A stretch of 64,000 nucleotides of DNA, from positions 434,001-498,000 of the forward strand of contig WRIS01000001.1 of assembly GCA_009782615.1 (NCBI GenBank). The letters run 5' to 3'. The stretch is from Eggerthellaceae bacterium (GTDB lineage Bacteria; Actinomycetota; Coriobacteriia; Coriobacteriales; Eggerthellaceae). Shown one piece after another: positions 1-64,000 of the stretch; within the stretch, counting starts at the first letter, position 1; each line of letters opens with the position of its first letter. The notes beneath the pieces were generated by a model. It searched no databases, was not told the origin of the DNA, and saw nothing but the letters and a program-made list of their open reading frames with translations. A program made the translations under genes and the position numbers.

Positions 1-1684
1 GATCGAGCTGACCTTGCTGGAAATAGAGCTTTCCTATCTCATAAGAACAGAACTGCTCCAGTTGATTGCCTCCAAAAGCAACGCTCACTGCTTTGGCGCG
101 ATTGTAAGAGCGCATGGACTCATCAATATCGCCCACACTAGCCAGCGCTTCCCCTAAAAGACAAAGAAGGGTTACCCTGAACCAAACGCTCCCTCCGTGA
201 AAATCGCTCAGTGCGTTTTGGGACAACTCTATCGCGTGATAATAGTCTCCATCCATGTTGGCGTTGCCCGCTTCTATGGCGGAAAGTATTTCTTCAAGGT
301 GTGCTGGGAGCACCGAAGAGCTGTCCTCGCTTTGCAAATCGGTAAGGCTTTGGCGCACCTTCGTTAAATAAAGGTTGCTTTCCCGAGGCCGACTCGCCAC
401 AAAATTGCTCCATGCATTCAACAGCAGAAAAGGCGTACTTTCACTGAAGCGTTCTTCGGAAAGGGAACTGAGCCAGCCACGCTGCCGCGATTCATCAAGA
501 ACAAAGAATTGACCTTCTATCTTATCGAAGACTTCAAACATAGAACGCTCAAACAACCTGATTACCCGATCATCATCCTCGGCGGCAAGAGCGTATTCGA
601 TAGCATCGTCAAGAAATCCTTTTCGCTCAAACCATTCGCTTGCACGCGTATAAAGCAGCGGTATTTCTTCAGGCGTAACTAAATTCAAATGCTGTCGCAA
701 GACCTTTGCAAAAAGCGGATGGTAGCAAAAGTATTCGCCTCGCTCATCAAGTGGCGTAATAAAAAGACCCGCTCGCACGAGTACATCCAAAACATGCTCG
801 TGCTCTTTGCAGCCCGTTACCTCAACGCAAAGTTCTTCCGTTAGACGGTTCAGTATTGACGTTTTTAAGAGAAAATCTCTGATATGCTGCTCTTGTTGGC
901 TGAACACTTCTTCAATAAGATAATCCTTAATATAGCGATTCGTGAGCACGGGGGTAAGCGGAGCAGAAGGCGTGTCGCCCAAGCTTTGCAAAGCGCCTGA
1001 TGCCAACTGAAGCCCCCCTATCCAGCCACACGTTAACTCGTAAAGACTATGAATATCCTCATCAGAAGCATTAATTCCCTTTATCTCACGTAAGAATTTA
1101 GTGGTTGTGTAAAGGTCGAGAAACAGATGCTCGGAGCGAATCTCAACAAGCTGGTTTTGCCCGCGCAGACGCGATAGGGGCAAGGGTGGAATAAGGCGGC
1201 TTGCAATCGCTATATGCATGTTATCAGGCATGTGCTCTATCCAAAACATGAGGTCGTCATGAATTGTAGGCGAAGTAATTTCTTGATAGTTATCCAAAAC
1301 AAGATATATCTCAAAAGGAGCGCCCGCTATTCGGTCAAGCGCTTCAATAAGCCAGCTTTTATCAGTTCCCCTGTCTTTTGATTCGGGATATCCTTCAGTG
1401 TTCAACCCCAATTCAAGTTTTTCCAATGCGCTAAAAAGCGAATCCCAAAACTGTGAGTAATTGTTGTCGCGTGAGTCCAGCGAAAGCCATATCGCATGGT
1501 GCCCAAAGCTGACCGCAGCATGGAAAAAGTGATTCAAACAGGTAGTTTTCCCTGACCCAGCAACTGACACCACAAGCGTAAGCTTGCGGTTCAAGCCTTC
1601 GCGCAAGCGTTCCTGAAGGTTGTTCCACGGCACGATACGCGATGGAATAGCAGGCGGAATAGTTTTGCTTTCCAGGTAGTTCAC
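1..1684 (-). CDS. MalT-type LuxR-family regulator, ATPase and TPR part (3' end outside window)
   Basis: The minus-strand reading frame is open from a GTG at 1684 through base 1, so the C-terminus is off the window. Residues about 39-46 read VAGSGKTT, a Walker A loop. It is followed by LVLDNY (Walker B-like) and an alpha-helical region resembling the STAND/MalT arrangement (NTPase, winged helix, TPR-like superhelix). By family knowledge such proteins are large ATP-dependent transcription activators ending in a LuxR helix-turn-helix; that part would lie left of the window and is not seen. GGAGG sits only 3 nt before the GTG, so the exact start is uncertain. The family is expanded in Coriobacteriia. 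The inducer is unknown. Confidence 0.8.
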   Translation of the reverse strand, partial: MNYLESKTIPPAIPSRIVPWNNLQERLREGLNRKLTLVVSVAGSGKTTCLNHFFHAAVSFGHHAIWLSLDSRDNNYSQFWDSLFSALEKLELGLNTEGYPESKDRGTDKSWLIEALDRIAGAPFEIYLVLDNYQEITSPTIHDDLMFWIEHMPDNMHIAIASRLIPPLPLSRLRGQNQLVEIRSEHLFLDLYTTTKFLREIKGINASDEDIHSLYELTCGWIGGLQLASGALQSLGDTPSAPLTPVLTNRYIKDYLIEEVFSQQEQHIRDFLLKTSILNRLTEELCVEVTGCKEHEHVLDVLVRAGLFITPLDERGEYFCYHPLFAKVLRQHLNLVTPEEIPLLYTRASEWFERKGFLDDAIEYALAAEDDDRVIRLFERSMFEVFDKIEGQFFVLDESRQRGWLSSLSEERFSESTPFLLLNAWSNFVASRPRESNLYLTKVRQSLTDLQSEDSSSVLPAHLEEILSAIEAGNANMDGDYYHAIELSQNALSDFHGGSVWFRVTLLCLLGEALASVGDIDESMRSYNRAKAVSVAFGGNQLEQFCSYEIGKLYFQQGQLD

Positions 1685-1759
1685 AATCCTCCAATTGCAA
1701 CATACTTCTCACTCGTGCTCATCAACGCCACGAGTCCTCAAGTCAAAACAAGCCATTAC

Positions 1760-1813
1760 CCGTGATAGCTCCGAAAACAGCTTCAACAACAAAGCGCATC
1801 AGTGCTATCACGG
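1760..1813. repeat. Perfect 10-bp inverted repeat upstream of the LuxR-type regulator
   Basis: CCGTGATAGC at 1760-1769 is matched by GCTATCACGG at 1804-1813, with 34 nt between. It lies about 76 nt upstream of the LuxR-type gene and 56 nt beyond the stop of the small orphan gene. It could be an operator or a long-loop hairpin; the sequence alone does not decide. Confidence 0.35.
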
Positions 1814-1868
1814 TTTAAAACAAATTTTCTTGGCAACTATAAGTCTCTTAGTTCCCGAAACGAAAGCC

Positions 1869-2081
1869 CTAGCCCAAAGAGCTGAGTGCTTGTTCTATCG
1901 CTTCTAGTTTCTCTGGAGTAACTTTTGCTGGTTGAATTTTCGCAAGCTTCTTAAAGGTCATTCCCCCCACAAGTTTCATCTGGGGATTCGTAGCAAAACC
2001 AGGGATAATCTTATCGATAAGCTCAACGGCCGCAGGGTCTTTTTTAATATCTTTAATGATTGAATCGAGTGTTAGTGACAT
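1869..2081 (-). CDS. Small uncharacterised protein, 70 aa
   Basis: The start is the ATG at 2081 (MSLTLDSIIKD...), with GGAG six bases upstream. An upstream in-frame ATG at 2087 would sit directly against the GGAG and is less likely. The product is about 70 residues, without signal peptide or membrane segment. It appears mainly helical, with a central glycine-methionine stretch (VGGMTF) and a C-terminal helix rich in Glu, Ala and Leu. I do not recognise a confident family. It stands alone between the LuxR-type regulator and the purine phosphorylase; coding is supported by the good ribosome site and plausible protein composition. Confidence 0.6.
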   Translation of the reverse strand: MSLTLDSIIKDIKKDPAAVELIDKIIPGFATNPQMKLVGGMTFKKLAKIQPAKVTPEKLEAIEQALSSLG

Positions 2082-2295
2082 GCCCATCTCCTTCCTCAAA
2101 CAAGGATTCATCGCACAGATTTCTTACTTTGCTTAGAGCAAAGTTCTGCTTCAAAGAAGATGACAAGTAAACGCAATGCTTAACGCACATTCTAGAGTGC
2201 CGACAAAGAACGTGTCAAGCAATATTTCAAATAGTTTGACCGCTTTGTCATTTGCTGAGCTCACTCCTCGCAACGACAGTGCCGTCCCCTATCCA

Positions 2296-3192
2296 CTAGA
2301 GTTTTGGAAGGATTCCTTTGAGGAAGCGAGAAAAACCATCTTGCTGGCGGCGGGCAACATCTAAAACTTCTTCCCCATCGGGAGACGCGCCACCAATGCC
2401 TGCTGCCATATTCGCTATGAGCGATATTCCCAAGACCCGCATTTTCATATGCCGAGCAGCAATCACTTCTTCAACCGTCGACATGCCAACCACATCTGCC
2501 CCCCAGCTACGAAACGCCTTGATTTCTGCGGGTGTCTCAAAGCTCGGGCCGAGTACACCCACGTAAACCCCTTCGTGTACCTGCACCTTTTCCTGCAAAG
2601 CAATCGCATGTGCCACTTCACGATAGTGAGGGTCATAAGCTGCAGTCATCGAAAAGAAGCGGTCAAAGTCTTGAGTCGAGCCAACGCCCACAATAGGATT
2701 TCGCCCCGTAAAGTTGATGTGATCAGAAATGATGCAAAAATCCCCTACCTCATAAGCTTCGTTGATAGCGCCTGCGGCATTCGTCACAATTAAGGTCTTG
2801 ACTCCCAAACGTGCCAGCAGCCGTATCGGAAAAGCGACCTCTGATGAGGTGTTGCCCTCATAACCGTGAAGGCGTCCCTGCATGACTATAATCTCTTTGC
2901 CCGCAAACCTCCCGCACACAAATTGTCCCACGTGGCTTTGCGTCGTGCTTGTTTTCATATGCGGAATCGAAGTATAGGGAATGCACGTGGCATCTTCAAG
3001 TTCGTCTGCAAGTTTCCCCAGACCTGAACCGAGAATCAAGGCTATTTCGGGGCGGCGTCCACCAAGATTGCCAAGCGCCTTAGAAGCTACGGCAAGGTTT
3101 TCGTCAATCTCGTCAAAAGTGTTTATTTCGCTCACGGTTGTACCCGTCCCATCCTCTCGCTGATACGATGTGCTCTCTATGATAACGCACAA
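2296..3192 (-). CDS. punA: Purine nucleoside phosphorylase
   Basis: Cytoplasmic enzyme that splits purine nucleosides with phosphate into base and ribose-1-phosphate, for purine salvage. The 298-residue frame carries the trimeric PNP/MTAP-family signatures: LILGSGLG (about residues 51-58) for phosphate binding, a GRLHGYEG segment, TNAAGA, and GADVVGMSTVEEVIAARH near the C-terminus. The frame opens with a TTG directly after the prmC stop. A GTG at 3135 (VSEINTFDE...) would give about 34 residues before LGSG, closer to the family, and may be the true start; neither has a strong ribosome site. It is the last gene of a prfA-prmC-PNP run. Substrate preference (guanosine/inosine or broader) is not visible. 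Confidence 0.9.
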   Translation of the reverse strand: MCVIIESTSYQREDGTGTTVSEINTFDEIDENLAVASKALGNLGGRRPEIALILGSGLGKLADELEDATCIPYTSIPHMKTSTTQSHVGQFVCGRFAGKEIIVMQGRLHGYEGNTSSEVAFPIRLLARLGVKTLIVTNAAGAINEAYEVGDFCIISDHINFTGRNPIVGVGSTQDFDRFFSMTAAYDPHYREVAHAIALQEKVQVHEGVYVGVLGPSFETPAEIKAFRSWGADVVGMSTVEEVIAARHMKMRVLGISLIANMAAGIGGASPDGEEVLDVARRQQDGFSRFLKGILPKL

Positions 3193-4119
3193 TCAGGCAA
3201 GATAGGGACTGCTTGGCATAAAAGCAATCAACACCCGAGGGCGCTGCGCAAGGTCACGCACAATTCTCGTTGCCGCAAAGCCTGCCTCTTCAGCCAGGGC
3301 TGCCGCCTGTTCCAGGCACGTTTCATGGAGCTCGAAAACAGCCGCGCCATCGGGCGCAAGAATCTCATAGGCTTCGGCGAGCAACGCACGAAAGACCTCG
3401 AGTCCATCGTTTCCCCCGTCCAGCGCAAGACGCGGCTCGAAATCTACCACTTCTGAAGAAAGGCTTTCCAACACCGCGCGCGGAATGTAGGGAGGGTTTG
3501 AAATTAGCAGGCTGAACTTCCCCTGATACTCTTCAGGAATAGCTGAGGTTAAATTCCCCTCAAAAACACTGACTCGTTCTAAAAGACCGAGCCTTTCCAC
3601 GTTTTCACGAGCAAGTTCAACCGCTTCAGGGGAAATATCGCCCGCAAAAACCTGTGCGGCGGGGTATTCGTGAGCAATTGAAGCTGCAATACAACCGCTC
3701 CCCGTGCCAATGTCGGCAACCAACACGGGGTCTGCTTGGGGCGAAGAAGAGTTTTTCGAATCGCTTTCGGGCTGCTTGGAAGAAAGGATAGCCAGCGCTT
3801 CGCTCACTAGGACTTCGGTTTCAGGGCGCGGAATCAAGACACCAGGGCGCACCTGTATCATAAGGTGGCGAAAGCCCACTTCGCCCATGATATATTGTAG
3901 TGGCTCTCCGCTACCGCGCCGAGCGACAATCTCGCGCAGCACTTCGCGTTCGTCAGCGCTTAAGGGTTTGTCGAAGTGAGCGTAGAGTTCAATGCGAGAA
4001 AGAGAGGTGGCTTTGCTCAAAAGCCACTGGGCAGCAAGACGGGGGTTTTCATCCCCCTTGCGCTCCAAATAGCCCTGCGTCCATTCCAGGGCTGAACGTA
4101 TAGTCCAGGTGTCGGGCAC
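3193..4119 (-). CDS. prmC: PrmC, release factor glutamine N5-methyltransferase
   Basis: Transfers a methyl group from SAM to the glutamine of the GGQ loop of release factors. The 308-residue protein has the N-terminal helical substrate-binding domain, the SAM motif VADIGTGSGCIA (about 133-144) and the diagnostic NPPYIP catalytic motif (about 206-211). The start is a GTG two bases after the prfA stop, so translation is probably coupled. Its target, RF1, is encoded directly upstream, the classic prfA-prmC pair. A serine/asparagine/proline-rich loop before the SAM motif (ESDSKNSSSPQ) is a small insertion. Its stop abuts the next gene. Confidence 0.95.
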   Translation of the reverse strand: MPDTWTIRSALEWTQGYLERKGDENPRLAAQWLLSKATSLSRIELYAHFDKPLSADEREVLREIVARRGSGEPLQYIMGEVGFRHLMIQVRPGVLIPRPETEVLVSEALAILSSKQPESDSKNSSSPQADPVLVADIGTGSGCIAASIAHEYPAAQVFAGDISPEAVELARENVERLGLLERVSVFEGNLTSAIPEEYQGKFSLLISNPPYIPRAVLESLSSEVVDFEPRLALDGGNDGLEVFRALLAEAYEILAPDGAAVFELHETCLEQAAALAEEAGFAATRIVRDLAQRPRVLIAFMPSSPYLA

Positions 4120-4121
4120 CC

Positions 4122-5189
4122 CTATACAGCCTTTTCGAGTTTTGCCGCTCGATCAGCCGCTTGAAGTGCCACCACCAATTCCGCAAGCCCGTTGCCACCC
4201 GCACCAAGCAACACACCGTTGTAGGTACCGTTATACCCAATGCGATGGTCGGTCACGCGGTCTTGAGGACCGTTATAGGTGCGAATCTTTTCAGAACGAT
4301 CCCCCGTGCCAATCTGACTGCGTCGCTGTTCACCTTCGGCTTCTTGCTGTTCAGCCAGCATTTTTTCAAAGAGACGTGCACGCAACACGCTCAGCGCAGC
4401 AACCTTGTTCTGAAGCTGGCTTTTCTGGTCTTGCGACTGCACGACCAGCCCGCTCGGAAGATGCGTGATACGCACCGCCGAATCGGTGGTATTCACGCAC
4501 TGCCCGCCTGGGCCTCCTGCACGATACACGTCGACGCGCAGGTCGTTTTGGTTTATGTCAACTTCCACTTCATCAGCTTCGGGCAAAACGGCAACCGTCG
4601 CGGTTGAAGTGTGGATACGCCCTTGGCTTTCGGTTTTTGGAACGCGCTGCACGCGATGCACACCACTTTCGAACTTCATAACCGAATAAACCTTGTCACC
4701 CTTGACTTTGAACTGGATTTCCTTGTACCCGCCCGCTTCAGAAGCAGAAATGTCCAGCGTTTCAGCCTTCCAACCCTGTTCATCAGCGAAACGCAGATAC
4801 ATGCGATACAGGTCGCCTGCAAAAATCGCCGCTTCATCACCGCCTGCTCCTGCACGGATTTCAACAATGATGTCTTTTTCATCGGCAGGGTCAACGGGAA
4901 TGAGCATGAATTTGATGTCTTCTTCCAACAAAGGAAGACCCTTTTCGATACCAGCAATTTCTTCTTGGGCAAATTCTTTCATATCCGCGTCAGCAAGCAT
5001 TTCCTTTGCCGCTTTCAAATCTTCAAGGGCACGCACATATTGCCGCGCCTTTGCGGCAAGAGGACCTTGGTTCGAAAATTCTTTCGCAAGGCGGTTATAT
5101 TCTTTTTGGTTGGCAAGAACTGCTGGGTCGCCCAGCCTTATTTCAAGTTCTTCGTAGACCGCAATTATCTTTTGCAATTTTTCTTGCAT
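4122..5189 (-). CDS. prfA: PrfA, peptide chain release factor 1
   Basis: Recognises UAA and UAG stop codons and triggers peptide release. The 355-residue protein shows the class-I features: [18 protein letters not shown], the codon-recognition tripeptide region [14 protein letters not shown] (PxT type, so RF1 rather than RF2), and the catalytic GGQ in [16 protein letters not shown] at about 228-230. The length matches the family. I chose the ATG at 5189 because AAGGA lies seven bases upstream; the in-frame ATG at 5195 would overlap that site. It leads the prfA-prmC-PNP run. The GGQ glutamine is the substrate of the downstream methyltransferase. Confidence 0.96.
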
Positions 5190-5251
5190 TAACATTTCCT
5201 TTTATAACACTATCTTTTTTTCGGGCGATTCTCAAAGTTTGAAAATCGAAC

Positions 5252-5560
5252 CTAGTCAAGCAGCTCGAGAATTTTCTCCTTGGGATAGCCGCCCAACATT
5301 TGATTGGTGATTTCCCCACCTTTGAATACCATGAAGGTCGGCACGCTCATTACGCCATACTTCCTGGCAACATCAGGGCTTTTGTCGATGTCAACTTTGT
5401 AAACATCAACTTTTCCTGCCAATTCCGCAGAAAGTTCATCAACAACTGGAGCAATGCGGCTACACGGCCCGCACCACAATGCGAAAAAATCAACGAGTAC
5501 CGTATTTTCTGCCTCGAGCACCTTGCTCTGAAAATCTCCTGATGCCAATACCTCAGTCAT
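5252..5560 (-). CDS. trxA: Thioredoxin
   Basis: Small cytoplasmic dithiol-disulfide reductant. The active-site WCGPC is at residues 29-33 and the cis-proline SVPTF follows at the expected distance. The length of 102 residues is typical. The ATG at 5560 has AAGGAGG seven bases upstream. A longer in-frame opening to 5680 would add 40 residues of Thr/Ala/Arg-rich sequence lacking family similarity, so I reject it. The segment upstream of the start contains short repeats of a GTCGCCCATG-like unit (about 5608-5640). No thioredoxin reductase is nearby. Confidence 0.95.
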   Translation of the reverse strand: MTEVLASGDFQSKVLEAENTVLVDFFALWCGPCSRIAPVVDELSAELAGKVDVYKVDIDKSPDVARKYGVMSVPTFMVFKGGEITNQMLGGYPKEKILELLD

Positions 5561-5726
5561 AACTGCCTCCTTAGATACCTCTGTAGGCTCATGCGGAAGG
5601 GTTTTTGATGTCGCCCATGACGTCGCCCATAGTGTCGCCCTGGTGTCACCCGCCCGCTTCGTGTTTCTTCTATCGTTCATGATTGTACCACTGCGTATGT
5701 GTTGTGCACATGACGTTTCGTTTACA

Positions 5727-5788
5727 GGGGTAAATACCCGCCCTGCGAGCGGTTGCTGTCGAAGGGGTCGAGATTCTCTCTGAACACT
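5727..5788. repeat. Intergenic repeat, family A copy 1 (left flank of toxin-antitoxin unit)
   Basis: About 62 bp running from GGGGTAAATACCCGCC through CGAAGGGGTCGAGATTC to CTCTCTGAACA. Nearly the same sequence recurs at 6654-6713 and, truncated, at 6742-6792, all in the same orientation. The repeat ends about six bases before the toxin stop codon. Confidence 0.8.
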
Positions 5789-5793
5789 AATTT

Positions 5794-6258
5794 TCAGCCT
5801 TGTGGAAATTCCGCTATTTCGTAGGCGAGTCCTTCACTTTCTGCTAAATGTTCAAAGAAGGCATCCGCCGAAAGCGCCCGTATAGAAGAGCGCGAAAAAT
5901 CTTGGCTGTTTCTGGTAATGATGAAATCGGCTTTTAGATTAAGCGCTGCCTGGTAAAGGCACGCATCCTCCAAATCTTCCCAAGTAGATTCTAAGGCTGC
6001 GTCAATTTCTTGTTCACCCACCCGATAAACCTGTACACATCGGCGCAACTTTTTCAGCGCTTGCTTGGCGGCATCATTGTGAGTCGGCTTCCCCCCTTTG
6101 GTGAGCACATAGAGCAAATCGTTTATTTGAGCCCCGCTCATCCAAAGTTCGATTTCTTGAACATACCCAAGCATCATAAGGTTACGGGCGCTGGTAAAGT
6201 GCGGGTGGCGCGCAAGCATAAAATCAAGCGCGACATTAGTGTCCAGCATCAGCCTCAT
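5794..6258 (-). CDS. PIN-domain toxin (VapC-like)
   Basis: A 154-residue PIN-fold ribonuclease-like protein. It opens with MRLMLDTNVALDF, in which Asp6 and the TN pair are the usual first acidic site. Further acidic residues lie in WEDLEDACLYQAA and in ADFIITRNSQDF, the typical last PIN strand. By family knowledge such proteins cleave RNA when freed from their antitoxin. The ATG overlaps the antitoxin stop in an ATGA arrangement, so the pair is translationally coupled. The combination of a PIN toxin with a RelB/DinJ-like partner is common in anaerobes. The RNA target cannot be told from sequence. Confidence 0.85.
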   Translation of the reverse strand: MRLMLDTNVALDFMLARHPHFTSARNLMMLGYVQEIELWMSGAQINDLLYVLTKGGKPTHNDAAKQALKKLRRCVQVYRVGEQEIDAALESTWEDLEDACLYQAALNLKADFIITRNSQDFSRSSIRALSADAFFEHLAESEGLAYEIAEFPQG

Positions 6259-6563
6259 TCGAAATAGCCTTCTGGCACTAATCCCCTATCGATGAGGCGT
6301 TGCTGCTTTATTTCGTCATCAGTCAACGTGACAAAGTTAGCCGAAACCTGCACAGGAATGCTGTCAATAAACGCAAATGCCTTTTCTATGTCGCGCTTTG
6401 AAAGAGATGCGGGTTTGCTGTAAGCAGGAAGTTGCTTGTGCGCTATCACGTAGTCGTATACTTCATTGATGACTTGAGAAGGGTTGGTTCCCAGTTCATG
6501 AAGGATAAGATTTCCTACCTCTTTTTTGCCCTGCGGCATGCGGGCTGTCACCATTGCGTCCAT
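6255..6563 (-). CDS. RelB/DinJ-like antitoxin
   Basis: A 102-residue protein beginning MDAMVTARMPQGKKEVGNLI, which resembles the ribbon-helix-helix DNA-binding start of RelB/DinJ antitoxins (a beta strand, then a helix with LGTNPSQVINEVYDYV). The C-terminal part (LTDDEIKQQRLIDRGLVPEGYFE) would wrap the toxin. GGAG lies five bases before the ATG. It overlaps the PIN toxin by four bases. A perfect palindrome over its promoter fits autoregulation by the antitoxin or the complex, as known for this family. Confidence 0.85.
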   Translation of the reverse strand: MDAMVTARMPQGKKEVGNLILHELGTNPSQVINEVYDYVIAHKQLPAYSKPASLSKRDIEKAFAFIDSIPVQVSANFVTLTDDEIKQQRLIDRGLVPEGYFE

Positions 6564-6609
6564 GCTTGCTCCAAGCGAGTATTTCGTACGTATTGCTAAA
6601 ACGTTTTAT

Positions 6610-6630
6610 GTTGTACGTACAACAATTATA
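6610..6630 (-). promoter_or_regulatory. Promoter and palindromic operator of the toxin-antitoxin operon
   Basis: On the minus strand a perfect TATAAT (+ coordinates 6625-6630) is directly followed by the 14-bp palindrome GTTGTACGTACAAC (6610-6623). The palindrome thus covers the expected transcription start and would block the promoter when bound. A related CGTACG core occurs at 6585-6590. No convincing -35 box is seen. Confidence 0.6.
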
Positions 6631-6653
6631 GAACATATAGTTGATTTTGCCTA

Positions 6654-6713
6654 GGGGGAAATACCCGCCCTGCGAGCGGTTACTGTCGAAGGGGTCGAAA
6701 TTCTCTCTGAACA
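6654..6713. repeat. Intergenic repeat, family A copy 2 (right flank of toxin-antitoxin unit)
   Basis: Direct repeat of 5727-5788, sharing TACCCGCCCTGCGAGCGGTT and ATTCTCTCTGAACA with few changes. With copy 1 it brackets the complete toxin-antitoxin unit, promoter included. Confidence 0.8.
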
Positions 6714-7078
6714 ATGCGCGCAAGAGTGAGTGTCAGGCTTTTACTGCGAGCGGTTGCTGTCGAAGGGGTCGGGATTCTCTCTGAACACCAATTAGTACCT
6801 TACTATGATTTCAGCAGTGAAGCGCACGAAGATTCGCAGAATCTGAGTAGCGAAACGGGTGAATCGAGACCCCTTCGGCAGTGACCGCGCAATCAAGATT
6901 GCGGGTCAAGCACTAACCTAAAACCCTTCAACCTGCATATCAACGACTAGGTTGCTTCGTCGCGATGCTCCTCGCAATGACAGGAGGGGGTCGTAAATCA
7001 ATGGCAAAGTCAGAACCCGCCGCCTGAGCGCTTTCGGCTAAGGGTCGGTTGGAGCGGCGCTTATCGCAATGACAGGTC
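6714..7078. other. Gene-free spacer packed with intergenic repeats
   Basis: No plausible gene is seen here. It contains a third family-A copy (6742-6792), an inverted and degenerate copy (6861-6888), a piece of the GATTGCGGGTCAAG repeat (about 6897-6910), and a family-B repeat (6936-6983) whose reverse complement matches 25701-25756. The right end, before the thrS stop, carries another family-B fragment ending in CGCAATGACAGG. No clear thrS terminator is visible. Confidence 0.65.
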
Positions 7079-8998
7079 TTAGAGTTTTGCCGCAGCAATT
7101 ACACCAAGAAACTTTTGGACTTCCCAACACCCCAAATCGCCTTCGTGGCGTTCGCGCACAGAAACGCTCTGCGTTTCTATTTCCTTGTCACCCAACACCA
7201 GCATATAGGGAATCTTTTTGCTCTGCGCCTTGGCAATCTTTACGCGCATCGGTTCGTTTTGATCGAACAACTCCACCCGCCCGCCGACCGCAACAATGCG
7301 CTCGACCAATTCTTTGCAAGCATCCGCATGGCGATCTGCCAGCGGCAATACAGCCACCTGCACGGGAGCCAGCCACAAAGGCAGCGCACCCGCGTAATGT
7401 TCAATAAGAATCCCCAAGAAACGCTCGATTGAACCAAAGATGGCACGATGCAACATCCACGGACGTGCTTCGGTGTTTTCATCGGTTCGATACGTCAAAT
7501 CAAAGCGTTCGGGGAAATTGAAATCGACCTGCACCGTTGAGCATTGCCAGGTGCGTCCGATAGCATCTTTCACCTTGATGTCAATTTTCGGTCCGTAGAA
7601 AGCACCATCACCTTCGTTTATTTCGTGTTCCAGCTTATGACGCGCACACGCATCTATCAAGGATTGCGTGGCGTATTCCCACATGTCATCGGTGCCGATG
7701 CTTTTTTCAGGACGCGTTGAAATTTCTGCCGTGTAGTCAAAGCCAAAGGTCGACATGATGTGGTCAACCAAATCGAGTATAGCAACAACTTCGTCAACCA
7801 CCTGGTCACGGCGGCAAAATACATGGGCGTCGTCTTGCGTGAAGCCCCGCGCGCGCAAAAGGCCGTGGACTACCCCGCTCATTTCGTGGCGATAGACCGT
7901 TCCAAACTCAAAATAGCGCAAGGGTAAATCGCGATACGAGTGAATGTCGTTTTTATACAAAAGCACGTGCCCTGGACAATTCATCGGCTTTACGGCATAT
8001 TCGGAAAAACGCGGCTGTTCGTCGTCGCCTTCGTTAATCTGGAAGAAATACATGTTCTCGTGGTAAAAATCATAATGACCCGAAGTTTTCCAAACATCAG
8101 CATTATAGATATGCGGGGTGATGACCTCTTCATAACCGCGTGCGTATAAATCGCGGCGCAACCATTCTTGCATGGTGCGAATGACGCGCGCGCCTTTGGG
8201 AAGGTAGAGCGGCAAGCCCACACCCGCAACAGGATCCATCATATACAAATCCAGTTCGCGCCCGAGTTTTCGGTGGTCGCGCTTTTCGGCTTCTGCGAGG
8301 TTGTGCAGATATTCTTCTAAATCCTTCTTGTTGAAAAACGCCGTGCCGTAAATGCGCTGAAGCATGGGGCGCTCAGAATCGCCCTTCCAGTAGGCTCCAG
8401 CGAGTTTGGTCAACTTGAAAGCAGCAAGCTTGGAAGTGTCACCAAGGTGGGGGCCTCGACACAAGTCGGTAAAACTACCCGTACCGTAAGCCGTGATGGT
8501 TTCGCCTTCGGGCAATTCTTCAATCAGTTCGCACTTTAAGGTTTGCCCTTTTGAAGCGAAGAAATCGAGGGCTTCAGCGCGCGTGAGCACCTGTCGAGTG
8601 AAGGGCAAGCCTGCGTCAACTATTTCTGCCATACGCGCTTCTATTTTTTCAAGATCTTCGATACCGATGTTTTTGTCGAGTTTAATGTCGTAGTAAAACC
8701 CGTTTTCGATAGCAGGCCCAACCCCAAATTCCACACCAGGGTAGAGATCTTCGAGGGCGCTTGCCATAATATGGGCAGCCGAATGACGCAACAAATCAAG
8801 TGCTTCGGCACTTCTATTCGTCAGAATAGCAACCGTATCTCCTTGTTTAACCTCATAAGTCAAATCAACGGGTATGCCGTTAACGACGCCTGCCAGCGCC
8901 GCCTTCGCAAGACCAGCGCCGATTGAGGCGGCAACATCGGCGACACACGCCGTTTGCCCTACTTCTTTTATCGAGCCGTCAGGTAAAACAATTTCCAT
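7079..8998 (-). CDS. thrS: Threonyl-tRNA synthetase
   Basis: Charges tRNA-Thr. The 639-residue product has the N-terminal TGS domain (MEIVLPDGSIKEVG...), the editing domain with HSAAHIMASAL, and the class-II catalytic core: zinc-ligand region KPMNCPGH, motif 2 around FEFGTVYRHEMSGVVHGLLRARGFTQDD, and motif 3 MLHRAIFGSIERFLGILIEH. A C-terminal anticodon-binding domain follows. The ATG at 8998 follows an AAGG-type site and gives family-typical length; an in-frame ATG at 9046 would add 16 lysine/asparagine-rich residues and overlap the upstream gene. It appears co-transcribed with the zinc-ribbon gene 19 nt upstream. I see no T-box leader. Confidence 0.96.
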   Translation of the reverse strand: MEIVLPDGSIKEVGQTACVADVAASIGAGLAKAALAGVVNGIPVDLTYEVKQGDTVAILTNRSAEALDLLRHSAAHIMASALEDLYPGVEFGVGPAIENGFYYDIKLDKNIGIEDLEKIEARMAEIVDAGLPFTRQVLTRAEALDFFASKGQTLKCELIEELPEGETITAYGTGSFTDLCRGPHLGDTSKLAAFKLTKLAGAYWKGDSERPMLQRIYGTAFFNKKDLEEYLHNLAEAEKRDHRKLGRELDLYMMDPVAGVGLPLYLPKGARVIRTMQEWLRRDLYARGYEEVITPHIYNADVWKTSGHYDFYHENMYFFQINEGDDEQPRFSEYAVKPMNCPGHVLLYKNDIHSYRDLPLRYFEFGTVYRHEMSGVVHGLLRARGFTQDDAHVFCRRDQVVDEVVAILDLVDHIMSTFGFDYTAEISTRPEKSIGTDDMWEYATQSLIDACARHKLEHEINEGDGAFYGPKIDIKVKDAIGRTWQCSTVQVDFNFPERFDLTYRTDENTEARPWMLHRAIFGSIERFLGILIEHYAGALPLWLAPVQVAVLPLADRHADACKELVERIVAVGGRVELFDQNEPMRVKIAKAQSKKIPYMLVLGDKEIETQSVSVRERHEGDLGCWEVQKFLGVIAAAKL

Positions 8999-9017
8999 GG
9001 TATTTGCCTTATTCAGC

Positions 9018-9680
9018 TTATTCTTCGTCGCCTGTGGTGCTTTCATCCCTGCTCGCTGCCGTACGAGCCCGAGCCTGTCTTGCGGCGGAGCGCTGTGAGA
9101 CTGATGAAGAAGTCGAAGACGACTGCGAAGCTTGGGCGCTTTGACCCGCCTGCGACGTTGACGATGATTGCGCGCCTTGAGCCGAAGACGAAGTCGACGT
9201 CGAACGAGTGCGCACGGATGCTGCGGCAGTGCTTGAGCGCCTTGGCGACGGAGAACCTAAGGGTGTTGTGCAATAGGGGCATACCGTCCAAGCAGGATCG
9301 AGCGCCTTGTTGCAGCCACCGCAGAGGTTTTTGAGCTGTGTGTGGCAGTTCGGGCAAATAGCGTAATCGCTTTCAACGGGAAAACCGCAGTTAGCACATT
9401 CGCCATATTTCATCAGTTCGCGCTGCTTAAGGGCAATTTCCAGTTCCTGTTCGTCGCGGTCAATTTGAAGCAAGGGCGGGCGCAAAAGACAGTATGCGAT
9501 AACGCCAACCAACGGCACCAGCGCAACCGCCGCCCAGATGAACCAAAACGATCCGCGTAGATAGGCGTCACGTACCACCCAGACAATTGAAAGGACGTAG
9601 AGTACCACTAACACACCGACAACAAGCTGTAAGGCTGTTTGCAGTTCAGGTGTCCATAACTGTGATAAAAGTTCGCTCAT
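9018..9680 (-). CDS. Membrane protein with PLDc_N-like hairpin, double zinc ribbon and Ser-rich tail
   Basis: A 220-residue protein. Residues about 15-70 form two hydrophobic segments of the PLDc_N type (VVGVLVVLYVLSIVWVVRDA, then FWFIWAAVALVPLVGVIAYCL). They are followed by a short helix and two zinc-ribbon units, CANCGFPVESDYAICPNC and CGGCNKALDPAWTVCPYC. The last 80 residues are a low-complexity Ser/Ala/Gln/Thr tail. The start at 9680 has GAGG upstream; a longer opening to 9731 has none. It probably shares a transcript with thrS. The role is unknown; the ribbons face the cytoplasm if the hairpin is PLDc_N-like. No enzymatic motif is seen. Confidence 0.75.
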   Translation of the reverse strand: MSELLSQLWTPELQTALQLVVGVLVVLYVLSIVWVVRDAYLRGSFWFIWAAVALVPLVGVIAYCLLRPPLLQIDRDEQELEIALKQRELMKYGECANCGFPVESDYAICPNCHTQLKNLCGGCNKALDPAWTVCPYCTTPLGSPSPRRSSTAAASVRTRSTSTSSSAQGAQSSSTSQAGQSAQASQSSSTSSSVSQRSAARQARARTAASRDESTTGDEE

Positions 9681-9804
9681 GGTTTCCTCGTTTTCTTTTT
9701 CCCCTGTCAAGCAGTCTTTCGCTGCCTGCATAAACGCTCTTCAAAAGAGATATTTTCAAAACAGTCAACTATTGTATCAAAGTTGGTCTTTCATAACGCT
9801 AAAC

Positions 9805-12600
9805 TTACCCAATTTCCTCAAGACGCGCGGAGACGCTCACAAACTTGTTTTGGAGTTCTTCGAAACGCGCGCGGTCTTTTTCGACAATGTCGGGTGCCGC
9901 CTTGCTCAAAAAGCCCTCATTGGAAAGTTTCGCTTCAAGTTTTTTCATGTCGACAGCAGTTTTTTGTTGTTCGTTTATCAGGCGGGCGCGTTCAGCTTCG
10001 AAATCAACAAGCCCTGCTAAGGCGATGAAAACTTCTACCCCCGCCACGTGAGCAACACTTGACTCGGACGGCTTTTCCGCGTCGGGCGCGACCGTCAAAG
10101 TCGCAAGGTTCGCCATGTCGTTTAGCAGTCCTCGCTGTTCTTCAAGCAAGGCGCAATCCTCATCCGTTGCCTTTATCGCAATCGAAAGAGGCGTTTTCGG
10201 CGAAATACCATAGCGCGCACGAGCCGAACGAACAGCGGAAACGACTTCAGTCACCATGATGAGCGCCCGTTCTGAGCGCGGGTCGATATATTGAGCGTAC
10301 GCTTGCGCATCGGGCCAGTGCGCTCCAATCAAATACGGCGCATCTTTTTCAGCGGGAAGTTCGCGGTATATCTCTTCGGTGATAAAGGGCATAATCGGGT
10401 GAAGAAGTTTGAGCGCCGTTTCAAGCACAAAGACTAGGTTGCGCTGACAAATCTCGCGGTCGCGGGCATCCCCCGCCAGGCGTCCCTTCGAAAATTCTAT
10501 GTACCAATCGCAAAATTCACTCCAGAAAAACGTGTAGAGCTCACGGGTTATTTCCCCAAATTCATAGTTGTCAAATGCCCGATCAACACGCGCAATCAGT
10601 CCCGCAAGGCGCGAAAATATCCAACGGTCAACGGGCGTTGTTGCCTGCGGAGGACCAGGAACATAGCCTTCCAAATGCATCCCGACGAAACGAGCGGCGT
10701 TGCGAATCTTGTTCGCGAAATTGCGGCTGCTTTCCAGCTTCTTTTCGTTGAATTTCAAGTCTTGCGAGCCAGTCACCTGCATAAGCAACCCGAACCGCAT
10801 TCCATCAGCTCCGTAGTCTTGCATCAAACGCACGGGGTCGACCCCATTGCCGCGCGATTTGCTCATCGGCTTGCCGTCAGAACCCATAACGGTTGGGTGG
10901 ATGATGACATGTTTGAAGGGAACTTCGTTGCAAAAATACATTGACGCCATCACCATGCGCGCAACCCAAAGCCCCATGATGTCACGAGCGGTAGAAAGCA
11001 CCTGTGTGGGATAGGCAAGCTTCAATTCGGGCGCTTCCGTGCCCCCATCTGACCAGCCCATCGTCACAAAAGGCCACAGCTGCGACGAAAACCAGGTGTC
11101 GAGCACGTCTTCATCTTGGCGAAGCACTTTGCCGCAAACAGGACACACACTCAGGTCGTCCATGCTCGCATCTTCGAAGCCGCACGCATCACAGTAAAAG
11201 ATGGGAATGCGATGCCCCCACCACAGTTGGCGCGAAATGCACCAATCTTTGAGGTTTTCCATCCAATCAAGATAGACTTGCTTCCAGCGCGTGGGGAAAA
11301 ACGTCACGCGACCTTCTTCTACCACCTGTGCTGCCGCCGCTTTCAAACGCTCAACCGAAACAAACCATTGTTCAGAAAGCCAGGGTTCGAGTTTGGTGTA
11401 GCAGCGATAACAGGTCATCACGCTGTGGGGGTGTTCTTCGATATGGTCAAGCAAGCCCAATTCTTCAAAGCGAGCAAGCACCGCTTTGCGCGCTTCGTCA
11501 CGGCTTAAGCCGCTAAAATCTCCGAAGCCTTCCACCACGTGCGCCGTTTCGTCAAAAATGTTTATCTTTTCAAGCCCCGCCCGTTCTCCAATCGCATAAT
11601 CGTTTGCATCATGAGCAGGCGTTACCTTTACCAACCCCGTACCAAAGTCAGGGTCGACCACAAAGTCGGACACGATAGGAACTTCCCGATTGACAAGCGG
11701 CAACATGACGGTTTTTCCCACCAGGTGCTTGAGGCGCTTGTCTTTGGGAGATACTGCCACCCCGCTGTCACCCAGCATGGTTTCAGGGCGCGTGGTTGCC
11801 ACAACGATGTAGTCCATCCCCTCAACAGGTTCGGTCAAAGGATAGCGCAAAAACCAAAGTTTTCCCTTTTCATCAATGTAGTCAACTTCGTCGTCAGCAA
11901 TGGCAGTCGTGCAATGCGGACACCAGTTTACGATGCGCTTTCCGCGGAAAATCAGTTCGTCGTGATACCAATCGACAAAAACCTTGCGCACAGCACTCAC
12001 GTATCCTGGCTCAAGCGTGAAGTGTTCGTCCTCGTAATCGCACGATGCACCCATAGCTTTGAGCTGGTTGACGATGGTCGAGCCATATTCGCCATACCAT
12101 TCATAGCAAGCCTCGATAAAGGCTTCGCGTCCGATGGCAAGGCGCGATATTCCCTTTTCAGCAAGCGCTCTGTCAACCCTTGTCTGGGTTGCGATGCCCG
12201 CGTGATCGGTGCCCAACACCCAGCGGGTTTGGAAACCCTGCATACGGGCGCGGCGGATACACGCATCCTGGATGGTGTTGTTGAGAGCATGCCCCATGTG
12301 AAGCACGCCCGTGATATTGGGAGGAGGAATAACGATGGTGTAGGTGTCTTGCGCGTGTTTGCCCCAACCTGCCGAGCGCACAAAAGCGTGTTCTTTCATC
12401 CATGCGTCGAAATACGGCACTTCATGAGCGCTAAAATCAAAATCTATCTTTTTTTCCTGTTCGGTTTTGTTATTGTCCGCGATGGCGTCCGCGGTGGCGT
12501 CCGTGTTGTTGTCCGTGTTGGTGTCCGCGTTATTGTCCGCGGTGGCGTCCGCGGTGGCGTCCGCGGTGGTGCCCGTGTTATTGTCCGTGTTATTGTCCAT
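9805..12600 (-). CDS. valS: Valyl-tRNA synthetase with repeat-derived N-terminal extension
   Basis: Charges tRNA-Val. The 931-residue class-I synthetase has PPPNITGVLHMGHALNNT (HIGH motif, about residue 100), the CP1 editing domain (TTRPETMLGDSGVAV), PMSKSRGNGVDP (KMSKS loop, about 577), an anticodon-binding domain, and a C-terminal coiled arm (ERARLINEQQKTAVDMKKLEAKL). The first 45 or so residues are an unusual Asp/Asn/Thr/Ala repeat encoded by a 12-bp minisatellite. They precede the conserved FDFSAHEVPYFDAWM start of the family, so they are an addition rather than a replacement. It is the last gene of tig-clpP-clpX-valS, 20 nt after clpX. Confidence 0.95.
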   Translation of the reverse strand: MDNNTDNNTGTTADATADATADNNADTNTDNNTDATADAIADNNKTEQEKKIDFDFSAHEVPYFDAWMKEHAFVRSAGWGKHAQDTYTIVIPPPNITGVLHMGHALNNTIQDACIRRARMQGFQTRWVLGTDHAGIATQTRVDRALAEKGISRLAIGREAFIEACYEWYGEYGSTIVNQLKAMGASCDYEDEHFTLEPGYVSAVRKVFVDWYHDELIFRGKRIVNWCPHCTTAIADDEVDYIDEKGKLWFLRYPLTEPVEGMDYIVVATTRPETMLGDSGVAVSPKDKRLKHLVGKTVMLPLVNREVPIVSDFVVDPDFGTGLVKVTPAHDANDYAIGERAGLEKINIFDETAHVVEGFGDFSGLSRDEARKAVLARFEELGLLDHIEEHPHSVMTCYRCYTKLEPWLSEQWFVSVERLKAAAAQVVEEGRVTFFPTRWKQVYLDWMENLKDWCISRQLWWGHRIPIFYCDACGFEDASMDDLSVCPVCGKVLRQDEDVLDTWFSSQLWPFVTMGWSDGGTEAPELKLAYPTQVLSTARDIMGLWVARMVMASMYFCNEVPFKHVIIHPTVMGSDGKPMSKSRGNGVDPVRLMQDYGADGMRFGLLMQVTGSQDLKFNEKKLESSRNFANKIRNAARFVGMHLEGYVPGPPQATTPVDRWIFSRLAGLIARVDRAFDNYEFGEITRELYTFFWSEFCDWYIEFSKGRLAGDARDREICQRNLVFVLETALKLLHPIMPFITEEIYRELPAEKDAPYLIGAHWPDAQAYAQYIDPRSERALIMVTEVVSAVRSARARYGISPKTPLSIAIKATDEDCALLEEQRGLLNDMANLATLTVAPDAEKPSESSVAHVAGVEVFIALAGLVDFEAERARLINEQQKTAVDMKKLEAKLSNEGFLSKAAPDIVEKDRARFEELQNKFVSVSARLEEIG
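12472..12600. repeat. Coding minisatellite at the 5' end of valS
   Basis: About ten imperfect units of 12 bp, each four codons beginning with GAC and usually ending in GCG or ACG. They encode D-N-N-T, D-A-T-A and similar units. The unit length is a multiple of three, so copy-number change alters protein length without breaking the frame. Confidence 0.8.
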
Positions 12601-12620
12601 GTCTTTTGCCCTATATACCC

Positions 12621-14081
12621 TTATGCACTCTGTTTCCGTGAAGCCTTTGAAGCTTTCGCTGTTTCTTGGCTTGTAATTTTAGGTTTCGTTTCGCCCGTTA
12701 TGTCGCTTTCGCGCAAAACCACCTTTGTGGCGTTTTCTTGTTCGGGCAGGTCATACATCACATCCTGAAGAACGCGCTCGCAGATGGAGCGCAATCCTCT
12801 AGCACCCGTGCCGTGTTCGACCGATTCACGAGCGATGGCGCGCAGGGCGTCTCTTTCGAAAATCAATTCCGCGTCTTCGAATTCAAACAGGCGCTTGTAT
12901 TGTTTCACCAAAGCATTTTTCGGCTCGGTAAGTATCATGACCAGGTTATCTTCGGAAAGTTCGGAAAGCGCCGTAACAACGGGAATGCGCCCCACAAATT
13001 CGGGAATCATACCGTATTTGTTCAAATCTTCAGGCAAGACCTTCGCCAAAAGCTCCGCTTCGGCGTGCTTTTTGGATTCGGGAAGTTCCGAATTGAAGCC
13101 CAGCCCGCTTTTGCCTACGCGCTGCGCCACAATATCAGCAAGCCCGACAAAAGCGCCGCCCAAGATGAACAGGATGTTTGTCGTATCAATGTGAAGAAGT
13201 TCTTGCTGCGGATGCTTGCGCCCCCCTTGCGGCGGAACGCTTGCTTGTGTGCCTTCGACGATTTTCAGCAAAGCCTGCTGTACGCCCTCGCCCGACACGT
13301 CGCGCGTGATAGAAAGGTTTTCTGCCTTGCGCGCGATTTTGTCGATTTCATCAATATAGATAATTCCCAGTTCAGAACGGGGAATGTCCAAATCCGCTGC
13401 CGTGATAAGCTTGAGAAGGATATTTTCGACATCTTCGCCGACATACCCTGCTTCGGTCAGCGTGGTGGCATCCGCAATCGCGAAGGGCACCCGCAAAGAA
13501 CGGGCAAGGGTTTGGGCGAGCAGCGTTTTGCCCGTACCCGTCGGTCCCAGCAACATGATATTGCTTTTTGCCAGTTCAACATCGTTTTCTTTGAGGTCAA
13601 AACCCATACTGATGCGCTTGTAGTGGTTATATACCGCCACCGAAAGCGCGCGTTTTGCATCTTCTTGACCAACTACGTGTTCGGAGAGTTTTTCATAGAG
13701 TTCGCGCGGGGTAGGAAGATTCTCAAGAATTGATTCGGGGCTTTCGGCAGGGGCGGCTGACGTGGCGGCTGACGTGGTAGAACCTGCTGATGCAGCAGAA
13801 CCACCCGAAATAGGCGCCCTTCCTTCCCTTTTGTGCTGTGCACCGTGCGCGGCGTGCGAAGGAGTCGACGAAGTCCTCGAAGGGGGTCTCGTCGGGTCAA
13901 AGCCCAAATCCTGAATCATGGCTTCGGCACAAACAGAAATACATTCATCACAGATATAGATGTCGTTAGGTCCTGAAATCAGCGCCGCAACTTGATGAGG
14001 CGCTTTGCCGCAGAAGGTGCAGGATATTCTCGCTGAACCGTCGTCGGTTTCCCAGGGATTGTTTTTGCGATTATCAGACAT
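12621..14081 (-). CDS. clpX: ClpX, ATPase subunit of the Clp protease
   Basis: AAA+ unfoldase that feeds substrates to ClpP. The 486-residue protein has the N-terminal zinc-binding domain ([11 protein letters not shown] ... CDECISVC), Walker [13 protein letters not shown] (about 179-190), Walker [12 protein letters not shown], and the sensor-2 region [23 protein letters not shown]. The linker between the zinc domain and the ATPase is longer than usual and rich in Ser/Ala/Thr. The C-terminus ends in a short Lys/Ser/Ala tail. The ATG overlaps the clpP stop by one base (TAATG), giving coupled synthesis of protease and unfoldase. Confidence 0.96.
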
Positions 14082-14713
14082 TATTTGCTCTTCTTGTTTT
14101 GTGTTGCGCCCGGTCGAGCGGATGCAATTTTGTCGATGATGCCATAAGCAAGTGCTTCGTCGGCGGTCATGTAATGGTCGCGTTCGGTGTCCTCTTGAAT
14201 CTTTTCAAGCGATTGACCCGTTGCCTCTGCCAAAATATTGTTGAGGCGCTTGCGCGTTTTGAACATGAAATCGGCAACAATGGCAATCTCGGTCTGCTGA
14301 CCTTGCGCCCCGCCCGAAGGCTGATGAATGAGTATCATCGAATTGGGCAAAGCAAGCCTTTTCCCTTTTGCGCCGCCTGCCAAAAGCACGGCGCCCATTG
14401 AAGCGCATTGCCCCAGGCAGATGGTAGATACATCGCACTTGATGAAGTTCATCGTGTCAAGAATCGCAAGACCCGCCGTGACTGAACCCCCAGGAGAATT
14501 GATGTAGAGCGAAATATCCTTGTCGGGATCAGCGCTTTCCAAGTGCAGCAGCTGTGCTACCACCGAATTTGCTACGTGGTCATCAACCGCTTCGCCTAAA
14601 AAGATAATCCGTTCATTTAAGAGGCGCGAATAAATATCATAGCTACGCTCGCCCCGCGGGGATTGTTCGATAACGTAGGGAATCAACGCTGATTGGATGG
14701 TTTCGTGAGTCAT
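14081..14713 (-). CDS. clpP: ClpP, proteolytic subunit of the Clp protease
   Basis: Serine peptidase forming the tetradecameric chamber for ClpX. The 210-residue protein has the catalytic Ser in [14 protein letters not shown] (about residue 103), His in [14 protein letters not shown] and Asp in [19 protein letters not shown]. The N-terminal [22 protein letters not shown] is the normal processed start of the family. It lies between tig and clpX, the widely conserved order. Only one clpP is seen here; many Actinomycetota have two. Confidence 0.96.
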
Positions 14714-14763
14714 GTTTCCTCGTTTCTGCTGCGGTTAAGCATGCTGTGTGTTTGGTAGAACCT

Positions 14764-16191
14764 TTATTGTTTGCCCTCTTTGCTTTTGGCGGTTTTTTCG
14801 GGTGTGTCGGATTTTTTCGCTGCGGCAGGCTTTTTGCTTTCGGCAGGCTTTTTGGCTGCGGCAGGCTTTTTAGCTGCGTCTGATTTTTCGGTTACGACGG
14901 CGCTCTCAAGCACATCGGCAATCGCGCGGGAGCGCAACATTCCCTCGCGCAAAGTGTGGAGCCTCCCGCTTGCACGCCATTCGGCTTCGAGCTTCTTGGG
15001 GTTTTCAACTCCGCTGTTCGCGAACTCTTGCGTGAGATCTGCTTCGCTTATCTCCATCTTCTTCTGTTGCGCCCAAGCATCCAGCGCCAAATCTTGCTTC
15101 ACGACCTCAAAGGCTTGGGTTTTCACGTCGTCTCTGAATTGTTCCATGCTCAAACCCACTTGCGCCAAATAGGCATCCATGGTCATGCCTTGTGCCTGTA
15201 ATTGCTGGAAGAAGTTCTGAAGCAAATCGCCTTCGTTTGCTTCAACCATCGATTCAGGAATGTCGCCCTTAAGGCGGCTTGCCAATTCGTCAAGAGCCTG
15301 ATTTTCTTTCATGCGCGGCAAGGCTTCTTGTTTGGAATTCACGATTGAATCAGCAATGCGCGTTTTGAGGTCCTCAAGGCTTTCGAAACCGCAGGTTGTC
15401 GTTGCCCATTCTTCCGTCACTTCAGGCAATACCTTTTCTTTGACGGCGTGTACCTCGACCACAAAATGCACTTTGTCGTGCTGACCTGCAACCGAAGGCA
15501 AACCTGCTACAAGACCGTCTTTGAAGTCAAGGTCGAAGTCTGCTTTTTGCCCTTTTTTCAGCCCGACGAGGTGTTCGTCGAATTCTGCGGGGAACAGCCC
15601 CGAACCCAAAACGTACAAGCGCGATTCAGAACTAAGGGAATCGATTGCTGCGCCCTGTTCGTCAGTTGCTATCAGCGAAATATCGGCAACGCCTTTTTCC
15701 TCAAGTTTTTTGCTCGGGGCGGCATCTTCGAATTCAAAATAGTGCTCGCGAAGGCTGTCGATTTGTAGGTTGATTTCTTCATCAGTTGCGCCTTCACTCG
15801 GAAGTTCAACTTCGATTGGGTCATAGCTGCTCAATTCAAAGTTAGGCTTTTTCGTGAATTTGGCGACGAAGCTGAAGGGCTTGCCCGCTTCAACCAAAGA
15901 TTCCTGATCCTCGAATTCGGGTTGCGAAATAGGGATAATGCCACTTTCGTCAATGGCAAGAGGATAGGTTTCTTTGATGACATCGTCGGTAACGGTTGCG
16001 AGAATGGTCTCGGCGCCCAAGGCGTTGTCGATAACCGGACGAGGTGCTTTTCCACGCCGAAATCCTGGGAAATTGTATCGGTAAGCGAAGTCTTTATAGG
16101 TTTTTTTGATGCGTTCATCAATTTCTTTTGCATCAATCGTAATCGCTATTTTTACCTCGTTGTCCTTTAGTTCTTCGACAGTTGTTTTCAC
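14764..16191 (-). CDS. tig: Trigger factor, ribosome-associated chaperone and prolyl isomerase
   Basis: Binds nascent chains at the ribosome exit. The 475-residue protein has the ribosome-binding domain with the signature region YNFPGFRRGKAPRPVIDN, an FKBP-type isomerase domain in the middle, and the helical C-terminal arms. The tail is an added low-complexity region of repeated AAKKPAESKKPA-type units (about residues 440-475), encoded by a short direct repeat. The start is a GTG with GGAGG nine bases upstream. It opens the tig-clpP-clpX-valS block. Confidence 0.95.
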   Translation of the reverse strand: MKTTVEELKDNEVKIAITIDAKEIDERIKKTYKDFAYRYNFPGFRRGKAPRPVIDNALGAETILATVTDDVIKETYPLAIDESGIIPISQPEFEDQESLVEAGKPFSFVAKFTKKPNFELSSYDPIEVELPSEGATDEEINLQIDSLREHYFEFEDAAPSKKLEEKGVADISLIATDEQGAAIDSLSSESRLYVLGSGLFPAEFDEHLVGLKKGQKADFDLDFKDGLVAGLPSVAGQHDKVHFVVEVHAVKEKVLPEVTEEWATTTCGFESLEDLKTRIADSIVNSKQEALPRMKENQALDELASRLKGDIPESMVEANEGDLLQNFFQQLQAQGMTMDAYLAQVGLSMEQFRDDVKTQAFEVVKQDLALDAWAQQKKMEISEADLTQEFANSGVENPKKLEAEWRASGRLHTLREGMLRSRAIADVLESAVVTEKSDAAKKPAAAKKPAESKKPAAAKKSDTPEKTAKSKEGKQ

Positions 16192-16632
16192 GAATCATAT
16201 CCTCCATCTTTTTCCGTTCGGCACGGCTCATCATATCCGCAGATGCAGCTCGCAAGATTCTTCGAATCTCTTGTGCAGACAAAACTGCACATACCAGTTC
16301 AGAATTATCTCATAGTGGAGTCAATTATGAAAGGAACCTACAAGAACACAACAGTTTATGCGAGTTTTCAGTCGAAATGCAACACAACGGTTTAGCGCGC
16401 GTAAAGTTCGACGATTTGCCAAGCGCGGCGAGCGAAGGGGTATGGCAATCCGAGAGTTGTTCTCATTGCGGGCTTGACCCGCAATCTTCGTGTTGCTTTT
16501 TCAGAAATGTTTCACGTGAAACATTTGTACGCTTTTTACCCTCCGTCGTTGCAAGAAACGCAGTGACGAAACAACCTAGTCGTTGATGTGTGGGTTGATG
16601 CTCCCACGTTGTTGCAAAGGAAAGATTGCGGG
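16192..16632. other. Intergenic region with parS site and repeat hairpins
   Basis: No gene is supported in these 441 bp. Near the tig start there is a 7-bp hairpin (TGTGCAG/CTGCACA, about 16271-16290). Further left are a hairpin repeat ATTGCGGG-CTTGA-CCCGCAAT (16465-16485), the parS palindrome, and a fragment of the family-B repeat (16564-16590). The tig promoter must lie at its left end, but no strong -35/-10 pair is evident. Confidence 0.7.
16508..16523. promoter_or_regulatory. parS chromosome partition site (ParB binding)
   Basis: TGTTTCACGTGAAACA at this position equals the canonical bacterial parS consensus, and the palindrome extends perfectly to 22 bp (16505-16526). ParB-family proteins load at such sites and spread, which organises the origin region. 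Their density near oriC suggests this window is origin-proximal; parA/parB are not in the window. Confidence 0.92.
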
Positions 16633-16645
16633 TCAAGCCCGCAAT
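16625..16645. repeat. Hairpin repeat overlapping the 3' end of the LRR surface gene
   Basis: ATTGCGGG-TCAAG-CCCGCAAT is an 8-bp stem with 5-base loop. It is the inverted counterpart of 16465-16485. It supplies the last codons (PLRA and stop) of the leucine-rich-repeat surface gene, showing that the repeat landed in, or now defines, that gene end. There is no T-run, so terminator activity is uncertain. Confidence 0.6.
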
Positions 16646-17739
16646 GGCGCGCGCACGCGACGATTCGCAAACGCTACCATTGCACCACTTATAGCAAGGA
16701 TCCCTAAGAGAGCCTTGACGAGAGCATTGGTGGCATCCCCCGTTTGGGGAAGGCTCTTGCCTTCTTCAGCAGGCGCGCCTGGGGCACCTGGAGAAGCGTT
16801 TTGCGGCAATACTTGCCCAGTATGACCAGCTTGCGCAAGCCATGCTTCAAGGGTTGCAGTATCGGCAATATAGCTTAGCTGACACCATAAGATAGTCAGA
16901 CTCGTGTTTTTGCTTATGTCAAGCGCGGTAAGATTATTGTAGGAGCAATCCAGAGAGTATAGCCCTGAATTCTTGCTTACATCAAGAACTTTGAGTTGGT
17001 TTTGAGAGCAATTAAGATACGTTAGGTTTACGTTGTTGCTTACGTCAAGAGCGGTGAGTCGGTTGGCATGGCAGTACAGCGACCGCAAATCCGCATTCTT
17101 GCTCACATCGAAAGCGGTGATCTGATTGGCAGAACAATCAAAGTCTTTTAGTTTGGTGTTTTGGCTTACATCAAGACTGGTGAGACGGTTGCCCCAGCAA
17201 AACAACTGCTGCAAATTCGCGTTCTTGCTCACATCGAGAGTCGAAAGTTTGTTGGAAGCACAATTGAAAGACTCTAAAGCGGTGCAGGCGCTGACGTCGA
17301 GTGTTTCTAAGCCCTGATCATAGAAGTTAATGTATATAACCTCTTCCCCACCAAGGGTTGCGGGAACAACAACGTTTTTGGAAGTACCTATATACTGTTT
17401 GACATAGGCACCATAGCCAAAATACCAACTCATTATTCCCTCTGCTATTTCATAGTCAAAATCGCTTTCAGGGTTTGCTAAAGGAGTAAGCGCGATTTCT
17501 TCTGCCGCAAGAAGCGCTTCCTCGGGTGCTACGGTATCGCCCGCGTTCATTTCGTCCGCTTCAACACCTTCAACATCTGCTTCTGCAACTTCATCGGGAC
17601 TTGCAAGGTCCTCGACTTCAAGCAAAGATGCCCCGTCCACAAGTTCATTGGCGATTGCCCACACAGGCAACGAGAGAGCAACGGTTAACACTACTACCAA
17701 CGCGAATACAAAAGCCCCGCTTTTCCTCAAGGTACTCAT
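16633..17739 (-). CDS. LPXTG-anchored leucine-rich-repeat surface protein
   Basis: A 368-residue secreted protein. Residues 1-31 form a signal peptide (positively charged start, then GAFVFALVVVLTVALSLPVWA). An acidic linker follows, then about eight leucine-rich repeats of roughly 21 residues with the pattern LDVSKNxxLxxLxCxxNxLT (about 140-300), internalin-like but each with a conserved Cys. The C-terminus has a sortase signal SLPQTGD (about 328), a hydrophobic segment and Arg residues. It is therefore predicted to be covalently anchored to the cell wall and to mediate binding to an unknown ligand. AAGGAG lies nine bases before the ATG. The gene stands alone. Confidence 0.9.
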   Translation of the reverse strand: MSTLRKSGAFVFALVVVLTVALSLPVWAIANELVDGASLLEVEDLASPDEVAEADVEGVEADEMNAGDTVAPEEALLAAEEIALTPLANPESDFDYEIAEGIMSWYFGYGAYVKQYIGTSKNVVVPATLGGEEVIYINFYDQGLETLDVSACTALESFNCASNKLSTLDVSKNANLQQLFCWGNRLTSLDVSQNTKLKDFDCSANQITAFDVSKNADLRSLYCHANRLTALDVSNNVNLTYLNCSQNQLKVLDVSKNSGLYSLDCSYNNLTALDISKNTSLTILWCQLSYIADTATLEAWLAQAGHTGQVLPQNASPGAPGAPAEEGKSLPQTGDATNALVKALLGILAISGAMVAFANRRVRAPLRA

Positions 17740-18096
17740 ACGGCGTAGCTCCTTCTTTTCCTCTAGTCCTCATAAAGTACAAAACCCCTGATGGTGCTAC
17801 GTGCTAAAATCTCTACTTTTTGGCACAGGACGATTCGCATGAAAAACGGCGAAGCGACAAAGTTTTGCCCTTTATATCCTATGAAATATATTAGCGGAAA
17901 TCCGCCTGATTTTCTCGAAAATCCTCGAAATAAAATAGCGGACAGAAGATATGGCCAATTCGACAACGAGTCGGTTGGAGACACCTTGATACCCAGCATC
18001 GAGGCGGCTTTTGCTCATATAAAAGCAACCCAGACGCAAGGAAGCGCCAGGGGTAGGTGCATCCTGCTCCGTCCCAGCGCTTCAATGCTTATTATC
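17740..18096. other. Gene-free spacer between LRR surface gene and orphan nuclease gene
   Basis: These 357 bp contain no frame with a credible ribosome site and protein-like composition. The left end is the leader of the LRR gene. No terminator, RNA gene or repeat copy is evident beyond short A/T-rich inverted stretches near 17910-17935. Confidence 0.5.
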
Positions 18097-18498
18097 CTAC
18101 AGTGCAGCAGGCTTGATGTCAATCACGGTTCCGTAACGATTGATAAATACTATCTGCTTGATTGCTGACGATTTATAGAGTTGCCGAGACAGTTCGCGCT
18201 CAATTGACTTGTCATGCACATGCTTCATCCTTCTGGAGTCAAACACGATTCTATCGCATTGGGAAATAGCCTTTTTCAGGTTCCTCTCTACAGCAGCCAT
18301 CTTTGCTGATGTGGGAGCCTTGAACTCAAAGCGAACGCCATCGAGTGTTACATCATGCGTCTTTTCTCCAATGATATTGCTTGTGGGGACAAACTTTACC
18401 GTATATCCAGCATCGGCAAGCGACTGAGCCGTCTGGTACTCATGCGTCCATACGTTAACACCACTCGGGATGATGATATGTCCTTCTGATTTTTGCAT
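18097..18498 (-). CDS. Orphan CdiA-CT-like nuclease domain protein
   Basis: A 133-residue protein without signal peptide. The layout HEYQTAQSLADAGYTVKFVP, then HDVTLDGVRFEFKAPTS, then a helix with NLKKAISQCDRIVFDSRRM resembles the C-terminal tRNase domain of CdiA-type contact-dependent toxins, a PD-(D/E)xK-like fold. Asp in HDV and EFK would be the catalytic set. This assignment rests on recalled family pattern, not on a search. It stands alone: no delivery protein or obvious immunity gene is adjacent. Free-standing members of this family occur in Gram-positives, so it may act as a small intracellular nuclease or be the remnant of a toxin cassette. Confidence 0.6.
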   Translation of the reverse strand: MQKSEGHIIIPSGVNVWTHEYQTAQSLADAGYTVKFVPTSNIIGEKTHDVTLDGVRFEFKAPTSAKMAAVERNLKKAISQCDRIVFDSRRMKHVHDKSIERELSRQLYKSSAIKQIVFINRYGTVIDIKPAAL

Positions 18499-18746
18499 TT
18501 AGCCATTGTAGCAGCGTGCGTGCTTCTGATGCTCCTCGTCACAAACTTTCATATCGCATAAACAGCGCCCGTCTGTGGACAGGTGTGAGTATTAGGCGTC
18601 GCAATCAATGTCGTACTCGTGGGTAGCAAAATGGCAAATCGGAGCGGTAGTGCTGTTCCCTACAAGGATGGATGAGCTGGAGCCGCCGCCGAAACGATGC
18701 CGACTACGCAACGGTTGGTGCGGCGATTCCTCGCAACGACAAAAAA

Positions 18747-20213
18747 CTAGCTGAATTTTAGGTTGGCTTCGAAGAGGTCGCCTGTGGTGCGAATAGTCAA
18801 ATCCCCACCCATGAGTTCCATAAGACTTTTTGCGATATAGAGCCCCAGCCCACTGCCTTCGGTCTTTCGGGCGCGGTCGCCCCGAATGAACTGCTCGGTG
18901 AGGGACTCCCCCGACACATCAAGAGGCTCACGTGAGGTATTCTTCAAGGTGAAACGGATATTGTCGCCCTCAACCAAAAGAATATCGGCAAACACCCGCG
19001 TTTGCGGTAGCGCGTACTTCACCACGTTGCCGAAAAGGTTTTCCAAAACACGCCACAGATGCCTACTGTCGGCTTGCACAAAAACCGCTTGGTCGGCTTG
19101 GGGAAACACGAGGGTCAGTCCGCGTTCGGCAAACGGTTGATCGAACTCCCCTGCAATTTGACCTGCGATTTCACTCAGATTGACCGCCTTCATTTCAACA
19201 TTCACATTGCCCGTGGTTGCCTTTGATGCTTCCATCAAATCATCCACCAGGGTCTTTAAGCGCCCCGACTTCTTCTCAAGCACGCCCACATATTCGCCAA
19301 ATTCAGGGGTTTCAACTGGCAAACCTTTGAGTAAATCCACGTAGTTGATAAGGGAAGTCAAGGGCGTACGAATATCGTGGGACACGTTGGTGATGAGTTC
19401 GGCTTTGAAGCGTTCTGCCTGAATTTTTTCGGCATTGGCTTTTTCGTACTCGCCTGCAAGCGACAAAATCACCTGACAGCAATAGTCAAGCGCCAACACC
19501 ACAACGCTTGCCAACACCATGAGAAGGATTGCTAGATTTAGATTGCCGCCAAGAATAGGGCAGATGAAAAACAGGATGAACAGGTTAGCGCCCAGGATGC
19601 CCGCCACAGCAAAACCAAAAGGATTCGCTATCGGATAAAGTTTGAAAAAGCGCCTCCACGTACCTTCTGCCCTAGACTGCTTTTCTTTGAGCCGCACAAG
19701 CACCACCGTCAAAGTGAGCATGACAACAAAATAGCAAAAGCCCGTGTAGAACAAAAGCCAAGGAGAATTCAACGCTGTATAGGCGTGCGGCGCGAACAGA
19801 GCGTAGTAGTAGTCAAGGGCACGACTGAAAGCAAAATACAGGCAAGAAAGGGCAAGGCAGACGCTCAGAATTATAAGCGTAAGAAAATCTCCGCGCCAAA
19901 ACTGCACCTGCTTTTCGGGCGGCGTGCGCCAAACCGCAACAAAATACCATACGATGCAAAAGGTAAAGAGGAGAAGGGCATAGAAGAACCCTATGTGCCA
20001 AACGCCACCCATGTAAGCTCGAAAACTCGCGCTCATGTCAACAACAATAGACACCGCCGAAATATAGGCAACTATGAGCAAGATAGTCTTGGTTATCCGT
20101 GAGGTAAAGAAATCTTTCATAAGAGGTTTTACACCACTTTCATTCACCGTCGTGTTTGTCGTGTTTGTCGTGTTTGTCGTGTTTGTCGTGTTGTCCCTGT
20201 CTTTTTTGCTCAT
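18747..20213 (-). CDS. Membrane sensor histidine kinase
   Basis: Phosphorylates the response regulator encoded just upstream. The 488-residue protein has about six hydrophobic segments in residues 35-270, a DHp helix with ELITNVSHDIRTPLTSLINYVDLLKG (phospho-His in SHDIRTP), and an HATPase domain with the N box (LWRVLENLFGNVVKYA) and GSGLGLYIAKSLMELMGG. There is no large extracellular sensor loop, so it may sense the membrane or a partner. The N-terminus carries a DNTTNTTNTTNTTNTT repeat encoded by 9-bp units. Its ATG overlaps the regulator stop (ATGA). The gene set, VanY-like peptidase, regulator and kinase, recalls vanRS-type control of D,D-carboxypeptidase. Confidence 0.92.
   Translation of the reverse strand: MSKKDRDNTTNTTNTTNTTNTTVNESGVKPLMKDFFTSRITKTILLIVAYISAVSIVVDMSASFRAYMGGVWHIGFFYALLLFTFCIVWYFVAVWRTPPEKQVQFWRGDFLTLIILSVCLALSCLYFAFSRALDYYYALFAPHAYTALNSPWLLFYTGFCYFVVMLTLTVVLVRLKEKQSRAEGTWRRFFKLYPIANPFGFAVAGILGANLFILFFICPILGGNLNLAILLMVLASVVVLALDYCCQVILSLAGEYEKANAEKIQAERFKAELITNVSHDIRTPLTSLINYVDLLKGLPVETPEFGEYVGVLEKKSGRLKTLVDDLMEASKATTGNVNVEMKAVNLSEIAGQIAGEFDQPFAERGLTLVFPQADQAVFVQADSRHLWRVLENLFGNVVKYALPQTRVFADILLVEGDNIRFTLKNTSREPLDVSGESLTEQFIRGDRARKTEGSGLGLYIAKSLMELMGGDLTIRTTGDLFEANLKFS
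20150..20192. repeat. Coding 9-bp tandem repeat in the histidine kinase 5' end
   Basis: Near-identical 9-bp units of GTGTTTGTC (+ strand) repeated about five times encode Thr-Thr-Asn units in the cytoplasmic N-terminus of the kinase. Copy-number change would keep the frame. Confidence 0.85.
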
Positions 20214-21064
20214 GCCAATTTCACCACCTTATAACCCAACCCATAAATTACTTTGAGATAGCGCGGGTCTTTCGGGTTAATCTCAATTTTTTCTCGGATA
20301 TGCCGAATGTGAACGGATACCGTTTTTGGAACTTGGAGCGCTGGTTCGTCCCACACCGCTTCATATATTTGTGCGGAGGTGTACACGCGATCCATGTTTG
20401 CCATCAACAGTTTTAAGATGTTGTATTCAAGTGCGGTCAACGATACCTCTTCGCCGTCAAACATCACCTGTTTGCGGTTGTCATCAAGTACCAGGTCGCC
20501 CGTTTGATAGATATTTTCCGACCCCTCGGGTGCGCCTTCGGGGTTTGCTGATGTTGAGGTCGCTGCTGACAGCGCCGCTGCCGCTGACGCGGTCGCTGTT
20601 GTTGCTTGCGCGGTCGGCGAGGCCGCCGCTGACGCTGTTGTTGCTTGCGCGGTCGCTGCTTGCCCCACCCCTGCGCCCATTCCGCCGAGACGGGCATAGC
20701 GGCGAAGAGCCGCTTTGATGCGCGCCATAAGTTCTACGGGATTGAAGGGTTTAGTGATGTAGTCGTCCCCGCCCATGTGCAGCCCGAGTATGCGGTCGGT
20801 GTCTTCGCTTTTCGCGCTGAGAAACAAAATAGGAACGTTGCTTGATTCGCGAATCTTCACTGCCGCCTGAATGCCGTCCATTATCGGCATCATCACGTCA
20901 AGCAAGACCAGATGAACAACATGTTTATCAAGCATGCGCACAGCCTCGAGCCCATTTTCCGCACAGATTATCTGATAGCCCTCTTGAGCAAGGTAGATGC
21001 GCAGCGCCGCGGTGATATCGGCATCGTCGTCGCAAATCAGAATGGTGTAGTCTTTGTTGTCCAT
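20210..21064 (-). CDS. OmpR/VanR-type response regulator
   Basis: Receiver-winged-helix transcription regulator of 284 residues. The receiver has the acidic pair ICDDDAD, phospho-acceptor Asp in LVLLDVMMPIMDG, and the conserved Lys in GGDDYITKPFNPVELMARI. The C-terminal Trans_reg_C domain reads EEVSLTALEYNILKLLMAN ... VSVHIRHIREKI. Between the two is an atypical linker of about 60 residues, almost only Ala, Thr, Ser and Gln, encoded by direct repeats (about 20545-20675). The ATG at 21064 has GGGAG eight bases upstream; the longer opening to 21154 lies inside the preceding gene. It is four nt after the VanY-like gene. Confidence 0.93.
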   Translation of the reverse strand: MDNKDYTILICDDDADITAALRIYLAQEGYQIICAENGLEAVRMLDKHVVHLVLLDVMMPIMDGIQAAVKIRESSNVPILFLSAKSEDTDRILGLHMGGDDYITKPFNPVELMARIKAALRRYARLGGMGAGVGQAATAQATTASAAASPTAQATTATASAAAALSAATSTSANPEGAPEGSENIYQTGDLVLDDNRKQVMFDGEEVSLTALEYNILKLLMANMDRVYTSAQIYEAVWDEPALQVPKTVSVHIRHIREKIEINPKDPRYLKVIYGLGYKVVKLA

Positions 21065-21068
21065 GCGA

Positions 21069-22115
21069 TTACTCCCACGTTGTAACAATGTATCCGCCCA
21101 TATTATCACTCGATATGATGAAATTCGAATCTGGAGGAACAGCCAGGCGCCCATTTTCCGCCTTTTCGTATACGACGGTGTAGTTCATGCCATCAAGGGT
21201 GGTTGAATAGCCGCCACTTTCTTCTAAGAAATCCAGATATTCCTCAAGGCAGAGGTTGTTTTGCCAGCAATACCAGGCGTGCGGCCTGCCGATAAAGCGG
21301 AAATGCCACGGCTCGCCTGATATGTGGGTCAAGGCTTGCTTGTCTGGTGCGTAGCGCAACACCAACCCGTATTTCCAGGAGTTTTCGACCAGCCATTTTG
21401 CTGCGGGGGAAAAATTCATGTCATCTTGGGTGAGGTTTAACACCGCAATGTCAACCGCCAAGCCTGTTTGATGTTCGCTGTGATTCGGCTTTTGGACAAG
21501 GGATTTATCGGGTGTCTCAAGGTAGAGCTGCTCCTGCATGTCGAAGGTACGATAACCGCTGCTCACGCGCAAAGTGTCAAAGCCCGCATTGTGCGCTGCA
21601 TGCATCAGTTCCTCAAGCGCACTCAAGGCTCGCCCGTGCAACAAGATGTCTTCGTCGTATAAAGTTTCTACGGTATTGCTCACAGAATACAACTCTGACG
21701 CGATAAGCCCTTGCGCCAAAGCGCTGCTGGGCTGACTCGTGATCGAATGGTCGCGATTCACCAACACCAGATAGTGCGTGTCCCAAATATCTGCAACATC
21801 GATTGTTTCGGTGAGTTTCGACACGTCGGTCGGTGTTAGAGCATAGGCGGGTTTTACTATCTTGTGTCCGAACAGCGAAGCCCCACCTATTGCGTTTTCC
21901 CAAGGTGCTTGCAGCCAGATAATGCCACCCGCCACAAGAAGCGCAAGAAGAGTAAGCGTTGCTCGCGCCAAGTACTTGCGCTGTGGTGGCTTGGGGGGTC
22001 GAGGTGCTTGCGGTGGAGTTGGGGGTCGGGGCGGTTGCAATGATGATGCTTGCGCTTGCCGTTGTGCTTGTCGTCTTTGCGCGCCGTAGAGTTGTTGCCT
22101 TTTTTGATAGTCCAT
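21069..22115 (-). CDS. VanY-like D-alanyl-D-alanine carboxypeptidase (M15B)
   Basis: Zinc peptidase that would trim the terminal D-Ala of peptidoglycan precursors outside the membrane. The 348-residue protein has a short cytoplasmic part rich in Gln, Pro and Arg (PPRPPTPPQAPRPPKPPQ), a single membrane anchor (TLTLLALLVAGGIIWL, about 50-68), and the M15 domain with SSGYRTFDMQEQLY, the zinc ligands in SEHQTGLAVDI (H and D) and EPWHFRFIG (H). It leads an operon with a VanR-like regulator and a kinase. No vanH/A/X genes are present, so this is wall remodelling rather than demonstrated glycopeptide resistance. Confidence 0.9.
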   Translation of the reverse strand: MDYQKRQQLYGAQRRQAQRQAQASSLQPPRPPTPPQAPRPPKPPQRKYLARATLTLLALLVAGGIIWLQAPWENAIGGASLFGHKIVKPAYALTPTDVSKLTETIDVADIWDTHYLVLVNRDHSITSQPSSALAQGLIASELYSVSNTVETLYDEDILLHGRALSALEELMHAAHNAGFDTLRVSSGYRTFDMQEQLYLETPDKSLVQKPNHSEHQTGLAVDIAVLNLTQDDMNFSPAAKWLVENSWKYGLVLRYAPDKQALTHISGEPWHFRFIGRPHAWYCWQNNLCLEEYLDFLEESGGYSTTLDGMNYTVVYEKAENGRLAVPPDSNFIISSDNMGGYIVTTWE

Positions 22116-22257
22116 CGATTGCTTCCCTTCTGCAGGTGCTTGCTTTTAATTTTTGCAGGCAAAACCAAACATGAAAGAAAGAAAAAGTTAAGACTTTTCA
22201 AAGAGATATTTATGGACGGGGGACGGTAGCGTCTCCCGTCCACCTGCCTGTCCGCAA

Positions 22258-22285
22258 ACAAAAAACGCCGCTTGGGCAAGCGGCG
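22258..22285 (-). terminator. Rho-independent terminator of tRNA-Asp
   Basis: CGCCGCTTG-GG-CAAGCGGCG at 22266-22285 is a perfect 9-bp stem. On the minus strand it is followed by a T-rich run. It lies 13 nt beyond the tRNA 3' end. Confidence 0.9.
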
Positions 22286-22298
22286 CGACACATTAAAA

Positions 22299-22375
22299 TG
22301 GCGGGATGTACGAGACTTGAACTCGCGACCTCTGGCTTGACAGGCCAGCGCTCTAACCAACTGAGCTAACACCCC
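22299..22375 (-). tRNA. tRNA-Asp (GUC)
   Basis: The minus strand folds as a full cloverleaf. The acceptor stem GGGGTGT pairs with ACATCCC, the D-arm is GCTCAGTTGGTTAGAGC, the anticodon stem CTGGC/GCCAG encloses loop CTGTCAA with anticodon GTC, and the T-arm is GCGAG-TTCAAGT-CTCGT. Discriminator G is followed by an encoded CCA (22299-22301). It forms its own transcription unit with promoter and terminator. Confidence 0.97.
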
Positions 22376-22394
22376 GTGTTAAACAGCGAACGTT

Positions 22395-22423
22395 ATTCTA
22401 CTGGTAAACTCCGTGAAGCGCAA
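22395..22423 (-). promoter_or_regulatory. Promoter of tRNA-Asp
   Basis: Minus strand: TTGCGC (22418-22423) and TAGAAT (22395-22400) are separated by 17 bp, with the tRNA 5' end 20 nt below the -10 box. This fits a sigma-70-type promoter. Confidence 0.7.
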
Positions 22424-22483
22424 TACCTGAATTTCAGCTGAATTTCTGCACAAAAGAACCATCACGGCGCGCATAAGGGTTGC

Positions 22484-22489
22484 TATAAT
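22484..22489 (+). promoter_or_regulatory. -10 box TATAAT of the glycosyltransferase gene
   Basis: A perfect TATAAT overlaps the first in-frame ATG (22488). Transcription would start near 22496, so the usable start is the ATG at 22497 or later and the mRNA would be nearly leaderless. The -35 region is weak. Confidence 0.5.
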
Positions 22490-22496
22490 GGTTTGG

Positions 22497-23786
22497 ATGG
22501 ATGCAAATAATAAACGACATAATCACTTCCATAAACAGCAGCATATCGCTGTCGTGACCATGGGCGTGAAGCTCGGCGGGGAAACCCGCGGCTACACCCG
22601 CTTTCGTACCATCGCAGAAATGCTTGTTGAACAGGGATTCAGGGTTGATTTAATCACTACCAACTTCCAGCACTGGGACAAAGCGCACCGAGACACCACC
22701 CAGGAGTGCTATCAAGGGCTTCCCTATCGGATTCTCTTCATTGAAGAGCCTGGCTATTCCAAAAATCTCGATTTGACGCGCATCAAAAGTCACGCGCAGG
22801 CGGCAAAAAATCTGCGTCGGCTGTTTGATACCATTGCTGGTCCCTATGACCTTATTTATGCAGAAATCCCGCCGAACGACGTTGCGCGGGTGTGCGCCGA
22901 ATTCGCGGTTGAAAACAATATTCCCTTCGTCGCCGACATCAACGATTTGTGGCCCGAAGCCATGAGTATCACCATCAAAAATCGCCTGCTGAAAAAAATT
23001 GCCATGCCGATTATTTCTGCCACGACTTCTTTTGCCGCCGATGCGCGCGTAACCTATCAGCTGCTTTCGGGAGCCATCGGCACCTCTGACGAATACACAG
23101 CACGCCCTGCCCTTGACCGCGCAGAACCTTATCCGCGCGCGACAGTCTACGTTGGCAACAAACTCGCTGAATTTGACGCGGGCGCGGCGCGCTACCTTGG
23201 CGAAATTGATAAACCGTCGGCAGAATTTTGGGTAACCTACGCTGGCACCCTCGGGGCAAGCTATGACCTGCACACCCTCGTCAAAGCCGCCGCAATCATC
23301 AGAAACCAAGCAGCGCAGAAATCCGAACTTGCGTTTCTGCGAGTAAAAATCTTGGGCGACGGACCTGAGCGCGGCAGCTTAGAAGCGCTCACCCACGAAT
23401 TAGATGCCCCCGTTGATTTCTGTGGCTACGTGGAATTTCCACAGATGGCAGCCTATCTTTCCCTTTCCGACATCGTCGTCAATTCCTTGAAAAAGGATGC
23501 TGCGCAAAGCATCGTGGGGAAAATCGGCGACTATCTGGCAAGTGGCAGCCCTATAATCAATACGGGGAGCAGCAAGGAATTTTGCAACAAGGTGAACAAG
23601 GACGGCTTCGGCATCAATGTGGAGGCCGAAAATCCGCAAGCCTTAGCACAAGCTATCACTGACTTGTGCCACCGAAAAAGCCAGCGCAAGATGATGGGGT
23701 CGAAAGGACGCGCGATTGCCGAAAAGGAATTTGACCAGCCCCGTTCGTACCAAAAGATTTCCGACCTGATAAAAACGCTGCTCTAG
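22497..23786 (+). CDS. Glycosyltransferase family 4
   Basis: Retaining GT-B glycosyltransferase of about 429 residues, probably an early step in assembling the lipid-linked surface glycan. The N-terminal Rossmann half starts at QHIAVVTMGVKLGGETRGYTR; the donor-binding half has VTYAGTLGASYDLHTLVKAA, ILGDGPERGSLE, VDFCGYVEFPQMAAYLSLSDIVVNSL and a terminal helix. The ATG at 22497 is chosen because the upstream ATG (22488) lies inside a TATAAT; a start nearer HIAVVT is also possible. It is followed by a DegT aminotransferase and a small phosphoglycosyl transferase, a trio seen in bacillosamine-type glycan pathways, but the sugar is unknown. Confidence 0.88.
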   Translation: MDANNKRHNHFHKQQHIAVVTMGVKLGGETRGYTRFRTIAEMLVEQGFRVDLITTNFQHWDKAHRDTTQECYQGLPYRILFIEEPGYSKNLDLTRIKSHAQAAKNLRRLFDTIAGPYDLIYAEIPPNDVARVCAEFAVENNIPFVADINDLWPEAMSITIKNRLLKKIAMPIISATTSFAADARVTYQLLSGAIGTSDEYTARPALDRAEPYPRATVYVGNKLAEFDAGAARYLGEIDKPSAEFWVTYAGTLGASYDLHTLVKAAAIIRNQAAQKSELAFLRVKILGDGPERGSLEALTHELDAPVDFCGYVEFPQMAAYLSLSDIVVNSLKKDAAQSIVGKIGDYLASGSPIINTGSSKEFCNKVNKDGFGINVEAENPQALAQAITDLCHRKSQRKMMGSKGRAIAEKEFDQPRSYQKISDLIKTLL

Positions 23787-23819
23787 CAAAGCCGCGAGAA
23801 CCCTTAAAGAAGGTAGGCT

Positions 23820-25064
23820 GTGGAAGCAAAACGACACATCTCTTTTTCTCCTCCTGATATCACCGATGCAGAAATTCAGGCGGTAGGCGACGCGCTGCGC
23901 AGCGGATGGATTACCACCGGGCCGAAAACCAAGGAATTCGAACGCGAAATTGCCGCCTATGCCGAATCGGACAGCGCCGCGTGCTTCAATTCTGCCACCG
24001 CCGCCCTCGAGTGCGCCTTGCGCGCCTTAGGCATTGGTGAAGGCGATGAAGTTATCACGAGCGCCTATACCTATTCTGCGTCGTGTTCGGTCATCTGCCA
24101 CGTGGGGGCAACCCCGGTGCTGTGCGACACCGCGCCCGATTCCTTCGAGATGGACTACGCCGCATTAGCCGAACTGATTACCGAAAAAACCAAGGTGGTC
24201 ATTCCTGTTGATATCGCAGGGCGCATGTGCGATTACGACCGTCTTTTCGACGTACTTGCCTCAAAGCGAAACCTGTGGCGCCCCGCGGGGGCTGTCCAAT
24301 CCTGCTTTGACCGCGTAATTGTGCTTGCCGATGCGGCTCATTCGTTGGGAGCACGCTATCACGGACGCAGTGCTGGTTCAGTCGCCGACTTCACGGCGTT
24401 TTCGTTTCATGCGGTAAAGAATGTAACAACAACGGAAGGTGGGGCGCTCACCTGGTGTGTTCCTACACCAATACCCAGCGCACCCCCCTTTGATTCCGAC
24501 GCTTTCTATAACCACCTTATGCTGCTATCCCTACACGGACAAACAAAGGACGCGCTTGCCAAGACACACGTAGCAAGCTGGGAATACGACATCGCCTTTC
24601 CAGGATGGAAGTGCAACATGACCGACATCCAAGCTGCGCTTGGCCTAGCCCAGCTTAAGCGCTACCCCGCCCTTCTCAAGCGCCGCCAAGCGCTGGTTGA
24701 GTGCTACGAAGCAGGACTGAGCAAGCTGCCGGTAACCACGCTTGCCCATCGCGATAAAAAAAACGAATCGTCTTGTCACCTGATGCTCGTGCGCCTGACT
24801 AACAAAAGCGAAGCGTTTCGCAATCGGGTCATTGAGCGTATGGCAGACGACGGCGTCGCCACGAACGTTCACTACAAGCCCTTGCCGCTGCTTTCTGCCT
24901 ACAAAAACCTCGGCTTTGACATTGCTAACTTTCCCCACGCGCACGCGCAATACGAAAACGAAATCACCTTGCCGCTGCACACCTTACTTTCTGACGACGA
25001 TGTTGCTTTCGTCGTTGAACGTTTGCAAGCAGCCCTGACAGAAACCGAAAGGGAAATGCCTTAA
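23820..25064 (+). CDS. DegT/DnrJ/EryC1-type sugar aminotransferase
   Basis: PLP enzyme that aminates a keto-sugar nucleotide. The 414-residue protein has ITDAEIQAVGDALRSGWITTGPKTKEFE at the N-terminus, the GDEVITSAYTYSASCSVI segment, the DAAHSLGARYHGR motif, and the PLP lysine in FSFHAVKNVTTTEGGAL (about residue 200). It starts with GTG preceded by AAGG. It overlaps the next gene by one base (TAATG). The matching 4,6-dehydratase and acetyltransferase are not in the window, so the substrate may come from elsewhere. PglE/ArnB-like function is inferred from family and context. Confidence 0.9.
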   Translation: MEAKRHISFSPPDITDAEIQAVGDALRSGWITTGPKTKEFEREIAAYAESDSAACFNSATAALECALRALGIGEGDEVITSAYTYSASCSVICHVGATPVLCDTAPDSFEMDYAALAELITEKTKVVIPVDIAGRMCDYDRLFDVLASKRNLWRPAGAVQSCFDRVIVLADAAHSLGARYHGRSAGSVADFTAFSFHAVKNVTTTEGGALTWCVPTPIPSAPPFDSDAFYNHLMLLSLHGQTKDALAKTHVASWEYDIAFPGWKCNMTDIQAALGLAQLKRYPALLKRRQALVECYEAGLSKLPVTTLAHRDKKNESSCHLMLVRLTNKSEAFRNRVIERMADDGVATNVHYKPLPLLSAYKNLGFDIANFPHAHAQYENEITLPLHTLLSDDDVAFVVERLQAALTETEREMP

Positions 25065-25666
25065 TGTATCAGCGCTTCTTAAAACGATTTTTCGACCTTA
25101 TTTTAGGGCTGTTGGCACTCCCCTTTGTATTGCTGGCTACCGTTTTTCTTGCCCCTTTCATTTATTTTGAAGACAGAGGCCCCGTGTTTTACAATGCCGC
25201 GCGTGTCGGCAAAAACGGTAAAATATTCACCATGTATAAATTCCGTTCCATGAAAATCGATTCGCCTGATTTGGTTATGCCTGATGGGTCCACATACAAT
25301 GGCTTAGACGACCCCCGTATGACGCGGGTGGGGCAATTTTTGAGAAAGACCAGTATTGATGAGCTTCCCCAGTTCATCAATGTGTTATTGGGCACGATGA
25401 GCGTGGTGGGGCCTCGCCCCGACTTAGAGCGGGAAACAGAACTTTATCAAGGCGACGAAGCCGAAAAACTCTTGGTGAAGCCAGGTATCACGGGTCACGC
25501 CGCCGTATACGGGCGCAATTCTCTCGGATGGCACGACCGCTTAGCGCTCGATGTCTTTTACGTGCGCAACCTTTCCTTCTTGCTTGATACCAAGATATTT
25601 TTCAAGACCTTTGTTGCCGTTTTGAGTCAAAAAGGGGTCTTTGTCGAAGATAATGAGGGCACTTAG
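25064..25666 (+). CDS. Small polyisoprenyl-phosphate phosphoglycosyl transferase (PglC-like)
   Basis: Transfers a sugar-1-phosphate to undecaprenyl phosphate, starting a lipid-linked glycan. The 200-residue protein has one N-terminal hydrophobic segment (ILGLLALPFVLLATVFLAPF), an FEDRGPVFYNAARVGKNGKIF region, the YKFRSM motif, RKTSIDELPQFINVLLGTMSVVGPRP with the catalytic acidic residues, and a terminal LGWHDRLALDVFYVRN. It is the minimal monotopic form, without the large WbaP-type membrane domain. It is coupled to the aminotransferase gene, so the aminated sugar is the likely substrate. Confidence 0.92.
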   Translation: MYQRFLKRFFDLILGLLALPFVLLATVFLAPFIYFEDRGPVFYNAARVGKNGKIFTMYKFRSMKIDSPDLVMPDGSTYNGLDDPRMTRVGQFLRKTSIDELPQFINVLLGTMSVVGPRPDLERETELYQGDEAEKLLVKPGITGHAAVYGRNSLGWHDRLALDVFYVRNLSFLLDTKIFFKTFVAVLSQKGVFVEDNEGT

Positions 25667-25700
25667 GAATGACGGACGAGGGAAAGATTGCGGTGCCCTT

Positions 25701-25756
25701 CTGTCATTGCGAGGAGTGAGCGCAGCGAGGGACGAAGCAACCTAGTCGTTGATGTG
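25701..25756. repeat. Intergenic repeat, family B
   Basis: A unit running from TGTCATTGCGAGGAG to GACGAAGCAACCTAGTCGTT and GATGTG. The reverse complement is at 6936-6983, a partial copy at 16564-16590, and decayed pieces near 2254-2285, 7055-7077 and 18700-18745. All lie between genes. Confidence 0.75.
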
Positions 25757-25807
25757 CAAGATGATGTTTAATAATGATGTTTACAAAAGCGCGTGAAAGG
25801 AAAACAC

Positions 25808-26326
25808 ATGGGAAGCAATGAACAAAACCCGCAGCCACCGATTCAACCGTCAGGTCAAGTGCCTGTGCAAGTGCAGCCTGAAGTGCAGGTACCTGGGCAG
25901 CCAGTGCAGCCTTATCCTGCGCAGGCACAGCAGCCTTATCAGCAAGCGATGCCGCCGATGCCGCCAAACCCTTACGCTCCACAACAGCCCTACGGGATGG
26001 GCGGAGCACCTTATCAACAAGGTGGCGCGGCGCTGCACAACGACAAATCGACCCTTTTCATCATTCTTTCTGTTGTTGAATTTTTCTTCGGAGCTGGCTT
26101 TCTTGCGGTGATTCCTTTGATACTGGCAATCATGTACAAGGGATCTTTCGACAGAAACGCGCCTCTTGAAGAACTCGACAGCAAGAAGAAGTCAGCCTTT
26201 ATCGCTTTGATTGTTGTGGGGATACTCGGACTGCTTGCCATTATCATGACTATCGTGGTCATTGCTATAGGAATCACCTCGTATGGCACCGCAATGCAAG
26301 ATGTAGTGGCTGCGGCTGCGTATTAG
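25808..26326 (+). CDS. Small membrane protein with Pro/Gln-rich N-terminus
   Basis: A 172-residue protein. The first 75 residues are rich in Pro, Gln, Val and Tyr (PSGQVPVQVQPEVQVPGQPV-type repeats). Two hydrophobic hairpin segments follow (FIILSVVEFFFGAGFLAVIPLILAIMY and AFIALIVVGILGLLAIIMTIVVIAIG). The layout resembles DUF4190/CD225-like small membrane proteins, but I cannot assign a family firmly. AAAGGA lies seven bases before the ATG at 25808. It ends nine nt before the galE start and may be co-transcribed with it. No catalytic motif. Confidence 0.7.
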   Translation: MGSNEQNPQPPIQPSGQVPVQVQPEVQVPGQPVQPYPAQAQQPYQQAMPPMPPNPYAPQQPYGMGGAPYQQGGAALHNDKSTLFIILSVVEFFFGAGFLAVIPLILAIMYKGSFDRNAPLEELDSKKKSAFIALIVVGILGLLAIIMTIVVIAIGITSYGTAMQDVVAAAAY

Positions 26327-26334
26327 GAGCTGTG

Positions 26335-27399
26335 GTGACTTTGTCCAATCTTGGAAAACCAACTGCTGAAACCTGCATCCTCGTAACTGGGGGTGCAGGA
26401 TATATTGGAAGCCACACCTGCGTTGAGCTTTTGAACGGAGGCTATAAGGTTGTCGTTTTAGACGATTTAAGCAATTCGAGTGCCGTTTGTCTTGAACGTG
26501 TCAGAAAAATCACCGCCTGTGAGCCCGAGCAACTTATCTTTTTTGAAGGCTCTATCTTAGATGAAGCGCTGCTCAACCATATATTCACGCAACACACCAT
26601 CGATGCAATCATTCATTTCGCGGGATACAAGGCGGTTGGTGAAAGCACCGAAAAACCCTTGGAGTATTATTGGAACAACTTCGCTGGCACCCTTGTGCTT
26701 TGCAAGGTGGCACGCGAACACCAGGTCAACAACTTAGTTTTTTCCAGCAGTGCAACCGTCTATGGCGATCCTGAAACCATTCCCCTTTCCGAGGACTGCC
26801 CAAAGGGCACGCCCACCAACCCCTATGGGCACACCAAAAGCATGATAGAACAGGTGCTTTTCGACCTGCACGCAAGCGACCCTCACGGCTGTATTGTGTT
26901 GCTTCGCTACTTTAACCCCATCGGCGCACACGTCAGTGGCTTAATTGGGGAAGATCCGAAAGGCATCCCCAACAATCTTGTTCCTTATGTTGCCCAAGTT
27001 GCTGTCGGCAAGCGTGAGCATGTCGGCGTGTTTGGGGACGATTACCCCACCACAGACGGCACGGGGGTTAGGGATTATATCCACGTGGTCGATTTAGCGC
27101 GCGGTCACGTAAAGGCGCTTGAGTGGATGGCAAACACGGATAAGGCTTGTGTTGAAGTGTTCAATCTGGGCACTGGCACAGGTTCAAGCGTCTTAGAGGT
27201 TATCAAAGCCTACGAACAGGCTTGCGGCAAACCTATCCCCTATCGCGTCCAGCCACGGCGAGCAGGCGACATTGCTGTTAGTTATGCGTCGTGTGAAAAG
27301 GCTTTGCGCGTTCTTGGTTGGGAAGCTAGCTTCGACTTGGTGCGCATGTGCGAAGACAGCTGGCGCTGGCAATCAAACAATCCTGACGGCTACCGTTAA
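26335..27399 (+). CDS. galE: UDP-glucose 4-epimerase
   Basis: Interconverts UDP-glucose and UDP-galactose (or the N-acetyl forms), supplying galactose-type donors to the glycan. The 354-residue short-chain dehydrogenase has TGGAGYIGSHTCVELL for NAD, SSSATVYGDPETIPL, the YxxxK pair in NPYGHTKSMIEQ, and LRYFNPIGAHVSGLIGEDP typical of GalE. There are two consecutive GTG codons; the second (26335) is six bases after GGAG and is preferred over 26332. It converges on the TagO/WecA-type gene. Confidence 0.95.
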   Translation: MTLSNLGKPTAETCILVTGGAGYIGSHTCVELLNGGYKVVVLDDLSNSSAVCLERVRKITACEPEQLIFFEGSILDEALLNHIFTQHTIDAIIHFAGYKAVGESTEKPLEYYWNNFAGTLVLCKVAREHQVNNLVFSSSATVYGDPETIPLSEDCPKGTPTNPYGHTKSMIEQVLFDLHASDPHGCIVLLRYFNPIGAHVSGLIGEDPKGIPNNLVPYVAQVAVGKREHVGVFGDDYPTTDGTGVRDYIHVVDLARGHVKALEWMANTDKACVEVFNLGTGTGSSVLEVIKAYEQACGKPIPYRVQPRRAGDIAVSYASCEKALRVLGWEASFDLVRMCEDSWRWQSNNPDGYR

Positions 27400-27472
27400 T
27401 TAGCTGTCACTCTGGCTACCGCTAGTTAGTTAGCTATCATCGCGCGGGCTGGCTGTCGCTTCGATTGGTTAA

Positions 27473-28639
27473 TTAGTTATCGCTCGTAAGTTCTTCGTCC
27501 AAAACACTTGTTTCTTCTTTCGGCTTGCGCGGTCCGCGTTCGCCCTTTTTATCGAAGTAGTGCTTCAAGACTGGGCTAAACAAGCCTAGGCGCCAAATGA
27601 CCAGGAAGAGAATCGCGGCGAGCGCGCCGACGATAACCCACTTCCAAACCACAGCAGTCATGTTTCCGCCAAAGAAGCAGCCGATCACAGCCAATACCGC
27701 GGAGCACAGGTACAACACCAACACCGACTTTCGCTGAGACCATCCCGCATCTAAGAGGCGGTGGTGCAAGTGCCCTGAATCGGCTTGTTGGATGGGTTGC
27801 TTTGCGCGCAGGCGGCGAACAATTGCCGAAAGGGTATCAACCAGCGGGATACCCGCCATAACCAGCGGCACCAACATGACCATCACGCTTTGGGTGCGCA
27901 CGAGACCCGCAAGGGAAATGATGCCCACTAAAAGCCCCAAAAACAGCGAACCCGAATCGCCCATGAAGATGGAAGCGGGGGAAAAGTTAAAGCGTAAAAA
28001 CGCCAGGCAGACAGCAACCAAGATAATGCCTGGCATCGCATAGATAGCACCGCCTCGTGCCGTGATAAGGTACAAAAGCCCAAAGGCAACAATTGCCACA
28101 ATACCTGTAGCGAGACCGTCAAGACCATCGATAAGATTGGTAATATTGACAAAAATAACCAAGTACAAAACGGTAATAGGATAGTCAAAGAGACCGAGTT
28201 CGATAAAGCCATCCCCAAAAGGTGTGCGCACCAGTTCGATTGAAATCCCTGATATGGCCACGATAGTTGCCGCAACTACCTGTCCGCTGAATTTCACAAA
28301 AGGCGACAGTTGAGAAATATCGTCGATAAGCCCTACGATGAACATGAAGCTTATCCCGCCAAACAACAAAACTAGATTGATTTCCTTCAAAGCAGCAATG
28401 TCGACAATTTCCCAGTTGAAGAACGCAACGCCGAGGGCGATAGTAGCGCACGCCGCCATAAAGCCCGTGTAAAGAGCAATGCCCCCGCACCGAGGAACAG
28501 GAGTAGAATTCAGACGGCGATTTCCAGGGTAGTCCACCGCACCAATCTTTCTGGCAATGCGCTTGGAAGCGGGAACCATAAAATACGTGACCAAGAACGC
28601 CACCGCAAATATTATTAAAACTTGATACGTCTCAACCAA
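27473..28639 (-). CDS. TagO/WecA-type UDP-HexNAc:undecaprenyl-phosphate transferase
   Basis: Membrane enzyme that starts teichoic acid or polysaccharide synthesis by linking GlcNAc-1-phosphate to undecaprenyl phosphate. The 388-residue protein has about ten membrane segments and the family motifs GLIDDISQLSPFVKF (cytosolic Asp-Asp), NITNLIDGLDGLATG, FMGDSGSLFLGL and SGHLHHRLLDAGWSQRKSV (the HLHHR loop of the WecA/TagO group). The cytoplasmic C-terminus is charged. It lies among LCP ligases and CDP-glycerol-type transferases, which supports a role in a wall-linked anionic polymer. Confidence 0.93.
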   Translation of the reverse strand: MVETYQVLIIFAVAFLVTYFMVPASKRIARKIGAVDYPGNRRLNSTPVPRCGGIALYTGFMAACATIALGVAFFNWEIVDIAALKEINLVLLFGGISFMFIVGLIDDISQLSPFVKFSGQVVAATIVAISGISIELVRTPFGDGFIELGLFDYPITVLYLVIFVNITNLIDGLDGLATGIVAIVAFGLLYLITARGGAIYAMPGIILVAVCLAFLRFNFSPASIFMGDSGSLFLGLLVGIISLAGLVRTQSVMVMLVPLVMAGIPLVDTLSAIVRRLRAKQPIQQADSGHLHHRLLDAGWSQRKSVLVLYLCSAVLAVIGCFFGGNMTAVVWKWVIVGALAAILFLVIWRLGLFSPVLKHYFDKKGERGPRKPKEETSVLDEELTSDN

Positions 28640-28777
28640 AGTTTACCCTTATGCGTATATCCTCAAGAATTGAAAAAACAGGTCTCATTATATAGTAAGG
28701 CATGCTCAGATATGCTCAAATGCGTGTTAATTTTTCTCCCGTGCGTTTTACGCTTTTCATTTTCGCTCAATTTCGGC

Positions 28778-30421
28778 TTAAAGATTAGGTAATTCAACTA
28801 AAGTGTTGGGGTCACCGCCCTGTTCTACCAGTTGAATTATCTCTTTCCAAAGGATTTCATCGCGATAAGCAAGCCAAAGACCACCGTATTCTGCATGAAT
28901 GCCACCCTTATAAGGTCCTGATCCTGAAATAATAGCAATTTTGTCGGCATTATCTACGAAGTCGGCAAGGGTTTCGATGAAAGCGTCCCTTTCCCAGTTG
29001 GTATCCGCATGAGCGTAGAGTGCTTCCACCCCGTGGTCAACCAAACCTGCATTTTTCGCAATTTGGAGCATAATGACTGCCAGAATCTGGCGATCCTGTA
29101 TTTGGCGGGAAGCGTCTTCATCGCCAGGATAATCTTTGCGCATGCGAGCTAACACCAAGGTTTCCTGCCCATCAAGCAAGTGCGTGCCTGCAGAAAGGGA
29201 AATGTCGTCGCCGCTCACGATTCCCTTTAAGGACATATTCATCGGAACGTGTGCGGTAACGCCGCCCAGGGCATCAACAAATTTCTCGAACTGGACAAAG
29301 CCCATGTCGAAGTGGTATTTAATGCTCACGCCCGTGAGTGCCTCAACCGCCTCAACTGCCCCAGCCATACCGTTTTGATAATAGGCATCGTTGATTTTCT
29401 TGCCCGGCATGCCGTTTATCGTAGCTGCCGTATCGCGCGGAACGGAAACAATGGTTATCTGATAGGTTTGAGGGTTAACGTAGAGCAACATCATGGTGTC
29501 TGAGCGCCCTTTGCCGTCAGAATAGTTCGGGCTGGTGATTTCTCGGGTACCCACGCGAGAATCGTTACCAATTACCAGCGCATAAAAAGGTTCTTTTTCT
29601 TTTTTGGTGATGACTACCGGCTTTTCTTGTTCGGGTAGTTGTTTCATTATGGCAACATCCGAAGAAACTGGAGCTACGCTTAGGTTGTTTTGGTGGCGGA
29701 CAAATAAAAAGAAGGCAAGCGCCAAACACGCCAGTACGGCGACAATCGCCAGAAAAATTGCAGCCCCCTTGCGCCGCGACGAGCCTTTCGTGGCAGAAGT
29801 TGTGGCGTAAGCGGTGGCGGGTTTCACGGTAGGAGTTGTAGAGGCTTTCACGATAGGCGCTGTAGCCGCTTTCCCAATAGGAGCTGCGCCTTTGTTGCCC
29901 CGCGTTGCATTGCCTGCACCATGCCCACCGCCTGCAGCGTGGCTGGGTGCGCCATGGCTGCCTGCGCTTTTGCCTGCAGCGTGGCTGCCTGCACCATGCC
30001 CGCCAGCAGCATGGTCGCTTCCACCATGCCCGTGGCCAGATGCGCCGTGGCCGTGGCCACTTTCGCTGTGGTGGCCGCTTGCGTTGTGGTGGCCGCTTGC
30101 GTTGTGGTGAACGCTTGCGGCATGATGGCTGCTTGCCGTGTCATGAGCGCTCGCGACAGCTTTTTTAAGGTCTACGCTTCGAATCGTACTGCTTGTGGCA
30201 GCGGCAATTTTCGCAGAGGTTGTAGCTTTCGTGGGGGCAGGGTGCGTGGGCGTAGCCTTCGTAGGCGCAGTTTTCACAGCCGTAGCCTTCGTAGCGAGCG
30301 CGGCTTTAACTGGAGCACTCGTATAGGCTCTTCTTCCATTCGGAAAAGCATTCATCCCTCTGGTATAGGCGCTTCTCCCTTTCAAATAATTATTAGAACC
30401 CGTCTCAGAGCCGCTCATCAA
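28778..30421 (-). CDS. LytR-CpsA-Psr ligase with His-rich N-terminal region
   Basis: LCP enzymes move lipid-linked glycopolymers onto peptidoglycan outside the membrane. The 547-residue protein has the LCP core in residues about 280-480 (VIGNDSRVG, GRSDTMMLLYVNPQ, VSVPRDTAATI, INDAYYQNGM with conserved Asp and Arg residues). It is preceded by one membrane segment (AIFLAIVAVLACLALAFFLF, about 225-245). The N-terminal 220 residues, predicted cytoplasmic, are a Thr/Ala-rich part followed by about 80 residues dominated by His, Gly, Ser and Ala (SHHAASVHHNASGHH-type repeats). Such a His-rich tract could bind metal, but this is speculation. It follows a second LCP gene 19 nt upstream. Confidence 0.92.
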   Translation of the reverse strand: MMSGSETGSNNYLKGRSAYTRGMNAFPNGRRAYTSAPVKAALATKATAVKTAPTKATPTHPAPTKATTSAKIAAATSSTIRSVDLKKAVASAHDTASSHHAASVHHNASGHHNASGHHSESGHGHGASGHGHGGSDHAAGGHGAGSHAAGKSAGSHGAPSHAAGGGHGAGNATRGNKGAAPIGKAATAPIVKASTTPTVKPATAYATTSATKGSSRRKGAAIFLAIVAVLACLALAFFLFVRHQNNLSVAPVSSDVAIMKQLPEQEKPVVITKKEKEPFYALVIGNDSRVGTREITSPNYSDGKGRSDTMMLLYVNPQTYQITIVSVPRDTAATINGMPGKKINDAYYQNGMAGAVEAVEALTGVSIKYHFDMGFVQFEKFVDALGGVTAHVPMNMSLKGIVSGDDISLSAGTHLLDGQETLVLARMRKDYPGDEDASRQIQDRQILAVIMLQIAKNAGLVDHGVEALYAHADTNWERDAFIETLADFVDNADKIAIISGSGPYKGGIHAEYGGLWLAYRDEILWKEIIQLVEQGGDPNTLVELPNL

Positions 30422-30440
30422 AAAACCTTCCTTAGCTAGC

Positions 30441-31592
30441 TTATTTCTTGCTCGACTTCTTTTTTGCTTTCGGAATAATTGCGGTGTCCTCTACGTCTAC
30501 TTTCGACGGATTTTTCCCGGCATCAACAATCTTCATGATAGCCGCCCAGCCTTCGGGGTTTTCATAGCACATCCACAAGCCATCTTTATTGAGGGCTCCA
30601 CTATACGGTCCGGTACCAGTGTACACCTTTGGTTTATCAGCACCATTGGCAAAGGTAAGCGCCAGGGAAAGAAGCTCGCCTGAGCGCAAGTCGGTTCGCG
30701 TGCATTCGGCAAGCCCAAGCAGCGCTTCAGGCATTTGATGCGATGGCTTGTCAAGAATCTTCTTTAAAATTGCCACACCCAACACCCGAACGTTATCTTG
30801 GCGCGTTACATCTTCGCCTTCGGTGTATTCATGGCGCGCACGAGCAAAGGCTTGGGCTTGCTGCCCGTTGAGAACCTGCTTGCCTGCTTCTAAGCTTATT
30901 TCTTCACCCGTTAGAGCATCTTTGACCGTGATGTCAACCGGCACAGTCACCTCTACTCCGCCCAAATCATCAACCAGTTTTTGAAGCTCGGAAAAATGAA
31001 TTTCCGCGTAATGGGCGATTGAGACCCCGGTAAGTTCTGATACCGCCTGAATCGAAGCGCTGGCACCGCCCATATTGTATACTTCGTTAATTTTTATTAC
31101 CGAATCATCAGGCAACGTATAAGGCGTGTCGCGCGGAATGCTCAGCATGGTCATAAGTTTTTTGGACGCGTCAACACGCACTAACATCATGGTGTCAGAA
31201 CGTTCTTCGCCTTCGCCGTACGTGGGATGATCCGCATTTGCCGTTCCTTCGCGAGAGTCGGAGCCTAACACTAATACATAAAAGGGCTCATTAGCAGGTG
31301 TTTCAACCAATACCGGCGAAAGATCTTCTTCTAGTTCAAACCTATTGTTCAGTTGGTTAAGGTAGGACATCAAGTAGAGCGCCGCGCCGGCGATAAGCAC
31401 CACCAAGGCTATGCCAACCCCGGTGAGAATCTTTTTGCGTTGGCGAGCTTTTTCTCGTTCGGCCTTCGATTTTTCAAATCCCTTTGCCGAAGAGACCTGA
31501 TGAGTCCCGTGATGATACGGGCTTTGAGCATGTTTCACATCTAATCCTTTGCGCTTACTTTTGAAATTCTTTTCTACCTTAAATGTTTTCAA
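30441..31592 (-). CDS. LytR-CpsA-Psr ligase
   Basis: A second, more standard LCP protein of 383 residues. It has a basic cytoplasmic start, one membrane segment (ILTGVGIALVVLIAGAALYLMSYL, about 55-78), and an extracellular LCP domain with VLGSDSREG, ERSDTMMLVRVDASKK, LSIPRDTPYTLPD, INEVYNMGG and ARARHEYTEGEDVTRQDN. The C-terminus is lysine-rich (KAKKKSSKK). It overlaps the end of the CDP-glycerol-type transferase upstream by 14 bases, so polymer synthesis and wall attachment are probably co-expressed. Two LCP proteins side by side are usual in Gram-positive glycopolymer loci. Confidence 0.94.
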   Translation of the reverse strand: MKTFKVEKNFKSKRKGLDVKHAQSPYHHGTHQVSSAKGFEKSKAEREKARQRKKILTGVGIALVVLIAGAALYLMSYLNQLNNRFELEEDLSPVLVETPANEPFYVLVLGSDSREGTANADHPTYGEGEERSDTMMLVRVDASKKLMTMLSIPRDTPYTLPDDSVIKINEVYNMGGASASIQAVSELTGVSIAHYAEIHFSELQKLVDDLGGVEVTVPVDITVKDALTGEEISLEAGKQVLNGQQAQAFARARHEYTEGEDVTRQDNVRVLGVAILKKILDKPSHQMPEALLGLAECTRTDLRSGELLSLALTFANGADKPKVYTGTGPYSGALNKDGLWMCYENPEGWAAIMKIVDAGKNPSKVDVEDTAIIPKAKKKSSKK

Positions 31593-32805
31593 TAACGCCT
31601 ATTATACGCGCTGCAAGGTCATGCGTGTTGCTGCCTTGCGTGTATGAAACATATTTCTCTAGAAAAGCACGTTGTTCTTGGGGAGAATATTCTTCTTGGG
31701 CAATAGCAGAAACGAGGCTTTTTGCTTTAGCGTAGACCTTACCAGGCACTTCGCGGCGGTAATCAATAAAAATTCCCCGTTCTTTTTCATATTCATCAAG
31801 GTCAAAAGCAAAGAAATACGTCGGCTTTTGCATGGCTATAAATTCATATACCAGCGAAGAATAATCACTCACACAAGCGTGGGCAATCATTCCCATCTCT
31901 ATCGAAGAAAACTTTTTGTCAAACAAAACACAGGTGTCCTGAATATCAAAATCACCTGCTTGGCTTTGGTTTATGGTAGCAATCTTACTTTCCCAGCGAT
32001 TGCGATATTTTTGATGAAGCTTTAACACCAAGGCAAATTCATCACGCTTCTTGTTTGCTTCGCTGACCGCCTCTATAAGTTCTTTAACCTTTTGGGGGAA
32101 ATCGGTACTATTTTTCCTGGATGTTGGCGCATACACAATAACTTTTTTATTTTCCAAGAATGGATAGGTTTGGTATATCTTTGTAGCCATCCTTGTCCGA
32201 ATTTTTTCGTCTTGTGAATAATCAACACGCGGAAGCGCGCCAGTCAGTATTCCTTGAAGCGGCTTTTGACCCTTTACGCCCGAATCAGGCGCATATCCAA
32301 AAACCTGCAAAATAGCTTCTTCGCACGCGGGAGAACTCACCAAAACGTGCGTGTAGCCGCGATGCATAGAAAACGCCTTCGCAAGTTTTGCGCTTCGCCC
32401 TTCTTCGACCCCGATAGCTGCATGACCAGCCTTTTTCATCAGCCCGATAGCGTGCCCTATTTGCAGCACTTTTAAGTCACGCTTGTGATTCAATACACTC
32501 ACTGGAAGGCAATAGGAATCAAGAATAACCAGTTTTGCTGTTGCCATATGAGACATCTGGGAAAGCAGTACGGGAAAATAGTTCAAAAATCCCTTCGGAT
32601 TTTCAGTAAATGTTTTGCATTTCACCACAAAGGAAAAGTCGGGCAAAGCTTTTTCAAGTTCTGCCTGCAACAATCTAAAATCTATGGACGGCACGTTACT
32701 TTGCCTGCTTACGAAGACAATCTTGTTTTTTGTCGGCGCGAGCTTCATAAAGAAGTAAATAACGCGCAAAATCACACAAGCCGCTTTTATGCTTAGGGCA
32801 AACAC
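31579..32805 (-). CDS. CDP-glycerol glycerophosphotransferase-family protein (TagF/TagB-like)
   Basis: Cytoplasmic, membrane-associated transferase of the family that adds glycerol- or ribitol-phosphate from CDP-alditols. The 408-residue protein has an N-terminal amphipathic segment (VILRVIYFFMKLAPTKNKIVFVSRQS), LQIGHAIGLMKKAGHAA (active-site His), VIVYAPTSRK, LVLKLHQKY, CVSDYSSLVYEFIAMQKPTYFF and a Tyr-rich end. All match the Glyphos_transf family. The start is GTG at 32805; a ten-base G tract lies one base upstream where the ribosome site should be, suggesting variable translation. A paralogue is at 55573-56817. Donor (CDP-glycerol or another CDP-alditol) is not resolved. Confidence 0.9.
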   Translation of the reverse strand: MFALSIKAACVILRVIYFFMKLAPTKNKIVFVSRQSNVPSIDFRLLQAELEKALPDFSFVVKCKTFTENPKGFLNYFPVLLSQMSHMATAKLVILDSYCLPVSVLNHKRDLKVLQIGHAIGLMKKAGHAAIGVEEGRSAKLAKAFSMHRGYTHVLVSSPACEEAILQVFGYAPDSGVKGQKPLQGILTGALPRVDYSQDEKIRTRMATKIYQTYPFLENKKVIVYAPTSRKNSTDFPQKVKELIEAVSEANKKRDEFALVLKLHQKYRNRWESKIATINQSQAGDFDIQDTCVLFDKKFSSIEMGMIAHACVSDYSSLVYEFIAMQKPTYFFAFDLDEYEKERGIFIDYRREVPGKVYAKAKSLVSAIAQEEYSPQEQRAFLEKYVSYTQGSNTHDLAARIIGVIENI

Positions 32806-32806
32806 G

Positions 32807-32816
32807 CCCCCCCCCC
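32807..32816. repeat. Ten-base C/G homopolymer over the ribosome-binding site
   Basis: C10 on the + strand, G10 on the coding (minus) strand, one base before the GTG start of the CDP-glycerol-type transferase. It is preceded by GGAA, so slippage would change Shine-Dalgarno strength or spacing without altering the protein. Confidence 0.85.
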
Positions 32817-32847
32817 TTCCGGCGGGAATCGAAACTTTTATTTTTGT

Positions 32848-33981
32848 TTATTTAAAGGATAGCACAGTTCGTTTCATGCCGTCCAACAAACCTACCAGCG
32901 GTTTCCATCCCAAAGATTCAAGCCGTACAGTATCAAGTTGCACAAGCGGAATCGAGTTATAGCCACCCCTGAAGGCGTCCTCTTGCGCAGGGGCAAGTTT
33001 AAGTTCTAAGCCGTATGCGGGAAAGCTGTCGAGCACCATACGGGAAACTTCAGAAATCGGGTAGGGTTCTGTTTCGTTTGCAAGATTAAACACCCTTGAG
33101 TTGACCTCGGAAAACATCGCTCGCACGATGCCGTCTATGCAGTCGGTGATGTAGCAAAAACCCCGCCTTGCAGACCCGTCGCTGTTCAGCACAATGTTTT
33201 CCCCACGAACGACCGCGCCCAAAATGTCAGCCATGATACGCCCGTCATTTTCGATTTCCATCCCTGGTCCATAGGTATGCGCAATGCGCAAAATAGTGAA
33301 AGGAACGCCGTATTGTTTTTCAAAGGCAACAAAAAGGGCTTCGGCAAGCCGTTTGCTTTCAGGATAGGAATTGCGGGGATGGGTAGGGTCAAGAATGCCC
33401 ATGTCGGTTTCTTTGATGCGGGTGATACCTTCAGGAAGCTTGCCGTATATTTCTCGGGTGGAAGCGAAAACAACGTTTTTCGCTCCTGCGCGGCGGGCAA
33501 AGTCCAACACGTTGATGGTGCCTAAAGCGTTTGCTCGAACGATTGATGCAGGATCTTGGCTTATCAGGCGCGCGCTTGCTGAAGCTGCCAAGTGGAAGAT
33601 GTAGTCAATCTTTTCTGGGGCTGTACCCAGGGCTGTACCCAGGGCTGTACCTGGAGCTGTAGCTAAAGTGGCTCCGCCGCCTTCGCCTTCGCCACCGCCG
33701 TGCCTAATAGGCTCACAGATATCTTGATGAAGGAAGGCGAAATAATCCTTGTGCACGTATTCCTCAAAAGTCGCTTGAGCTTTTTCAAGATTGCGCACGA
33801 GTACATAAAGGGCAATATTGAAATTGCATGAATCGTTCAAATAGCAAAAAAGCCAGACCAAGTATTTCCCAATGAGGGAATTTCCTCCAGTAACCAGCAC
33901 CGTTGAGTTTTTGAACAACGATAAATCAAGCCCATCTCGGCTGATAAGTTCTTCGATATCTTCAACGATTATCTGATGCAC
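32848..33981 (-). CDS. NAD-dependent epimerase/dehydratase
   Basis: Extended short-chain dehydrogenase acting on a nucleotide sugar. The 377-residue protein has VLVTGGNSLIGKYLVWLF (NAD loop), YIFHLAASASARLI, FASTREIYGKL, and the catalytic YxxxK in NSYPESKRLAEALF (Y-P-E-S-K). The GTG at 33981, 34 nt after the neighbouring cytidylyltransferase stop, is preferred to the longer opening at 34107, which would overlap that gene by 92 bases. Residues about 110-135 hold a Gly/Glu run and a GTALGTALGT repeat encoded by three copies of a 12-bp unit, an insertion before the substrate domain. Reaction unknown; it is paired with an IspD/TarI-type gene. Confidence 0.85.
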   Translation of the reverse strand: MHQIIVEDIEELISRDGLDLSLFKNSTVLVTGGNSLIGKYLVWLFCYLNDSCNFNIALYVLVRNLEKAQATFEEYVHKDYFAFLHQDICEPIRHGGGEGEGGGATLATAPGTALGTALGTAPEKIDYIFHLAASASARLISQDPASIVRANALGTINVLDFARRAGAKNVVFASTREIYGKLPEGITRIKETDMGILDPTHPRNSYPESKRLAEALFVAFEKQYGVPFTILRIAHTYGPGMEIENDGRIMADILGAVVRGENIVLNSDGSARRGFCYITDCIDGIVRAMFSEVNSRVFNLANETEPYPISEVSRMVLDSFPAYGLELKLAPAQEDAFRGGYNSIPLVQLDTVRLESLGWKPLVGLLDGMKRTVLSFK

Positions 33982-34015
33982 AACACATTCTTTCTGATTT
34001 CTTTCCCGTGTAGGA

Positions 34016-34801
34016 CTAACTATCCTGATTACCCTGCGAAGGCGGAATGGCTTGTTGGGCATCGAGTAGGGGGAGCCCCAAAAGTTCTTTGGTCTTTCGA
34101 TAGCCAAAAAGTCCTTCTAAAATATAGACATCTTCAGGGTTGGTGATTTTAATGTTGCCGACATTGCCGCGAACAAGATTAACTTCCCTTCCCAAAACAT
34201 CAAAAAGGGTGCACGCATCAACGATATCCGTGAAATCAGGGTTGGTCTTGCGCACTTCTTCGTAGGCGCTCATCACATCATCAATAAAGAAAGTTTGGGG
34301 AGCCTGAACAGAAAAGGTGTGTCTTCTTAGGGGTACTTCTTCTGTGTTGATTCCGTCTTCGCTCACAATGATGGTTTCTTGGCAGGGCGTAGACGTTATG
34401 GCGTTGCCTTTTTCCAAGGCAGTTTCAACTAAGTTGGTAATAAGGATGTCGGTGACAAAGGGGCGCACACCATCATGAATAAGCACGAGAGTATCTTCAG
34501 TGTTATGCAGGCGTGCTTCTGTCAGCGCATTATAGATGGAGTGCTGGGCGGTATTCCCCCCAGGAACAATTGCTTTTACCTTTTCAATCTTGTACTGCTC
34601 AAGAAGGCGTTGGGTGTGTTCTATCCATTCTTCTTTGCACGCCAGATAGATTTCGTCGATTAAGGGGTGTTTTTCGAAGCAATCAAGCGTCCAGACCAAA
34701 ATGGGCTTATTGCTTACTTCAATAAATTGTTTGGGGAGCGAAGATTCCCCCATCCTGCTTCCTACCCCACCCGCAAAAATGATTCCCACATTTTTTGTCA
34801 T
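34016..34801 (-). CDS. IspD/TarI-family cytidylyltransferase
   Basis: CTP-dependent nucleotidyltransferase of 261 residues. The signature IIFAGGVGSRMGESSLPKQF with two extra residues before LPKQF, the HDGVRPFVTDILI segment, and QTFFIDDVMSAYEEVR match the group that includes IspD (isoprenoid pathway) and TarI/Bcs1 (CDP-ribitol). The loop form and the setting beside CDP-alditol-type transferases favour an activated polyol for the glycan, but IspD function is not excluded. The ATG at 34801 has GAGG six bases upstream. It is probably co-transcribed with the epimerase 34 nt downstream. Confidence 0.82.
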   Translation of the reverse strand: MTKNVGIIFAGGVGSRMGESSLPKQFIEVSNKPILVWTLDCFEKHPLIDEIYLACKEEWIEHTQRLLEQYKIEKVKAIVPGGNTAQHSIYNALTEARLHNTEDTLVLIHDGVRPFVTDILITNLVETALEKGNAITSTPCQETIIVSEDGINTEEVPLRRHTFSVQAPQTFFIDDVMSAYEEVRKTNPDFTDIVDACTLFDVLGREVNLVRGNVGNIKITNPEDVYILEGLFGYRKTKELLGLPLLDAQQAIPPSQGNQDS

Positions 34802-34956
34802 TGCATTCCTCATTTGCGCTGAACTTGTCTGCAAACCAGTTTTTACCAAACCAGCTGTTCTTTTCTACTAGAATATGTCCGATTATTATAGAGAACCGTT
34901 TGCCCGTTCTTAGGGAAATTCTCAGATTCGTAGCCAAATCCCACGGAAATCCCATG

Positions 34957-34965
34957 TGGTATAAT
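34957..34965 (+). promoter_or_regulatory. Extended -10 promoter of the radical SAM/glycosyltransferase operon
   Basis: TGGTATAAT (34957-34965) is an extended -10 element about 39 nt before the TTG start of the triple-domain glycosyltransferase. A minus-strand TATAAT (34885-34890) nearby could serve the divergent cytidylyltransferase gene. Confidence 0.5.
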
Positions 34966-35003
34966 TCCTAAAATATCAATCAACTGGAGAGATTGGGATA
35001 TCT

Positions 35004-38000
35004 TTGAGCAAACAATCGCTTCGCCAACGTATTATTCGCGTACAGAAAATCAAAAACAAGCACCATTTTGTTGTGTTCGGTAAACCTGTCAAAGGCCTCT
35101 CCCGTTTTTCGGCGTATTTGCGCTCTCGCGATTTAACATACCAGTCCCAGCAAAAAGACAAAGAGCTTAAAAGCTTAGGTGAAAAGCTTGCCGCACTCGA
35201 AAGTGAACTTGCCCAAAGCAAAGAAAGCATGACCGAAGCGCTGGACGTTCATCAAGAACAGCTTGAATGCCAAGCTCAGCAGGAAAACAAAAAGCTAGCA
35301 GCATTAAGCGAGGAATTATACCTGCTTGATAAGGGGCTCAAGGAGCAGAATGACAGTGCACAGCTGAAAGCCCTTGATGAAAAAATCGCTCAAACTAAAA
35401 CCAGTTTAACTACAACCATAAACGCTAACCAGGCACAGTTTAAAAAGCGGGTACTGCACAACGGGATTCGCTCTATTAACAAAGAACGCATTGCAAGTAA
35501 AATCGAAAACTTCAAAATGATCGGCATTCAAGAAGAACCTTCTGGGACACAGGAGCCCCGTATCGTTGTTTCGCTTACCTCTTGCCCCGATAATCTCTAC
35601 GACATTCACTATTGCCTATACTCACTCTTGAATCAAGCCCTCAAACCCCACAAGCTTATCCTTTGGCTTGCCGATGAACAATTCCCCAACAAAGAAGAAG
35701 ACGTTCCTCAAAAAGTGCTTGATCTCAAGGAGCACGGATTAAGCATTGCGTGGTGTTCCGACATCAAAGGCTACAAAAAAATTATCCCGGCACTGAAAAA
35801 ATACCCCAACGACATCATCGTGATTGCAAATGACAACGTTTACTACGAACAAAACTGGCTTGAAGCGTTGGTCTCGGCACACGATGGCAGGCAAGACATC
35901 ATCTGCCATCGAGCGTATCGCGTCATGTTTGAGGATGAAAAAGTAGCGCCTATGCGCAAGTGGATAAAAGGTGTCCAAACCGAAGAAGCCTCTGTTTTCA
36001 ACTTCCCCATCACCGATGCAGGGGTGCTGTATCCGCCCCATTCGCTTCATGCAGATGTCCTCAATGAAGAATTGAGCTGTTCTATTGCCCCTGATGTAGG
36101 CGACACCTGGCTTTGGGTGATGGCACTGCGAGCTAAAAGAAAGATACGAGTAATTTCTGTTGAGCCCAATGATAAGGGAATTATCGAAAGTGCCCCTTGT
36201 TACGTGAATCCTGAAAAAAAACTAGGCATAGATGACAGCGCGATTGGCCCCGCTAGTGCTCTTGATAAAGATGCCCAAATCGCTACTGTTATCGAAGCAT
36301 GTCCGGAAATCCAAGAAATATTTAGTGAGCATAAACGCCCCTTGGTATCAGTCATTGTTCCTGTGTATAACACCGCAGAATACCTGCAACAATGCTTAAA
36401 TAGCGCCGTTAAACAAACTCTTCGCGATATAGAAATCATTTGCGTTAACGATGGCTCAACCGATGCTTCCCTTACTATCCTTCAAAGCTATGCAGCAGTG
36501 GATCCAAGAATACGCATTATTGACCAGCCAAATAAGGGGTACGGGCATGCCCTGAATATAGGAATAGCTCATGCTACCGGGGAATATATCGCTTTCCTTG
36601 ATTCGGATGACTACATCACCACCAGTGCCTATGAAAAACTCTACCGGGCGGCGCGATGCCGTAACGTTGATATCATCAAAGCCAACTACTTTAGGGTGTT
36701 CTCTGGTGAAAAAGCTCCCCCAAAGAAAAAAGACGTCCTTACAAAGCATCCCGATCTCTACAACAAAGTGCTCAATCCACGGGGTGAAAAAAGATTGTTC
36801 TACGTATATATGTCGAATTGTGTTGGGCTTCTCAAGCGAAGTTTTGTTGAGGAAAATACCATCGTTCACCGCGAAAATCCCGGCTGTGTGAATCAGGACT
36901 TCGGGTTTTGGTTCCAGACTTTCATGTACGCGAAGCGCGTTTTCCTACTCAAAGATCACTTCTATTGTTACCGCCAAGATAGACCTGGTTCTTCGCGAAA
37001 CAACCTGGTTACTTTTGATCGAGCCGAAGAATACGACCATATTTGGAATATCCTACAGTCGCAACCAGGCTTAGTTGAAGAGTTCTCAGATGTTTTTTGG
37101 CACAGACGTTACACCATAAGCGCTCACTTACTAAACTTGTTGCCCAATAACCTTAAAGAAAAATTCATTCATGTTTTATCAAAAGACTTTGGAAGTGCAC
37201 AACAATCCGGAGAGCTTAATCTTTCTCGCTTTTCCGATCTCCAACATAAACACTTGCACATGATTATTGAAAACCCTGGTCAATACTATACAAGTTTCTT
37301 TGCTTCCCCTGAAGAAGTGACCTCCTATAGGATGCCCACGGTTTCCGTTATTGTTCCCGTATACAACAGCGAGCCCTATTTGAAAGCGTGCTTGGACAGC
37401 ATTCTTGGGCAAACCTTCAAAAACATCGAAGTGATTTGCGTCAATGACGGCTCAACCGACGGATCGCTTGAAATACTCAATAATTACGCAGGAGACGATC
37501 CCCGCATAACGGTAATCTCGCAAAAAAATGCTGGGGCTGGCGCTGCCAGAAATGTGGGGCTAAAAGTTGCCCGAGGAACCTATCTTTCCTTTCTTGACTC
37601 TGATGATATTTTTTACAAAACCCTGTTAGAAAAAATGCTTCTGGAATCGCTTGCCACCCAAGCAGACATATGTGTTTGCGATGCACATAGATACGACAAT
37701 GAAACACAGCAGACAAATACAACAAAGCCCTTTCTAAAAGAAAAATTCTTGCCTACACTGCGTGTCTTCGATTCATCCTCTATGCAAAAAGATATTTTCT
37801 ATGCTTTAGGTGGCTACGTCTGGAATAAACTATTTAATCGCGATTTCATTAACAATAATGAAATCATTTTTCAAGAGATTGAGCGATCAAATGACATATT
37901 TTTTGCCTATATTGCTTTGGTGCTTGCGCGGCACATCTGCACAATAAAAGAGCCATTAATCCTTTACAGAACCAACAATAAGACTAGTTTGCAAGGCACA

Positions 38001-38336
38001 AAATATTTGTTCCCTCTTGACTTCTATCATGCCCGAAAGGCGATTAAAGAAGAGTTTGTTGTCCGCAACGTCTACGACCAATTCAAACATGCGTTTGTCA
38101 ACACTGCGCTACTCCAGAGCATTGGTACCCTCAACAGCTTCAAGGGTACAGATACTCATCAAATAGTCTGGACAGCTTTGAAATCTGAGGTTTTCCAAGC
38201 GCTAGATGTTGTCCGCTTTGAAGATACTCGACAAGCTCTAGAATACTATTATCCCGAACTGCATTACGCCTACAGAGAAATGCTGCTTGTTCTTGACTTG
38301 TCTTACGAAGAATACTGTGCATACAAGGGGATTTAA
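35004..38336 (+). CDS. Triple-domain glycosyltransferase with coiled-coil N-terminus
   Basis: A 1110-residue cytoplasmic protein. Residues about 40-150 are a predicted coiled coil. Residues about 175-340 form a GT-A-like domain (RIVVSLTSCPDNLYDIHYCL, then IVIANDNVYYEQNWLEALV). Two family-2 domains follow: PLVSVIVPVYNTAEYLQQCL with CVNDGSTDASLTIL and AFLDSDDYI (about 443-650), and PTVSVIVPVYNSEPYLKACL with CVNDGSTDGSLEIL and SFLDSDDIF (about 775-1000). Both keep the DxD-type acidic pair, so both may be active, as in polymerising enzymes that add alternating sugars. The start is TTG with GGAGA upstream at rather long spacing. Its stop overlaps the next ATG by one base. Confidence 0.9.
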   Translation: MSKQSLRQRIIRVQKIKNKHHFVVFGKPVKGLSRFSAYLRSRDLTYQSQQKDKELKSLGEKLAALESELAQSKESMTEALDVHQEQLECQAQQENKKLAALSEELYLLDKGLKEQNDSAQLKALDEKIAQTKTSLTTTINANQAQFKKRVLHNGIRSINKERIASKIENFKMIGIQEEPSGTQEPRIVVSLTSCPDNLYDIHYCLYSLLNQALKPHKLILWLADEQFPNKEEDVPQKVLDLKEHGLSIAWCSDIKGYKKIIPALKKYPNDIIVIANDNVYYEQNWLEALVSAHDGRQDIICHRAYRVMFEDEKVAPMRKWIKGVQTEEASVFNFPITDAGVLYPPHSLHADVLNEELSCSIAPDVGDTWLWVMALRAKRKIRVISVEPNDKGIIESAPCYVNPEKKLGIDDSAIGPASALDKDAQIATVIEACPEIQEIFSEHKRPLVSVIVPVYNTAEYLQQCLNSAVKQTLRDIEIICVNDGSTDASLTILQSYAAVDPRIRIIDQPNKGYGHALNIGIAHATGEYIAFLDSDDYITTSAYEKLYRAARCRNVDIIKANYFRVFSGEKAPPKKKDVLTKHPDLYNKVLNPRGEKRLFYVYMSNCVGLLKRSFVEENTIVHRENPGCVNQDFGFWFQTFMYAKRVFLLKDHFYCYRQDRPGSSRNNLVTFDRAEEYDHIWNILQSQPGLVEEFSDVFWHRRYTISAHLLNLLPNNLKEKFIHVLSKDFGSAQQSGELNLSRFSDLQHKHLHMIIENPGQYYTSFFASPEEVTSYRMPTVSVIVPVYNSEPYLKACLDSILGQTFKNIEVICVNDGSTDGSLEILNNYAGDDPRITVISQKNAGAGAARNVGLKVARGTYLSFLDSDDIFYKTLLEKMLLESLATQADICVCDAHRYDNETQQTNTTKPFLKEKFLPTLRVFDSSSMQKDIFYALGGYVWNKLFNRDFINNNEIIFQEIERSNDIFFAYIALVLARHICTIKEPLILYRTNNKTSLQGTKYLFPLDFYHARKAIKEEFVVRNVYDQFKHAFVNTALLQSIGTLNSFKGTDTHQIVWTALKSEVFQALDVVRFEDTRQALEYYYPELHYAYREMLLVLDLSYEEYCAYKGI

Positions 38337-39358
38337 TGAGAAAATATGAATCTTTGTTAGCAAGAATTGAGGCATTAGAAAGCCAACTATCTGAAAGCCT
38401 AACAACGCACAAAGAACAAGCAAGCGAAATGGTGTCTCACATGCAAAATATTGAAAAGCGAATAGACGAAGTGGCAGCAGAAGTGCAGTCAATAAACTCA
38501 GGCATGAAAAAGCACGTCAAGAAACTGAATACCCAGCTCCAACTAGTTGAAAAAAAGGCACTTCGCATTCAGCAGCAGCCCTACTTATCGTATTTTGTCT
38601 TAAATATCCTCGACCACTGCAACCTTAATTGTATTGGTTGCGACCATTTTGCTCCGCTTGCCCAGGAGCGCTTTGTTGCTTTGGAAGATATCAAAAGCGA
38701 TTTACAACAAATGTCGTTACTCACAAAAGGCAAGGTAGGGCGCATTGGCATTATGGGCGGTGAGCCACTGCTTCATCCCAATTTACCTGAAATCTTACCT
38801 GTAGCACGTAAAGCCTTTCCTGAAACAATCATTCAAGTAGTAAGCAACGGGCTTTTGTTGCTGAAACAAACTGACGAATTTTGGAATATCTGCAAAAAAC
38901 ACGACATCACTATTGTGGTAACAAAATACCCCCTGAATCTCGACCATGATAAAATGCTTGAAACAGCAAATGCTTGGCAGGTGAAATTTCAATTCAAGGG
39001 TAATACTGGTACCGCTCAAAAAACATCATGTAAAGCACCCCTTGACATTGAGGGCTTACAAGATCCTAAGCAAAGTTTTTGGAATTGCTATCATGTTAAT
39101 ACCTGCCCTTTTGTTATGGAAGGTAAAATTTACCCCTGCACCATAGCTCCCAATATAGACCTCTTTAATCAAAAGTTTGGAACATCCTTGAATCTTGAAG
39201 AAGGCGACTATCTAGATATTTATCGCGTTAAGGACTACCGGGTTCTACTTGCTTTCTTAAGTACCCCGAAACCCTTTTGTCGCTACTGCAGAACAAAGGA
39301 TCGCACTTTCGGACATCCTTGGGAACGCTCAAAACAGGATGTGGGCGAATGGATCTAG
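38336..39358 (+). CDS. Radical SAM enzyme with coiled-coil N-terminus (paralogue 1)
   Basis: A 340-residue protein. Residues 1-80 are a charged coiled coil. The radical SAM core starts at LNILDHCNLNCIGCDHFAPL, whose CxxxCxxC ligates the 4Fe-4S cluster, followed by GIMGGEPLLHPNL (the GGE SAM motif). The C-terminal part has further Cys (CYHVNTCPFVMEGKIYPC, then PFCRYCRTKDR), suggesting a SPASM-like auxiliary cluster. The substrate is unknown; the coupling to a glycosyltransferase (one-base overlap) and a sugar dehydrogenase points to modification of a sugar or of the carrier-linked glycan. A paralogue follows the dehydrogenase at 40592. Confidence 0.88.
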   Translation: MRKYESLLARIEALESQLSESLTTHKEQASEMVSHMQNIEKRIDEVAAEVQSINSGMKKHVKKLNTQLQLVEKKALRIQQQPYLSYFVLNILDHCNLNCIGCDHFAPLAQERFVALEDIKSDLQQMSLLTKGKVGRIGIMGGEPLLHPNLPEILPVARKAFPETIIQVVSNGLLLLKQTDEFWNICKKHDITIVVTKYPLNLDHDKMLETANAWQVKFQFKGNTGTAQKTSCKAPLDIEGLQDPKQSFWNCYHVNTCPFVMEGKIYPCTIAPNIDLFNQKFGTSLNLEEGDYLDIYRVKDYRVLLAFLSTPKPFCRYCRTKDRTFGHPWERSKQDVGEWI

Positions 39359-39377
39359 GCGTAAGGAGCTTCGATAC

Positions 39378-40586
39378 ATGAATATTGCTGTTGTTGGCTT
39401 GGGCTATGTTGGCCTTTCGCTTGCCTGCCTCTTAAGCCAAAATAATAGAGTTCGCGCTCTTGACGTTCTTGCAAGCAAGGTGGATGCTATCAACGCGCGG
39501 TCTTCCTACCTTGCAGATAATTTTCTTGCCAGCTTTCTTGAAACAGAGCAACTTGACCTTACCGCCTCTCTTGATTTTCGGTTCGTGTTCGATGAAGCCG
39601 ATTTCATTATCTTCGCTCTTCCCACAAACTACGATGAGGGCACCAACTGCTTCGATACCTCTCTTCTTGAAACTGCCCTAGAAGCCGCCGTGGCCTATAA
39701 TCCTGCAGCTTGTATGGTTATAAAATCAACGCTGCCTATCGGGTTTACCAAAAACATTGCCGCACGATACTTGCAATCACAGTTTCTTTTTTCACCCGAA
39801 TTCCTACGCGAAGGTTATGGGCTCTATGACAATCTTTATCCGACCCGAATTGTGGTGGGAACTGCAGACAATTCCCTCGCACTCCATAAAAGAGCTGAAC
39901 AGTTTTCCTTGTTACTTGAAGATAGCGCCCGCTATTATAACACCCGCCATAAGGAAGATCATCCTTCTATTCCAATGCTTCTTATTGGCTCTTCAGAAGC
40001 TGAGGCAATCAAGCTTTTCTCAAATACCTATCTCGCACTCCGCATTTCTTTTTTTAATGAACTTGATACCTACGCCGAATCGCACGCGCTTGATGCGCGG
40101 CAGATTGTTCAAGGGGTTGGACTTGACCCCCGCATTGGCACCTATTACAACAACCCTTCATTTGGTTACGGCGGTTCCTGCTTGCCAAAAGATGTTAAAC
40201 AGCTTCTTGCAAATTATTACGGTGTTCCGCAGAATCTTATTGAAGCTATTGTTGCAGCAAATCAAACCCGCATGGATTTTATTGCTGAGAGCATAGCTGG
40301 TCGTAACCCTTCCTGTGTAGGCATCTATCGTCTCGCCGCAAAAGAAGATTCTGATAACTTGAGAAACAGCTCAAGTATTGAAATCGTGGAGCTCTTAATC
40401 AAAAAAGGAATCACCGTGCTGGTTTATGAGCCGCTTCTTTCCGAGGAAAGCGGTTTTGCTTGCGAACTAATCACCAATCTTGAAGAATTCAAAAAGCGCT
40501 GTGATCTTATCGTTTGCAATCGCACATCTCCAGAACTTGATGATGCGCGTGAAAAAGTTTATACTCGCGATTTAGGAAGGTTTTAA
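39378..40586 (+). CDS. ugd: UDP-glucose 6-dehydrogenase-family protein
   Basis: Oxidises a UDP-hexose to the UDP-uronate with two NAD. The 402-residue protein has MNIAVVGLGYVGLSLACLL (NAD loop), IKSTLPIGFTKN, SPEFLREG, KLFSNTYLALRISFFNELDTYAE and the catalytic Cys in GYGGSCLPKDVKQLL. The C-terminal domain is slightly short. The ATG at 39378 has AAGGAG nine bases upstream and gives the canonical N-terminus; the earlier frame opening lies within the upstream gene. It sits between two radical SAM genes, so the uronate may be their substrate or co-substrate. GDP-mannose or UDP-HexNAc variants cannot be excluded. Confidence 0.9.
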   Translation: MNIAVVGLGYVGLSLACLLSQNNRVRALDVLASKVDAINARSSYLADNFLASFLETEQLDLTASLDFRFVFDEADFIIFALPTNYDEGTNCFDTSLLETALEAAVAYNPAACMVIKSTLPIGFTKNIAARYLQSQFLFSPEFLREGYGLYDNLYPTRIVVGTADNSLALHKRAEQFSLLLEDSARYYNTRHKEDHPSIPMLLIGSSEAEAIKLFSNTYLALRISFFNELDTYAESHALDARQIVQGVGLDPRIGTYYNNPSFGYGGSCLPKDVKQLLANYYGVPQNLIEAIVAANQTRMDFIAESIAGRNPSCVGIYRLAAKEDSDNLRNSSSIEIVELLIKKGITVLVYEPLLSEESGFACELITNLEEFKKRCDLIVCNRTSPELDDAREKVYTRDLGRF

Positions 40587-40591
40587 GTAAC

Positions 40592-41407
40592 GTGAGCTTT
40601 CGTGCTGCTGACCCAAAACGTCCTTCTTTGTTCTACCTAGAAATGCACCTTTCTGACCGATGCAATTTGAATTGCAGGTCGTGCAGTCACTACTCGCCGC
40701 TTTTTCAAAAAAATGCTCCACACCCCAGCCTTAGGGCGTTCAAAAAGGATCTGTCTCGTTTAGCGTCCTTGTTTTCTGATGTTGGTAAAATACGGCTTAT
40801 GGGAGGAGAGCCTTTGCTCAACCCGAAGGCTCACAAGTTTCTTCCTGTTGCGCGAAAAAGCTTTCCCAATACCGATTTGCGTCTGGTAACAAATGGCTTA
40901 CTTGTGCCCACAATGAATCGAGCAACCGTAGAAAGCATTCGAAACAATGAGGTTACTGTCGATGTGTCAAACTATCCTCCAACTTCAGAAAAGAAAGATG
41001 AAATTAAAGCATTTTTTGAAGCAAACGGCATAACATATAATTTTAAAACAAATAGAGTTGTTACCACCTTTTTTAAACCATTTGCGTTGCGTCTCGATAA
41101 TGCAGATTTTTCTTATGAGTGCCCGAGTGCGGGGTTTTGTGTTAATTTGCGCAATGGGAAACTAGCAAAATGCCCTATGCTGATGCATGTAAACACGCTC
41201 AACGCCCATTTTGGTATGCATTTTCCAACCGAAGGTTTGATTGACATTTACGAGAACGAGATTACCGGTGATGAAATACTTGTCAGACTTGGAAAAAAAG
41301 TAGCGCTGTGTGAACAATGCGTAAATGTTCGAGCCCCCTGGGAAGCCTACGGTAAGTCGGTTCCGCAAATAAGCGACTGGGTGGTGGATGCGGATAGCGC
41401 ACAATAA
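40592..41407 (+). CDS. Radical SAM enzyme (paralogue 2)
   Basis: A 271-residue relative of the gene at 38336 without the coiled coil. The cluster motif is DRCNLNCRSCSHYSPLF, the SAM motif is RLMGGEPLLNPKAH, and the tail has CPSAGFCVNLRNGKLAKCPM and CEQCVNVRAPWEAYG, so extra Cys for an auxiliary cluster are kept. The start is a GTG five bases after the ugd stop, with AGGAAGG upstream. The shared CNLNCxxCxH/Y-x-(S/A)PL pattern defines a pair that probably acts on similar substrates. It converges on the sialidase-fold gene. Confidence 0.87.
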   Translation: MSFRAADPKRPSLFYLEMHLSDRCNLNCRSCSHYSPLFQKNAPHPSLRAFKKDLSRLASLFSDVGKIRLMGGEPLLNPKAHKFLPVARKSFPNTDLRLVTNGLLVPTMNRATVESIRNNEVTVDVSNYPPTSEKKDEIKAFFEANGITYNFKTNRVVTTFFKPFALRLDNADFSYECPSAGFCVNLRNGKLAKCPMLMHVNTLNAHFGMHFPTEGLIDIYENEITGDEILVRLGKKVALCEQCVNVRAPWEAYGKSVPQISDWVVDADSAQ

Positions 41408-41459
41408 GTTTTCAAGGGGCAACCGCTATAACCAAAGCTACAACACCCCCGACATGAGA

Positions 41460-42506
41460 TTATATGTCTTCACAAAGGAAGAACAGGATTTCATGGCGGT
41501 TGATTTCAATGGTGAAATAGAGTTTATTTCCCTCCACAAAACCGTCTGGGTAGCAGTATATTCCCGGAAAATCGGTGAGTACATGTTTTTCTTCCCAACT
41601 GAGCATATCGTCATGAGAAATCCAGAGCGCCAATGGATAGCGGTTCGAAAAACCCGGATTACCATTGGGAGTATGAATCAACCCGATTCGTCCATCCGGA
41701 AAAGCAAGCAACTTCGGTTTGTTGTCCGGATTAGGAATATCGGTAGGCTCGGCTTTAGTCCACGTTTTTCCACCATCGAAAGAATCGCTGCGCCACAAGC
41801 AGCCGCTTTTATCTACTCGCAAAAGCATCACCACACGACCATCTGAAAGTTCGATGAGCGTGGGTTCTGACCAAGCCCATCTGCGCCCCGTATCACCCTT
41901 AATAGGAATTTCTGGCCCAGGACATAACTCCGGAGCAAAGCCACCTGGGGCAGTCAACACTACACCGTTCTGAATGGCGCAGATGTCTGCGTCCCACACC
42001 GCTCGTTGCTTTTTGTAGTCGCTTATACCGTGGCTTGCAGTTACTAGGCGCATGTTTTCCTGTTCACTTACAGGCATGTGTTGATAAGGCAACAATTGCG
42101 TACCATCCCTCAGCTCAAGCAAACCTCGAAAAAAAGTAAAAGCAGGAAAGAAGGGTGGAATACCTGCGTTGTGCCAAGTATGACCATTATCATCACTTTC
42201 CATCACAAAGCAACCCATATTCAAGAAACGACCACTGTGCGTTTGTCCGTAAACCCGAGCAATTCCATCAACCACGTTAAATTCAGTGGCATACACCGCC
42301 TGACCAGTTTCAGGATAAATGCATGCAGATTTTGACCAAGTAAGTCCATCATCAGTGCTGCGAAAGCTGCGAATACGGTTAAGAGGGGCTGGTTCTGCCA
42401 CATCGCCCACCTGGGAAACGCACAGCAAATCGCCATTGGGCATTCGGCGCAATATCGGCTCGCAACTTAAGGTATCACGATGGATTAAGCGAATGGTAGT
42501 TTTCAT
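41460..42506 (-). CDS. Sialidase-fold (Asp-box) protein without secretion signal
   Basis: A 348-residue beta-propeller-type protein. Four Asp-box-like turns are visible: STDDGLTWSKS, SDDNGHTWHN, SFDGGKTWTK and SHDDMLSWEEK. Arg in PILRRMPNG near the N-terminus fits the first residue of a sialidase Arg triad. The family includes exo-sialidases and other propeller hydrolases or lyases. It lacks a signal peptide, so it probably works in the cytoplasm. The ATG at 42506 gives MKTTIRLIHRD; a TTG at 42515 is an alternative. It is the last gene of the CMP-ulosonate-type operon, 24 nt after the MurF-like gene, so a role in trimming or editing an ulosonate-containing intermediate is conceivable but unproven. 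Confidence 0.75.
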   Translation of the reverse strand: MKTTIRLIHRDTLSCEPILRRMPNGDLLCVSQVGDVAEPAPLNRIRSFRSTDDGLTWSKSACIYPETGQAVYATEFNVVDGIARVYGQTHSGRFLNMGCFVMESDDNGHTWHNAGIPPFFPAFTFFRGLLELRDGTQLLPYQHMPVSEQENMRLVTASHGISDYKKQRAVWDADICAIQNGVVLTAPGGFAPELCPGPEIPIKGDTGRRWAWSEPTLIELSDGRVVMLLRVDKSGCLWRSDSFDGGKTWTKAEPTDIPNPDNKPKLLAFPDGRIGLIHTPNGNPGFSNRYPLALWISHDDMLSWEEKHVLTDFPGIYCYPDGFVEGNKLYFTIEINRHEILFFLCEDI

Positions 42507-42530
42507 GACAATCAAGTCTTGCTTTTTTGT

Positions 42531-44018
42531 TTACAACCCCTGATTGCTTTCAGGGATTGTTGTACTCTTCTCACCTAATTCCAGCAGCACAGGAGTAATA
42601 CGATCAAATTTAGCGCGCAGCGATGCTTTCGTTAACACAACGTCGTCTTTTTGTATTAGCGAGGGTAGGGCGTTACATAAGTCACTAAGATCATAATAGG
42701 AGTTGAAATCATCATCAACATTAACATCGAAAGGTGCGAATTTGCATTTATTTTGTTGATTTTTCTTCTCGGCTCCAAGGTTTATGCCTCTCCGCACTTC
42801 TTCTTGATATTTTCCTATATAGATAACTAAATCAATATTTTTTTGAACAATATATTCCCCAATTTCTTCATGATATTGGGCTTCATTATCACCAAGATGA
42901 TGCATGGTTCCAAAAATAAAGACTTTCCTCTGTTTGCATTCTGCTAATACGTCTAAAGCGGCCTTGGTCGATGAAGGGCTTGAGTTATAGCAATCCTCAA
43001 AAACGGTTAGAAAATCAGAATTATATACTTTTGACCTAAAGCGCGATGCTTCAAAAAAACTTATTCCCGCTTTAATTTCTTCAGGAGTCAACCCAAACTC
43101 AATTCCTATCGCAGTAGCAATTAAAGCAGCTTGGACAAGATGCTTTCCTGGTACAGGAATATAAATGTCAGGTATCTGTATTTGCTTATAAGAAATATCA
43201 CAGGTGGTGCCTTCTAGTCCTGAAGAGCGAATGTTGCTTACATGGTTTCGCACAGACGACCCCCCCCCCAGCCATTCTATTGTTCGCGGTTTTTTTATTG
43301 TTGCTTTTTGTAACATGTCATCATGCGCCCATAAAAAAGCGATACCCGTTGGACGCATGTATTCCAGCATCTTTGATTTTATTGCAAATATATTTTCCAA
43401 CGTTTTATATTTGCTAAGATGAGGTTCGCCGATATTGGTAAGTGCAACAATGTCGGGCTCAACCCCCCGGTCTCTCCTATGAGTACGTTCCCCTTCAATG
43501 GCAGTTTCCAAAACAAGAACGTCATAGCCACCTTTATACATTTCATAGAATGCTAAGTGGTAAAATGCCGAAACATTATGAAAATCCTCGGTTTTTACTA
43601 TTTTGAATTGCTGAGATAGCACCGAATTAACCATGTCTTTTGTGCTTGTTTTCCCAACGCTTCCCCCTATAGTTATAATGGGCTCTTTTATGTGAGGGCG
43701 CAGTGCGGAAAAAAACTCTATCTCTGCTTCCCATAATCTTTCTACCGCTATATAGGGTGGATCAACTTCATCTATCAGAGATTTTTCAACAACACAGCAA
43801 AGACACTTCGCGTTTTGCGCAGTTTTATATCTCCTTATCAACACTTCTTTCTTTTGGTTTTCTTTGAATTTTCTTGAATTGGGAAAATAGAAATCCCCTT
43901 CGCTTATTTCCACTTGACTATTCTTTATTTCAAATACTTCTTTCGAAAGAATCTCCTCATCACCAACAAATTCTCCATCAATGAATTCTGCTATTTGCCT
44001 TACCGTTAAGTATCTCAT
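42531..44018 (-). CDS. MurF-like Mur ligase in the glycan operon
   Basis: ATP-dependent amide ligase of 495 residues with the three Mur domains: an N-terminal MurF-type domain (YLTVRQIAEFIDGEFVGDEE), a central ATPase with GGSVGKTSTKDMVNSVL (about 118-134) and TNIGEPHLSKYKTLENIF, and a C-terminal domain with FEDCYNSSPSSTKAALDVL. By family it joins an amino acid or dipeptide to a carboxyl group. Here, beside KdsB/KdsC-like genes, the acceptor might be the ulosonate carboxylate; that is inference. A ten-base G tract inside the ATPase domain (codons for Leu-Gly-Gly-Gly) is a likely phase-variation switch. The ATG at 44018 has AGGA six bases upstream. Confidence 0.88.
   Translation of the reverse strand: MRYLTVRQIAEFIDGEFVGDEEILSKEVFEIKNSQVEISEGDFYFPNSRKFKENQKKEVLIRRYKTAQNAKCLCCVVEKSLIDEVDPPYIAVERLWEAEIEFFSALRPHIKEPIITIGGSVGKTSTKDMVNSVLSQQFKIVKTEDFHNVSAFYHLAFYEMYKGGYDVLVLETAIEGERTHRRDRGVEPDIVALTNIGEPHLSKYKTLENIFAIKSKMLEYMRPTGIAFLWAHDDMLQKATIKKPRTIEWLGGGSSVRNHVSNIRSSGLEGTTCDISYKQIQIPDIYIPVPGKHLVQAALIATAIGIEFGLTPEEIKAGISFFEASRFRSKVYNSDFLTVFEDCYNSSPSSTKAALDVLAECKQRKVFIFGTMHHLGDNEAQYHEEIGEYIVQKNIDLVIYIGKYQEEVRRGINLGAEKKNQQNKCKFAPFDVNVDDDFNSYYDLSDLCNALPSLIQKDDVVLTKASLRAKFDRITPVLLELGEKSTTIPESNQGL
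43260..43269. repeat. Ten-base C/G homopolymer inside the MurF-like gene
   Basis: C10 on the + strand, G10 in the coding strand, encoding the end of Leu and three Gly in EWLGGGSS. Gain or loss of one base shifts the frame in mid-protein. Confidence 0.9.
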
Positions 44019-44030
44019 CACGAATCCTGT

Positions 44031-44546
44031 CTATATTTTTTCTAGAGTCTCGCATCCGAATAAAGCCAGCATATCATCATATTGATTTTGTTCATACAAA
44101 AGATGCTCACAGATATCCCGCACTGCTCCATGACCTGCCTTTATCGGTGAAATATAGTCGCAAATCCTGCGAATTTCTCTTGTTGCATCAGCAGGACACG
44201 CTTTGAAAGCGCACATTTGCATTGCCTCATAATCGTTCAGGTCGTCTCCAATATAGGCAAAGTTTGCACCCGTAAGCCCGTGCTCCAAGAAATATTGTTC
44301 CAACACTTCTATTTTGTTATTAACTCCCTGAAAAACGACGGAAATAGCAAGATCCTTAGCACGAATGGCAGTCAATTCCGAATTTCTTCCCGTAAGAATC
44401 ATGGTAGTGAAACCCAGCTTTGGTAACACCCGAACAAGCAAACCGTCCTTAGCTTGAAACTGTTTTGATTCAACTCCGTTGCTGGAGATAGTTATACCCC
44501 CATCGGTCAAGGTTCCATCCACATCAAAAATAATATGGTCAATCAT
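44031..44546 (-). CDS. KdsC-like HAD phosphatase
   Basis: A 171-residue C0-type HAD phosphatase. IIFDVDGTLTDGGITIS holds the nucleophile and acid Asp, ILTGRNSELTAIRAKDL the conserved Ser/Thr and Arg region, YIGDDLNDYEAMQMC the metal site, and GHGAVRDICEHLL the C-terminal segment diagnostic of KdsC, which removes phosphate from Kdo-8-phosphate (and related ulosonate phosphates). The ATG follows the aldolase stop by one base. The pairing with a KdsB-like gene strongly suggests an ulosonate pathway; the exact sugar may differ from Kdo. Confidence 0.92.
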   Translation of the reverse strand: MIDHIIFDVDGTLTDGGITISSNGVESKQFQAKDGLLVRVLPKLGFTTMILTGRNSELTAIRAKDLAISVVFQGVNNKIEVLEQYFLEHGLTGANFAYIGDDLNDYEAMQMCAFKACPADATREIRRICDYISPIKAGHGAVRDICEHLLYEQNQYDDMLALFGCETLEKI

Positions 44547-44547
44547 A

Positions 44548-46101
44548 CTAATTTACCTCATATACCGAAGGGGTAATAAATTTCAAGGAAACCGCTTTGC
44601 CGATTTCTGAAAGCTGTTTGCTCATAATGCTATTGAGAGCTGTTACCGTTTCTGTGGCAAGATAGTTATCAAGGCTATCGCTGTAATGATCCTCGCCCCC
44701 CGTAAAGCCGTCATACCCAGCAAGAGCAGCGTGCTTTACTCCAAGCCTCATCAAGAAACGGAGAGCCATTGCACCACTCGAATCAATGTTTTCCTGGAGA
44801 AGGGAATCGTAGTTAATCACATAAACGCCCTTCATGCCTTTGCTTGTTATGTTTGAAGTAACCACAATAGGAAAACCTTCTTGTGCTAGGTGTTCAAAAC
44901 GCTTTCGATTACTCACAAAAACCAAATCGGGGGTAATGCCTTCCGGAATAAAATTGATTGAGATTACAAAAGGGTTCGTGTTTTCAATATGCTCAGTAAT
45001 GCAACCTATCTGCCTAGCAACGCTATTGCCCGGTGCTAATATGAGCACGTCTCTTTCGTCAAGTTTGGCAGCCAGTTCTTTAACGGCTTTTTCGTCCTCA
45101 ACGTTATGGCTCATTTCAGCGTGATAGATGTCTTCAATGTTTTGCTTCTTGAATAAATGCTTGTCAGCCTTAGGAAGACTGTCCAGCAATTCAAAAATCT
45201 TCGTCATTCCAATTGACTGTTTTTCAATAAGATAGGAAGCATAATTGGGGTGAACACCCATAATTGCTGATAAATAATATGGTTCTGAAAAACCCCAGGT
45301 ATCGTACTTATAGATGGGCAGGATAATATCATCAATAAGTTCAAGTAAAGGAACTAGGTTGTACCGTTTTTCAATATTGCTGTTGATAAAATGAGTTATG
45401 AGCTCAGTATTCAGGTTGCCAGCACCGCGCCCCATACCAAAAGCCGATGAATCAATAATGATGTGCCTGTCGGTATGTAGTTCGAGCAATATCATAGCGT
45501 TTGCGAAAGATAACTGTAGATTATTGTGGGAATGAAAACCAAGGCATATATCTTTTTCAAGATTGTTCTCCACCAAGAAGAACATACGCAAAAGATCGTT
45601 TTTATACATTGAGCCTAAGGTGTCAACAAGGTAAAAAGCAAAAGGCTTCAAAGTGTTTACTTCTTTAATAAGAGCAAGCAATTCTTCATCGGTGTAGGAT
45701 ACGGTTCCTATAGGTTGAATAAATACTTTATAGCCCTTTTCCATGAGGTTGAGCGCTGCTTGTTTGGTTTTCTCCCATTCTGAATTATGAAAAGAGAGGC
45801 GAATACCGTCAATAAAGTCTGGCTGACGGGGGACAATTTCTTCAACGCTTATTCCCCCATATTCAATCATTGCCAAAAACATTTTTCCCTCACGGTCTTT
45901 AGGAAGTTTTATTTGCTCTACACCTCCGTAGAGCGAAAGATTGGGATCTTTCTTTCCTGTGCGCAGAAACCCACATTCAAGCATCTCTATATTTGTGTCG
46001 CAAAGTTTTTCTTGTATCGTTTGAATACGATTCACACCAAAGCGAAAATCGTTTACATATCCGCCATCGCGAAGGGTACAATCTAGAACGCTAATCTTCA
46101 T
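44548..46101 (-). CDS. DRE-TIM aldolase fused to a Rossmann-like glycosyltransferase-type domain
   Basis: A 517-residue fusion. Residues 1-300 are an HMGL-like barrel: LDCTLRDGGYVNDF with the Arg-Asp pair at the metal and catalytic site, and GFHSHNNLQLSFANA with the HxH metal ligands. The His that follows RDG in 4-hydroxy-2-oxovalerate aldolases is Tyr here. Residues about 340-517 start VLILAPGNSVARQI and contain DLVFVSNRKRF, VVTSN and FLMRLGVKHAALAGYDGF, reminiscent of DUF115/GT42-type folds. By family the barrel makes or breaks a C-C bond next to a keto acid. Between KdsB-like and KdsC-like genes (four-base overlap with the former) it could form the ulosonate skeleton in place of KdsA/NeuB. 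The fusion is inferred from one continuous frame. Confidence 0.85.
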   Translation of the reverse strand: MKISVLDCTLRDGGYVNDFRFGVNRIQTIQEKLCDTNIEMLECGFLRTGKKDPNLSLYGGVEQIKLPKDREGKMFLAMIEYGGISVEEIVPRQPDFIDGIRLSFHNSEWEKTKQAALNLMEKGYKVFIQPIGTVSYTDEELLALIKEVNTLKPFAFYLVDTLGSMYKNDLLRMFFLVENNLEKDICLGFHSHNNLQLSFANAMILLELHTDRHIIIDSSAFGMGRGAGNLNTELITHFINSNIEKRYNLVPLLELIDDIILPIYKYDTWGFSEPYYLSAIMGVHPNYASYLIEKQSIGMTKIFELLDSLPKADKHLFKKQNIEDIYHAEMSHNVEDEKAVKELAAKLDERDVLILAPGNSVARQIGCITEHIENTNPFVISINFIPEGITPDLVFVSNRKRFEHLAQEGFPIVVTSNITSKGMKGVYVINYDSLLQENIDSSGAMALRFLMRLGVKHAALAGYDGFTGGEDHYSDSLDNYLATETVTALNSIMSKQLSEIGKAVSLKFITPSVYEVN

Positions 46102-46847
46102 AGTTTTATCTCTCCTTTTGCTATACGATCTTCGATTATTGTTCGAACGAACTCTAGGTCTTTCTGCGTATCGACCGAAATAGACGTTGAATCAACTTCG
46201 GTAAATCTTATAGGGATCCCGTTTTCCACAAAACGAAGATGGTCAATGTCTTCTACTGTTTCAAGCTCGCCTCTTGGGGTGTCAACAAAGAAATCTAGCG
46301 CAGCTTTATTGAAACATTCGATACCAACGTATTTCATGTAGCGGAAAGCTAAGCTTCCTTGCGGGTAGGGCACTGGAGTTCTCGACAAATACACACAGGT
46401 TCCTTCATTCGTCAATGCAAGTTTTATGTTTCCGTTGTCAATTGTTTCCGCAGGATTGGTGAGGACTCGGGTTGCTCCTTGAAAATATGGCAAATCGACA
46501 ACGGCTTCCGAGGGAATCAGACGGCGAATTGCACGCGGATCAATAAGTGGCTCGTCGCCGTTTACGCAAATATAAAAATCAGCATCAACCATGTCGGAAA
46601 CTTCATGTATTCTGCTTATATGTTCTGGATGGTTTTTCTTTGTCATTATACATTTGATACCAAAAGCTTCGATCTCGTCCGCCACGCACTCATCGTCGAC
46701 AGCAACAAACACCTCAGTCAGTTCTGCAACCTCCTTTACGCGGTTATATACCCACCAAACCATTGGTTTCCCGCAAATATTAGCAAGAGGCTTCCCAGGA
46801 AGTCGTGTACTCGCATAACGCGCAGGAATGACCCCTACTATTTTCAT
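46098..46847 (-). CDS. KdsB-like CMP-ulosonate synthetase
   Basis: Cytidylyltransferase of 249 residues that activates a 3-deoxy-ulosonate with CTP. The N-terminal VIPARYASTRLPGKPLANICGKPM is the KdsB signature. It is followed by VFVAVDDECVADEIEAFG, YICVNGDEPLIDPRAI (NxDEPxI, metal site) and YMKYVGIECFNKAALDFF. The length equals the family. It overlaps the transferase gene upstream and the aldolase gene downstream by four bases each (ATGA), so all three are translationally coupled. Kdo itself is typical of Gram-negatives and plants; in this setting a Kdo-like sugar of a capsule is more likely than a lipid A core. Confidence 0.93.
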   Translation of the reverse strand: MKIVGVIPARYASTRLPGKPLANICGKPMVWWVYNRVKEVAELTEVFVAVDDECVADEIEAFGIKCIMTKKNHPEHISRIHEVSDMVDADFYICVNGDEPLIDPRAIRRLIPSEAVVDLPYFQGATRVLTNPAETIDNGNIKLALTNEGTCVYLSRTPVPYPQGSLAFRYMKYVGIECFNKAALDFFVDTPRGELETVEDIDHLRFVENGIPIRFTEVDSTSISVDTQKDLEFVRTIIEDRIAKGEIKL

Positions 46848-49800
46848 AACTTCTTCTCTTTCTTATTCATTATCTCTTTTAAGTACTGCACGGCTTCCTC
46901 CACAGTTCGTCCATAGCGCAAAGGGCGATTGCTTTGATTATCAAACAGGTAGTATTTATTCATTTGGGCAGTATGTCTAACAAAGGCTTCTCTTTGCTCT
47001 TCGGTAAACCCCTGTTCAAGAGCCGCCTTTACAGTCGGCTCTATGGTCTCCAAAACAAATGCCTCATACGAACAACCCTTATCTTTCAGCGTTGTATATC
47101 CAAGCGAAAGTGCAGGCTTTCCCCTAATGAGTGCCGTATAGGCAAGACTAGTGGTTAGGACTATTGTTAGATCTGCATAGTCTACCAATTTGTTTATGTC
47201 GCCCTCGTCAATACAAATTACATTTTTAGGATACTTTTTTGCAGCGACACCCGACTTCACCACATGGGGGTGCGGTTTGTATATAAGGTTCCAATTGTTC
47301 TGTTTGGCAAGTTTTGCCAGATACTCTATTGTTTGATCTGAGGAATCAAATATAGGAGAATAGAACTTTTGCGAGTGCTCGCTTCGTGGATAAACACCGT
47401 TTTCAACATCAAAGTCACCTGCAAAAAAAATAGTCGGCTTCCTCTGATCAATTTGTTTTAAAGCACTAAAGAAACCCGCTTCTTGCTTTTGCGCATATCG
47501 GTTTATCCCAGATTCATGGCAATATCCTATTACCTCTTTTGCATTTTCTCTTTCCCCCCATGTGATTGGCAATGTTAGAAATTCTTTGGGATTACAAGCA
47601 ACCTTGCTCTCCCCAAAAAGCCCTTCTTCATCAATAGCAAGCGTACCGGGAAGCTCACCCGACTCCATGTATACTGTCGGAATATTCATACTGTGGGCAA
47701 TTGCGTCAATGATAGCGCTCTTCCCTTGATTACGATTCCATACTACTACCAACTGCGGAGCAAAGCGCTGCAGCGCCTCCTCATAATAGCGTACCACCTC
47801 ACAAGCAAAGAATTCTGGATACCCGCTTCCCATTTTCGGATAAGATTGACGAAAGCGCTCCAAAACGACTTTACCAATTTTTTCGTCATTGCGCGCTTGT
47901 TCAAGAAACTCACCAGTATAGCTTAAAGCTGAGTTTTTTGGAAATTGACCCCTTTCAAGAGGGGTAGGAATCGAGTATACAGCGAAAGAAAGCTTTTTTT
48001 GTGGACGGCGGGCAGTAAGATACACCCAGTTGTAATCTGGCATTGCCTCGCTTATGTCACTTACAGCTTTATACGCAGCCGGATGCGTTCCCTCCACTAA
48101 CAGTATATTATTACTACGAACAATCAGGGTGTCTTCATGAAGTTTTTGCAAGCCTTCGTTTACCTGGGCACGAATATCATCCAATACCCGATTGCTCTCT
48201 GATTTTGCCACGGAATAATACAGCTTACGACTTTGCCTGTACGCATATCGAGCCTGCTCATAAATGTGTAATTTTTCAGTAAGAATACGAACTCTTCTCT
48301 TAAATCGCCTCTTAAAAGAAAGTCCATCATTTTTTTGAAGCGCTTGTTCTTGGATACTTTCAAAAGAGGCTTTTGGAAAGTGTTTTTTGTACCACACCAT
48401 ATAAAGACTTTTTCTGTCTTGCGAAAACCCAGCATCAGAGTAGCTAAAGTTGCTAAATAATCGCGCATCTGTTTTATTGGGAGCATCCAACAAATCTGCA
48501 ATGCTGTTATACAAACTAAAGCCATCAAATTCTAAATATGGTAAATACCCCCCAAGTAAATCAGCAAATAATTGGGTAAATTCAATCACGCTACCCTGCA
48601 TCAAAAAAAGTGGCTCAGCTTCTTCAGCAGCACTTTCTTCAGAAATGGTGCCGCTTAAGTCATCCTGCTTTGTTTGTTTGATGCGCGGCAAAGGTTCACA
48701 AACCATGTCTTCGAAAAACAAGTCTCGCACCGAATAAGTTGCGCCTGTTCTTCCTTTAATCAAAAAAGACTTTGAAGCAGATGGACTTTCAGAAATAAAG
48801 CATTTCGATGTTACACTTTCAAATTCCTCGTTATCCAACTCTGCCGTTTGCACAGAAAACATATGATAATACGTGCTTGCTAACCCATACTGTTCGTTTA
48901 AGAACTTACTCACGCTTCCCTTGTTCTCAACATCGAAAATGCCCAGATTTTTTGAAGGATCTATATTACTTTGAATGTTTTCGCTACAAAGCTCTATTCT
49001 CTTTTTTAGGTTGGCTTTGAAACACGGCTCTAGCTCATAGAGAAAATACGCAATGCTATCCAGGCTTCCAACCGGTGTATTTGAATTGAAATATCCCTTA
49101 CGAGCAAATATATTTAAAGCCTCGTTAATTTCTTCTTCGTTGTTCGCAAACAAGCGTTCAATTATAAAATCTGCTAGGCCCGTATTTTCATTAAAAGGGT
49201 TGTCTTTCAAAAAATCAAACAGACCTGTTTCTTCCTGTATGTAGTGCGCTATCTGAGTAGAGTGCGATAAGGCGAAAGAGGCAATTTCAGGCTCTGTAAA
49301 TTCGAGCTTTAGAATTTTATACATTTTTTGCAGCAAGTATCCTCTACGATCAAGAAAAGTAAACTGCCCTATATTGCCTTGTTTAATTTCCTGCGCCATC
49401 CAAAGCAGAAAAGAAATCAAAAATGGTGCAAGTAAATAACCAAGCAATTCAGGTTCACCGTTATAACGAGAAGCCTTCAAAAAGGGGCGATAGGGGTCAT
49501 CGAACATGACATTCGCTACAAGGCCAATAAAAAATTGATTGTTGAGAGAACCTCTTTTTCCGTAATACTTTTTTAGCTCTGGAAATCGAATGAACGTGTT
49601 TAACGCGCTTCGTATGTATACCGCCTGAATACCCGCTTCTTGTGCTTTTTCTACATCAAGAAGAGAATCGTCGCCAATGTGTACAATTTCTTGAGCATCA
49701 ATGCTGCGTTCAAAAAAATCACTGATGAGACAACCATACAAGTTTCCAGTTTTTTTCATTCGACCATATTCACATGAAAGATATAAGCGCGAATAACCTG

Positions 49801-50269
49801 TATATCCATTTTTCACAAGGGCTTTTTCTATAAAATCAGCTGGTAAGTTTGTGTCGGCGGTAATAACAATTTCTTTTCCTGCCTTTTTTGCTTCGTTGTA
49901 GAAAAATTGAACTGTCTTGCGTGGGTATAGCAAGGAAAGTTCTACTTCCATTTCAGTCTGCATCAGGCGTTCAGCTTCGTCTTTTGGACAATTGAAGAAT
50001 TTCTTATAGGTAGCATAGACTTCAGAAAGGGTGCACTCCTCGGTTGGGTAGCCCAGACCAAAGCGCGTGTTGCTTTCTGCCAAACGTCGCTTATCCTGAA
50101 AATTAGCAACTCCCGCAATCTTTCCCACTAGCTGCCGGATATTATTTGGATGGGTAACGGGGCGCAGTAGCAAGGTTTCGAATATATCGAAACTAACTAC
50201 CTTCACGCTATCAGCTAAGATTAGCTGTAGTTTTTCTTGCATTTCACTAGATAAATCTTCAATATCCAT
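46844..50269 (-). CDS. HAD domain fused to KpsC/KpsS-like ulosonosyltransferase
   Basis: A 1141-residue cytoplasmic protein. Residues about 20-235 are a HAD-type domain (VVSFDIFETLLLRP, then IVITADTNLPADFIEKAL, then IVHIGDDSLLDVEKAQEAGI). The middle (about 280-480) is a region I do not recognise, followed by a low-conservation linker. Residues about 715-1135 resemble the capsule Kdo-transferase family: QLVVVWNRNQGKSAIIDAIAHSMNIPTVYMESGELPGTLAIDEEG, FAGDFDVENG, LIYKPHPHVV (His-Pro motif) and LTTSLAYTALIRGKPALSLGY. KpsC/KpsS use CMP-Kdo, so the link to the overlapping KdsB-like gene is functionally sensible. The first gene of its operon; the start ATG is family-unsupported but is the first in frame. 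Confidence 0.82.
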   Translation of the reverse strand: MDIEDLSSEMQEKLQLILADSVKVVSFDIFETLLLRPVTHPNNIRQLVGKIAGVANFQDKRRLAESNTRFGLGYPTEECTLSEVYATYKKFFNCPKDEAERLMQTEMEVELSLLYPRKTVQFFYNEAKKAGKEIVITADTNLPADFIEKALVKNGYTGYSRLYLSCEYGRMKKTGNLYGCLISDFFERSIDAQEIVHIGDDSLLDVEKAQEAGIQAVYIRSALNTFIRFPELKKYYGKRGSLNNQFFIGLVANVMFDDPYRPFLKASRYNGEPELLGYLLAPFLISFLLWMAQEIKQGNIGQFTFLDRRGYLLQKMYKILKLEFTEPEIASFALSHSTQIAHYIQEETGLFDFLKDNPFNENTGLADFIIERLFANNEEEINEALNIFARKGYFNSNTPVGSLDSIAYFLYELEPCFKANLKKRIELCSENIQSNIDPSKNLGIFDVENKGSVSKFLNEQYGLASTYYHMFSVQTAELDNEEFESVTSKCFISESPSASKSFLIKGRTGATYSVRDLFFEDMVCEPLPRIKQTKQDDLSGTISEESAAEEAEPLFLMQGSVIEFTQLFADLLGGYLPYLEFDGFSLYNSIADLLDAPNKTDARLFSNFSYSDAGFSQDRKSLYMVWYKKHFPKASFESIQEQALQKNDGLSFKRRFKRRVRILTEKLHIYEQARYAYRQSRKLYYSVAKSESNRVLDDIRAQVNEGLQKLHEDTLIVRSNNILLVEGTHPAAYKAVSDISEAMPDYNWVYLTARRPQKKLSFAVYSIPTPLERGQFPKNSALSYTGEFLEQARNDEKIGKVVLERFRQSYPKMGSGYPEFFACEVVRYYEEALQRFAPQLVVVWNRNQGKSAIIDAIAHSMNIPTVYMESGELPGTLAIDEEGLFGESKVACNPKEFLTLPITWGERENAKEVIGYCHESGINRYAQKQEAGFFSALKQIDQRKPTIFFAGDFDVENGVYPRSEHSQKFYSPIFDSSDQTIEYLAKLAKQNNWNLIYKPHPHVVKSGVAAKKYPKNVICIDEGDINKLVDYADLTIVLTTSLAYTALIRGKPALSLGYTTLKDKGCSYEAFVLETIEPTVKAALEQGFTEEQREAFVRHTAQMNKYYLFDNQSNRPLRYGRTVEEAVQYLKEIMNKKEKKL

Positions 50270-50472
50270 CTTTGCTTTCCTGCCTTATAGCTTAAAAACC
50301 GTAAGAACCTTATATGCTATTGAGCCCAACTACGCCTACCTCAGTACAGCATTTTGTATATTAGCAGATAGGTATCTATTTTTTCTTCGAATCTCTTGAA
50401 TTGCCGAAAAACTGCAATGATTATTTTTCAAGGGAGATATTAGTTATTGGGATGAACAATAAATAAGCCAGT

Positions 50473-52248
50473 CTATTTATTTTCAACCTTGTACGCTGGT
50501 TTTGCTGCCGCTGCAAGACCGCAATATGTTTCGTAATAGGCTATTGCAGCTTCAATAGGACCGTCATAGACCATTTCTCCTTGGTCTAGGACAATGCCCC
50601 TAGTACAAAACTCTTTTGCTACTCCCGTGGCGTGAGTCACAAAGAGCACAGTAGTATCTTGATCCATCATAATTTCTCGAATACGCTTGACGCACTTTTG
50701 TTTGAAGCGTTTATCGCCCACGGAAAGCGCTTCGTCAACCACAAAGATTTCCGGGTTGATAGAAACAGCGAAGGCAAAGCCAAGACGTGATTTCATGCCA
50801 CTTGAATAGGTACGAATGGGCTGATCGATATAAACGCCCAGTTCGGCGAATTCGATAATTCCCGGTTCAAGTTCTTTAATTTCTTCCCGACTCAAACCAA
50901 GCGCTTGCCCGCGCAGGCTAATGTTTTCCCTGCCCGTTAACTGTGAATCAAAGCCAGCATTGAGCTCAAGGAGCGCGCTTACCTTGCCCTTCACGGTGGC
51001 TTTGCCTGCCGTAGGGAACGAGACGCCAGTGATAATTTTGAGTGCGGTTGATTTTCCAGCACCATTTTGCCCCAAAAACGCAACCGCTTCGCCCTTATTT
51101 ATCTGGAAAGAAAGGCCGTCGTTGGCATTGACCGAACCGAAATAGGTATCATCCTTCTTCCACCCAAACAGACCGACAAACTGAGAACGCTCGTCTTTAT
51201 ACAAGTGATAGGTTTTGGTAACGTTTTCAAATTCGATGATAGGATTGTCTGAAAATTCTTTGGGAGATGCTTTTTGGATCTTCTGGAACGAAGCATCTTC
51301 TTGAGTCGTTTCTTGAGCCTTCTTTACCGTGGCTGATTTTTGTAGAGGTAGCTTTGGTAGTGTCGGTTGTTGGTGTGCAGGCTTTTTTGGTGCAGCTGGT
51401 TGTTGTTGGTGGGCAGGTTTTTTTGTTGTGGGCGGCTGCTGATGAGGCGGTTCTTTGATGGTTGGCAACTGCGAAAGCGAGTGCTTGGGTTGAGACGCTT
51501 GCTGCGACCGTTTTTCTGTAGGTGTTTGCTGATGAGAGGGCCTCTTTGTTGAGCTTGGCTGCTGGTGAGGCGGTTGCTTAGTGCTGGGCAACTGCGAAAG
51601 AGAGCGCTTCTTTTCTGCAGGTGGTTGCTGACGAGAAGGCTGCGCTGCGAGCGGTGGTTGCTGCTGGAAGGGCCGTCTTGCTGCAGGCTTTTGTTCGGAA
51701 CCGCTTGCCCTTTCCCCTACAGGTGACTGCTGTTGAAAGGGTCGCCTTGCTGCAGGTTTTTGCGATGGTTGTTCTATTGCTGGCAGTCCTTGGAGCGACC
51801 TTGTTGTGGGCGATTGTTGGGGTGGCCTTGGTGCGCTTCGCTGCAGCACCCTCGATACAGTTGGTGGTTGTTGCTGCCGCTGTGGCGACCTTGCGGGTGA
51901 CTGTTGCTGCGGGAACCTTGGTGGTTGTTGCTGTTGTTGGCGTTGTGGAGGCTGTGGTTGCCGTTGTGGTTGTTGTGGCTTTCTTGGTATAGACACCTGT
52001 CGCTGTGATTGCCTTGCTGCAGGCAACTGCTGTGGTCTTGCAGGTTGCTGTTGCCTCATAGGCTGTTGCTGTCCGGACACAGGAGGTCGTTGTTGTGGCT
52101 GTTGTTGCAGCGGTCTTCCCGACTGCTGTGGTTGGCGCTGCGAGGGTTGAGGCTGTTGGCGATATAGAGGGTTTAGTGGCTTATAGCTTCCCGAAGGTGA
52201 AGGATTCTCACGGCGCCCGCGGTTTGTCTTGTTGTTATCAAAGGGCAT
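50473..52248 (-). CDS. TagH/Wzt-type ABC transporter ATPase with 330-residue Gln/Pro-rich N-terminus
   Basis: ATPase of a polysaccharide or teichoic acid exporter. The C-terminal 255 residues are the ABC domain: FLGQNGAGKSTALKII (Walker A, about 390), LTGRENISLRGQALGLS (Q-loop area), YSSGMKSRLGFAFAVS (signature, about 481) and IFVVDEALSVGD (Walker B, about 503). The group keeps SGM instead of SGG, as in TagH/KpsT. There is no Wzt-type carbohydrate-binding domain. Instead the N-terminal 330 residues are a Gln/Pro/Arg/Ser/Lys repeat region (QQPPRFPQQQ, KKPAHQQP-type units) with no fold visible. AGGAGG lies seven bases before the ATG, so the extension is probably translated. It overlaps the permease gene by 11 bases. 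Confidence 0.93.
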   Translation of the reverse strand: MPFDNNKTNRGRRENPSPSGSYKPLNPLYRQQPQPSQRQPQQSGRPLQQQPQQRPPVSGQQQPMRQQQPARPQQLPAARQSQRQVSIPRKPQQPQRQPQPPQRQQQQQPPRFPQQQSPARSPQRQQQPPTVSRVLQRSAPRPPQQSPTTRSLQGLPAIEQPSQKPAARRPFQQQSPVGERASGSEQKPAARRPFQQQPPLAAQPSRQQPPAEKKRSLSQLPSTKQPPHQQPSSTKRPSHQQTPTEKRSQQASQPKHSLSQLPTIKEPPHQQPPTTKKPAHQQQPAAPKKPAHQQPTLPKLPLQKSATVKKAQETTQEDASFQKIQKASPKEFSDNPIIEFENVTKTYHLYKDERSQFVGLFGWKKDDTYFGSVNANDGLSFQINKGEAVAFLGQNGAGKSTALKIITGVSFPTAGKATVKGKVSALLELNAGFDSQLTGRENISLRGQALGLSREEIKELEPGIIEFAELGVYIDQPIRTYSSGMKSRLGFAFAVSINPEIFVVDEALSVGDKRFKQKCVKRIREIMMDQDTTVLFVTHATGVAKEFCTRGIVLDQGEMVYDGPIEAAIAYYETYCGLAAAAKPAYKVENK

Positions 52249-53029
52249 CGGGCACCTCCTTCGCTAGGTGCCGGTACAAAATATACATGACCATCACGGT
52301 TACCAGAAAGACAAGTATGAAGCATGTCAGTGCGCGAAAATCTTGCCACACCCACACCTTGTAATACAGTGCATCCCTAAACGCAGTAACAAAGAAGGTG
52401 ATAGGATTGAACAAAAGGACGTTCTTAACCCATTGAATTTCAATGTTCGCTACGTTAAAAATAACCCCCGACATCCAAAACAAAGGCGTTACCATCGCTC
52501 TTACTAAGTTGGCAAAGTCTTTACTCAAGGCGGTTAGCAAAGAGGTCATCAGCGAATACATATAAAAGAAAACGAACATAACCACAATGATAAAAGGTAT
52601 CTGAAGCAAATATAAATCAAGCGGCATGCCCATAAAAAAGTAGATGGCGAAAAGCACTACGTTCATCCCCAAATGAACAACCAGCGTTGAAATATTGAAA
52701 ATCATAGGGATGCCGCTTAACGGGAATTTCATTTTGTTGACGAGATACGAATAGCGACGAAAGGTGCTTGAGCCTGAACTGAGCATCTCGCGCATAAAAA
52801 ACCAGGGAATCAGACCGAAAAGTAGCCACAAGAAGAAGGGCGGATCCATGTCCCTACCAGCACGAAGCCCGATATCTAACGCAAACCAAAAAATGAAGAT
52901 AAAGATTAAGTGCCTACCAAACAGCCAAAACCAGCTTAAGACGGCACCACGTGACTTTTTCACAAGGTCAAATAAGGCAAGCCGAACAATCTGCTTGCGC
53001 CACAGCCAAATGTCTTTAAGGATAGATAT
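52238..53029 (-). CDS. TagG-type ABC-2 permease with apparent ATA start
   Basis: Membrane partner of the ATPase, exporting the lipid-linked glycan. The protein has about six membrane segments (FIFIFWFALDIG, FFLWLLFGLIPWFFM, LGMNVVLFAIYFF, IIVVMFVFFYMYSLM, FWMSGVIFNV, ILVFLVTVMVMYIL). The first standard start in frame is GTG at 52963, but that cuts off a conserved N-terminal amphipathic region. Reading on, ISILKDIWLWRKQIVRLALF precedes it, and an ATA at 53029 lies six bases after AGGGAG. I therefore place the start there (263 residues). A lost ATG or a sequencing error are alternatives; see findings. Without the extension the protein would be 241 residues. Confidence 0.85.
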   Translation of the reverse strand: MSILKDIWLWRKQIVRLALFDLVKKSRGAVLSWFWLFGRHLIFIFIFWFALDIGLRAGRDMDPPFFLWLLFGLIPWFFMREMLSSGSSTFRRYSYLVNKMKFPLSGIPMIFNISTLVVHLGMNVVLFAIYFFMGMPLDLYLLQIPFIIVVMFVFFYMYSLMTSLLTALSKDFANLVRAMVTPLFWMSGVIFNVANIEIQWVKNVLLFNPITFFVTAFRDALYYKVWVWQDFRALTCFILVFLVTVMVMYILYRHLAKEVPDAL

Positions 53030-53188
53030 AGTAAGCTCCCTAGCTTTGTTGTTTCAATTCGTTCAATCTGTTCGTAACCCGACTAGCCATTTTACCGCTA
53101 GATTACTAGGTACGGAAAGAAAAAACCGATAAATACAGCAAAATGCAAGTAAACGCAACAATGCGCTTTAGCAAGGCGGTAACAATCC

Positions 53189-53252
53189 TGCCAAAAGTTC
53201 GTCGGTATTTGTGGCAGGATTGCCAAAAGTTCGTACGAGTTTGTGGCAAGAT
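53189..53252. repeat. Two tandem 32-bp repeats
   Basis: TGCCAAAAGTTCGT...TTGTGGCA(G/A)GAT occurs at 53189-53220 and again at 53221-53252 with four mismatches or so, and a third start (TGCCGAAAATCG) follows. It sits in the spacer between the divergent exporter and ATP-grasp genes, about 70-130 nt before the ATP-grasp start. A similar TTGTGGCAAG motif recurs near 55465. Confidence 0.7.
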
Positions 53253-53322
53253 TGCCGAAAATCGCTTCCCCGTTTCCGCTATGGTACAATTGTGCCATTA
53301 ACCCTGCGAGGTGAGGGAAATC

Positions 53323-54672
53323 ATGTGGCTGAGTCGTTTTACTAAAATCGTGGACAGAAAAGCGCGACTTTTTGTCATATATTTCTGGCGCATCCTTTTC
53401 GCGAAAAACCACCACAACTGTGCCTGGAACAAGAAGTTGCGCGCAAACATTTTCGGCGGCTTTTTGGCTGACCAGTGGATACTGTACGATTTCGATCACA
53501 ACGATAAGCGCGAATATCTTTCCGAATGGGATTGGTATCGTTCTCGCTACATCAACGAACCTTTCAGTTTTTTGCTGAATAACAAGATAGTCGCTTCTGA
53601 AATGCTTAAACAATACATTCGGGTGCCCGAAAACTATATGCTGCGAAACGGAAAACACCTCATGGGGCCGCAAGGCAAAATAGTTGACTACCCCGAAGTC
53701 ATCGAGATGCTCAAAAGCAAGGAACGCGTTTTCATTAAGCCTCTCGACCGAGGAAAAGGCACCGATGTTACCTTGCTTTCCTACCGTGTCGAAAGTGTTG
53801 GAGACCCCAAAGCAACCACGCACGCTAAGCATGCCAAGCACGATGAAACCGATGAGCATACCGAGCACGCCAAGCATCTTGAAAATACCAAGCATGCCAA
53901 AGCCCCCGAACCCGACAAGGAAACAACCGAAGCAACTGAAGCCACCGAGATCGACTCCCGCCGCGCCGCCGCGCAAGCCGCCGCCGATGCAGTCGTTGCA
54001 GCAAAAGCAGCCGCAAGTTCGAAAGCTGCAAGCAAGGCTGCACCCAACAAGGATGCCAAAGCCGACGGGTCAAGCGAACCAATCGAGCAAATATATCTCA
54101 ACTCAGAACCGTGTTCAGAAGAAGCCCTCATAGCAGTCCTAAAAAGCCGCCGAGATTGGTATATGAGCGAAGCGGTAGAACAAGACGCTTATGCAGCCAA
54201 GTTGTTTTCAAAGACAACGAACACCATCAGGCTTATCACCTTGAGATCTCCCGAAACGAAAGAATTCGAGCTTTTCTTCGCAGTTCAGCGCATCGGAACC
54301 GAAAAAACGATCCCAGTGGACAACAGCAGCCAAGGCGGCCTTGTCGCCAAGATAGACTTAGAAACTGGCGAACTTTCCCGCGCCCGTTCGCTCCACAACC
54401 TGCACACCTATGCGAAACACCCCGATTCCCACAACCAAATTGAAGGCGTGGTCATCCCAGATTGGAACAACATAAAAGAACAGGTGGTACAGCTGGCAAA
54501 CAGGCTCCCCTACCTGCATTTTATTGCCTGGGACGTTCTCAAAATGCCGCATGAAATATGCGTGATTGAAGCCAACAGTTCTTCAGGGGTGAACATCATT
54601 CAGCTTTGGGGAGGGCAACGAAACCAAAAACTGGGCGATTTTTACCGCTACCATGGCATCATCAAGCGATAG
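53323..54672 (+). CDS. Sugar-transfer-associated ATP-grasp enzyme with low-complexity insertion
   Basis: ATP-grasp ligase of 449 residues. The N-terminal part (GGFLADQWILYDFDHNDKREYLSEWDWYRSRYIN) and the C-terminal part (NTIRLITLRSPETKEFELFF, NSSQGGLVAKIDLETGELSRA, LPYLHFIAWDVLKMPHEICVIEANSSSG) match the ATPgrasp_ST family, found near sugar transferases. By analogy to ATP-grasp enzymes it joins a carboxylate to an amine or hydroxyl through an acyl phosphate. After the ATP-binding segment VFIKPLDRGKGTDV about 90 residues of His/Lys/Ala/Glu-rich repeats are inserted (about residues 160-255). The ATG at 53323 has GAGGTGAGGG upstream. It starts a plus-strand operon-like series. Confidence 0.83.
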   Translation: MWLSRFTKIVDRKARLFVIYFWRILFAKNHHNCAWNKKLRANIFGGFLADQWILYDFDHNDKREYLSEWDWYRSRYINEPFSFLLNNKIVASEMLKQYIRVPENYMLRNGKHLMGPQGKIVDYPEVIEMLKSKERVFIKPLDRGKGTDVTLLSYRVESVGDPKATTHAKHAKHDETDEHTEHAKHLENTKHAKAPEPDKETTEATEATEIDSRRAAAQAAADAVVAAKAAASSKAASKAAPNKDAKADGSSEPIEQIYLNSEPCSEEALIAVLKSRRDWYMSEAVEQDAYAAKLFSKTTNTIRLITLRSPETKEFELFFAVQRIGTEKTIPVDNSSQGGLVAKIDLETGELSRARSLHNLHTYAKHPDSHNQIEGVVIPDWNNIKEQVVQLANRLPYLHFIAWDVLKMPHEICVIEANSSSGVNIIQLWGGQRNQKLGDFYRYHGIIKR

Positions 54673-54812
54673 AATAGGGATACGCGAGTTTTGGGTAGAA
54701 AACGTGTGCGCGGGTGCACGTGTGCGCGGGTGCAAAAAATACGCTCCGCGGGTAGCAAACAGTACGGACATGAGGGATAAACGGGTGTAGGAGACAGGTG
54801 GGACAAGCGGGG

Positions 54813-55433
54813 ATGAACTACATCATCATGGCAGATGGGAAAACTGACCGGTGGCACAACTACCTGGGCATTCCCAAACATTTCATCGAATTGGCAGGTG
54901 AGCCTATCATCAAGCGCACCATTCGCCTTTTGCACGACCTTGACCCACAATGCAGCGTTACCGTCACCTCGCACGACCCGAATTACGAATTTGAGGGTGC
55001 GCACCGCCACGAACCGCTCAATAACGTGTTGGAAGTGGACCGATTCACCCAAGAACTCATTGCCGATGGGGCGTGCTTCCTTTATGGCGACACCTACTAC
55101 ACCGAAGAAGCCCTTACATGCATCATAGAAACCGCCGTTGAGGATGTGCTTTTCTTCGGAAATCACGATTCAATAGTGGCCATTAAAATGGGTGACAGCG
55201 CCCTTTTCAGTGAACATGTCATGCGTGTACGAAACCTATTCTTACAAGGCGAAATAGCGAAGTGCACTGGATGGCAGGTGTACCAATCGATGCAAGGCCT
55301 GCCCTTCGAAGGAAAGACAATTGGTGAAAACTACGTTCTTTTCAGCGATAACACCATAGATTTCAACGAACCCGAAGACTATTTGAAGACAATATCACGC
55401 TATGACGGCAATCCTAGCCTTTTTGGAAGCTAG
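54813..55433 (+). CDS. Nucleotidyltransferase-like protein (stand-alone)
   Basis: A 206-residue GT-A/NTP-transferase-like protein. MNYIIMADGKTDRWHNYLGIPKHFIELAGEPIIKRTI replaces the usual Gly-rich loop of sugar nucleotidyltransferases but keeps the PKHF lysine. CFLYGDTYYTEEAL gives an acidic metal site. It is clearly homologous to the first 205 residues of the protein at 56814-59789 (MKFIIMANGADAAWGNYRNT). The ATG at 54813 matches that paralogue; a GTG at 54798 with GGAG upstream is the alternative. Its product may activate a small molecule for the ATP-grasp or CDP-alditol enzymes nearby. The substrate is unknown. Confidence 0.75.
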   Translation: MNYIIMADGKTDRWHNYLGIPKHFIELAGEPIIKRTIRLLHDLDPQCSVTVTSHDPNYEFEGAHRHEPLNNVLEVDRFTQELIADGACFLYGDTYYTEEALTCIIETAVEDVLFFGNHDSIVAIKMGDSALFSEHVMRVRNLFLQGEIAKCTGWQVYQSMQGLPFEGKTIGENYVLFSDNTIDFNEPEDYLKTISRYDGNPSLFGS

Positions 55434-55572
55434 CGGCAAGGTTGTGCCACGATTGCGGCACGATTGTGGCAAGCCAATAAGAATCCCAGCCTTTTTGGAA
55501 TCACATTTGACACGAAATAATCTATAATCAACCACAACAAGAACTCTCCCGGTAAAAGGTGGTAAGTCGTTC

Positions 55573-56817
55573 GTGATGTCTATCGCGATCAATATACTAA
55601 AGGCGATTCTCGCTTTCATATATCTGCTGTTAAAGCGGCTGCCAACGAATTCCCATAAGGTGCTGTTTGCCAGCAGGCAAGCAAACAGACCGAGTGAAGA
55701 TTTCGAAGATTTGCAAAAGGAACTGCGCTCCACGGTTCCCGATATAAAAATCATCACCATTTGTTGTCGGTTTTCGCGTGCGCGAGATTTGCCCCGCTTT
55801 GCCCTTGCAAGCCTTCGCAGCATGTATCATCTTGCCACATCAAAGGTGTGCATTTTAGACGCCTATTGGCCAGTGGTTTCTATCCTGAAACACAAGAAAG
55901 ATTTGACCGTTATCCAAATGTGGCACGCGCTGGGAAAGATAAAGAAATCAGGCTTTCAAACTCTTGACGGCAGTTACGGGAGAAGTGCTGGGTTGGCAAA
56001 GCATTTGAACATGCATGCTAACTACGACTACATCATTGCTGGAGGGCGCGCGTGGAACAAATATTATTGCGAATCTTTTGGGGTCAGCGAAGATGTTTTG
56101 GTGAATGTGGGGCTTCCCCGCATCGACCATCTTATTGCCACGCAGGAAGAAAAGCGGGCGAACTTTTTCAGCAAGTATAAAGAACTTGAAGGCAAAAAAA
56201 TTATCCTGTACGCCCCCACCTATCGCAAGGGTCTTGACCACAAACGCTATACTGAAGAACTTATCAAGTTGATTGATTTTGACCGTTATGCACTCATTGT
56301 GCGCTCACATCCTAACCAAAAAAACCGTGTTGAAAACGATGCGATACTTACCTGCAAAGGCTTCAAAACAATTTCGCTCTTGGCGGCAAGCGATTACCTC
56401 ATTACCGATTATTCTGCAATCGCAATCGAAGCCGCCGTGCTCAATATCAAAACATACTATTACCTCTACGACTACGAAGAATATTCGAAAAACAACGGCA
56501 TCAATATCGATTTGCCTGTTGTCATGAAAAGCTGCGTTTTCCACGATGCGGAAAAACTCATGAACTCTTTGACCAAGAAAAAGTACCCGCAAAAAGCACT
56601 CGACCGCTACCGATCTGACTACCTTCCGCCAGAATTGGGAACCTCAACGCAAAAGATAGCGGCGCTTGTTGCAGAAAAGCTTTCTTTGGAGAAAAAGGAT
56701 GCTGAAGAACAGGTTGCAAAAGCTAAGGATGCCCCGAAAGCCGACTCAACTCCTGCGAAAGTTGCCGAACCAAAGCCCAAGACGAAGGTCCCCGCAAAAG
56801 CTAAGGATGCCCAGTGA
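55573..56817 (+). CDS. CDP-glycerol glycerophosphotransferase-family protein (second copy)
   Basis: Paralogue of the gene at 31579-32805, 414 residues. It has the N-terminal amphipathic helix (ILKAILAFIYLLLKRLPTNSHKVLFASRQANRPSEDF), VIQMWHALGKIKKSGFQTL (active-site His), IILYAPTYRKGLD, LIVRSHPNQKN and YLITDYSAIAIEAAVLNIKTYYYLYD, all typical of Glyphos_transf. The final 35 residues are an added Lys/Ala/Pro/Asp tail (KAKDAPKADSTPAKVAEPK). The start may be GTG 55573 or ATG 55576. It overlaps the next gene by four bases (GTGA). The pairing with nucleotidyltransferase domains suggests a CDP- or similar activated alditol. Confidence 0.9.
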   Translation: MMSIAINILKAILAFIYLLLKRLPTNSHKVLFASRQANRPSEDFEDLQKELRSTVPDIKIITICCRFSRARDLPRFALASLRSMYHLATSKVCILDAYWPVVSILKHKKDLTVIQMWHALGKIKKSGFQTLDGSYGRSAGLAKHLNMHANYDYIIAGGRAWNKYYCESFGVSEDVLVNVGLPRIDHLIATQEEKRANFFSKYKELEGKKIILYAPTYRKGLDHKRYTEELIKLIDFDRYALIVRSHPNQKNRVENDAILTCKGFKTISLLAASDYLITDYSAIAIEAAVLNIKTYYYLYDYEEYSKNNGINIDLPVVMKSCVFHDAEKLMNSLTKKKYPQKALDRYRSDYLPPELGTSTQKIAALVAEKLSLEKKDAEEQVAKAKDAPKADSTPAKVAEPKPKTKVPAKAKDAQ

Positions 56818-59789
56818 AGTTCATCATTATGGCAAACGGCGCTGATGCAGCGTGGGGAAATTATCGCAACACACCCAAGCAATTGCTTGAGGTCAAAGGC
56901 GAAACACTTCTGCAAAGAACCGTGCGCCTTATCCAAGACTACGACCCCGAAAGCACCATTGTTATCACTGGCAAAAATGCTTCGCTTGAAACCGAAGGAG
57001 CGCACCTTTACCGCCCCTTAGAAGATAGTTTTGAAATCGATCGCTTTACCTATGAACTCATTGAAAACGATACCTGTTTTCTGTGCGGTGACACCTATTA
57101 CACCCGTGCAGCCATCCGAAAAATTGCCACCATTCGCACAGACGATCTTTTGTTTTTTGGATCCCGCAAGCGAATTTTTGCCCTCAAGATAAACGATGCA
57201 GACTTAGCAAAAGCCCACATCGACAAGGTTAAGAATCTCTATGCCGAAGACGCACTTGATGAGTGCGGCGATTGGCAACTCTATCAATCGTTTTCTGCCC
57301 TTTCCTTCGGCAAAAGAATCGTTGCTGAAAACTTTATTGTGCTCACAGACTCCACCCAAGATTTCAATACGCCCGCAGATTACCAGCAATTCAACAAAAT
57401 CCTCAAGCAAAAAAAAGTAGCAATCAAGCGCAAAAAGAAGGAAAAGAAACGGCAAAGAAATCGAGAAAAAACCCGTGAGTTCTTCCTGAAAGTACTCGCC
57501 TTCCGCTTGGTTTTACAAGGGTTTTCCCAGATTCAAGCACTGGAATGGACGCATAGAGTCTATGCTGATTTGACCAAAAATAAGAGTGCAACATTGCACG
57601 AAAAACGCCAGGCTTATCGCCGCGGGTATTTACCTTCACAGGTAAAAAGGCTGGGCGCGGCGCAGATAAAATCCGGCAACTTAATATCCGAAAAAGACTA
57701 CCGCTACATCATGCCGATTAACGGCACTTACAATAAATGGCTCAATAATTTCATCCTGAGAAAGCATGTGTTTGCTCCCTTTGCTCAATACTTTGCCGAA
57801 TGCTATTACCAAATAGGAAACAGAGACGGACAGCGCCAATTCATTCCCCTGCCCGACTGCCCCGAAGGCTACGGCGAAAACGCCGAAAATGTTTTACAAC
57901 TTATCAAAGACAAAGGTGGAGTTGTAATAAGAAGAATGTCGGGAAAGGCGTATGGAAAAACTTACGAAATGTTCTACGACGGCGACATTTGCCGTATCAA
58001 CAACAGAACAACAAGTACTCAAGACCTACAAGATTTTCTCACGTTTCGCAAATCGGGAGTATTGCGAATTTTCGAACACCTAGAATCTTCTTCTGACCAT
58101 ATAATAAATGTGCAGCTGATTGTACTCAATGAAACAGGCAAGACTCCCCTCATTAGCGATGCCTTCGTTTTGTGCAAGCAGCCTCAAGACATCGGCTCTC
58201 CCAGCAAAGAGTTTTCTTCCCGAAAAACTCGCCTCATTAGATTTGACGCGGACACTGGTCAATATCCCTATGAGGGATTAGCGAAAACCATTCCCCATTA
58301 CCAAAAGATGAAAAAAACAATAAGACAGCTCTGTCTTTTCACCCCTGAGATTGAATTTATGGGTATCACCCTTGTTGTTGTTGAAGGCGGCTTCAAAATT
58401 ATCCGACTAACCGCAAATCCAGAATATAAAGATTCCTACACCTTCAGCGAGCTTTCCACTTCTTACTTGCTCGCAAAGCTTGAAGAAAAGAAAAAAAGCC
58501 GCAAAGGATTCGGAAAAAAACTGGGGCATATTTCCCATCGAATAGCCTTAAGAATCAGGCGCAGGTTTACTCGCATGCTCTTTCCTCCAGGGCTTTTCCC
58601 CTATCTTGGGGTTCGCTGGATTTCGCTTGTTACTAACGATTTTTGGACCAACAAAGATGCCACGTTGAAAGAAAAATTATGGGCGTATAAAAACGGATTT
58701 CTTTCCTACCGAATCAAACAATACGGCATTACCAAGCAAAACAGGACAAACTATATAGCGGATCTCGAATACTTGTGGCTGCGCCATATCAACACCAAAA
58801 GCAGGATTGGCCTTGAAGATAAAATCACGGTCAAATATATCCTCCCCGACTATAAGAAATATTTTCCCGACTACTACTTTCACATCGTTAATAAGCATGG
58901 ACAAAACCGCATCATACCCATGATGGATTGCCCGAAGGGCTATTCGGGCAAACTTGAAGACATCTTTGAACTTGTTGGTGAAAAAAAAGTGCTCGCGCTC
59001 AAGCCCGATGAAGGCTCTCACGGCGAAGGATTTTTTAAGTTTTCCCATGTAAACAACAAGTACTATCTGAATTCTGATGAGGTCAGCAAAGGACAAGTCG
59101 CAGCACTTCTCAAAGACATTGAAAACCAATACCTTGTTACCGAATATATCCAAATGCATCCAGATCTTAAAAGAATATATGATGGTGCGGTAAACACCAT
59201 CCGCATGATTGTTTTTAAAAAGGATGGCAAAACGCCCGAAATTGGTAATGCTTATATGCGCATTGGATCCAGCAGAACTGGCGTGGTGGACAACATGAGC
59301 GCTGGTGGCATGTACGCGCAAATCGATATCGACACGGGACGCTACTATAACGCAAAAAGCATCGAAAACAACCAAATTCTCCCGTGCGAATACCACCCCG
59401 ATACGGGGGCGACAATCGAAGGGCACCTTCCTAATTGGGAAGTAACAAAACAACTGGTTCTCGATATGGCTCAAGCTGTCCCCTTCCTCGAATACTTCGG
59501 ATTCGATATTGCGATAACTGAAGAGGGCATCAAGCTTCCTGAAATCAACAGGTTTCCGGATTACCCAAAAATTGAAGTTTTTTCTACCAAAACCATTGAA
59601 TATCTTTTGTATAAACTTGAAAGAAAAAAAGTAAAATACAAGTATCATATAAAACGACCTATGAGGCTTTTCAATTTGCCTGACAGACCTTGGCTTGAAG
59701 AGCCGCAAGAAACCAGCTATTCAGACGAACCAGAATATGAAGCAAGAGAAGAAGCAGAAGAAGAACAGCTAGAGTATTCCGATCAATAA
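56814..59789 (+). CDS. Nucleotidyltransferase fused to two ATP-grasp domains
   Basis: A 991-residue protein. Residues 1-205 are a nucleotidyltransferase-like domain homologous to the gene at 54813. After a lysine/arginine-rich linker, residues about 250-570 form an ATPgrasp_ST-like domain that looks degenerate: VVIRRMSGKAYGKTYEMFYDGD is present, but the NTIR and NxSxGG motifs are not recognisable. Residues about 600-950 form a complete copy with VLALKPDEGSHGEGFFKF, AVNTIRMIVFKKDGKTPEIG, NMSAGGMYAQIDIDTGRYYNA and LEYFGFDIAITEEGIKLPEINRF. An acidic tail ends it. The GTG start overlaps the preceding gene. One active and one probably regulatory ATP-grasp unit seem likely. Confidence 0.85.
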   Translation: MKFIIMANGADAAWGNYRNTPKQLLEVKGETLLQRTVRLIQDYDPESTIVITGKNASLETEGAHLYRPLEDSFEIDRFTYELIENDTCFLCGDTYYTRAAIRKIATIRTDDLLFFGSRKRIFALKINDADLAKAHIDKVKNLYAEDALDECGDWQLYQSFSALSFGKRIVAENFIVLTDSTQDFNTPADYQQFNKILKQKKVAIKRKKKEKKRQRNREKTREFFLKVLAFRLVLQGFSQIQALEWTHRVYADLTKNKSATLHEKRQAYRRGYLPSQVKRLGAAQIKSGNLISEKDYRYIMPINGTYNKWLNNFILRKHVFAPFAQYFAECYYQIGNRDGQRQFIPLPDCPEGYGENAENVLQLIKDKGGVVIRRMSGKAYGKTYEMFYDGDICRINNRTTSTQDLQDFLTFRKSGVLRIFEHLESSSDHIINVQLIVLNETGKTPLISDAFVLCKQPQDIGSPSKEFSSRKTRLIRFDADTGQYPYEGLAKTIPHYQKMKKTIRQLCLFTPEIEFMGITLVVVEGGFKIIRLTANPEYKDSYTFSELSTSYLLAKLEEKKKSRKGFGKKLGHISHRIALRIRRRFTRMLFPPGLFPYLGVRWISLVTNDFWTNKDATLKEKLWAYKNGFLSYRIKQYGITKQNRTNYIADLEYLWLRHINTKSRIGLEDKITVKYILPDYKKYFPDYYFHIVNKHGQNRIIPMMDCPKGYSGKLEDIFELVGEKKVLALKPDEGSHGEGFFKFSHVNNKYYLNSDEVSKGQVAALLKDIENQYLVTEYIQMHPDLKRIYDGAVNTIRMIVFKKDGKTPEIGNAYMRIGSSRTGVVDNMSAGGMYAQIDIDTGRYYNAKSIENNQILPCEYHPDTGATIEGHLPNWEVTKQLVLDMAQAVPFLEYFGFDIAITEEGIKLPEINRFPDYPKIEVFSTKTIEYLLYKLERKKVKYKYHIKRPMRLFNLPDRPWLEEPQETSYSDEPEYEAREEAEEEQLEYSDQ

Positions 59790-59850
59790 GGCAGCCGCAA
59801 TAAGATAAGTGCACGTGTGGGAAATGCAATCGTGATGACGGAGGATAAGA

Positions 59851-62067
59851 GTGAAAAAGTTCAAAGAAATTGATGGCTTCAAATTTATTGTTAACGGTTA
59901 TAAAGCAGAAATCGTTGAATATACCGGTTCTGAAGAAGTAATCACCATACCGGAAGCCCTTGACTATAACGTCACATCAATTGGAGAACGCGCCTTTTAC
60001 AATAACAGAATTATTGCGAAAATTACCATACCGGCTTCGGTAACAACCTTGAAAAAAGAAGCCTTTTCGCATTGTGAAAACTTGACTGAGGTCATCATCG
60101 ACAATGGACTTTCGACAATTTCATCTTTCTGTTTTTCGAACTGTATTGCCCTCGAATCGCTAAAATTGCCGAAATCTCTTACCACCATTTACCGCGGAGC
60201 CTTCCGCAATTGTGATGCTCTCAAAGAAATTGAGATTCCTGAAAATATCACCGTTTTGAATGCGGAACTGTTTTGCGGATGCGAAGAATTAGAACATGTT
60301 GGGCTGCCCTATGGACTGGATAGAATATGTTCAGATGCCTTCAAAGACTGCACGCAACTTACGGGTTTTTACTACTACGGTAAAAGAGCCATCAACTCGG
60401 TCATGGTTACCGATAGAAGCCTAAAAGAAAACGAATTCCCCGCTCAAATTACCTATATCGGCGACAACGCTTTTGAAGGCTGTTCTTCTTTAGAAAGAAT
60501 CAGAATCCCTTACAAAGTCAACCTCATCGGCAAGGGTGTTTTCAAAAACTGCACGGCACTGAGCACGGTTTATATCCACAATTCCCTCAAAGAAATAAAA
60601 GAGGAAGCTTTTCGGGGGTGTGAAAATCTTAAAGAAATCAAATTACCCCTTATCACCAAAAAAATAGCCGATAACGCCTTCAGCACCCAAACGGGTTTTC
60701 TTTGCGAAGAATCATCCTTTGCTGCTGTCTATGCTGTTCACAATGATCTTTCATGTCGCCATGTAGCAGAAACCCCGCCGCCGCTGGTAAGCCATCTTGT
60801 TCCCCTCGAAGACGAGCAAGCAACTTTCAGCGAACGAGCGCCGTTTTACACCGAACAAGATTTGCAAGAATGCGCAGAAAAATTTGAGATGCGCCCCCCC
60901 GCCTATGAAAAGATGAACAGATTTCCCCTCGTTAGCGAAAAAGATGAAATGAGCCTTTCTCGCTTTGCCTACAAAACGGGTAGATATGTGAACAAAAATA
61001 AGACCGCGAAAAACAAAGCCGTCATTATGCTGACGGGAGATCTTATGTGCAGAGCACAACAACAAAACGAAGCGGCAGCGGAGGAAGGCTATTCATTCGA
61101 TGCGAGCTTTCTTTTTATCAAAGATATCCTGGCACAATCAGATTTTGCAATCGCAAACCTTGAAGCAATAGTATCCCCTTCTGCGCCCTTTACCCATGAG
61201 GTAGAATACGTCAACAATGTGGCTCATCTTAATGCACCAGAATCGTATTTATACGCTCTAAAAAAAGCTTCGTTTGATGCGGTAATAAACGCCCAAAATC
61301 ATATCTATGACGGCGGTGTCCAGGGGCTGTTCGAAACTCTTGATATGCAAAACAAGCATCAACTGATGCACACGGGAGCTTTTGCAAGCAAGAAAGATAA
61401 GCGCTATCTTTTGGTAGAAATAAACGGCATTCGTATTGCCTTTGTGGCAGGTCAAGATATAGCACGCCAGCAGATACGGAAAACCAACTTCACCAAAGTT
61501 GGCAGAGAAACACTCTTTAGCTATTTAAGCCCGGAAGAAGCTGAAGCCCAACAAATTGCCCAAGACATCAGCAACGCAAAAGCAGAAGGAGCCGATTTCG
61601 TTATCGCATTTTGCCATTGGGGCAAGAAGTATTCTCACAGCGTTACAGAACGACAAGTTAATTTCGCAGAGCAGGTTGCAAATGCCGGGGCAAACTATAT
61701 CTTCGGTTCACAGCCCCACCGCATTCAACCCTACGACATTATTACGACCACCGACAAGCGCCAAGTGCCGGTTTTCTATTCAGCAGGAAGCTTGATTTCC
61801 GACGTTAGTGTCCATCTTCCCGCTACCCGCGATACGCTTATCACCGAATTGGTGCTCGGAAAAGACCTCAGGGGAAGAGCGCGCATCGAAAGTGAGAAGT
61901 ACTACCCTTGTCGTGTGATGGATTTCGAAACAGATACCGTCAATTACACGGTTGTTCCCACTGCAATGACCTTTGAAGGCGAAGGTTCGAAAAATAAACG
62001 TTTGGCAGAAGCCGAAGCGCGCATTGAAAATGCCCTCGGCGACAAGATTAAGAAAAAAGCTCCTTAA
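59851..62067 (+). CDS. BspA-type leucine-rich repeats fused to a CapA-like phosphoesterase domain
   Basis: A 738-residue protein without signal peptide or membrane segment. Residues about 10-300 are LRR_5/BspA-type repeats (TSIGERAFYNNRIIAKITIP, EKEAFSHCENLTEVIID-type units). Residues about 390-700 are a CapA/PgsA-like metallophosphoesterase domain: VIMLTGDLMCRAQ, ANLEAIVSP, FDAVINAQNHIYDGG, VIAFCHWGKKYS and IFGSQPHRIQPY supply the metal-binding Asp, Asn and His residues. CapA-type domains take part in poly-gamma-glutamate capsule assembly and are normally outside the cell, so the cytoplasmic form is unusual. It starts with GTG behind GGAGG. It converges on a gene with the same repeat type. 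Confidence 0.87.
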   Translation: MKKFKEIDGFKFIVNGYKAEIVEYTGSEEVITIPEALDYNVTSIGERAFYNNRIIAKITIPASVTTLKKEAFSHCENLTEVIIDNGLSTISSFCFSNCIALESLKLPKSLTTIYRGAFRNCDALKEIEIPENITVLNAELFCGCEELEHVGLPYGLDRICSDAFKDCTQLTGFYYYGKRAINSVMVTDRSLKENEFPAQITYIGDNAFEGCSSLERIRIPYKVNLIGKGVFKNCTALSTVYIHNSLKEIKEEAFRGCENLKEIKLPLITKKIADNAFSTQTGFLCEESSFAAVYAVHNDLSCRHVAETPPPLVSHLVPLEDEQATFSERAPFYTEQDLQECAEKFEMRPPAYEKMNRFPLVSEKDEMSLSRFAYKTGRYVNKNKTAKNKAVIMLTGDLMCRAQQQNEAAAEEGYSFDASFLFIKDILAQSDFAIANLEAIVSPSAPFTHEVEYVNNVAHLNAPESYLYALKKASFDAVINAQNHIYDGGVQGLFETLDMQNKHQLMHTGAFASKKDKRYLLVEINGIRIAFVAGQDIARQQIRKTNFTKVGRETLFSYLSPEEAEAQQIAQDISNAKAEGADFVIAFCHWGKKYSHSVTERQVNFAEQVANAGANYIFGSQPHRIQPYDIITTTDKRQVPVFYSAGSLISDVSVHLPATRDTLITELVLGKDLRGRARIESEKYYPCRVMDFETDTVNYTVVPTAMTFEGEGSKNKRLAEAEARIENALGDKIKKKAP

Positions 62068-62089
62068 GAATCACTACTGCCCAATGTAT

Positions 62090-62116
62090 TAAAGCTGTAA
62101 TTTCTTTATAGCTTTA
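62090..62116. terminator. Possible bidirectional hairpin between convergent genes
   Basis: TAAAGCT and AGCTTTA form a 7-bp stem with a 13-base loop in the 46-bp gap between the CapA-fusion and ATP-grasp-LRR genes. T-rich sequence is present, but the stem is weak and overlaps the stop codon of the minus-strand gene. Confidence 0.35.
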
Positions 62117-63646
62117 GTATTCTGTGTCACTGAGTTTTATATTCCTTTTTTCTGCATATACATAGGCAGGAGAGCCCTTTTTGGTATGAATTATAAGATT
62201 ATTGGTTCCTAAGAATGCGTAATTTCCAAACAAGCGAACAGTTTCGGGAATGTAAACATATTCCAATTGCCGACACGATTTAAAAGCCGATCTCGGAATG
62301 ACATTTATTTCGCTTGACAAGATTACTTTCTGCAAGTTCGGACAAAAGGCAAAACACCCTCTTCCCATAGTCTTAATAGTATTAGGCATTTTTACCGATA
62401 CTATTTTGGTGCGAATAAAAGCCTCTCGAGCAATTGAGGTTACTGGTTTATTTCTTATTTTTTCTGGAATTTTTACGTGCTTCTTTAATCCTACATAGTT
62501 GATAATTTTTACATGATCGTAGTATTCTTCATAGTCGTAGGTAAAATTTGCCCTTTCCTTATAGTGCTTTTCTAATAGTTCGTCGAGTATTGGCTCAGTT
62601 AAATCACCCAACAGCGGCCCGCTAACACATTGGGCAAAAGGAGTATCAACAGACATATTGTACTCAAGAAATACCGGATCTCCCGCTTCGTCAATAGCAA
62701 AATCCCAAGCAAGCAATCCCAGCTGCGGAACAATGAGGTGAGCCTTTTTTACTAGGGCAACCGCCTTTTCATAACCAACAATTTTGTAATCTGCAAATTT
62801 GAAACCACTTATATGTTCATACACCCTGTCATAGTCATGATTAAAAGCAACATCAGCGAGAGTTCCATCATCTTTTATCGAACACGCAATACCACCGCCA
62901 GAAACATTATCGACCCTAATGCCGTCATGTCCCATTCGTAAAAACGAAGAAAGAATCACAACCTGCTTATTGTAGATTATCGAATTAATTCTAATAGTAT
63001 TTACCGACCTGGATGATATTTTTGCAAGAGTAGCATGCTGCTTGACAATTTGTTGCACAATGAAGTCTGTCGTATATTCTGCGAAAAGATCTTTAATCTT
63101 GTCGTCGCTGTCGTTTTTGCTAATAAAAGAGATCCCTTTACCGCCACCACCGACAGAGGATTTCACAATAAGTTCCGAATCGTTTTTCTCTTGAAAAAAT
63201 TTCCGACATAGTTCTGCAGCGCTACTTATATCAATTTGCTGAAAGTTGGCATCAAAATAAAAACCACGAATTCTTCTGACTACACATTGGGGCTGCTTTA
63301 GCATTGACAGAATGGTGTCCGTATAGTTTTTGTTTTTAAACGAAACAAGATAAAGGGGGTCTTGGAAGTGAGGCCGCACACAGAGCCGATAAAATGCTCT
63401 CGGAAGATACTTTGCGTTGAAGCGCCCGGAACGACTGGTAATTAATTTATGAGCCGAATAGTCAATCTCGTACATAAATTTATACTTATGCCAAAACGAG
63501 TTGATTTCTTCTATTTGTTCCTGCGTTAGCTCAGTGTCCCCTTCTCGCAACATTTTTTTTGTACCATTATCGTACTTGTAGAACTCATCTAGTTTTTCGC
63601 GCTCTTTCCAGTGTTTAAAAATAATACTTTTTATTTTTTTCAACAT
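62114..63646 (-). CDS. ATP-grasp enzyme fused to BspA-type leucine-rich repeats
   Basis: A 510-residue cytoplasmic protein. Residues about 90-370 are a sugar-transfer-associated ATP-grasp domain: ELIVKSSVGGGGKGISFI (ATP loop), SVNTIRINSIIYNKQV, VDNVSGGGIACSIKDDGTLAD, and LGLLAWDFAIDEAGDPVFLEYNMSVD (metal-binding Glu and Asn). Residues about 385-505 are LRR_5 repeats (VTSIAREAFIRTKIVSVKMP, MGRGCFAFCPNLQKVILS). The same repeat type is fused to the CapA-like protein of the convergent gene. The ATG at 63646 follows AGGAG at a rather long 12-base distance. A minus-strand TATAAT at 63785-63790 could be its promoter. Confidence 0.85.
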   Translation of the reverse strand: MLKKIKSIIFKHWKEREKLDEFYKYDNGTKKMLREGDTELTQEQIEEINSFWHKYKFMYEIDYSAHKLITSRSGRFNAKYLPRAFYRLCVRPHFQDPLYLVSFKNKNYTDTILSMLKQPQCVVRRIRGFYFDANFQQIDISSAAELCRKFFQEKNDSELIVKSSVGGGGKGISFISKNDSDDKIKDLFAEYTTDFIVQQIVKQHATLAKISSRSVNTIRINSIIYNKQVVILSSFLRMGHDGIRVDNVSGGGIACSIKDDGTLADVAFNHDYDRVYEHISGFKFADYKIVGYEKAVALVKKAHLIVPQLGLLAWDFAIDEAGDPVFLEYNMSVDTPFAQCVSGPLLGDLTEPILDELLEKHYKERANFTYDYEEYYDHVKIINYVGLKKHVKIPEKIRNKPVTSIAREAFIRTKIVSVKMPNTIKTMGRGCFAFCPNLQKVILSSEINVIPRSAFKSCRQLEYVYIPETVRLFGNYAFLGTNNLIIHTKKGSPAYVYAEKRNIKLSDTEY

Positions 63647-64000
63647 AGTATGTCGCTTCTCCTAAATTCTTCTGCCCCTGCCAACTAAAGGATAGCCCTA
63701 CTGCGCCTACCAGCATAACCGCTTAGGAGTTGCCTTACTTTTGTTAGCACCTTTCCTTAGGCTGCAACCTCTTTCTCCTTTACTATTATAGCCCCAAAAT
63801 CATCTGAACCCGTGTTGCCAATTTCTAAATGCAAAATTAGAGGATTATATCAGCTAAATATGCAAACGCAGGCAGTTTTATTGATACAATAATGAGGAAT
63901 TGTTTCGTACATGAAATATGTTTCGCCAGTTGAAGGTGATGTGAGTGCGAAAACAAAGGGTTTTGTGCAAATAGTATAAGACTTGAAGGATCGAGTTTTT
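63647..64000. other. Gene-free right end of the window
   Basis: The leader of the ATP-grasp-LRR gene with a minus-strand TATAAT (63785-63790) and an A/T-rich stretch. A plus-strand TACAAT near 63885 may be a promoter for a gene beyond the window; no plus-strand frame here is long enough to call. A short frame from GTG at about 63943 ends at a stop after 12 codons. Confidence 0.45.

Follow-up and report, generated by a model that had tools for sequence, protein, structure and literature searches.

An aldolase-based variant of CMP-ulosonate biosynthesis predicted in a polysaccharide operon of an Eggerthellaceae bacterium

To our knowledge, the described CMP-ulosonate pathways, which lead to Kdo and to sialic, legionaminic and pseudaminic acids, begin with a phosphoenolpyruvate (PEP)-dependent synthase, and genome surveys for ulosonates look for KdsA or NeuB. 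The operon analysed here resembles the Kdo capsule pathway in grouping together a phosphatase, a CMP-synthetase, a probable KpsC-like transferase and an ABC exporter, and departs from it in that no KdsA was found and a pyruvate-type aldolase fusion is present instead, the presumed sugar pocket of the KdsB-type synthetase is altered, the exporter is TagH-like and MurF-like and BNR genes are present as accessories. With the sialic and other nonulosonic acid pathways it shares activation by CMP, and among its relatives are NeuA-type synthetases and transferases of the GT29, GT52 or POLYST families; here, however, the carbon skeleton is apparently made by an aldolase, and NeuB was detected neither in the genome nor in the retrieved bacterial stretches, save one from Phocaeicola vulgatus (locus L044).

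The window, the whole 64-kb stretch of DNA that was analysed, contains in its list of open reading frames (ORFs) six minus-strand ORFs in one tight run at 41460-50269, with products of 1141, 249, 517, 171, 496 and 351 aa in transcription order. The first three genes are joined by 4-nt overlaps at 46844-46847 and 46098-46101, and the later ones are separated by gaps of 1, 9 and 15 nt, which bears out the six-gene operon described in an earlier note on this DNA. The gene families named there likewise agree with the Pfam, HMM and PDB profile matches, whereas the exporter genes, said to follow the operon, instead lie upstream of it in transcription, across a 203-nt gap at 50473-52963. Scans of the operon region for promoters and terminators stayed at chance level. 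The features are as follows:

52238-52963, minus strand: ABC-2 polysaccharide exporter permease (ABC2_membrane)
50473-52248, minus strand: ABC-2 polysaccharide exporter ATPase (TagH-like NF010065)
46844-50269, minus strand: HAD-like and KpsC-like (GT107/GT99-type) protein of 1141 aa, probable CMP-ulosonate-using transferase (Pfam, profile search)
46098-46847, minus strand: CMP-ulosonate synthetase of KdsB type, presumed sugar pocket altered (CTP_transf_3, NF003952, KpsU 1gq9)
44548-46101, minus strand: aldolase fusion, DRE-TIM domain and MptE/DUF115-like domain (HMGL-like, 3dxi, AF2/Foldseek)
44031-44546, minus strand: KdsC-type HAD phosphatase (TIGR01670)
42531-44021, minus strand: MurF-like ATP-dependent ligase (Mur_ligase_M and _C)
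41460-42515, minus strand: BNR/sialidase-fold protein (BNR_2)

Reading function from sequence and gene context, we consider it probable that the core of this operon makes a CMP-ulosonate whose carbon skeleton is built by a metal-dependent DRE-TIM aldolase and not by the PEP-dependent KdsA or NeuB; we infer the chemistry, the order of the steps and the identity of the sugar. The aldolase domain would condense pyruvate with a phosphorylated aldose or aldehyde to yield a 4-hydroxy-2-oxo (3-deoxy-2-ulosonic) acid phosphate, from which the KdsC-type phosphatase would take off the phosphate. The KdsB-type enzyme would then form the CMP-ulosonate, the HAD-KpsC-like protein would move the ulosonate residue onto a glycan, and the ABC exporter would carry the glycan out. 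Directly observed are the conserved adjacency of the genes, the fusion of the enzymes of the first and third steps, and neighbours of the sialyltransferase families.

Residues ~1-300 of the aldolase fusion form a DRE-TIM metal-dependent aldolase domain akin to HMGL and 4-hydroxy-2-oxovalerate aldolases (HMGL-like Pfam match, 2.3e-15). Its nearest solved relative is PDB 3dxi (1e-18), the putative aldolase BVU_2661 of Phocaeicola (Bacteroides) vulgatus, and DmpG-type 4-hydroxy-2-oxovalerate aldolases come next. The AF2 model has a pLDDT of 91.6, and Foldseek returned 3dxi (2.5e-15) and DmpG 1nvm (4e-14) as its best matches. Residues R11, D12, Y15, H190, H192 and Y287 are unchanged across 77 homologues. 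The modeled TIM-barrel fold and the predicted metal site, with its R-D and HxH motifs, place the protein in the DRE-TIM metal-dependent aldolase superfamily. It shares the N-terminal domain fold, the metal ligands and the R-D motif with DmpG/BphI aldolases and 3dxi, but differs from DmpG/BphI in scoring 71.3 bits with the DmpG equivalog model TIGR03217, below the cut-off of 286, in the lack of an adjoining DmpG-type acylating aldehyde dehydrogenase among the operon genes, and in being fused to an MptE-like domain or, on contigs classified as viral, to one of CMP-synthetase type. Throughout the family, Tyr15 occupies what we take to be the position of the DmpG catalytic His21, a point against the proposed aldolase route.

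Residues ~330-517 form a second conserved domain, a distant relative of MptE/DUF115 proteins. The C-terminal domain of the L008 homologue matches the MptE-like family in Pfam with an E of 0.0099, and hhalign paired the aldolase C-terminal domain with MptE-like proteins at 71% and E 3.8e-5; a PDB profile search with this domain returned nothing significant. The family assignment made in the earlier note stands, and the partner domain that it had left unnamed is distantly MptE/DUF115-like. Among the DUF115-type proteins are the Maf transferases, with CMP-nonulosonates as substrates, so this domain may by analogy act near the CMP-sugar. One Maf is described as accepting Neu5Ac and Kdo (PMC11339370).

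We scanned one genome per species with a three-sequence aldolase alignment and kept the best 80 loci of a larger set, chosen by the aldolase fusion alone and nearly all containing full-length fusions; an earlier scan with a single aldolase protein as query gave no matches. A CMP-synthetase lies directly upstream of the aldolase in 70 of these 80 loci (44 KdsB-type and 26 NeuA-type), elsewhere in five of the remaining ten, and escaped detection by our query in the other five. Hosts include Clostridia, Bacillaceae, Paenibacillus, Bacteroidales, Treponema, an Elusimicrobiota MAG and a Thermoplasmata MAG. The slot just downstream of the aldolase is usually taken by a phosphatase: 39 loci encode an HAD_2 phosphatase there, the window, L011 and L012 a KdsC-type enzyme, and L044 (by Pfam) and L051 (by sequence clustering) an inositol-phosphatase-family protein. 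That unrelated phosphatase families stand in for one another points to dephosphorylation as a constant step of the predicted pathway. A PfkB kinase occupies the same slot in six loci, assigned by Pfam in L076 and by clustering in L072, L079, L085, L087 and L091. Among 95 scanned neighbours in bacterial loci we counted six POLYST, three GT52 and eight MptE-like proteins.

The closest relative among the best 80 loci, L011 (62-63% identity), alone repeats the exporter, HAD-KpsC, CMP-synthetase, aldolase and KdsC genes in order, with a NeuA-type synthetase. MurF-like and BNR genes were found beside the aldolase in no other locus searched (E 1e-4), so we rejected the idea of a unique six-gene system, and the earlier proposal that the six-gene composition forms a conserved unit fails. 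What recurs, judging from the sequences compared, is a core that is not unique to the window, the aldolase/CMP-synthetase pair, present in many bacteria and in virus-classified contigs. The operon is best described as a probable aldolase-based variant of CMP-ulosonate biosynthesis; its standing as a new six-gene system is not supported. The suggestion that the aldolase takes the place of KdsA or NeuB beside the CMP-synthetase fares better, as the pairing is kept across phyla and fused on viral contigs.

Some loci depart from the full-length fusions. In L009 (7023-9661) and L010 (9820-12605), the aldolase is shorter, lacking the C-terminal domain, and the next gene encodes a thiamine-diphosphate enzyme, recognized through TPP_enzyme_N by Pfam in L009 and by eye in L010. 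In L092 and L093, a short aldolase precedes a gene sized like the thiamine-diphosphate enzyme genes of L009 and L010. The combination of short aldolase and thiamine-diphosphate enzyme is possibly a second subtype of the pathway.

Aldolase and CMP-synthetase are encoded in one ORF on 24 of 37 IMG/VR contigs, whose viral label is the IMG/VR classification and several of which may be copies of one virus. Pfam confirmed the order aldolase-synthetase in L094, L097 and L115 and the order synthetase-aldolase in L109 and L120, and L111 and L113 resemble L109. In L095, L103, L107 and L115, the pair, fused or adjacent, has genes of the GT29 sialyltransferase family, above the Pfam cut-off, in its vicinity; GT29 and GT107 families are described as transferases of ulosonic acids from CMP donors (PMC13171606). 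PHROGs contains no family for the viral fusions checked. Gene context and these fusions together lend good support to the view that the aldolase replaces KdsA or NeuB in feeding CMP activation. A comparable logic is documented in phosphonate biosynthesis, in which PEP mutase is fused to nucleotidyltransferases and cytidylyltransferase activity has been demonstrated (PMC6697681). Both cases fuse a carbon-bond-forming enzyme to a nucleotidyltransferase for surface tailoring, but the superfamilies differ on both sides.

The transferase assignment relies on the C-terminal half of the 1141-aa protein. Capsule_synth aligns with residues 974-1068 at 18.0 bits, under the Pfam cut-off of 20, and with the L011 homologue at 23.9 bits, and a C-terminal profile built from two sequences only retrieved KpsC (PDB 6mgd, E 3.5e-8). 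E869, D954 and H1000 are identical in L011, and visual comparison pairs them with the Glu/Asp/His set of KpsC (PMC10148158); the QXXXD motif lacks its Gln. The N-terminal HAD-like half also occurs in ~20 further ORFs of the loci. AF2 modeling from the two-sequence alignment gave a pLDDT of 34, and we make no fold claim. From these matches, the protein is a probable CMP-ulosonate-using transferase. The phosphatase scores 126.3 bits with TIGR01670, above the cut-off of 106.95, and the exporter ATPase 229.7 bits with the TagH-like model NF010065, below its cut-off of 538. At its N terminus, this ATPase is extended by a Gln- and Pro-rich stretch of ~330 residues.

The earlier note had reported no KdsA or NeuB homologue. 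In the 93%-complete genome of the bacterium, we found no PF03102 (NeuB) match and a single PF00793 match, a 267-aa ORF whose QIGTRNM motif, read by eye, makes it look like a DAHP synthase; within the reach of these two models, the report holds. KdsA was judged in this genome by PF00793 only, and the TIGR01362 equivalog was applied to the genomes of relatives. Neither synthase was detected in 31 of 50 host genomes, many of them MAGs of unknown completeness, and these include the host of L011 and isolates of Gottfriedia, Neobacillus and Paenibacillus. Nineteen hosts have at least one of the two: NeuB is strong in 17 of the 50 (threshold >190 bits, weaker matches of 23-42 bits being taken as DAHP synthases and similar) and KdsA is over the cut-off in four. 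In P. vulgatus ATCC 8482, a NeuB and NeuA-type pair and a KdsB-type and aldolase pair share one locus (L044:5465-10572), which suggests that this organism makes two CMP-ulosonates.

These counts bear on the strongest rival explanation, that the aldolase acts on another acceptor or as a lyase and that the CMP-synthetase is fed by NeuB or KdsA products or by salvage. The 19 hosts with a PEP-dependent synthase and the NeuB and NeuA-type genes of P. vulgatus speak for it, as does the freedom with which closely similar aldolases swap synthetase types. On the aldolase tree, a quick one with SH-aLRT support only, the synthetase class changes 30 times, compared with a shuffled mean of 40.1, and none of 200 shuffles was as low. 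The aldolases of L043 and L054 are 91% identical, yet have KdsB-type and NeuA-type partners, respectively, and those of L067 and L081 are 84% identical, yet sit beside two KdsB-type pocket classes. Synthetase class is thus weakly clustered on the tree, and either the aldolase leaves the choice of aldehyde open or it does not directly supply the synthetase. DmpG-type enzymes accept several aldehydes. This loose tie is what chiefly limits our confidence in the aldolase route. The 31 hosts with neither synthase, the aldolase/CMP-synthetase fusions in both orders and the separation of the P. vulgatus NeuB-NeuA pair from the KdsB-type-aldolase pair argue against a non-feeding aldolase, an explanation that we regard as unlikely.

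A second rival is a Kdo (or Kdn) pathway that opens with a non-orthologous enzyme: Kdo-8-P would come from the aldolase, and CMP-Kdo from the KdsB-like enzyme. A KpsC-like transferase is present, and the KdsC-type phosphatase and KdsB subfamily models are both above cut-off. The window synthetase matches CTP_transf_3 (1.8e-37) and KpsU 1gq9 (E 3e-50) and reaches 213.5 bits with the KdsB subfamily model NF003952 (cut-off 193), but stays below the KdsB equivalogs TIGR00466 (132.7 vs 155.2) and NF003948 (155.8 vs 281). The C-terminal domain of KdsB binds Kdo (PMC3149649). The window enzyme has N-Y-D-H where solved KdsB has Q-H-E-Q, a set kept in five solved KdsB sequences and replaced by N-Y-D-H, N-F-D-E, N-H-N-E or Q-Q-E-I types in all 52 aligned KdsB-type ORFs (including the window's own, L002, and the L003/L008 duplicate, so that 50 are independent of the window). 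In the KdsB/KpsU complexes, the Q-H-E-Q positions presumably contact Kdo. The residues presumed to bind CTP and Mg are invariant in the same alignment. Because the presumed Kdo-pocket residues differ in every KdsB-type partner, the Kdo analogy drawn earlier should not be taken literally, a strict Kdo pathway is rejected, and the ulosonate is probably not Kdo. With NeuA-type synthetases in the closest relatives as a further point against it, we judge a Kdo or Kdn pathway very unlikely.

A CMP-activated phosphonate, as in PntC/PEP-mutase clusters, is suggested by the like fusion logic of PEP mutase and nucleotidyltransferases (PMC6697681) but is rejected as scarcely credible, with no PEP mutase (PF13714) match in the genome that reaches the family cut-off, a synthetase of KdsB/NeuA-type rather than of the LicC/Fom1 types of that study, and neighbouring transferases of sialyl/Kdo-type.

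We found no published description of an aldolase and CMP-synthetase pathway in a literature search that was incomplete and weak on subscription papers. If the aldolase-based reading is true, many hosts scored negative would carry surface ulosonic acids, among them gut Firmicutes, Bacillaceae and perhaps hosts modified by phages. The fused aldolase-CMP-synthetase proteins make the aldolase route directly testable in a single tube.

The last two genes of the operon appear to be local accessories. The MurF-like ligase carries Mur_ligase_M and _C and scores 204.7 bits with TIGR01143, under the cut-off of 288.6; it is a paralogue of the housekeeping MurF, which is encoded separately on contig C3 (404 bits), and the operon protein was rejected as a candidate for that role. 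Across the searched genomes, it most closely matches MurF-like proteins from the aldolase-bearing Firmicutes (E about 1e-46 to 1e-48) and from a few members of its own order (to 3e-44), ahead of those from its own family, a pattern compatible with horizontal acquisition. The BNR protein matches BNR_2 (6.9e-30), shows no obvious signal peptide by eye and aligns with sialidases such as 1eur only through weak, short repeat-level matches. Because neither gene accompanies the aldolase in the other searched loci, the earlier proposal of an aminoacylated or peptide-bearing ulosonate is unsupported. Any link between the MurF-like ligase and the ulosonate is speculative, and Mur-ligase chemistry makes it a fair guess that the enzyme amidates a carboxylate. 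The most far-reaching version, a third widespread, PEP-synthase-independent route to undescribed CMP-ulosonic acids, common to bacteria and their viruses, in which the MurF-like ligase of this organism also joins an amino acid or peptide to the carboxylate by an amide bond, strikes us as rather unlikely.

Several further genes of the window were recognized by eye. In the same polysaccharide region as the operon, a UDP-sugar-dehydrogenase-like gene (39339-40586) would offer an alternative source of a carboxylate for the MurF-like ligase and is flanked by two radical-SAM-like genes (38336-39358 and 40592-41407). An IspD/TarI-like cytidylyltransferase gene followed by an epimerase/dehydrogenase-like gene (32848-34849) suggests a supply of CDP-alditol. 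At 59851-62067, the window encodes a 738-aa protein with apparent leucine-rich repeats and a CapA-like domain.
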